From NCBI GenBank assembly GCA_937891805.1, contig CALATK010000309.1, positions 1 to 25,625 on the forward strand: 25,625 nt of DNA. The letters are read 5' to 3'. Shown here one piece after another: positions 1 to 25,625 of the stretch. Every line of letters begins with the position of its first letter. Position 1 is the stretch's first letter. The notes under the pieces were generated by a model. That model searched no databases, was not told where the DNA came from, and saw only the letters and a program-made list of their open reading frames with translations. The position numbers and the translations under genes were made by a program. Origin of the DNA: an uncultured Fibrobacter sp. (GTDB lineage: Bacteria > Fibrobacterota > Fibrobacteria > Fibrobacterales > Fibrobacteraceae).

Positions 1-232
1 ATATCATTTAGCAATGTTAAAGCTTGAGTGGTGTCACCATTAGCTTTCCCTACAACCTGATTAACAGTAGCTAATGAATTTTTCAAATCCTCTACAAAAA
101 GCTCATATCTTTCATCATCAGATGTAGTAAAAAGAAGTACTGCTGCTTCATAATTTCCTTCAGACACAGCCTTATCAAAATCTTCTTTTAGATACAATAT
201 AGTACCTGTTTTGTCATCAAAAGCATCCTTCT
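1..232. other. AT-rich end segment, possible assembly chimera
   Basis: The base composition changes sharply near 215-235, within codons reading AKKDAFDDKTG on the minus strand. To the right the codons are GC-rich like the rest of the BatD-like gene; to the left they use AAA, GAA, AGA, ATA and TTT freely. The minus frame stays open to the edge for about 75 codons, which suggests coding DNA in its own source. I do not recognise the encoded residues. It may be a genuine variable tail, but a misjoin is equally plausible. Confidence 0.4.
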
Positions 233-1154
233 TGGCCTGTTCCTCTTCGGGAGTGGGCTTGGTGTCTTCGAGCAGGCGGTCGGCCCATTCGTCCCAGAAA
301 CGGCAGCGTTCACCTTCAAGCTTCATCTTGGCGAATTTCACCGGCTCCGTCTCTACGGCAAGGGTCACCATGGATTCCTTGTAGGCCTGCGGGAGCCCCG
401 CCACATGGGCCATTCTCTGCTTGAGTTCTGCCACGGTGGCATCCAGAATGTCCACCTCGAAACGGCGTTCCACATAGCGGCGGGTAATGAACCCGAGAGC
501 CATGAAGTAGTCGCCCTGATTCCCTTCGGCCAGATAGTTCTTCTGGCGCAGTTCCTTGAGGGCGAGCACCGCCTCTTCGTAGGGCGGAAGCCTGGGAGCC
601 GCACCCACCTTCGCAAACTTTTTATGAAGGAACCAGCCGAGAACCACCAGCACGATTACGCCGAGAACAATGAGCAAGATGAAAAGCCACTGCGGGAGCC
701 TGGGGTCGTCCAGGGGGTCTTCGGCCTCCAAAATATCCGTCTCTTCGCCGGTGGTGCGCATGGAGACCTTCACCGCCACGGGGTCCGTATTCACCTTGAC
801 CGTATCGCTACCGACAACGGCCTGGACCTGCTGGGGCGCAATCAGAAAGTCGCCGCTCACAAAGGTGTTGAGGGTCGCCTGCCATACGAACTTGGCGGAA
901 CCCTTGGGCATGCCCTCGGTGACCTTCTCGTTTTTCATCTCCTTGACTTCGAAACTGCCCAAATTCCCGACAAAGCTGGGCAAATCCACGATGGCATTTT
1001 CGGGAGCGGTAACCTGGATTTCGTAATTGAACATGTCGCCCACGAACACCTGGGCGTTATCCACGTTTGCCTTGACCGAGACATCGAAGGCAAAGGCCGG
1101 CACGGCACATATAAAAGCAAGAACTAGGGCAAAAAAGGTTAAAAAGCGAGACAT
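1..1154 (-). CDS. BatD-like membrane protein (partial at left edge)
   Basis: The frame opens at ATG 1154, preceded by AGAGG, with a signal peptide (residues 1-22, ending AFA). A beta-rich periplasmic domain of about 120 residues resembles the BatD 'oxygen tolerance' family. One transmembrane helix follows (around WLFILLIVLGVIVLVVLGWF), then a cytoplasmic helical domain of the type seen in DUF4381/BatD C-termini (PPYEEAVLAL, then FITRRYVERRF). In known Bat loci such proteins sit with MoxR ATPases and VWA proteins and are thought to act in envelope stress; none of those partners is visible here, but the gene is cut by the window edge. From about position 230 to the edge, codon use turns AT-rich and the protein no longer resembles the family, so the last ~75 codons may belong to another sequence (see findings). 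No stop codon lies inside the window. The BatD assignment is by domain order and is moderately sure. Confidence 0.7.
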   Translation of the reverse strand, partial: MSRFLTFFALVLAFICAVPAFAFDVSVKANVDNAQVFVGDMFNYEIQVTAPENAIVDLPSFVGNLGSFEVKEMKNEKVTEGMPKGSAKFVWQATLNTFVSGDFLIAPQQVQAVVGSDTVKVNTDPVAVKVSMRTTGEETDILEAEDPLDDPRLPQWLFILLIVLGVIVLVVLGWFLHKKFAKVGAAPRLPPYEEAVLALKELRQKNYLAEGNQGDYFMALGFITRRYVERRFEVDILDATVAELKQRMAHVAGLPQAYKESMVTLAVETEPVKFAKMKLEGERCRFWDEWADRLLEDTKPTPEEEQAKKDAFDDKTGTILYLKEDFDKAVSEGNYEAAVLLFTTSDDERYELFVEDLKNSLATVNQVVGKANGDTTQALTLLND

Positions 1155-1284
1155 ACAAACCTCTATACATAAGAATATACAAAAATACGTTCGAAAAAGA
1201 CCAACCAAAGACGGTCTTTGTTCTTGCTAGATGGCGTGTCGGAGCACGAACAAACGAACAAAATATCTATATTTTCACCCGCGT

Positions 1285-2325
1285 ATGTGCAAACGGCTAT
1301 CTTGCAACGTTTTTAAGGCTTTGATATTGGCAGTCCTCTTGCCAATATATGCAAACGCGCAAGGTTCAGATTCTACGGCGGTGGCAAAGCCCGATTCGGC
1401 AGCTACCGCTCCAGAAAAGCCAGCAGCAAAACCAGACGCGTCTGGAGTCACAAGCGCCTTCGAGAACACCTTCTCCATTATCACGCTGGTACTCCCCCAC
1501 AATTCCCTCAGGAATTCCAAGACACTGCACAACTGGCCCTTCATTGCCTTTTCTGTACCTGCGTGGGCCCTCAATTTCAACATCCAGAAAAATATGGGAC
1601 CCCTCCTTACCCTGAAGGGGTCTTCTGGAGGGAATCTCGGATTCGAAGGAATCAACCTCCGCGCAGGAGTCAGCCTGGAACTGATTCACCTGCTAGAACT
1701 TGGCGTCCAGGGATTGGGCGGGACCGCTATCAACTACGGCGAGACCGCCACCTTCATGGGCGTTTACGACCCTGAAAAAAGGGATTACCGTCAAGACGTA
1801 GCATTTACCGAATACCTTTACGGCATCAACTACCACGGTGCACTGACCCTCCCCCTGCTTGCCTTTTTGCCCAAGTCCGACTGGACCAAGATCATCTTGA
1901 AAGGCACGGCCGAATATACCTACTCCGGCTACACCGGCGCCGAAGACAAACAGGTCTGGAAGGCCGGGGGCCAGGACATGGTAAACGGTTTCAGGTACAA
2001 GTACGGCGGCACCCTCATCTACATGCTGCCCTTTGAGCGGGTGCCCATGTTCATGTTCGCCGCCACCGTAAGCGCCTTCAAGCACGCCTACGACTTTGAC
2101 GACACCTACAAGGATTACAATCCCGGATTCAAGACCGTAAGCCTTACTCCCATGGCATCGGTCAAGATTAGCAAAAAATGGAACGGCATGCTGATGGCCG
2201 TCGTTTCAAGGGACCGCGTGTTCGAAAACCGCCGCTACCCCACCACGGAAGAACTGCTGCAAAAGCAGGTCGATAGCGAATGGGACTTGCGGATGGTCAT
2301 GTTCATCGCCAGCAGGAAGTTCTAG
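1285..2325 (+). CDS. predicted outer-membrane beta-barrel protein
   Basis: The start chosen is ATG 1285 rather than the upstream in-frame ATG 1231, because it begins directly with a signal peptide (MCKRL, hydrophobic core ALILAVLLPIY, cleavage after ANA near residue 24). A low-complexity Ala/Pro/Lys stretch of about 25 residues follows. The remainder (about 290 residues) has alternating polar and aromatic residues, many Tyr/Gly/Thr and a C-terminal Phe (SRKF). That is the usual pattern of an outer-membrane barrel, where the last aromatic residue is the BAM recognition signal. I do not recognise a named family and assign no substrate. It is divergent from the BatD-like gene, and the SSS transporter begins 53 bases after its stop. 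No clear Shine-Dalgarno precedes the start, so the exact start is uncertain. Confidence 0.6.
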   Translation: MCKRLSCNVFKALILAVLLPIYANAQGSDSTAVAKPDSAATAPEKPAAKPDASGVTSAFENTFSIITLVLPHNSLRNSKTLHNWPFIAFSVPAWALNFNIQKNMGPLLTLKGSSGGNLGFEGINLRAGVSLELIHLLELGVQGLGGTAINYGETATFMGVYDPEKRDYRQDVAFTEYLYGINYHGALTLPLLAFLPKSDWTKIILKGTAEYTYSGYTGAEDKQVWKAGGQDMVNGFRYKYGGTLIYMLPFERVPMFMFAATVSAFKHAYDFDDTYKDYNPGFKTVSLTPMASVKISKKWNGMLMAVVSRDRVFENRRYPTTEELLQKQVDSEWDLRMVMFIASRKF

Positions 2326-2378
2326 CAATTTCTATCTTTGGCGACACCACGTAGCAACAGTTTGCCACGTCGCCCAAT

Positions 2379-3794
2379 ATGAATATTGCTCTTATTGTCT
2401 ACCTCATTTTTTTGATCTTTATTGCCGCCCGAAGTGCGCGGCACGTGAAGGACATTCCCGACTTTTTCGTGGCGCGCAAGGGAGCTTCGGCTAAAGCTGT
2501 TGCAGGGAGCCTTGTGGCGACCATTCTAGGCGGGTCGGCTGTGATTGGAGCCATTGATTCCGGTGCCAGGCTGGGTGGGGCCGCCACCTGGTTCATGCTT
2601 GTGGGGGCCCTCGGGCTATTGACCCTGATTCCCTTTGCAGGCCGCGCCTACCAACACGGGAAATACGCCCTCCCCGACCTGGTGGAATCGCTATACGGCA
2701 AGGGCCCGCGACTGGTAGCATCCTTGGTGATACCGGTCGCGTGGACCGGCATTGTTGCCGCCCAAATCATTGCGGCGGCAAAACTCCTGATGACTTTCAC
2801 GGCTCTCAGCTATACCGCGGCGGCGATTGTGGCCGCGGCGGTCTTTACGGGATACACCCTTGCAGGGGGCCAGCTTTCCATTTTGCGGACGGACTTTCTG
2901 CAGGCCTGCCTGATCGTCCTCGGGCTTGTGGTTCTGGCAGGGTTCGCCCTTTTCGGCGGAAATCCTGCAAATGCCGCACCGTCGCTTTCTGCAATCCTAC
3001 AGGGTGCCCCCGCCTTCCCCTTCAACACGAACTTTTCTCCCCTCGACCTGTTCCTGCTGATACTCACCTACGGCACCACCTATACGGCAGGGCCCGACAT
3101 TTTCAGCCGCATGTTCTGCGCCAAGGATACGGCCACGGCGAAAAAGGCCATCTTCACGGCGGCAGCAATCCTTGTGCCCGTGGCCTTTGTCATCGGGTTC
3201 CTAGCGGTTTATGGCGTGAGCCTTGGCGATGTGCAGGGAGCCCGCATTACCGCCATCGCCAATGCGGTTCTGCCGCAACCCTTGATACCCCTGATTGCCC
3301 TGGCGCTTTTGAGCGTGGTTCTTTCCAGTGCGGACACTACGTTGTTGAGCAGTTCCGTTATCATATGCAGGCTGATTCGTCTTGGTTCAACTGATAAGGA
3401 GATCCCCGCCGGAGTTTACCCCGGACCCCGTTCCGGGGCGGGGATGACACCGCTTACAAAAGCCCGCATCGTCATTCTGTTGAACGGAATCGTAGCGCTC
3501 CTGCTGGCGCTGGTATTTACCGACATCATCGGGACACTGCTGCTCGCGCTGGCCGTTTATGCGGGAGCTTTCACCGTTCCCATCTTGTGGGGGCTCTTGG
3601 GTCTCAAGGCAAAGCCGAAATTCGTGGCGGTGGCCATTGTGGCAGGAGGTGTTCTCGCCCTGGCCGGGAAACTCTGCCCCGCATTGCCGGGGTCCTTGGG
3701 CGCCCATACCGGCGACATCTTGATGATTGCTGCTTTTGTGGTGAACGGGATAGTGCTTGCGGTTGGGCGGGAACATCTATCTAAGCAGGTATAA
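2379..3794 (+). CDS. sodium:solute symporter family (SSS) transporter
   Basis: The 471-residue protein is almost entirely hydrophobic, with about 12-13 membrane helices and no signal peptide beyond the first helix. The SSS signature features are a glycine-rich first third (LGGSAVIGAIDSGARLGGAA), a conserved DLVESLYG-like cytoplasmic segment, and the Ser-rich helix SSADTTLLSSSVII. That helix corresponds to the helix carrying the Na2 site in this LeuT-fold family. The protein should import a small solute with Na+ at the inner membrane; the substrate cannot be read from sequence. The segment KEIPAGVYPGPRSGAGMTPL (positions 3396-3455) is encoded by a palindromic element and looks like an insertion in the loop after that helix. 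The stop lies 27 bases before a related hairpin. No good Shine-Dalgarno is visible before ATG 2379. Confidence 0.85.
   Translation: MNIALIVYLIFLIFIAARSARHVKDIPDFFVARKGASAKAVAGSLVATILGGSAVIGAIDSGARLGGAATWFMLVGALGLLTLIPFAGRAYQHGKYALPDLVESLYGKGPRLVASLVIPVAWTGIVAAQIIAAAKLLMTFTALSYTAAAIVAAAVFTGYTLAGGQLSILRTDFLQACLIVLGLVVLAGFALFGGNPANAAPSLSAILQGAPAFPFNTNFSPLDLFLLILTYGTTYTAGPDIFSRMFCAKDTATAKKAIFTAAAILVPVAFVIGFLAVYGVSLGDVQGARITAIANAVLPQPLIPLIALALLSVVLSSADTTLLSSSVIICRLIRLGSTDKEIPAGVYPGPRSGAGMTPLTKARIVILLNGIVALLLALVFTDIIGTLLLALAVYAGAFTVPILWGLLGLKAKPKFVAVAIVAGGVLALAGKLCPALPGSLGAHTGDILMIAAFVVNGIVLAVGREHLSKQV
3398..3449. repeat. palindromic element inside the SSS gene
   Basis: ATCCCCGCC (3402-3410) pairs perfectly with GGCGGGGAT (3437-3445), and inside it CCCCGGA and TCCGGGG form a second pairing. 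The ends GGAGATCCCCGCC and GGGGATGACA closely match the ends of the intergenic hairpin at 3822-3849. The element is in frame and free of stops in the symporter gene. Confidence 0.65.
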
Positions 3795-3821
3795 AAAGTA
3801 TGGATCCTCTCCTTGATGATA

Positions 3822-3849
3822 GGAGATGCCCGCCTTCGCGGGCATGACA
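3822..3849. repeat. intergenic palindromic repeat / possible terminator hairpin
   Basis: ATGCCCGC (3826-3833), loop CTTC, GCGGGCAT (3838-3845) form a perfect 8-bp hairpin between two convergent genes. Just upstream, TCTCCT (3808-3813) can also pair with AGGAGA (3821-3826). No T-run follows, so it is not a classical terminator, though it may still stop transcription from both sides. Its ends GGAGATGCCCGCC and GGGCATGACA match those of the element inside the upstream symporter gene, indicating a dispersed repeat family. Confidence 0.6.
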
Positions 3850-3877
3850 ACATAAAGTGCGAGAATGATGTAAAGCC

Positions 3878-4438
3878 CTAGCGGTTCAACAGCCTTTGGC
3901 TGCGGAGGGCTGCCGTAGGGTGTTCCCGATAGAAAAGCGCAAACAGGGGCGTGTAGGGAATCTCCCTTGCGACAAGTTCGCGCATGGCGTCTTTGGCCAC
4001 TTTCTTGCCAAGCTTTTTGTAGGCATAGTTGTCGGCCTCGAATTCCTGGCCCCAGCAGGACCAGTGGAAAAACAGCTTGAAGGGAATCGCCGCCAGGTGG
4101 AGCCACAGCACGGACTGCCACCAGGGTAGTCCAAGACGCACCACCAAAAACAGCAGGAATCCCACTGCAAGGCACAGCAGGATTACCTTCAGCAGGTTCC
4201 GCAGAATCCCGTGCTTCAATTCACGATGGGCCTTTTCGTGCTCTTCCACAAAACGGTCTTCGGGTACCTCCCGCCTACTTTCGGGCAGGGGTAAAATGTC
4301 GTTCAGCAGGGGAATCAGGCGCAAAAGCGCAAGCACACCGCCACGCCGCTGGGTGGCGCGCCTCTCGCGAATTTCAAGCACAGCCCGCGCCGCAATCTCC
4401 AGCGCAAGCAACGCAAACAAAAACACAGGATAATCCAT
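3878..4438 (-). CDS. small M48-type membrane metalloprotease
   Basis: This 186-residue protein carries the zinc metalloprotease motif HEKAH (HExxH, residues 67-71). About 60 residues later comes EFEAD (E132 to D136), matching the ExxxD third-ligand motif of HtpX/Ste24 (family M48). Near the C-terminus, EHPTAALRSQRLL resembles the HPP-type 'HPtta.R...L' motif that closes M48 domains. One hydrophobic segment lies at the N-terminus and one or two more at 84-125 between the zinc motifs, so the protein should sit in the inner membrane with the active site at its cytoplasmic face. It is shorter than typical HtpX (about 280-290 residues). It starts 6 bases after the stop of the DUF4954 gene, so the two are probably co-transcribed. 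All zinc ligands are present, so it is likely active; the substrate is unknown. Confidence 0.75.
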   Translation of the reverse strand: MDYPVFLFALLALEIAARAVLEIRERRATQRRGGVLALLRLIPLLNDILPLPESRREVPEDRFVEEHEKAHRELKHGILRNLLKVILLCLAVGFLLFLVVRLGLPWWQSVLWLHLAAIPFKLFFHWSCWGQEFEADNYAYKKLGKKVAKDAMRELVAREIPYTPLFALFYREHPTAALRSQRLLNR

Positions 4439-4444
4439 CGGGAG

Positions 4445-6316
4445 CTAGCCCAGGTTTTTCAGCACGGCGCTCAGGCGTTTCACAGATTCCTCGAAGCGGT
4501 TCTTCTCCCATTCGGCAAAATTCTTGTCGATGGGATGAGCGCTCTCGTAATCGTCGAAGATTTCCTTGCCGCGGGCAATGTCCTTGTCAAGTCCGTGGGC
4601 CACGCCGTCGAACCATTCCTTTTCCAGAGTGCGGTAGCGCTTGACCAGTTCGTCAAAGGTAGCCGGCATAGACACCACACGCGAAACTTCCCGGTTCAGG
4701 TCGCCCGAAAGCAGGCGACGGAGTTCCCGCGGGGGCTGCAACGCCAGGGAGGCATCGTTTTCCACCAGGGCTATCATCTGGTCCAGCACGTAGCGTTCCA
4801 GGTATTCTCCGTAGGTCTTCAGGGCCTTCTGGCGGACCCGTTCCCGCAAGAAGTTTTCGCCCAGGCCGTCGATGTGTTCCTTGGTATAAACGTCTTGAAC
4901 CTGGTTCACCTGCAAGCGGCAGTATGCGTCAAACGCATAGTGAACCGTTTCCGCCCCGTAAAGGCTAAAGTAGGAATTGGGCACAGCGCCTTTGCCCCGC
5001 TGGGCATACTTGTAGATGTTGCGGTCCAGGGCGTAGGCGTTCCGGGCGTAATTCCAGGCGGGCAAAATCTCGTTCAGGCGGGCAGGCACACCCATGAGCT
5101 GCGGGTCACCGGAGCGAATCAGGGAGAAGGGGAACTTGACCCTCTGGGGCATGGTGGTCACACCGCTTGCAATCAGGGTAAAGGGTGATTCCCTATAGTT
5201 GGCGGGGAACTTCACGTTTACTCCAAGACCAAAGAACATTCCCTGGCCGGGCATAATTTCCTGGTCAGGCATGCGTCCCGTGTGGTTGCTCCCTACGTTG
5301 GCGCCATAGCCCAGGTTTCCGCAACCGTCGGGCCACAGGGCCGCAATCAGCAGGGAATGGTGGTGCATCTGGGTCAAGGGCCCCATGTAGGAGCTGTTCA
5401 CCTCGCCCTCTTCGATATGGCAGCAGGGCGCCACAATAGAAGACTTCACGATAGCCTTGCAGCCTACCTTTGACCGGCTCATCAGCACAGAACGCTGAAC
5501 CTCCGCGCCGGTATGGACCTTCACGCCCATCTGCAGGTCGGAATTCTCGATAATCACGGAATCGTAAATGTGGGTGGATTCTTCCAGGGAGCTGAGGATA
5601 ATGGTGTTGCGGATCTTGGCCGCCCCTTCTACGCGGGCATGGGCCCCGATCCAGCTGTTGCGCACAATATTGGTGTTACTCACCACCGCGCCCTTGCCCA
5701 CCACGCCAAAGGGGAGCGAAATTTCTTCGCGGAAATTTTTCAGCTGTTCCTCGAAGGACTGCTGCACGTCGGATTCCGCCTTGTGGAAAAGTTGCGCCTC
5801 CACCAGGTCCATGGTAATGTCCGGGAACACGAAAAGCTCCCGACCGCCCATCTCGTTACCCACCGACATGGTAGAACCGATCATGAAGTTGATCTTGCCG
5901 CTGCTGACCAAAGTCCCCACGTTGTGGACCACGGCGCTGCTCCGCACCAGCACATTAGAAAGCATGGACACCTTATAGACCAGGGCGTTTTCCACGATGC
6001 AGTTGTGGACCAGGCTGTCGTAAATTCCCGTAGGGAACGAAACGTCGCCGGGCAAAAGAAGAGTGCCGTAAAAAGCGGGCAGGCGGACATCGCCCATGAA
6101 CACGGAGCGCTGCACGCGGGCGGGGTCAAAATTGGGCTCCACCAGCACACGGTTCCAGTCCTCGCAACGGTTGCCGTTTTTTTCCAGGGTGGTAACCTCT
6201 TCGGCGGTCAGGTTGCGCAATTTTGCGACAGACGCCTTGATGGCCCTGAAATTTTCGGCCAGCGACGACAAATCGCTTGCCTTCAGCACTTTTTTCAACT
6301 TCAACAATCTTTGCAT
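4445..6316 (-). CDS. DUF4954 family protein (left-handed beta-helix)
   Basis: The 623-residue protein has no signal peptide. Its first ~70 residues are helical and lead into NRCEDWNRVLV, then FDPARVQRSVFMGDV, typical of the DUF4954 family seen in Bacteroidetes and Fibrobacter. Residues about 70-430 are hexapeptide-like turns with recurrent small and aliphatic residues (IVENALVYKVSMLSNVLV; GAEVQRSVLMSRSKVG), indicating a left-handed parallel beta-helix as in nucleotidyl- and acyltransferases such as UDP-GlcNAc pyrophosphorylase. The C-terminal ~150 residues are helical and charged. The biochemical role of the family is not established to my knowledge; a sugar- or acyl-transfer role is only an analogy. 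ATG 6316 is preceded by AGGGT. Only 28 bases separate it from the divergent gene at 6345, so each promoter must overlap the other or the neighbouring coding region. It is followed at 6 bases by the M48 protease gene. Confidence 0.85.
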   Translation of the reverse strand: MQRLLKLKKVLKASDLSSLAENFRAIKASVAKLRNLTAEEVTTLEKNGNRCEDWNRVLVEPNFDPARVQRSVFMGDVRLPAFYGTLLLPGDVSFPTGIYDSLVHNCIVENALVYKVSMLSNVLVRSSAVVHNVGTLVSSGKINFMIGSTMSVGNEMGGRELFVFPDITMDLVEAQLFHKAESDVQQSFEEQLKNFREEISLPFGVVGKGAVVSNTNIVRNSWIGAHARVEGAAKIRNTIILSSLEESTHIYDSVIIENSDLQMGVKVHTGAEVQRSVLMSRSKVGCKAIVKSSIVAPCCHIEEGEVNSSYMGPLTQMHHHSLLIAALWPDGCGNLGYGANVGSNHTGRMPDQEIMPGQGMFFGLGVNVKFPANYRESPFTLIASGVTTMPQRVKFPFSLIRSGDPQLMGVPARLNEILPAWNYARNAYALDRNIYKYAQRGKGAVPNSYFSLYGAETVHYAFDAYCRLQVNQVQDVYTKEHIDGLGENFLRERVRQKALKTYGEYLERYVLDQMIALVENDASLALQPPRELRRLLSGDLNREVSRVVSMPATFDELVKRYRTLEKEWFDGVAHGLDKDIARGKEIFDDYESAHPIDKNFAEWEKNRFEESVKRLSAVLKNLG

Positions 6317-6344
6317 ACCCTAAAAATAGACTAAATTATGGGCG

Positions 6345-6803
6345 ATGATGAAGGAAACCCTCTTCGAAATTATTCGAAAATGCCGTTTTAATATTTCCAT
6401 CTACACCGCGGAAATATTCGAAAGGCGCTGTCAAGAAGAAATTATCCGCAGCGACGAGGATAAGAGTTCCTTCGTTTACCTCGAATTTGACTTCAAGACC
6501 ATCAAAGAAATGCTCAAGACCGACGAGCAGAACGAAATCTTCTGGGAAGTGTTCCTGGAGTCCCTGACCAAGAACAGCCGCGGAAGCGACATCATCGGGT
6601 TCCTGGAGAACAACTCCGGTCTGGGCATGCTGCTGCTGGACTCCAAGCTGGAAGGCTGGAACCGCGTCCGTGGCCGTATCGAGCAGATTGCCCAGAGGCG
6701 CGAATTCAGCGCCATCTCCCTGATTCTGCCCAACGCCGTGCGCCCCATCGTTTACCCCGCCTGCATCCAGGACGAAAGCGAAGCCGCCAAGACGGGAACC
6801 TAA
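6345..6803 (+). CDS. small GGDEF-like protein, catalytic motif lost (hypothetical)
   Basis: A 152-residue soluble protein that I do not recognise with certainty. The spacing of YLEFDFKTIKEML (resembling the D-x-D/N-x-F-K start of GGDEF domains), RGSDIIGFLENNSGLGMLLL (where a cyclase would read R-x-D-x-x-G-R-x-G-G-D-E-F) and LEGWNRVRGRIEQ resembles a GGDEF domain. If that holds, the catalytic GG(D/E)EF is replaced by NNSGL, so it cannot make c-di-GMP and would be a receptor or a structural relic. ATG 6345 is followed by a second ATG at 6348; either may be used. Its stop overlaps nothing, but the glycosyltransferase ATG follows after a single base (TAAGATG), so the two genes form an operon and are probably translationally coupled. 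This suggests a role in regulating surface polysaccharide synthesis, as an inference only. Confidence 0.6.
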   Translation: MMKETLFEIIRKCRFNISIYTAEIFERRCQEEIIRSDEDKSSFVYLEFDFKTIKEMLKTDEQNEIFWEVFLESLTKNSRGSDIIGFLENNSGLGMLLLDSKLEGWNRVRGRIEQIAQRREFSAISLILPNAVRPIVYPACIQDESEAAKTGT

Positions 6804-6804
6804 G

Positions 6805-8091
6805 ATGAAAGTCCTGGTCATTGGCTCCGTCTATCCGCGGTTCCACGAAGACGCCGAAGTCCCCTGGCTGCGCACCTCCATCGCCCACCTGAAAAAGGCA
6901 GGCCTACAGGTGCAGGTTCTCGCCCCCGCCTACAAGGGGCTGAAATCCCACGAAATCGACGGTGTGCCGGTGAACCGTTTCCGCTACGCCCCCGCAAGCC
7001 TAGAAATGCTCACCCACGAAGAAGGTGCACCCTCCAAAATGGCAAGCAAGCCCTGGCTGCAACTCCTCGCCATCCCCTACATCATCAGCGGTTTTTTCAA
7101 GTGCCTTGCCATCTGCCGCAAGTGGCGCCCTGACATCATCCACGCCCACTGGCCATTCCCCCACGCCTACATCGCTCTCGGGGCTGCTAAGTTGTTCAAA
7201 ATCCCGCTGGTGCTGAATTTTCACGGGGCTGAACTTTTGCTCATCCGCAAAAAGAAATGGGTGAAGCCCCTCCTGAAATTCGCCATCGGGCAAGCCCAGG
7301 CCGTGTTCGCCAACTCCAGCTTTACCGCCAGCAAGATCAAGGCCATCCGAAACGTCGATGTGGAATGGAGTCCGTACGGGACTACTCTAGACGAAAGACG
7401 AAAGACGAAAGACGAGAGGCGAGAGGCAGTGGAAGGGGGAAGCCTCCCCCTCGTCGGCACTACGTTGCCGACTACCCCTTCCAGGGGGGGACACCCCCGC
7501 AACGCCCCCGAACCTCACGCCATAAACGGCAAATTCAAGATCCTGTTCGTAGGGAGGCACATCGAGCGCAAGGGCATCTGCTACCTCATAGAAGCCGCCA
7601 AGTACCTGCCCAGGGACCAGTTCGAAATCCGCATCGTTGGCGTGGGAGACCTGACGGAAGAATTGAAGAAGCAAGCCGCCAGCATGCCGCCGGAATCTGC
7701 TGAAATCATCTTTACGGGCAAGCTTTCGCCAGAGGAACTTGCAAACGAATACAGGACCGCCAACGTCTTTACGCTCCCCGCCATCGTCGATAGCAAAGGC
7801 GATACCGAAGGACTGGGCGTAGTGCTCATCGAAGCGATGGAGCTTGGCCTCCCCGTAGTCGCGAGCAACGTCGGAGGAATTCCCGACGTAGTCGTTGACG
7901 GCGTCTCGGGCATCCTGGTCCCTGAAAAGTCCCCGGAAGCCCTCGCCAGCGCCTTCAAGAAGCTCTCCTCGGACGCCGGCCTCGTAAGGGACTTACTCGC
8001 CGGCGCCCGAAAACGCATCGCCGAATGCTTCACCTGGGACGGCATTATCGAGCGGCAAGTCCAGGCCTACGAAAAGTGCCTGAAAAGATAA
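6805..8091 (+). CDS. GT4-family glycosyltransferase with repeat-derived insertion
   Basis: The 428-residue protein has the two-domain GT-B fold. The N-terminal domain contains HAHWPFPHAY and LNFHGAEL (acceptor side). The C-terminal domain begins at KILFVGRHIERKGI, a classic start of the GT4 donor domain, and contains EGLGVVLIEAMELGLPVV with the EX7E motif that binds the nucleotide-sugar. It should transfer a sugar from an NDP-sugar to a glycan or lipid-linked acceptor at the cytoplasmic face; the sugar cannot be predicted. Between the domains, about 40 residues (DERRKTKDERREA through PRNAPEP, 7390-7512) are encoded by tandem heptamers and hairpins and are not expected in the family (see repeat entry). 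It follows the GGDEF-like gene by one base and ends 21 bases before the convergent sbcC. Domains on either side of the insert are intact. Confidence 0.88.
   Translation: MKVLVIGSVYPRFHEDAEVPWLRTSIAHLKKAGLQVQVLAPAYKGLKSHEIDGVPVNRFRYAPASLEMLTHEEGAPSKMASKPWLQLLAIPYIISGFFKCLAICRKWRPDIIHAHWPFPHAYIALGAAKLFKIPLVLNFHGAELLLIRKKKWVKPLLKFAIGQAQAVFANSSFTASKIKAIRNVDVEWSPYGTTLDERRKTKDERREAVEGGSLPLVGTTLPTTPSRGGHPRNAPEPHAINGKFKILFVGRHIERKGICYLIEAAKYLPRDQFEIRIVGVGDLTEELKKQAASMPPESAEIIFTGKLSPEELANEYRTANVFTLPAIVDSKGDTEGLGVVLIEAMELGLPVVASNVGGIPDVVVDGVSGILVPEKSPEALASAFKKLSSDAGLVRDLLAGARKRIAECFTWDGIIERQVQAYEKCLKR
7389..7499. repeat. compound repeat inserted in frame in the glycosyltransferase
   Basis: It begins with GACGAAA heptamers in tandem (7391-7411) decaying into GACGAGAG/GCGAGAG (7412-7427). 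It continues with nested hairpins: TGGAAGGGG (7430-7438) with CCCCTTCCA (7475-7483), GGGGGA (7435-7440) with TCCCCC (7445-7450), GTCGGCA (7453-7459) with TGCCGAC (7466-7472), and GGGGG (7486-7490) with CCCCC (7494-7498). There are no stop codons in the host frame. The arrangement looks like a mobile palindromic element rather than protein-driven sequence. Confidence 0.7.
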
Positions 8092-8112
8092 GTGCCGAAG
8101 CGCCTACCCCAA

Positions 8113-10920
8113 TTACACTTCTATCGTCACCCGACTGATTTTGTTTTCGTCCTTTTTCACCCGGACAATCTTGTCAATCTTGTGTTCCAGTTCGTTCACG
8201 TGACTGATAATGCCCACCAGGCGGTTTTCGCCAGCAAGGCCCTGCAAGGTATTGATAGCAAGCTTCAAGCTTTCATCGTCGAGAGAACCGAACCCTTCGT
8301 CCACGAACATGGTGTCCAGCTGGATTCCGCCCGCAGAACTTTGCACCTCGTCGGCAAGGCCCAAGGCAAGGGAAAGGGACGCCAAGAAGCTTTCGCCACC
8401 GCTCAACGTCTTTACATCGCGCTGCCTGCCGCTGGAATGGTCCAGCACGTTCAAGTCAAGACCACTTTGACTCCTGTTATTGGCGGCCTCGATACGGCGA
8501 ACCAGTTCATACTGGCCGTTGGAAAGTATGCGAAAACGGATGTTGGCACGGTTCACAATGCGGTCAAAGTAAGACGCCTGCACATAGGTCTCCAGCATCA
8601 CCTTGCCCTGACCTGAAAGCCCTCCGTTGGCGGTATCGGACAGATTCTTGATCCAGCCGCGTCTGCGGAGCTGCTCGCCCAGCGCACCCACCGTCTTGCC
8701 AATCTGTTCAAGTACATTCCGGTTCTGGGCAAGACGGGCAGAAACTTCGTTCTGCGAATGCGCGAGCGCATTGTGCGCTGCGGCGGCCTGATTACGGCTT
8801 GCCTGCAGGGCCGCAAGGTCGTATTCCGGAGCGCCTTCCAGCTGAGATGCAAGCGTTGACTTGCTTGCCTTCAGTTCGTTCACCTGCTTTTCGCATTCAG
8901 TAAATGCGGCAGTAGCTCTCTCCAGTTCGCGCTTGGATTCATCAAGCTTTGCCTGGATTTCGCGAATCTGCTTTTCGGCTTCCGTCTTGTTTTCAAAGGG
9001 CAGCTTTTTTGAAAGGTCTTCTGCCGCTTTCTTGGAAGACTCCACTTCGGCGCTTAGGCCCGAAATTTGCTTTTCCAGTCCAATTGCCGCGGCCTGCAAT
9101 TTTTCAAGTTCAGTTCGCTTTTCGGGAATCGTTTTTTCCAGGAAGGCCTTGCGCTTTTCCCGTCGTTCTTCTTCAGTTTTTGCACTAGTCAGCACATTCA
9201 TTTTTTCGCGGTTTTCAGCATATTCCCCATTACCCCGTTCCCGGGCGTCTTCCAGGCTACAGTCACCGAAAAGTTCCTGCACCAGCGCCTGGACGGCGGT
9301 CTGTTTTTCTTCGAACTTTCCCTTTGCCTGCGATGCGAGGCCACTCTTATCGTTACGGTCAGATTCTAGCCCCGACAAGGCCTTCTTGAGCTGTTCCAGT
9401 TCCACCTGACTAGGAGCATCTACGGACTTGCACGCCTTATGGGGATGGTGCGTAGAACCGCATACCGGACAAGGTTCATTTTCCACCAACGCATCGGCCA
9501 TAATTCCCGCCTGCTCATTCAAGAAGGCACGGTTTTTCGCCTCATACTCAGCCTGCTTTTCTTGATAGGCTTTATCGGCATCGACGTATGCCTTCTTCGC
9601 ACGTTCAAACGCTTCGCCTAGCGTGGACAATTCCTTGACATTCTTGCCCACCTTCTGCAAGTCCTCCTGTCTTGCCGAAAGCTTCTCGAGTTGGGCCAGC
9701 AATTCCTGCTTCTTTGCACCAGCATCACCAAGGTCTTTGAAATCTTTTTCAAGAAGTGCGATATTCGCCTTGAGCGAATCAGAGTCTTCGTGATTCTTCT
9801 GGAGCAATCCCTTAAGATTTTTACACTCAATTTCTTTCTTGACTGCGTCGGAGCGGTACGATTCCAGCTTGTCGTATTCCGGAAGTGAATTCCTGAGAGT
9901 CGTAATACGTTCTTGCAATTGGTCGCGCTCCGGCTGTTTGCCTTCGGCAGCAGTTTTTACGATCTTCAACGGTTCCAGCTTCGGCAAAAGGATTTCAAGA
10001 TCACCGGATGTCTTTTTTAATGACTCACGAGTCCTTTCTACATTCTGGGCGCGACCAAGCTCCTTGTCCATATCGGCAAGGCGCCTGCTACTTTCATCAG
10101 CTTCAGCTTTCAACTTTTGCAATGATTCGCCATCTTCAGCAAGAAGTGCCTGCACCAGATTACAAACGCCCTGCCAATCCGATACCTGTTTCTGGGTCGC
10201 CAAGTTTTTCTGACGTTCCAGCTCCGCCGCATTGGCAGATGTGCCGGAACATTGGACTTGCGCAACCAGGGTGTTTGCAGCCGATTCGCTCCCGCTGCAA
10301 AGCTTTTCTATTTCAGCAGCCCGTTTCTTGAGTTCCTCCTGCAAGTTGTTGAACTTGTCCGTCTTGAAAATCCTGCGGAAAATTTTCTTGCGTTCGTCGG
10401 TGGACGAAAGCAGCACCTTCATAAAGTCGCCCTGGGCAATCATGGCGATTTTCGTAAACTGGTCGCGGTCAATCCCGATGATTTCTTGCACTACGGCAGC
10501 AACTTCCTTTTCCTTGCTCACGGAACGGCTCGTTGGCCCTTGTTTACCGCTTGCATCAGGGTAATAGAATGTCACCGATGCAGGCTCCTTTGTAAAGCCT
10601 TCACCACGAGCCTTGGGGCGTTCGTATTCGGGATTGCGCACCACGCGATATTCCCTGCCTGCATAGACAAAGGTCAAGTCCACAAGTGTTGGAGTTTCGG
10701 GTTTTGCATTCAGACAACGGAACAGCTTTGCGTCATCGCGGCTTTCGCCACTGGCACGGCCAAACAGGGCATAAGTAATGGCGTCAAAAAGGGTCGTCTT
10801 ACCGGCTCCTGTATCGCCCGAAATCAGGTAGAGCCCATTTGCTCCGAGTTTGTCCAAATCAATGACCGTTCGATCCGCATAAGGGCCAAAAGCAGAAATT
10901 ACAAGCTTAGTCGGTCTCAT
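8113..10920 (-). CDS. sbcC: SbcC exonuclease subunit (Rad50-like ATPase)
   Basis: The 935-residue SMC/Rad50-type protein has Walker A GDTGAGKT at residues 35-42, two long coiled-coil arms rich in Lys/Glu/Gln, and a zinc-hook CPVC at about residue 484. It ends with the ABC signature LSGGESFLASLSLALGLAD (about 838) and Walker B MFVDEGFGSLDDE (about 870). With SbcD it forms the ATP-dependent nuclease that opens and degrades DNA hairpins and processes double-strand ends. This is notable in a genome fragment full of palindromic repeats. The start is ATG 10920, which overlaps the sbcD stop in the four bases ATGA and has GGGAGGA just upstream; an in-frame TTG at 10932 is rejected because it would precede that Shine-Dalgarno. 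The length is close to that of E. coli SbcC (about 1048) but somewhat short in the arms. Confidence 0.95.
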   Translation of the reverse strand: MRPTKLVISAFGPYADRTVIDLDKLGANGLYLISGDTGAGKTTLFDAITYALFGRASGESRDDAKLFRCLNAKPETPTLVDLTFVYAGREYRVVRNPEYERPKARGEGFTKEPASVTFYYPDASGKQGPTSRSVSKEKEVAAVVQEIIGIDRDQFTKIAMIAQGDFMKVLLSSTDERKKIFRRIFKTDKFNNLQEELKKRAAEIEKLCSGSESAANTLVAQVQCSGTSANAAELERQKNLATQKQVSDWQGVCNLVQALLAEDGESLQKLKAEADESSRRLADMDKELGRAQNVERTRESLKKTSGDLEILLPKLEPLKIVKTAAEGKQPERDQLQERITTLRNSLPEYDKLESYRSDAVKKEIECKNLKGLLQKNHEDSDSLKANIALLEKDFKDLGDAGAKKQELLAQLEKLSARQEDLQKVGKNVKELSTLGEAFERAKKAYVDADKAYQEKQAEYEAKNRAFLNEQAGIMADALVENEPCPVCGSTHHPHKACKSVDAPSQVELEQLKKALSGLESDRNDKSGLASQAKGKFEEKQTAVQALVQELFGDCSLEDARERGNGEYAENREKMNVLTSAKTEEERREKRKAFLEKTIPEKRTELEKLQAAAIGLEKQISGLSAEVESSKKAAEDLSKKLPFENKTEAEKQIREIQAKLDESKRELERATAAFTECEKQVNELKASKSTLASQLEGAPEYDLAALQASRNQAAAAHNALAHSQNEVSARLAQNRNVLEQIGKTVGALGEQLRRRGWIKNLSDTANGGLSGQGKVMLETYVQASYFDRIVNRANIRFRILSNGQYELVRRIEAANNRSQSGLDLNVLDHSSGRQRDVKTLSGGESFLASLSLALGLADEVQSSAGGIQLDTMFVDEGFGSLDDESLKLAINTLQGLAGENRLVGIISHVNELEHKIDKIVRVKKDENKISRVTIEV

Positions 10921-12104
10921 TTTTCCTCCCAAATGCCATCTATGATGTCCTGCACGAACTCACTTTCCTCTTCGTTCAATTCGCGCTTAGTCATACCGCT
11001 AAAGAATTCCCCGAAAAGTTCCATCGGGGTCTTCTGCTCCACCTTTCCGTCGCCTACCGTAACATGCTGATTGCGGGTGCGTTCGTTGTCATAATCCAGC
11101 ATCATCAAGTTCGGGTATATTCCGCGCAATTTCAAGACCGCATCAGGCACGTCATTTTCGTCCGTGAGTTTTACATAAACAAAATCATCAAGTTCAAGGC
11201 CTTCAGCCAACTGCCTCCGCTGAAATTCCGGCGAAACAAGCTCTGCAAACGTTCCTTTGATTTCGCGAACATCATGCTTGGGCGTCAGCGGAACCTCTCG
11301 AACTTCTATCCCGGCAAGCCCATCTGCAGATTTTCCTGCAAGTTCCACCACCGTCAAGGATTTCTTGTGGCCCGCCTCCGACAAAGAATATTTGAGAGGC
11401 GTTCCGCTGTAGCGCACGCGGGCGTTTCCAGCAGTATCCTTTGCCACGTTCTGAGGTTTGTGAATATGCCCGAGGGCTACATAGTCAAAACCATCGAAAA
11501 CAGAGGCATCCACATTGTCGAGGCCTCCCACGTTTTCCTCTGAATCACTCCGTTCTGCCCCCGTCACAAACTGGTGTGCCAGAAGCACGTTGCGACGCCC
11601 CGGCGTAAAATGCATCTGGGCAATCGCCATACGCATGGCAGAGGTATAATCCGTCACCTGGTCCCGCTCTTCGTCGCTGCCCAGGCAGGCGCGCACCGTC
11701 GCAGGACGCACAAAGGGGAGCATCCACACATCCACCTCGCCAAATTCATCTTGCAAGGTCACGGGAACAAACTCGCCACTACAAACCGGTGACATGTGCA
11801 CGCCCCGATCTTCCATGAGGCGGCCGCCAAAGGCTATGCGCTCCGCCGAATCGTGGTTTCCACTCAACACAAACACCTTTGTGCCAGTCTCGGATAGCCG
11901 CACCAAAAAGTCGTCCAGAACGGCAACCGCCTCGGCGCTGGGCACCGACTTGTCATAAACATCCCCCGCTACCAGGAGCGCATCGGGCTTTTCTCCCCTA
12001 ACCGCCTCCAGGATGCTCGCCAGGATATTCCTCTGTTCGTCGAGCATCGAATGTTCGCATATGCTTTTCCCGATATGCAAGTCCGCAGTATGTAAAAATT
12101 TCAT
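10917..12104 (-). CDS. sbcD: SbcD nuclease subunit (Mre11-like)
   Basis: The 395-residue calcineurin-like phosphoesterase shows all SbcD/Mre11 metal motifs: D8 and H10 (ADLHIGK), D48 (GDVYDK), N83-H84 (SGNHD), the later LLAHQF histidine and GHIH. The C-terminal capping domain and the helix that contacts the SbcC coiled coil follow. The protein provides the Mn-dependent nuclease site of the SbcCD complex. The start is set at ATG 12104, where the conserved KFLHTADLHIGK begins and AAGGA sits at good spacing; the frame extends 27 codons further upstream without family similarity. It overlaps sbcC by ATGA, so translation is coupled. The operon is divergent from the zinc-ribbon gene across 127 bases that should hold both promoters. 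Confidence 0.95.
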   Translation of the reverse strand: MKFLHTADLHIGKSICEHSMLDEQRNILASILEAVRGEKPDALLVAGDVYDKSVPSAEAVAVLDDFLVRLSETGTKVFVLSGNHDSAERIAFGGRLMEDRGVHMSPVCSGEFVPVTLQDEFGEVDVWMLPFVRPATVRACLGSDEERDQVTDYTSAMRMAIAQMHFTPGRRNVLLAHQFVTGAERSDSEENVGGLDNVDASVFDGFDYVALGHIHKPQNVAKDTAGNARVRYSGTPLKYSLSEAGHKKSLTVVELAGKSADGLAGIEVREVPLTPKHDVREIKGTFAELVSPEFQRRQLAEGLELDDFVYVKLTDENDVPDAVLKLRGIYPNLMMLDYDNERTRNQHVTVGDGKVEQKTPMELFGEFFSGMTKRELNEEESEFVQDIIDGIWEEK

Positions 12105-12231
12105 TTTTCCTTCTTTTTTCCCGTTAAGGGGCGTTCTTTGACCCGCCCGTAAATATAGTATCGTCATTATGGCACAAAATGTCAAATTTCTCCTTTATTT
12201 TTATCTTTCTTTCTATAATAAAGGACTTTCT

Positions 12232-12687
12232 ATGCCAATAAGTGTTGCCGAATGGACCTGTCCCGAATGCAAAACCAAGAACCGTGAAACCTGCAACGCC
12301 TGGATGTACGGCAGCCCTGTTCGGCAGTGCAAGGCATGCCGCAGTGAATACCTGGACCGGCGATTCCGCGAGGTGGCCATTGACGGTTTTGACCCCCGAA
12401 GCAACAACCCCAAATTTTACATGAAGGGAGCCTTGTTTCTCCTTGTATTGGCACTGGTTGCCGGAGGTCTTGCCTTCTATCAACACACCAATGGTTACTA
12501 TTCCGTAAAAGTCCTTGCAGTTGCTGGAGCTTCGGCGCTAGGCTCCCTTGCATGCCTTGTCATGCTCGCCCGTATCAAGATGGGATTCCAGTCCAAGGAC
12601 AACGAAAAATACATGGCCGAATCCAAAGCCCGACTGGCAGACCCCGCCTATGTTGAAAAACTGAGAAAATACGGTTACAAGGTGTAA
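12232..12687 (+). CDS. zinc-ribbon membrane protein, hypothetical
   Basis: The start ATG 12232 has AAGGA at 12221-12225; the in-frame ATG 12169 lacks one. The 151-residue protein begins with a zinc-ribbon: CPEC (C10, C13) and CKAC (C33, C36), with an extra C21. Two membrane helices follow (about residues 65-84, GALFLLVLALVAGGLAFY, and 90-112), then a short Lys-rich tail. The predicted form is an inner-membrane protein with a cytoplasmic metal-binding head. I do not recognise a function. Its neighbour at 12707 starts 19 bases after the stop and is likely co-transcribed. Confidence 0.65.
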   Translation: MPISVAEWTCPECKTKNRETCNAWMYGSPVRQCKACRSEYLDRRFREVAIDGFDPRSNNPKFYMKGALFLLVLALVAGGLAFYQHTNGYYSVKVLAVAGASALGSLACLVMLARIKMGFQSKDNEKYMAESKARLADPAYVEKLRKYGYKV

Positions 12688-12706
12688 ACCCGCATATTTC
12701 AAGCAA

Positions 12707-13786
12707 ATGAAAAGGCTTTTGATAATAGTTTCTCTGCTCTGGGCAGCCAACGCACTTGCTGAATCACAGGAGGAACTTTATTATCGTGCACTCAAGGCCG
12801 AAGAGGCTGGCGATATTCCCCACGCGCTGGACTTGTTTGATTCTGCGGTAGCGGTATCAGGACCATACACAGCAGAAATTCAAGAGATTATCGATGATTA
12901 TCAAAGTGTCTTGAAGGAATACGACGAATACTCCGCAGACGATTCCTCCCAAAATCCCTGGTCGTTCCACACTTACGGCACCATCAACTACAGCGGCCTG
13001 CACTATAAGAAAAAAGGGACCTCTGACGCCGAAACCGGAGGCGAAGCCGCCGCATCAATAAACGCATCTGTAGAATACGAATCCCAAAACTGGAGTCACG
13101 CGTTAGAATTGAATGTATCGGGAGATTGGTTTATCGACAAGGACGACATGCCCTCCCTGGATACAAACTCCTGGGAAACGTCGGTCGGCATCGGCTACAG
13201 TCTTATCGGAAACGCCTTGATTCTAGATATCGGTGCAAGTATAAACTTTTCAGAAAATGAAGAATGGAATCCCGACTTTTATATCTGGGCAGAAAGGTAC
13301 CTTGCACAAAACGGCAAGCAAAAATTCGGTCTCGCCACTAGCGCCTACAAAAATTTCGACGGCCCAACATCGGCATCATTCTACGGCACGTGGCACCGCT
13401 TTACCAAATACGGATGGAACAGCACCATCTACGCAGGAGCAAGGTATGAATCTGACTCGCTCAGTTCCCTGTATATTCTAAAATGGCTCGGGCCTTCTTT
13501 AAGGCCATCTGTTTCGTATAAGTTTAAAACAGACATTTCCGTCGAGACAAAGTTGAACCTGTTCTACGGATTTGTGATTGACGAGCCCGCCACAACCTAT
13601 GACGGCGTTCAAAAATTCAGCGGTTCCTGGGCATTCAACATCTCATGGAAACCGGGTATGTTCGGAACCTTTATAGGGTTCGAACAACTCTACCGGCATT
13701 ATCTCAACACATCGGAATACAGCATCGGCTATCCTAAATGGAGCCTCCTGTCCAAATTGAAGGCCGGAATCAGGTGGAATATTTAA
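12707..13786 (+). CDS. predicted outer-membrane barrel with N-terminal TPR-like helices
   Basis: The 359-residue protein has a clear signal peptide (MKRLLIIVSLLWAANALA, cleavage after residue 18). About 55 helical residues follow, reading like one or two TPR units (EELYYRALKAEEAGDIPHAL, then LFDSAVAVSGPY). The remaining ~260 residues are rich in Tyr/Trp/Gly with alternating polarity (HTYGTINYSGLHY; GWNSTIYAGARYE; KLKAGIRWNI), indicating an outer-membrane barrel. The family is not recognised; similar TPR-plus-barrel proteins occur in Fibrobacter-type genomes, which is recollection rather than proof. Transcription ends at the hairpin just after the stop. It probably shares a transcript with the zinc-ribbon protein gene. 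Confidence 0.6.
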   Translation: MKRLLIIVSLLWAANALAESQEELYYRALKAEEAGDIPHALDLFDSAVAVSGPYTAEIQEIIDDYQSVLKEYDEYSADDSSQNPWSFHTYGTINYSGLHYKKKGTSDAETGGEAAASINASVEYESQNWSHALELNVSGDWFIDKDDMPSLDTNSWETSVGIGYSLIGNALILDIGASINFSENEEWNPDFYIWAERYLAQNGKQKFGLATSAYKNFDGPTSASFYGTWHRFTKYGWNSTIYAGARYESDSLSSLYILKWLGPSLRPSVSYKFKTDISVETKLNLFYGFVIDEPATTYDGVQKFSGSWAFNISWKPGMFGTFIGFEQLYRHYLNTSEYSIGYPKWSLLSKLKAGIRWNI

Positions 13787-13811
13787 AAAGGACGCACGTG
13801 GCGCCCTTTTT
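13785..13811 (+). terminator. intrinsic terminator after the barrel gene
   Basis: AAAAAGG (13785-13791) pairs with CCTTTTT (13805-13811), with one mismatch and a further CGC/GCG pairing towards the loop. The A-run and T-run on the two sides make it usable in both directions. This suits its place between the plus-strand barrel gene and the 3' end of the convergent Lys-rich gene. Confidence 0.75.
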
Positions 13812-13835
13812 CATAACTAAAATGCTCGCAAAGAA

Positions 13836-14261
13836 TTACTTGTGGCGGCCTTTGCCCTTTTGATCTTTACGGGCTTCCTTTTCGGCCTGCTTTGCTTCTT
13901 TGCGCTCGGCCTTTCTGGCCTCCTTGTCAGCCTTCCAAGCTTCCTTATCGGCCTTTTTAGCCTCTTTTTCGGCCTGCTTGGCTTCTTTACGTTCGGCTCG
14001 AGCAGCAGCGCGCTCTTCTTTCAGAGCCTTCATTTCGGCCTTGTGATTGGCAATTTCTGCCTTTTTAGCGTCCTTGCGCTCAAAGCGTTCCTTAGCACGA
14101 TCGGCCCTGGGATCTTGCTTTTCGACCTTGCTAGCGGACTCGTCGCCAGAAACCTCCTGCACGGCGGCATTTTCTATAGCAGAAGTGGTTTCATCTTGGG
14201 CAAAAGAGGCGGCCGCAAAGAAACCTACTAATGCCATTGTCATTGCTGGAATCATTTTCAT
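13836..14261 (-). CDS. secreted Lys/Glu/Ala-rich helical protein
   Basis: The 141-residue protein has a signal peptide (MKMIPAMTMALVGFFAAASFA, cleavage before QDET). It is then almost wholly composed of Lys, Glu, Ala, Arg and Asp. Imperfect 7-11 residue units such as EAKQAEKEAKKADKEA and EARKAERKEAKQAEKEA repeat through the C-terminal half. Such a sequence should form a long single charged helix in the periplasm or outside. It is too low in complexity to assign a family. The Shine-Dalgarno GAGG precedes ATG 14261. It lies convergent to the barrel gene across the bidirectional terminator. The gene may expand or contract by slippage between its DNA repeats. The plus-strand frame opposite it is hydrophobic only as a mirror of these codons. 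Confidence 0.6.
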   Translation of the reverse strand: MKMIPAMTMALVGFFAAASFAQDETTSAIENAAVQEVSGDESASKVEKQDPRADRAKERFERKDAKKAEIANHKAEMKALKEERAAARAERKEAKQAEKEAKKADKEAWKADKEARKAERKEAKQAEKEARKDQKGKGRHK

Positions 14262-14433
14262 AATGAACCTCGTGTGTTTAATTCTACCCCCTATGTCTTG
14301 AAAAATACCTCATTTTTGGAGGGTTTGCGAGGCTTTTTTCATGCATTTAAGCAGAATAATTCGGGGAAACCTCGCCGTTAAAGGTCAAACGGGAAGAAAG
14401 CTCCCATTTTTCAAATAAGCTTGCTATTTTATC

Positions 14434-15612
14434 CTATTCGGCAAACGTGAAGCGGATTACCCACATGTCGGCATCGCTGCCCGCACGCACGGGCGGCCCC
14501 CAGCAGTCCACACCGGCGCTCACCAGCCAGCGGACACCATCTAGCATACCTTCGCCAAAGGCAAGACGCCACACGAAGTTGATGACGATGGTTCCCGGGA
14601 AAAATTGCCCGTTGTGAGTATGTCCCGAAAAGGCAAAGTCCGGCAAGCGTCCGGAATATTCAGGCTCGATTCCCTTGGGCTGGTGGTCCATCAGAATCCA
14701 GGGACGAACGCTATCATTAGGAGCAAGACTTGCCAGGGGAACACGTTCTATCCCGCGGCGGCGAGCCACCTGAAAGTCGGTACGGCCTGTAAAGCAGGCA
14801 TATCCGATACAGGCGCTGGAATCGTCCAGCACCACAAAGCCCACCTTGCGCATCCAGGCATCAGGATCGGAATCGCCCCTCTCCTGCATGGATTCGTGAT
14901 TTCCGTTGATCGCCACGGCGGCCACTTTCGCCTTGGAGGTGAGTTGCCTGAACAGGGAGTCATAACCCCATTCGTCCAGCTGCATCGTGGAAACATCGGC
15001 TAGGTCTCCCCCGAAAAGCAGGTAGTCCGGTGCGATGGAATCCACGCTAGCAATCATGCGCTCCAGCTTGGCCCGCCTGAAAAGCGGGTCCACGTGGACA
15101 TCGCTGAAAAACACCGCCGTAAAGCCGGACAGTGCCTGCAATGTGACGACGGAACTGTCTGTAACCGAACTATCGGCGACTGCAGCAGAATCCGTTGATG
15201 CCACGACAACGTGGCTACTGGGCAATTTTACCGTCGTTTCTAGAAGCCTGTAGTTGCCGTTATGGGGAACTCCATAGACAAACAGCCCAACGGTCAACAA
15301 AATCGTCACCGCGAGCAGAATGCGGCTGGCAAATGTCAACATCTGGAGCGACATCGCCTGGCGCAGAACCACACGGCGGCCCAGTCTGAACAAATCCCAC
15401 GGGATGTATAAAAGAAGGGCCTGGCAAAGCCACACCGAAGTGAAGGCCACGACAGCACAGCCAACCAGCGTGTCGCGGAAAAACATGCCTAGAAATATGG
15501 AAACAAGAATCCCGAGGGCAATCAACTTGCCCTTTTTGCCGGAAGCCACAGGACTCACGTTGGCATAAATCAGGACAAGGCCAGCGACTAGGATGAACAG
15601 GAAAATGAACAT
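14434..15612 (-). CDS. membrane-anchored metallophosphoesterase (YkuE-like)
   Basis: The 392-residue protein has four N-terminal hydrophobic segments (about 1-18, 30-44, 50-70, 97-114), then a calcineurin-like phosphoesterase domain with all metal motifs: SDVHVD (D171, H173), GGDLAD (D203), GNHE (N238, H239), DHQP and SGHTHNGQFFP. This layout is that of YkuE/YaeI-like membrane phosphoesterases, which act on phospholipid or nucleotide substrates (YaeI on lipid A precursors, UDP-2,3-diacylglucosamine or related). The exact substrate here is not set. A Ser/Thr/Asp/Val spacer (about residues 138-158, with DSSV units) between membrane and catalytic parts seems longer than usual. It lies 18 bases after the stop of the lipoprotein gene on the same strand and may be its operon partner. 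Confidence 0.85.
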   Translation of the reverse strand: MFIFLFILVAGLVLIYANVSPVASGKKGKLIALGILVSIFLGMFFRDTLVGCAVVAFTSVWLCQALLLYIPWDLFRLGRRVVLRQAMSLQMLTFASRILLAVTILLTVGLFVYGVPHNGNYRLLETTVKLPSSHVVVASTDSAAVADSSVTDSSVVTLQALSGFTAVFFSDVHVDPLFRRAKLERMIASVDSIAPDYLLFGGDLADVSTMQLDEWGYDSLFRQLTSKAKVAAVAINGNHESMQERGDSDPDAWMRKVGFVVLDDSSACIGYACFTGRTDFQVARRRGIERVPLASLAPNDSVRPWILMDHQPKGIEPEYSGRLPDFAFSGHTHNGQFFPGTIVINFVWRLAFGEGMLDGVRWLVSAGVDCWGPPVRAGSDADMWVIRFTFAE

Positions 15613-15630
15613 GTGTCAAAAATAGTAATC

Positions 15631-17277
15631 CTACGGTTTCAGTAGTAATTTGTTGTTTCCTTGGAGACCGTCATTGTCAAAACGGACGGTAGGATTCTTG
15701 CCTCTCTTGTAAGCATCTTCGCTTTCGTAGAGGGATAATGCCACGGAAACATCTGGACGGGTCGCGAAATTCGCCGCACCTGCAGCAACTTTATGCGTGA
15801 AGGAGAAATCCTGCGAAGTGGCGTCCTTGAAGGTCCCCTTGGGAATGCGGAGGGTCTCACCGATTTGTGCGAGGGTATTGCCCGTAGTGTCCACGAATTC
15901 CGCCACCATATAGACATCAAAGAAACAAGGAGCCACACCGGTGTTCTTGACGGTAATGTTCAATGTGCTTGTGGTATCTTTGGCCGTTGCGACGGTCGCC
16001 AACTCCGCACGGGTCACTGTGAAATTATAGCCGATGACCTTGGTCATGGAATCTGCCAGCGCCTTGTTTTCGTTGTAGAACCGGTAGCCGCAATCATCGA
16101 AACCCTGGTCCAGTACATAATAGGTCAAGTGGGCCGTAGTAATGGCATCTACCCAGCGCTCCGGAGTCCACTTGAGGTAGCCACCAGGAATCACATCGGT
16201 ATATTCCAGCATGAGTGCGTAGGCACCGCAGTTTTCGGCAACGGTGGGCATGTTCGCCTCGTAGGCGCGCACCAGCGAATCAGCGGTTCCGGGAATGCCG
16301 ATAAGGCAGTCGTCGCGCTTGGTAATGCCAAGGCCGAGTGCGTAGGTATAGACATCGCCATAACCATCGGAAGGCAGCACCAGCAAGCTTTTCTTGAATA
16401 CGGAGGCGTAATGTTTCAGCATGTCCTTCTGGATTTCCACCGAGGGCATGTGGCTTCCGTCCAGATTCGAGACATGCCATTCGCCCCATTCGCCGAAAGA
16501 ACGCACGTCGATGTATTCAATGCGCGGGTCGCCATCATACTTTGCCGCGAGGGCCGTCGCAAAATCCTTTGCGGCCTGCAAATAGTTCGGATCATCCCAA
16601 ACAGGGACGACCGCATTGGAACCGTTCCCCTTGTAGGTCGCCGTAATCTTTTTCGCGCCCGCCTCGTAAACAAATTTCGGGGTCCAGTCATAGTTCTCTT
16701 CGGGGGTGTTGTTGTCCTTGATAAAGCTAGGCGAATACGGGAATACACGTAGGGCATAACCCATATTGTGCGCAGTGAGTGCATCCAGCAATTCTTCCAA
16801 ATCGCTCCAGTCGTAAACATCCTTGGCCGGATTCAGCTTGTTCCACTGCTGGTAGCCGGAACCGTAGGTAACCAGGTTCCAAGCGCCGTTTTTCAGGGAG
16901 CCGTGAGGCCCGTATTCAAAGCCGGGATCAAAAGTCCATGCGGCTTCGGTAGGCACCGTAAAACCTTTGTGGGGGTTCGTGAGCGGCCCCACGAAAGGCT
17001 TGAGGGTGTAGGTGACTTTGGTGGTGTCCATTAAGTTCACTGAGCCTGCCGAAGTGAACTTATCGCTACTAGACGAACCCTCTGTCACCCTGGAGTCACT
17101 AGCCCCTGAGCCGGAATCACCGTTTTCACTGGTAGATGAGACTTCTATTGACGAACTCAAGTCTTCAGCAGCACTGCTTTCACCACTCTCAGAGGCGGAA
17201 CTACTCGAGTCACCGCCACAGGCGGACAACGTAATGGCTACGGCAGCCAGGAAGGCCTTGAGGTTATTGTGCTTCAT
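15631..17277 (-). CDS. DUF4832/DUF4874 glycoside-hydrolase-like lipoprotein
   Basis: The start is ATG 17277, with GGAG upstream and an immediate lipoprotein signal peptide ending LSACGG (lipid-modified C20); the 31 extra in-frame codons upstream are dismissed. A Ser/Glu/Asp-rich spacer (about residues 22-72), typical of Fibrobacter surface lipoproteins, leads to a ~330-residue TIM-barrel-like domain with NPHKGF, WSDLEELLDAL, ALRVFPYSP and IDVRSFGEWGEWHVS. The last is the DUF4832 motif, whose Glu pair stands where GH42/GH10-like enzymes hold the acid/base. A C-terminal beta-sandwich domain of about 120 residues (LNITVKNTGVAPCFFDVYM) is typical of DUF4832. The protein should be anchored at the outer membrane and act on polysaccharide; the substrate is unknown. 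The end of the spacer (DKFTSAGSVNL) is encoded by a perfect inverted repeat. Confidence 0.8.
   Translation of the reverse strand: MKHNNLKAFLAAVAITLSACGGDSSSSASESGESSAAEDLSSSIEVSSTSENGDSGSGASDSRVTEGSSSSDKFTSAGSVNLMDTTKVTYTLKPFVGPLTNPHKGFTVPTEAAWTFDPGFEYGPHGSLKNGAWNLVTYGSGYQQWNKLNPAKDVYDWSDLEELLDALTAHNMGYALRVFPYSPSFIKDNNTPEENYDWTPKFVYEAGAKKITATYKGNGSNAVVPVWDDPNYLQAAKDFATALAAKYDGDPRIEYIDVRSFGEWGEWHVSNLDGSHMPSVEIQKDMLKHYASVFKKSLLVLPSDGYGDVYTYALGLGITKRDDCLIGIPGTADSLVRAYEANMPTVAENCGAYALMLEYTDVIPGGYLKWTPERWVDAITTAHLTYYVLDQGFDDCGYRFYNENKALADSMTKVIGYNFTVTRAELATVATAKDTTSTLNITVKNTGVAPCFFDVYMVAEFVDTTGNTLAQIGETLRIPKGTFKDATSQDFSFTHKVAAGAANFATRPDVSVALSLYESEDAYKRGKNPTVRFDNDGLQGNNKLLLKP
17032..17062. repeat. 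inverted repeat inside the lipoprotein spacer
   Basis: TAAGTTCACT (17032-17041) and AGTGAACTTA (17053-17062) are perfect 10-bp arms around an 11-base loop. On the coding strand the loop region reads TTCGGCAGGCTCAGTGA, which has the look of a widespread genomic palindrome (recollection, not checked). It is in frame and stop-free. Confidence 0.6.
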
Positions 17278-17332
17278 AGAATCTCCAGGTGTTCTTCTTA
17301 ATATATGTTTTACACGGGCAGATGGTGTTTTT

Positions 17333-17488
17333 TTATGAGATTTTACACAAAAATGTTGAATAGCTGCCACACGCCCTGCGGATGCTCGTCTCCCCGAACT
17401 TGGAGAGTTCTTCCATGATGCCGTAGATGGCGTCTGCCTTGGCGTTGTCGCAGTCGATAATCAGGGCTATTTTCTTTTCCGTGTCCAT
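17333..17488 (-). pseudogene. N-terminal remnant of a NYN-domain (DUF88) protein
   Basis: From ATG 17488 the frame encodes about 38 residues that match the start of LabA/DUF88 NYN nucleases: EKKIALIIDCDNAKADAIYG, then IMEELSKFGETSIRRA. The D-x-D-N segment carries the first metal-binding Asp of the PIN-like fold. After RRACGS the sequence stops matching and ends at TAA 17333, so over 80% of a usual NYN protein (about 230 residues or more) is missing. The codons are GC-rich, like the core genes and unlike the AT-rich operon to the right. It starts 45 bases after the WYL gene stop on the same strand. It probably marks an old rearrangement at the island border, with the lost part replaced by the upstream region of the lipoprotein gene. 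Confidence 0.65.
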
Positions 17489-17533
17489 GGTAGGGAATAT
17501 ATAAAAAAATGAAAGGTGATAGAAGAATTAGCT

Positions 17534-18568
17534 TTAGTGTAAGGGTTTTATTTTGCCATATTGATCCATCATCTTTTTCACATCGTCAATAATCTCGTTT
17601 CGTAGAGATTCTGGTTCAAGAACAAGTCTTTCTCCAAATTTTGATGCCATTTCTCTTTTTAGCTCGAAATTGACAATGCATTTGATGGAAAAAAACTTGC
17701 CGTCATCTTCTGGAACAGAATATTTTTTTTGTAATTCAGCAGTTCGACTTTTTTTTAGTAATTTCTGAGACGAGTGAATAGGCTTGCCTTCTAAATAGGC
17801 GCATTCTCTTTTTGATGCCCAGAAAATAATTTCCTGCGGTGTTTCACCATCTTTTCTAGTCACCCCAATCATATCATCAAAATACTCATTCCAGTCAATA
17901 GCACATGGTTCAAATTTTTTTGAGGAATTCTGAACATTTTCAATTTGTTCTAAAGAAAACGTAAGGATTTTCTTCTTGTCCATTGCAAGTCCAAAAAGGA
18001 ACCATCGAGCATTGTACTGCTTTAGCAACTGAGGATACAATTCAACAACATTAGACTTTTTATTATGAATAGGATGGTAATCAAATTTTATTGTTTTTTT
18101 ATTTTCAATAAAATTTATCAATTTCGGTAATAAATCACGATTTTTTAAATCTTCATTTCTGTCAAAAATAATGAGAGGTTGGTTAGTATTATCAAACGAT
18201 TCCTTTAGTCGATCAAAAAATTCAAAACCTTCTATACCGTCCATTTGCCCGACTATACGTGAAAATGCTTGCAAAAGTTTTTTCTCGGATGCAGAAACAC
18301 TTTGGTTAAAGATACTATCAGTTTGATTAGCATATCGTATGATTGTGCTTTTACCAGAACGTTCTCTTTCTATTAATCTAAACTGTTGTTGAATAAATTT
18401 TATATCTTTTTCAAGACAACGGCGTCCTACATGGCGTTCGCCTAATACCTCAAGTTGCTCATTGCATAATCTTGTCAAATCGTTCATTGTATAACGACGA
18501 ACTACGCTCTCTGAAAGCAATCCATCAAGAATTTTTATTCGCAAGAAAGCGTTTTTATTTGTCGGCAT
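17534..18568 (-). CDS. WYL-domain transcriptional regulator
   Basis: The 344-residue protein has an N-terminal winged-helix region (residues about 5-60, DLTRLCNEQL and RRCLEKDIKFIQ), a helical linker, and a WYL domain around KTIKFDYHP and ARWFLFGLAMDKKKILTFSL. The name-giving W-Y-L is represented by RWFLFG, a common variant. A C-terminal WCX-like extension follows (about 250-344). WYL regulators bind small ligands or nucleic acid and often control phage-defence loci. Its ATG lies 14 bases inside the end of the VWA gene, with AAGGA at 10 bases, so it is the last gene of the RavA/VWA operon and likely its autoregulator. A candidate operator is the 36-bp dyad at 22925-22960. The gene is AT-rich like the rest of the operon. 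Confidence 0.85.
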   Translation of the reverse strand: MPTNKNAFLRIKILDGLLSESVVRRYTMNDLTRLCNEQLEVLGERHVGRRCLEKDIKFIQQQFRLIERERSGKSTIIRYANQTDSIFNQSVSASEKKLLQAFSRIVGQMDGIEGFEFFDRLKESFDNTNQPLIIFDRNEDLKNRDLLPKLINFIENKKTIKFDYHPIHNKKSNVVELYPQLLKQYNARWFLFGLAMDKKKILTFSLEQIENVQNSSKKFEPCAIDWNEYFDDMIGVTRKDGETPQEIIFWASKRECAYLEGKPIHSSQKLLKKSRTAELQKKYSVPEDDGKFFSIKCIVNFELKREMASKFGERLVLEPESLRNEIIDDVKKMMDQYGKIKPLH

Positions 18569-20621
18569 TATCGGATTTTCCTTGACTTGCGGGACGCGTT
18601 TTTATGGAATGCAGTAGCTCAACTAAATGTCGTGAAGCATGAATATCGTTTGTGTTATAAGACCAGTTGTGGCTAAAACAATCTATCGTACCCTGGTTTC
18701 CGCTTGTTCCGATTACAAGGCTGTAAAAATCGGTATTCTTTTTTTTCTCTACTTCAATGGCATTAATTAAATCGCTCGGAAGATTTGCCATTACAAAATC
18801 CGATATCATAAGGACGTCTGCAGTCTTATAATCGTTAGATTGGAGCATTTGTAATGCGTGTTGCAATGCCGGGCGTGCATCTGTGCCACCATTAAACGAC
18901 ATTTGTAGAAAGCGGACAAGTTTCTGCAAACTATCGCCTTTTTTGAAGTCGCTCATGTCTAGAGTTTCTATTCCTGTAGAGAATGAAATTAGGTAGCATT
19001 TTCGTTCTTCTTCTAGAGCGATTTTAGATAAGGCAAATGTTACAGTCTTTGCAATGTTTTCCGGTGTTCCCTGCATAGAACCACTTGTGTCTACACAGAT
19101 AATAATGGGACCCTTGGGTTCCTTCTTTTCGATGGAAACCTCTTCTTGCGTAGATTCTTTTCTTGTCCTTGCAATATTTCTTTGGTATTCAAAAGACAAC
19201 AGCTGCTTTTGGGCAAATCGCAACTGGAAGAGTTTCTTTGTCGCCGGATTCTTCATCAACGCCAATTCACTTGGCAAGACCGAGGAGATATCATTTGAAA
19301 AACAAATGCCCTTAATCTCTCCACGATAGGCATTTTGGGGATGCCATTCCGTTTTTATGACAACCTTATCGCGAAGTTCCTTTTCAAAAATGGATTGAGC
19401 ACGGTTATGCTTGCCCAGGATTTCAGCAAGTTCTTGCAATGATTGATCTTGTTCAAGGAGCTTCGCAAATTGCTCTAAAATTTCAAAACCACTGGTTTCA
19501 AATACCCCTTCGGATAAATTCCAAAGACGTCCGAAATCCTTGATGAATGGAGAAAGAAGTTTTTCAAGACGCTTGAAGTTCTGTATTTTTTTATACAGTT
19601 CGTCAAGGAATGATTTGCGCATCTTGTCAATACGTTCTTGCTCCCATTTGTTTTTCCGGTCAATAAGGCTTTTTTCCATATCAGCAATGAAATTCCTGCG
19701 AAGAACTTCTAATTGCTCCACGGATTTCCATTGGATAGGTGCTTTATCTTTGCGGTCCTTTTTCGGCTCTTTCTTCTGTTCTGCAAACTGATTTTTATAG
19801 AAATCAAAATTAAGATTGCTAGGGGCAATTGAGCCTCGTTTCGATTCGCTTACAGAAGGTAATCGCCTATAGTGGTATTGGATTTTTGAATTCTCATTCG
19901 TTAAATCTGTAGCGACATCTATGGCGAACAATTTCTTTTGTTGCTCTATAAAAATAGATTCATCTAGGAAAGGATCTTCCTTGTCAAGGGTTTCCTTTGT
20001 TTGCTGCAACCATTCGAGAATATCCGTTTGGATATTTTCTGAGACGCCCTCGTGAGATTGGATGTAATCCTTTATGTCATCATGGGCAAGAATGTCTGAA
20101 AACGTTTTTTCAGCGAGCTTGGCGTAATTGTTTTGGGGAAATTCAATCTTAATATCGGTGGGCTCAACAGGTGATGCCATATCCTCTATTGCGTCGACAA
20201 GTTGCTTTCGATCTGCTTCGGAACCAAAAGCGCTGCTTGATGCAAAATTTTCAAATTTGCGCTTTTTCTTGGAATGATGACGATGGAAACCTATTTTTTT
20301 ACCTAAATCATCCGATATCTTCTGTATATTTTGAAAAAGAGTATTACATAATCCTAAGAAATCTTTATCAGAAAGATTTTCTGTGGCGTGAGCTGTTATA
20401 TTTCTTATCAATCTCATTGGATGCCACCAAGAGCATCTGGATAAGGATAAACCTTCATCTTTTATGCATTCGCGAAATTGTTGTATTTTTACTTGAACCC
20501 ATGCACGAGATTCTTCTGAAATTACAGTAACATCAGAAATTCCAGATGGAAATTTTTCTCGTATAGCATGAAGCGCGTCAATAGCTTTACGACAATTTAA
20601 GCGAAGACCTTTATTTGCCAT
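18555..20621 (-). CDS. ViaA-like VWA protein with N-terminal adaptor domain
   Basis: The start ATG 20621 is preferred because AAAGG sits 6 bases upstream; ATG 20627 lies directly against it. The 688-residue protein has three parts. Residues 1-100 form a helical domain (HAIREKFPSGISDV; SRAWVQVKIQQF; HATENLSDKDF) that is homologous to the entire 93-residue protein encoded upstream. Residues 100-500 form a long charged, partly coiled-coil middle. The C-terminal VWA domain has a complete MIDAS: DTSGS (about 511-515), the Thr of GGTDARP (about 580) and the Asp of MISDF (about 608). This matches ViaA/CoxE-type VWA proteins, which partner MoxR/RavA ATPases and bind ligands through the metal. It is about 200 residues longer than E. 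coli ViaA (about 483), the difference being the adaptor domain and linker. Confidence 0.85.
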   Translation of the reverse strand: MANKGLRLNCRKAIDALHAIREKFPSGISDVTVISEESRAWVQVKIQQFRECIKDEGLSLSRCSWWHPMRLIRNITAHATENLSDKDFLGLCNTLFQNIQKISDDLGKKIGFHRHHSKKKRKFENFASSSAFGSEADRKQLVDAIEDMASPVEPTDIKIEFPQNNYAKLAEKTFSDILAHDDIKDYIQSHEGVSENIQTDILEWLQQTKETLDKEDPFLDESIFIEQQKKLFAIDVATDLTNENSKIQYHYRRLPSVSESKRGSIAPSNLNFDFYKNQFAEQKKEPKKDRKDKAPIQWKSVEQLEVLRRNFIADMEKSLIDRKNKWEQERIDKMRKSFLDELYKKIQNFKRLEKLLSPFIKDFGRLWNLSEGVFETSGFEILEQFAKLLEQDQSLQELAEILGKHNRAQSIFEKELRDKVVIKTEWHPQNAYRGEIKGICFSNDISSVLPSELALMKNPATKKLFQLRFAQKQLLSFEYQRNIARTRKESTQEEVSIEKKEPKGPIIICVDTSGSMQGTPENIAKTVTFALSKIALEEERKCYLISFSTGIETLDMSDFKKGDSLQKLVRFLQMSFNGGTDARPALQHALQMLQSNDYKTADVLMISDFVMANLPSDLINAIEVEKKKNTDFYSLVIGTSGNQGTIDCFSHNWSYNTNDIHASRHLVELLHSIKTRPASQGKSDNADK

Positions 20622-20623
20622 AT

Positions 20624-20905
20624 TCATCCTTTCTTTGACATGGTTTCGATTTTGTCCATGTTAGCAAATACAAATGATACGATTTTCTGCATTTCATTGT
20701 CAGGAATATCTTCTGTCGCGTGTATTAAGCGATTTCCGATTTCTTCAAGTTGACTTATTACTTGAGAGGGGACAATTTCTTCTGCAATAGACTGTATCTT
20801 CATATGCAACCAAGCCTTTTGTTCATCCGAAAGAGAATGAACATCTGGCATGCCGTCAGGAAATTTCTGACGCAAGACTGCTATTACATTTTGAGGGGTT
20901 TGCAT
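20624..20905 (-). CDS. stand-alone adaptor-like protein, paralogous to the VWA N-terminus
   Basis: The 93-residue helical protein has no signal peptide. ATG 20905 is preceded by AAGG. It lies 8 bases after the ATPase stop, and its own stop is two bases before the VWA start, so it is tightly built into the operon. It aligns along most of its length with residues 1-100 of the VWA protein: VLRQKFPDGMPDVHSLSDEQ versus AIREKFPSGISDVTVISEES, KAWLHMKIQ versus RAWVQVKIQ, and IHATEDIPDNE versus AHATENLSDKD. I know no named family for it. Such a pair of free and fused copies suggests homotypic pairing or competition, which would place this protein as a subunit, adaptor or regulator of the ATPase/VWA complex. 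That is inference. Confidence 0.75.
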   Translation of the reverse strand: MQTPQNVIAVLRQKFPDGMPDVHSLSDEQKAWLHMKIQSIAEEIVPSQVISQLEEIGNRLIHATEDIPDNEMQKIVSFVFANMDKIETMSKKG

Positions 20906-20913
20906 AATTTGCC

Positions 20914-22845
20914 TTAATCATGATAACGGGAACGTTTTTTGTCTAAATCAACCTGAGCGTTTTGCAGGTCTCTTTTTGCTTCGGTTACGGCGTTCATGAT
21001 GGCATTGCAATAATATTGGTCTGCAAAAAGGTTGGCCTTGTATGGTGAGGATTGATCTTTGGCGAAATAATCAAGTTTTTGAATTTCAGAAGAGATATGG
21101 TCTGCAATGGGTTGATAATTAGACTTGTCAACTTGACTTTGAATTGCGTTAAGATTATTTTCCTTGCCAGGAGCGAATAAAGATGAATCTTTCTGAAGCC
21201 CTCCTGGTGTAGTTTCGATTTCCATTGAATATGAACGATCATTAAAGCCGTTATAATTGCGCCAAAAATCAGTCCATGATACGGTATCCTGTTCTATCTT
21301 AAAAGATGAAAAAGAAAAGTTGAAATTAGGACCTAATTGGTTTTTGTGTTCATCATAGAGCATTCCGTGTCTATCGTTACGCCCACTCCAAGTAAAATCA
21401 TTACACACATAAAAAGGTTTGACATTATGGTCGGCAAAGTATACATTTTGAGGATTTTTGATTTTGTACGCTTGCAAACCATCATTCATGGTATATTTTA
21501 TGGGGATTTTTTCAGCTTCAACAAAAAATCTTTTTGTAATTACGGAATCAAATTCTTTGATTTGCTCTTTAATTTCGTCTATTGCGGTATCGCAATCCAA
21601 ACCATTCTGCTGAATACATTTTTCGACAATTTCACGAGCGACTTTCTGTTGTTTTTCTGTACTCCAAATACAATACTCAATAAGCTGGCAATCCATCAAA
21701 TCAACGTCAGTACGATCATTAAGGAATGCCGATGTCTTCAAAATATGAACGATTTTCTTCCAACGACGGTCACCAACTTCAAAAAGTTCCCCATTTTGCT
21801 TATCGTCTTCGCTCATTGCTTCATTGCGAGACACGAGTTCCTTACGAATCGCAGAAATAACGGATTTTGCTGCATCAGAAAGTGGTATTTCATCAATTTC
21901 CTTTTTCCATTCCTCCAATTCTGCATTGGTAATTTGGAGTTTCTTTACTTCTTCAGGAAGTTCAAATTCAGACGAAGACGGAGCATTAACCATTTCAAAG
22001 AAATTATTCTCATCATCAATAAACGATACAACTAATCTGAGAATTAAACGATCGTATAAAGCTTTTAAGCCCTGGCCCTTGGCAGGAAGTTCATTAGAAG
22101 CCGTAAAGAGGGCTTTCAGCGGAACAGACTGGACTTCGTTTCCATTATGAAATTTGCGTTCATTCACAATTGTGAGCAGAGAATTCAAAATAGTTGAATT
22201 CGCTTTCCAGATTTCATCCAAAAAAGCGATATCTGCTTCTGGAAGCATGCCTTCAGTAAGACGCCGATATACTTCTTTATCTTTGCATTCCGGTAATTCG
22301 CCATTTAATCCTTTAAGAGACACATTTCCAAAGACTTCGTCCGGTGTCGTATATGCATTGAGAAGAGTTTCAAAGTATTTGACCTTATCGTCGCCATCCG
22401 CCTTGAATGCCTTCACGATTCTTCTGGCAATCATGCTCTTTGCGCAGCCGGGATCGCCTAGGAAAAAAATGCTTTCTCCAGCAATTGCAGTAAGTAAAGC
22501 TAGACGAACTGCTTCATCCTTTTCGTAAAGGCCCTCAGAAAGCGCGTCTCGCAACGCCTTGATTCTGTCGTGGAGTTTCACATTGTTGTTTGTCGTGTTT
22601 TGGGGAGTAGTCATGGGTTTCTCCATAGGTTTAAAATTTTTACGGTTTACAAAAATGCCTTCTTTCTTGTAATCCAATTTAAAGTTTCCTGAAGATTTGA
22701 GAATCTGCTCGTATCTTGAAGCCTGTTTTTTGTCAAGCCCAGTTTTTTGAATCATGTCAGCAAAGGGCACAACAATAGCCTTCCGTTCCTGAGTGAGGGC
22801 GTTGAAGGCTTCATCGAGTTTTTGTAAGATGTCGGTTTCGGTCAT
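20914..22845 (-). CDS. RavA-like MoxR AAA+ ATPase
   Basis: The start ATG 22845 has AAGGA upstream; the frame's further 35 codons lack similarity. The 643-residue protein begins with a winged-helix-like segment (residues 5-70), then a MoxR AAA+ core: Walker A GDPGCAKS (130-137), TPDEVFG (168-173), Walker B IAFLDEIWKAN (206-216), sensor ASNELP and YDRLILRL (about 264-271) carrying the Arg after the Asp. FLDEIWKAN-TILNSLLTIVNER closely follows E. coli RavA. The C-terminal ~300 residues are helical flanks around a beta-rich section with many aromatic residues (about 470-560), placed as RavA places its LARA domain but not recognisably similar to it. It is the first gene of the operon and should form a hexamer powering the VWA partner. 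The E. coli pair RavA-ViaA acts on membrane and respiratory proteins; the role here is open. Confidence 0.88.
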   Translation of the reverse strand: MTETDILQKLDEAFNALTQERKAIVVPFADMIQKTGLDKKQASRYEQILKSSGNFKLDYKKEGIFVNRKNFKPMEKPMTTPQNTTNNNVKLHDRIKALRDALSEGLYEKDEAVRLALLTAIAGESIFFLGDPGCAKSMIARRIVKAFKADGDDKVKYFETLLNAYTTPDEVFGNVSLKGLNGELPECKDKEVYRRLTEGMLPEADIAFLDEIWKANSTILNSLLTIVNERKFHNGNEVQSVPLKALFTASNELPAKGQGLKALYDRLILRLVVSFIDDENNFFEMVNAPSSSEFELPEEVKKLQITNAELEEWKKEIDEIPLSDAAKSVISAIRKELVSRNEAMSEDDKQNGELFEVGDRRWKKIVHILKTSAFLNDRTDVDLMDCQLIEYCIWSTEKQQKVAREIVEKCIQQNGLDCDTAIDEIKEQIKEFDSVITKRFFVEAEKIPIKYTMNDGLQAYKIKNPQNVYFADHNVKPFYVCNDFTWSGRNDRHGMLYDEHKNQLGPNFNFSFSSFKIEQDTVSWTDFWRNYNGFNDRSYSMEIETTPGGLQKDSSLFAPGKENNLNAIQSQVDKSNYQPIADHISSEIQKLDYFAKDQSSPYKANLFADQYYCNAIMNAVTEAKRDLQNAQVDLDKKRSRYHD

Positions 22846-22924
22846 AGTAGATTCCTTTTTCTTGGTTTTAAATATAACCAAAAATTTGCACGAAGGAAAC
22901 AACTTTTTCTTTGAGTTGACACTT

Positions 22925-22960
22925 TGCGAACGTTCAGTTCGTACGAACATAAAATTCGCA
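22925..22960. promoter_or_regulatory. nested 36-bp dyad, candidate operator
   Basis: A perfect 12-bp palindrome GTTCGTACGAAC (22937-22948) and outer arms TGCGAA (22925-22930) and TTCGCA (22955-22960) share exactly the same centre (22942.5). A second short palindrome, GAACGTTC (22928-22935), overlaps the left arm. It lies in the divergent region between the RavA-like operon and the HicA-like gene, roughly 80 bases from the former start and 46 from the latter, so one protein bound here could control both. The WYL protein of the operon is the natural candidate. No convincing -35/-10 pair could be fixed, though TATATT at 22970-22975 may be the -10 of the plus-strand gene. Confidence 0.55.
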
Positions 22961-23005
22961 TATTAAGAGTATATTATGCGCATCACTTTTTATCCCGGAG
23001 GCAAC

Positions 23006-23284
23006 ATGCCCTACATATCCAGCAACAAAAACATCCGCGATTTCGTTCAGAACATTCTTCGTTCTGGACAATGGGAAATCGTCAGACACGGTAAACACGT
23101 CATTATTCGCCATATAGCGGAGTATGCCAATAAAACTATCGTGATCCCGAGTACCCCTAGCGATCCAAGGACTTTTGACAATTTTCGACGAGATTACTAT
23201 CGCTATTTGCGACAGTATTTCACTCAGGTCGGATGGATTAGGAACGAATCCATTTCCCTACAGTCTTCACCCTTAGCAGCATAA
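23006..23284 (+). CDS. HicA-like small basic protein
   Basis: ATG 23006 is preceded by GGAGG at ideal spacing and is preferred to ATG 22976. The 92-residue protein begins with helical NIRDFVQNILRSGQWEIVR, then HGKHVIIRHI (the position of the HicA catalytic G-x-H), VIPSTPSDPRTFDNF and RRDYYRYLRQYF. This alpha-beta-beta-beta-alpha order resembles the HicA/YcfA double-stranded-RNA-binding-like fold, the toxin of HicAB systems, with a His at the expected place. No HicB antitoxin follows; instead a 37-residue protein does. Toxin activity is therefore not assured. It is divergent from the RavA-like operon across the nested dyad. Confidence 0.65.
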   Translation: MPYISSNKNIRDFVQNILRSGQWEIVRHGKHVIIRHIAEYANKTIVIPSTPSDPRTFDNFRRDYYRYLRQYFTQVGWIRNESISLQSSPLAA

Positions 23285-23298
23285 AGGAGGTAATACCT

Positions 23299-23412
23299 AT
23301 GTCTAAGCATAATGGACAGCCGCCCGTCAATCCTCACGGAGCCGGATGGCCTTCTACTACAGGAGGCAAGTCTGGTCGTGGTCGCGGCGGCAACCCGCCT
23401 AAGGGCAAATAG
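23299..23412 (+). CDS. 37-residue Gly/Pro-rich basic protein
   Basis: A tiny gene that starts at ATG 23299, preceded by AAAGGAGGT, the longest anti-Shine-Dalgarno match in the window, and ends at TAG 23412. The product begins MSKHNGQPPVNPHGAGWP, continues STTGGKSGRGRGGNPPKGK, and is unstructured, basic and rich in Gly, Pro and Asn, with one Trp. It is 14 bases after the HicA-like stop and shares its terminator. The strong ribosome site and strict gene pairing argue that it is translated. It may be an antidote, a nucleic-acid-binding peptide or a secreted peptide; nothing in the sequence decides. Confidence 0.6.
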   Translation: MSKHNGQPPVNPHGAGWPSTTGGKSGRGRGGNPPKGK

Positions 23413-23434
23413 TCCTTGACGACCAAGTAACCCG

Positions 23435-23463
23435 CTCCCCGACCTCGCGCTCGGGGAGTTTTT
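23435..23463 (+). terminator. strong intrinsic terminator
   Basis: CTCCCCGA (23435-23442) and TCGGGGAG (23451-23458) make a perfect 8-bp GC-rich stem with an 8-base loop, followed at once by TTTTT (23459-23463). It ends the HicA-like / 37-residue transcript, just before the 3' end of the convergent ATPase gene. Confidence 0.9.
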
Positions 23464-23472
23464 ACAATATTC

Positions 23473-24768
23473 CTAATTATCCTTAAAATATCCCTGCACG
23501 GCAAATAGCGGGACATTTTCCATCCATTGCTGGTTTATGTAAGGTTTCATCGAGAAGCGGAGCCCCACTAAATCACTGTTGCGTTCAATAAAGGTTCGCA
23601 GCGATTTTGAATGAACGTTTTCTTCGGCCTTGACTTCAACAGGAACGACGCGATTATTTGTTTGCACGACAAAATCTAATTCCACTTGGGAATCGTTTGT
23701 AGAGTAATAACGAACCAATTTTTCCATTGCCATAAGCTGAGTCAAGACATATTCCTCGGCAAAGGCGCCACTATACTCCGAAAAGATTTTCTCCCCGATA
23801 AGTACTTTTTCGGCACTCACGTCCATTTGCGCTCCAAGCAGCCCAACATCCAGTACGAAAAGTTTATATACAGAGGACTCCTCGTAAAAGCGGATTGGCA
23901 TTTGTACTTTGCTAATGCGCGGGATTTTGTACACAAGCCCTGCATCTAAAAGCCATTGCAATGCTAGTTCATATTTGGATGCCCGTTCGCCTTTTTTCAA
24001 TGCGCTATACAGAAATTTCTTGTTCTCTTTCGACAACTGACGCGGAATGGAATCCCAAATCATTTTGATCCTCGCGTGTTCGTGCGGAGGAGCGTGTTTC
24101 GAAAAATCATTCTCGTAATCAGCAAGAATTTGCCTTTGTATTTTACGGACTTCTGCAGGGCCACTCCCTTCAAGGAATGCTGACACTACGGCAGGCATCC
24201 CGCCCACATAATAGTATTGACGCAAAAGTTCCACGAACATCGTCGAAAGCGATCTAAGCGTATCCCAGTCTTTTTTGTTCAGAGCTTCTGCAGCTAGGTC
24301 TTTTTTGCTTGCTAGCAGGAACTCTTCAAATGTTAGGGGATAGAGCTTTAAAAAATCCACCTTGCCTACAGGGAAAGATGCCCCCGCATGGAGTGCGATT
24401 CCGAGCAAGGAGCCGGCAACAACAACATGATATTCAGGAGCGTCTTCACATAAATACTTGAGGCTTGTCAGTGCCCTAGGAAACTCCTGAATTTCGTCCA
24501 GTATAAGCAGAGTTTTTCCGGGCAGAATGTCCACACCCGAAAGCGCCGACAAGGACCGCACCAAGCGATGGGTGTCAAAATTTTCAAAAACATCATCTAG
24601 ATTTTCTGCTTTTTCACAGTTGATATAGGCGACAGATTCGTATTCCCGCTGACCAAATTCCTTGAGTAGCCAGGTTTTCCCGACCTGACGCGCTCCGTTC
24701 AAGATGAGCGGTTTTCGGTGCTTAGAGGCCTTCCACACCAACAAATCCCTGTAAAGCAGTCGTTCCAT
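23473..24768 (-). CDS. AAA_14 / DUF4143 ATPase
   Basis: The start ATG 24768 has TTTGGAGT upstream; the frame continues 16 codons further without family similarity. The 431-residue protein has the common archaeal-bacterial ATPase layout: MERLLYRDLL, Walker A GARQVGKT (25-32), Walker B TLLILDEIQ (D90-E91), sensor region VVVAGSLLGI, and TFEEFL. DUF4143 then forms the second half, ending in a nuclease-like element (VELDFVVQTNNRVVPVEVKA), where Asp, Glu and Lys fit a PD-(D/E)xK fold. These proteins are frequent in accessory regions of gut bacteria. Their role is unclear, although a defence or toxin-like function has been suggested for some. The upstream region carries regularly spaced repeats that may serve autoregulation. 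It is intact. Confidence 0.88.
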   Translation of the reverse strand: MERLLYRDLLVWKASKHRKPLILNGARQVGKTWLLKEFGQREYESVAYINCEKAENLDDVFENFDTHRLVRSLSALSGVDILPGKTLLILDEIQEFPRALTSLKYLCEDAPEYHVVVAGSLLGIALHAGASFPVGKVDFLKLYPLTFEEFLLASKKDLAAEALNKKDWDTLRSLSTMFVELLRQYYYVGGMPAVVSAFLEGSGPAEVRKIQRQILADYENDFSKHAPPHEHARIKMIWDSIPRQLSKENKKFLYSALKKGERASKYELALQWLLDAGLVYKIPRISKVQMPIRFYEESSVYKLFVLDVGLLGAQMDVSAEKVLIGEKIFSEYSGAFAEEYVLTQLMAMEKLVRYYSTNDSQVELDFVVQTNNRVVPVEVKAEENVHSKSLRTFIERNSDLVGLRFSMKPYINQQWMENVPLFAVQGYFKDN

Positions 24769-24783
24769 ACTCCAAATATACAC

Positions 24784-24905
24784 TTTTTTGGACGAATATT
24801 TCACATAATTTGACAATTTTTCGGACGATTAATCAACCTAAACAGACATTTTTTACGACGAATGCTAAAATTTGCAAAATTTAGCCACTTTTTGACGAAG
24901 ATATG
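24784..24905. repeat. phased T5-GACGA repeats with embedded palindrome
   Basis: Four copies of a T-run followed by GACGA: TTTTTTGGACGAAT (24784-24797), TTTTTCGGACGATT (24817-24830), TTTTTACGACGAAT (24850-24863) and TTTTTGACGAAGAT (24889-24902). The GACGA cores start at 24791, 24824, 24857 and 24894, i.e. 33, 33 and 37 bases apart. Between copies three and four is a 22-bp near-perfect palindrome (24864-24885; GCTAAA, TTTGCAAA and TTTAGC blocks, with one mismatched pair of positions). The array covers the upstream region of the DUF4143 ATPase, so it is probably a protein-binding array controlling that gene. There is no gene in 24769-24942. Confidence 0.6.
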
Positions 24906-24942
24906 AAATAGCGTTTCATACCTCCGTATTTTTATATCTTGA

Positions 24943-25287
24943 CTATTTCCCCAGCACCGCCATCACGTCTTCTGTAATCTGCTTGGGCGTGAGGCGGTTA
25001 CATTCCATAAGTTCGCCGTAAGGGACCTTGTCGTAAAATTCCTTCTTGAGGCCCTTTACCAGAACGCGCATGTCGCAGTTGCCGTAGAAGCGGGCGATTT
25101 TTTCGCCGAAGCCGCCATCGACCACGCCGTTTTCGAGCGTCACGACAACCTGGTGGTCGGCGCACAATCCCGTGAGCGTAGCTTCGTCGATGCCGGTGGC
25201 GAAAAGCCATAAACGCAGCATAAATCCCAGCACGCCGCCGCCAAGGGCCAGCAGCGGGATATATCTGGGTTTGAAGAGATTTTTCAT
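24943..25287 (-). CDS. dxs: chimeric frame: DXP synthase C-terminus joined to a foreign membrane-protein start
   Basis: From the stop at 24943 to about 25188 the frame encodes the end of 1-deoxy-D-xylulose-5-phosphate synthase: DEATLTGLCADHQVVV, TLENGVVDGGFGEKIARFYG and a final MAVLGK. This is the transketolase C-terminal domain with its conserved TLE.GV..GGFG segment (isoprenoid precursor synthesis by the non-mevalonate route). From about 25183 to ATG 25287 it instead reads MKNLFKPRYIPLLALGGGVL then GFMLRLWLFATGIDE, the start of a small membrane protein familiar to me from clostridial genomes. A real DXS is about 620 residues; here only about 80 remain and the other 540 are missing. The two parts meet at the bases for Asp-Glu, which both share. 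The product as drawn is unlikely to exist. The membrane part has GGGAG and a -10 TATAAT (25320-25325) on the minus strand. Confidence 0.7.
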   Translation of the reverse strand: MKNLFKPRYIPLLALGGGVLGFMLRLWLFATGIDEATLTGLCADHQVVVTLENGVVDGGFGEKIARFYGNCDMRVLVKGLKKEFYDKVPYGELMECNRLTPKQITEDVMAVLGK

Positions 25288-25369
25288 AGGTGTGAACTCC
25301 CAAAAAACATATTGCTGTTATTATACCAATATATGCAGCGGATTTCCAGTCCTTTTGGAAAATTTACAC

Positions 25370-25398
25370 TTGTTTCTTGCGCTGTTTGGCTGTATAAT
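25370..25398 (+). promoter_or_regulatory. sigma-70 promoter
   Basis: TTGTTT (25370-25375), a 17-base spacer and TATAAT (25393-25398), 34 bases before the ATG of the plus-strand gene. It is the clearest consensus promoter in the window, and unlike the upstream genes, whose promoters are not readable. Confidence 0.65.
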
Positions 25399-25431
25399 AA
25401 AATGAATTTGTATGTGCTTTGGAGGAAACCT

Positions 25432-25625
25432 ATGGTTTTGATTATAACGGTTCTGGCCCTTTCCCTGCTGGCATCCGCAGGGATCTGCATGGGAACAGGC
25501 GCCTTTGGGTCTGTTACCTGGCTCTGGCTGCTGCCTGTAGGCTTTATCGGCGCTCTGCTGGTCATTGCCGGACTTCTGGTGCTGATCGTGTGGCTGATCT
25601 CCCAGTGTGTGGATTTTGAAAAGGC
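25432..25625 (+). CDS. membrane protein N-terminus (partial), possible acyltransferase
   Basis: ATG 25432 follows GGAGG at good spacing and the 25370-25398 promoter. The 64 visible residues form two hydrophobic helices (MVLIITVLALSLLASAGICM, then WLWLLPVGFIGALLVIAGLL and VLIVWLISQ) and end in CVDFEKA, where the window stops. From memory, clostridial 1-acyl-glycerol-3-phosphate acyltransferases begin with a similar membrane hairpin leading to VDF, but the catalytic HX4D motif lies outside the window, so this is only a suggestion. It is divergent from the 25287 frame. Confidence 0.55.
   Translation, partial: MVLIITVLALSLLASAGICMGTGAFGSVTWLWLLPVGFIGALLVIAGLLVLIVWLISQCVDFEK

Follow-up and report, generated by a model that had tools for sequence, protein, structure and literature searches.

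RavA-ViaA is among the best studied MoxR pairs; in E. coli it serves fumarate reductase, and NorQD serves metal insertion. To our knowledge, the purpose of MoxR pairs across bacteria is not settled. The locus described here, found in a 25,625-nucleotide stretch of DNA (the window) from a relative of rumen Fibrobacter, raises the question of whether a RavA-like ATPase and a ViaA-like VWA protein might belong to something other than a chaperone. The four-gene cassette that encodes them has the look of a so far undescribed machine for phage defence or cell shutdown. The reading that we favour, and consider probable, is a mobile RavA/ViaA-type machine controlling a predicted HEPN ribonuclease, for which we infer a role in phage defence.

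The operon and its RavA/ViaA-like core

The initial annotation had described a closely packed operon of an ATPase, a small protein, a VWA protein and a WYL regulator. All four ORFs indeed lie on the minus strand and are as tightly packed as described: the ATPase gene (20914..22845, 643 aa) is followed after an 8-base gap by the small gene (20624..20905, 93 aa), which overlaps the VWA gene (18555..20627, 690 aa) by 4 bases, and the latter overlaps the WYL gene (17534..18568, 344 aa) by 14 bases. For the ATPase, 22845 is the most likely start, as annotated at the outset, given the AAGGAAT upstream of it and the identical start of its relatives. The operon had also been called AT-rich between GC-rich flanks. 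The GC content is 33-40% across 17.5-23 kb and 48-60% on the left side; on the right it is only 44-46%, so that the clearly GC-rich flank is the left one alone. An Rfam search of positions 17000-25625 gave no match, promoter and terminator scans gave results no better than chance, and PADLOC-DB 2.0.0 returned no family at E<=1 for the ATPase, the small protein or the VWA protein.

The assignment of the first gene to RavA-like MoxR AAA+ ATPases was borne out, with bpMoxR as the best Pfam model (154 bits) and 290 bits against the RavA model NF010054 (NCBIfam; cut-off 681). Walker A is retained in 119 of the 120 ATPase relatives listed. In a Foldseek search with the ATPase model, three E. coli RavA chains were the sole matches at E<=0.001, with low TM-scores and a poorly modelled AAA core. 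A winged-helix domain is modelled at the N-terminus (residues 1-70; 22636..22845, minus strand). A mainly beta insert (AF2; residues 441-557; 21175..21525, minus strand) seems to occupy the position of LARA in RavA, flanked by long helices (pLDDT 82-96), and is hypervariable: residues 441-600 are only 12-38% identical to those of a relative (L001), against 78-100% for the remaining 40-residue blocks. A diversity-generating retroelement seems an unlikely source of the hypervariable parts, which are not a lectin-like tail. Co-variation of segment distances over 18 loci was dropped as evidence for a partner pair, since all six pairs correlate (partial r 0.51-0.78 after correction for the VWA body) and no single pair is therefore picked out.

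The VWA protein scores 267 bits against the ViaA model NF008230 (cut-off 500), its residues 304-660 aligning with ViaA residues 123-476. The ViaA homology covers the body, the HEPN part lying outside it, and the protein stops 30 residues beyond the ViaA-like part. The VWA domain (18795..19106, minus strand; Pfam VWA_2, 44.8 bits) carries the complete MIDAS first noted (DTSGSM, GGTD, SDF), and of the 117 relatives longer than 600 aa, 115 have D[TS]SGSM. The two protein listings comprise 120 of 428 and 120 of 4259 relatives, many of them near-identical, and counts among them are therefore not independent.

The cassette shares with E. coli RavA-ViaA a MoxR ATPase whose C-terminal helices are, in the model, separated by an insert, a ViaA-like body with a MIDAS VWA domain, and adjacent genes. 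It could be an assembly chaperone of the RavA-ViaA type for an enzyme complex, the N-terminal domain of the VWA protein and the small protein being non-catalytic helical docking modules. RavA and ViaA are the closest named models and RavA chains the only structural matches at E<=0.001; in E. coli, LdcI is bound by LARA (PMC9489729), and RavA-ViaA has been linked to fumarate reductase (PMC10585395). Both equivalog scores are, however, far under their cut-offs. The cassette moreover adds a HEPN-like N-terminus on the VWA protein, a standalone paralogue of it, the ATPase winged helix, a WYL regulator with a predicted operator, and a sporadic distribution in islands. We regard an assembly chaperone as unlikely.

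A predicted HEPN domain and its small paralogue

Residues 1-111 of the VWA protein (20295..20627, minus strand) were modelled as four helices (AF2, pLDDT 82.7) and are predicted to form a HEPN domain, the best 11 rows of a structure comparison with this model all being HEPN toxins. Plain Foldseek with the HEPN model found nothing at E<=0.001 and no HEPN among its best 50 rows, and when the HEPN-like alignment was used as a profile against the PDB, none of the 18 matches was a HEPN protein, the best (0.0036) being a H. pylori protein chimera. The domain contains an Rx4H motif (R75-N76-I-T-A-H80; 20388..20405, minus strand). Rx4-6H is the RNase site in HEPN proteins, with a polar residue following the R (PMC3710099), and N76 is such a residue. 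R75, N76 and H80 are invariant in 120 of 120 rows, which comprise the window protein and 119 of the 120 proteins listed, P0118 (379 aa) being omitted; RNxxxH is likewise found in 16/16 VWA proteins of the loci, two frames (L060, L077) being short. Among the 120 relatives listed of 428, residues 1-300 are 58-94% identical. The motif is invariant while the remainder of the HEPN-like domain ranks among the fastest-changing parts, which argues against a mere docking module and for our preferred reading. Sequence and model together suggest that this domain is likely the HEPN ribonuclease-type effector of the system.

The small protein had been taken for an adaptor-like protein. It proved instead to be HEPN-like and paralogous to the N-terminus of the VWA protein itself (E=1e-12, and by alignment). 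Its motif is degraded to GNRLIH in the window, and both R and H of Rx4H are present in 23 of 71 aligned rows; the motif of the standalone protein is often decayed. Two Pfam identities, DUF1149 (0.0028) and Cytochrome_CBB3 (0.091), were under cut-off and judged to be chance.

Two further explanations bear on these proteins. The cassette might be a described MoxR-vWA ternary conflict system, in which the small protein would be an EAD-like homotypic adaptor and not an RNase relative. Such systems share with it a MoxR and vWA core, a presumed effector and rapid diversification; bpMoxR is named after MoxR-vWA-beta-propeller ternary systems, and they typically have small, helical effector-associated domains (PMC8195603). 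Against this, no VMAP, iSTAND or TERNS3 match was found among the proteins scanned (the operon and part of the neighbours), in agreement with the initial annotation, which had seen no VMAP-type component; of 31 members searched for VMAP, two gave a match, to VMAP-M14 only and with 0.082 as the best value. Furthermore, effectors there typically stand C-terminal to the vWA (PMC8195603), whereas the effector-like domain here is N-terminal and of HEPN type, and the core is RavA/ViaA-like. Membership in the ternary systems is thus quite improbable in our opinion. We give equally little credence to a toxin-antitoxin pair, in which the small HEPN-like and the HEPN-VWA proteins would neutralise each other, the ATPase would only recycle them, and the trigger would not be phage. 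Neighbouring paralogues, one with a decayed motif, and the HEPN toxins at the top of the structural list would suit it. Yet a full ATPase in three-gene linkage, a hypervariable insert and ligand-sensing regulators exceed the needs of such a pair, and some loci keep the ATPase and the HEPN-VWA gene and lack the small gene.

The predicted HEPN ribonuclease of our favoured reading would share the Rx4H motif and the probable fold with HEPN toxins (HepT/HEPN-MNT) and with CARF-HEPN effectors (Csx1/Csm6), and with the latter also the presence of CARF, in Treponema operons of the cassette. In contrast to both, its HEPN domain is fused to a VWA cochaperone and not to CARF or MNT, CARF being a separate protein.

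Regulators and proposed mechanism

The fourth gene is a WYL regulator, as proposed (Pfam WYL 34.6 bits, cut-off 21.8; PADLOC WYL 5.2e-18), and stands downstream of the VWA gene in all 5 Fibrobacter loci mapped. Upstream of the ATPase gene lies a predicted tandem operator (22927..22958, minus strand) of two 15-bp imperfect palindromes, CGAAYTNNNYRTTCG, with a 17-bp period (2 observed, 0.02 expected). It is conserved across 5 aligned loci and, among 80 Fibrobacter genomes, present in 5/5 carriers and 0/75 non-carriers. Other defence systems also have an in-operon WYL regulator with a predicted operator ahead (compare PMC4012209); here the WYL protein is tied to HEPN-VWA-MoxR, and in another phylum CARF and a sigma-like gene substitute for it. 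The WYL gene is outside the system core, because most Treponema loci have CARF and a sigma-like gene in its place and some divergent loci have neither.

The CARF protein of Treponema (encoded outside the window by gene A) matched PADLOC CARF2 in 15/15 members (best 2.4e-89) and is annotated as 'TM1812 family CRISPR-associated protein'. Pfam gave only weak matches on its alignment (e.g., Csa3_N, 0.042 in 1/15), and a PDB profile search a single chance-level match. Of the 13 Treponema loci in which the small gene is present and the upstream sequence complete (L004, L006, L007, L060, L061, L062, L063, L064, L065, L069, L071, L073, L080), 12 carry the CARF gene and 11 a full sigma-like gene; L060 has neither gene nor the ATPase. 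Loci at contig ends (L005/L067, L008/L072, L010, L078) were left out, as was L081, from the same species as L004.

A vWA-MoxR-VMAP system with CARF has been reported near type III CRISPR (PMC10910872). Type III CRISPR was rejected as the CARF partner here, and the cassette differs from Csx1/Csm6 in this respect also, no Cas10 being above cut-off in the 26 genomes tested, some of them incomplete. The Csm1 model gave 0/26 above cut-off and 11/26 sub-threshold (at most 43 bits), the Cmr2 model 0/26 and 1/26. The sub-threshold Csm1 matches mostly fell on positions 7-149 of the model and came from frames some 510-540 aa long, perhaps HD-domain proteins.

We propose that in the resting cell the ATPase hexamer, together with the VWA protein and the small pseudo-HEPN, would prevent active HEPN domains from meeting, either by separating them or by pairing them with an inactive one. 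A product of infection or damage might be sensed by the hypervariable insert of the ATPase and/or its winged helix. ATP hydrolysis would then pull the VWA protein linker (residues ~110-310), as the MoxR ATPase NorQ is proposed to act on the linker of its VWA partner NorD (PMC13036017), and two active HEPN domains could come together as a pair that cleaves RNA and arrests growth or the replication of phage. A nucleotide-type ligand might be read by the WYL protein, or by CARF and the sigma-like gene in Treponema, with a change of expression that in Fibrobacter would run via the tandem operator. More tentatively, and with some doubt, this could be the first ring-ATPase-gated HEPN ribonuclease, switched on by VWA stretching and off by a decoy paralogue, with interchangeable ligand receptors (WYL in Fibrobacter, a free-standing CARF and a sigma-like factor in Treponema) tuning it in response to a messenger that arises without type III CRISPR, and with the ATPase insert as phage or damage sensor. 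A natural variant with a predicted RNase on the VWA protein, cross-phylum movement and a defence context would show how a chaperone-type pair turns into a conflict machine, and the swap of WYL for CARF and a sigma-like gene around one core, in carriers without detectable Cas10, makes CARF signalling outside type III CRISPR testable.

Distribution and insertion site

The initial annotation had asked whether the four genes stay together. This holds for the ATPase, small and VWA genes, which co-occur in two phyla, their grouping therefore being more than chance, and for the WYL gene in the mapped Fibrobacter loci, but not in most Treponema loci. Carriers are 5/80 and 23/274 genomes in two surveys, the small gene adjoining the VWA gene in 5/5 carriers among the 80 Fibrobacter genomes; G266 was judged a false positive (a match of 38 profile positions, L079 without VWA gene), and G436 and G547 stood outside the set of loci examined. 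The cassette is accessory and transferable, because carriers are sporadic, VWA bodies are up to 72% identical between phyla, the system is found on a plasmid, and the insertion site is unoccupied in G018, G084 and G086. A phage-borne origin was rejected, phage records giving only partial ViaA-like matches; an IMG/VR scan, sensitive to close relatives only, found none.

The loci of relatives uphold the defence-type neighbourhood first suggested, with CBASS genes in L006 and within the L080 operon, restriction-modification genes near the system in L001, Abi_2 in L006, L009, L072 and L075, and TIR-like and type I specificity proteins in L063. Sporadic presence in such defence-rich islands also speaks against an assembly chaperone. 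CBASS was rejected as a constant partner, SMODS being above cut-off in merely 5/26 genomes.

The other genes annotated in the island were all recovered. The divergent HicA-like gene (22976..23284, plus strand; PADLOC 1.1e-12), a neighbour and not core, adjoins the operon, a point for the toxin-antitoxin explanation, and also adjoins the system in L024 and L026. The AAA_14/DUF4143 gene (23473..24816, minus strand; PADLOC candidate PDC-S01, 5.5e-175) is likewise a neighbour and not core; a 97% identical gene occupies the same chromosomal site in G017/L089. The insertion site is bounded on one side by an ORF (24943..25287, minus strand) whose end corresponds to the final ~84 residues of a DXS (1-deoxyxylulose-5-phosphate synthase) type gene; these 84 residues are 86% identical to the L028 DXS, and the flanking genes in other genomes were also used to define the site. 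The truncated NYN gene is a 39-codon remnant (17372..17488, minus strand), of which L024 and L027 have a full-length relative (Pfam NYN, 126 bits) next after WYL; in L028 this relative is one gene further away.

Operon layout and an added N-terminal domain

The four open reading frames lie on the minus strand of the window, in a region with a GC content of 33-40%. The ATPase frame (20914-22845), for which bpMoxR was the top Pfam model, is followed after a gap of 8 bases by the small protein (93 aa), whose frame overlaps by 4 bases with that of the VWA protein (690 aa), and this in turn overlaps by 14 bases with the WYL frame (344 aa). With 290 bits for the ATPase and 267 bits for the VWA protein, curated models label them RavA-like and ViaA-like respectively, each score being well under the equivalog cut-off. 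In a sequence comparison, residues 1 to ~105 of the VWA protein match the small protein (32% identity, E=1e-12), so the N-terminal domain of the VWA protein also exists as a free copy, encoded immediately upstream of the VWA gene. Among the best 20 of 58 plasmid-record relatives of the VWA protein, 19 align only inside residues 313-662, several of them being annotated as ViaA, and the remaining match is a Treponema saccharophilum relative. Since these 19 relatives align only within this part, the N-terminal domain is an addition to the ViaA plan. In G099 (L028:7924-10338) the HEPN-like domain is preceded by a further ~115 residues of the VWA open frame, for which a Pfam search at E<=0.01 gave no match.

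We consider it most likely that the operon encodes a switch, powered by ATP, that controls a HEPN RNase; the small HEPN-like protein would act as an inhibitory or auxiliary partner. The ATPase might strain a linker of the VWA protein, by analogy with NorQD (PMC13036017); the trigger, RNA target and outcome of the HEPN switch are inferred. No description of a HEPN-ViaA protein was found in the literature searched, the coverage of which excludes most subscription papers.

Comparison of related loci identifies two fast-changing modules, the HEPN-like domain and the ATPase insert. When the window is compared with L001, identity is 93% for the VWA body and 34% for the HEPN-like domain; it is 12-38% for blocks within ATPase residues 441-600 versus 78-100% for blocks elsewhere in the ATPase. 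L007 and L072 share 99% identity in the small protein, 90% in the VWA body, 48% in the HEPN-like domain and 54% in the insert. The Rx4H motif remains unchanged while the surrounding sequence varies. Some Treponema ATPases bear an extra C-terminal lectin-like domain, matching Lcl_C below cut-off (L004, L075) or FGE-sulfatase at 150 bits (L074); in conflict systems diversified by retroelements, the part that varies is usually a lectin-fold domain (PMC10907252).

Distribution, defence neighbours and insertion site

The small protein was present in 2/60 relatives. Genome-by-genome profile searches covered the Fibrobacter and Treponema phyla. The HEPN-like profile matched in 5/80 Fibrobacter genomes, always as a pair near each other, and in 5/167 genomes across the Fibrobacter phylum, every one in genus Fibrobacter. 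It also matched in 23/274 genomes of the Treponema family, one of these matches being probably false, and in 11/392 drawn from the Treponema phylum. A pattern scan of genome contigs, which sees close relatives only, yielded 10 loci, all from Fibrobacter or Treponema. The VWA body of the window shares 51-72% identity with those of Treponema loci L004-L009, a level that in the closest cases suggests horizontal transfer, and the gene set is borne by plasmid pTS2 (382 kb) of Treponema saccharophilum.

At individual loci the system adjoins CBASS genes (L006) or restriction-modification genes (L001), or has a TIR-like protein and a type I specificity gene nearby (L063); Abi_2 genes occur in L006, L009, L072 and L075. 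The L080 operon itself contains CBASS genes (4797-7353), namely patatin, a DncV-like CD-NTase that is split, and a third ORF. They are flanked by the sigma-like gene on one side and by the ATPase gene, whose frame is broken, on the other.

The window island is flanked by a DXS-type gene remnant on one side and a metallophosphoesterase gene on the other. As computed from listed match positions, these flank genes are 9 bases apart in G018, G084 and G086 and ~400 bases apart, between matched parts, in G029 and G096. The gap is 7.6-10.7 kb, filled by other cargo, in G001, G066 and G017, and 9.95 kb, occupied by the system, in G099. Among the other four Fibrobacter carriers, only the phosphoesterase gene (G034) or only the DXS gene (G087, G032) was nearby, and neither was found near the system in G071. 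The G017 cargo (L089) includes Mokosh-like helicase and phospholipase-D genes with a CARF_AAA_HTH regulator of the RtcR-PspF type; another gene of this cargo shares 97% identity with the window PDC-S01 gene. A 474-aa AAA gene recurs at the insertion site and beside the NYN gene (L087:6689-8113, L024:13470-14894, L028:2974-4398); the L087 copy is PADLOC candidate PDC-S27 (3.2e-180), and the other two were recognised by length and first residues.

Regulatory genes and a predicted operator

The WYL gene follows the VWA gene in 5/5 mapped Fibrobacter loci. Upstream of the ATPase gene, the window holds two tandem 15-bp palindromes (0.02 expected), kept in five aligned loci. The derived pattern occurs once per genome in 5/5 carriers and in 0/75 other Fibrobacter genomes, and its reversed control in 0/80. 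The G032 copy is on a short contig of its own, where it adjoins a HicA-like ORF, an arrangement also seen in the window; the ATPase frame of that contig runs past the end of the stretch examined and is hence absent from the ORF list. The window HicA-like gene (22976-23284) is divergent from the operon, and no HicB-like protein was matched among the six proteins scanned. A HicA-like gene also adjoins the system in L024 and L026 and, by eye, the predicted operator in L082. For both WYL and CARF, a role in regulating defence systems through ligand binding has been proposed (PMC4012209).

In Treponema, 13 loci contain the small gene and are complete upstream; a standalone CARF gene is present in 12 of them and a full sigma-like gene in 11. 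The distance from the sigma-like gene to the ATPase frame is at most ~70 bases in seven loci (L062, L063, L065, L069, L071, L073 and L075, of which L075 lacks the small gene). The CARF assignment follows from PADLOC models matching 15/15 proteins. A sigma identity is weakly suggested by profile matches to SigA/RpoD/RpoS chains, none of them better than 0.001, above which a non-sigma repeat protein scores (4.1e-6). CARF and sigma-like genes occur without the small gene in L009 and L075, and a CARF gene is present in L070; among the mapped loci, L066, L068, L074, L076 and L077 gave no match for any of the three genes (small, CARF, sigma-like). Proximity of vWA-MoxR-VMAP systems with CARF to type III CRISPR is reported in PMC10910872. 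A Cas10 search in 26 genomes gave none over cut-off. In L064 (6736-7533), the CARF ORF and the C-terminal portion of the sigma-like gene form one continuous reading frame, which suggests fusion by a deletion.
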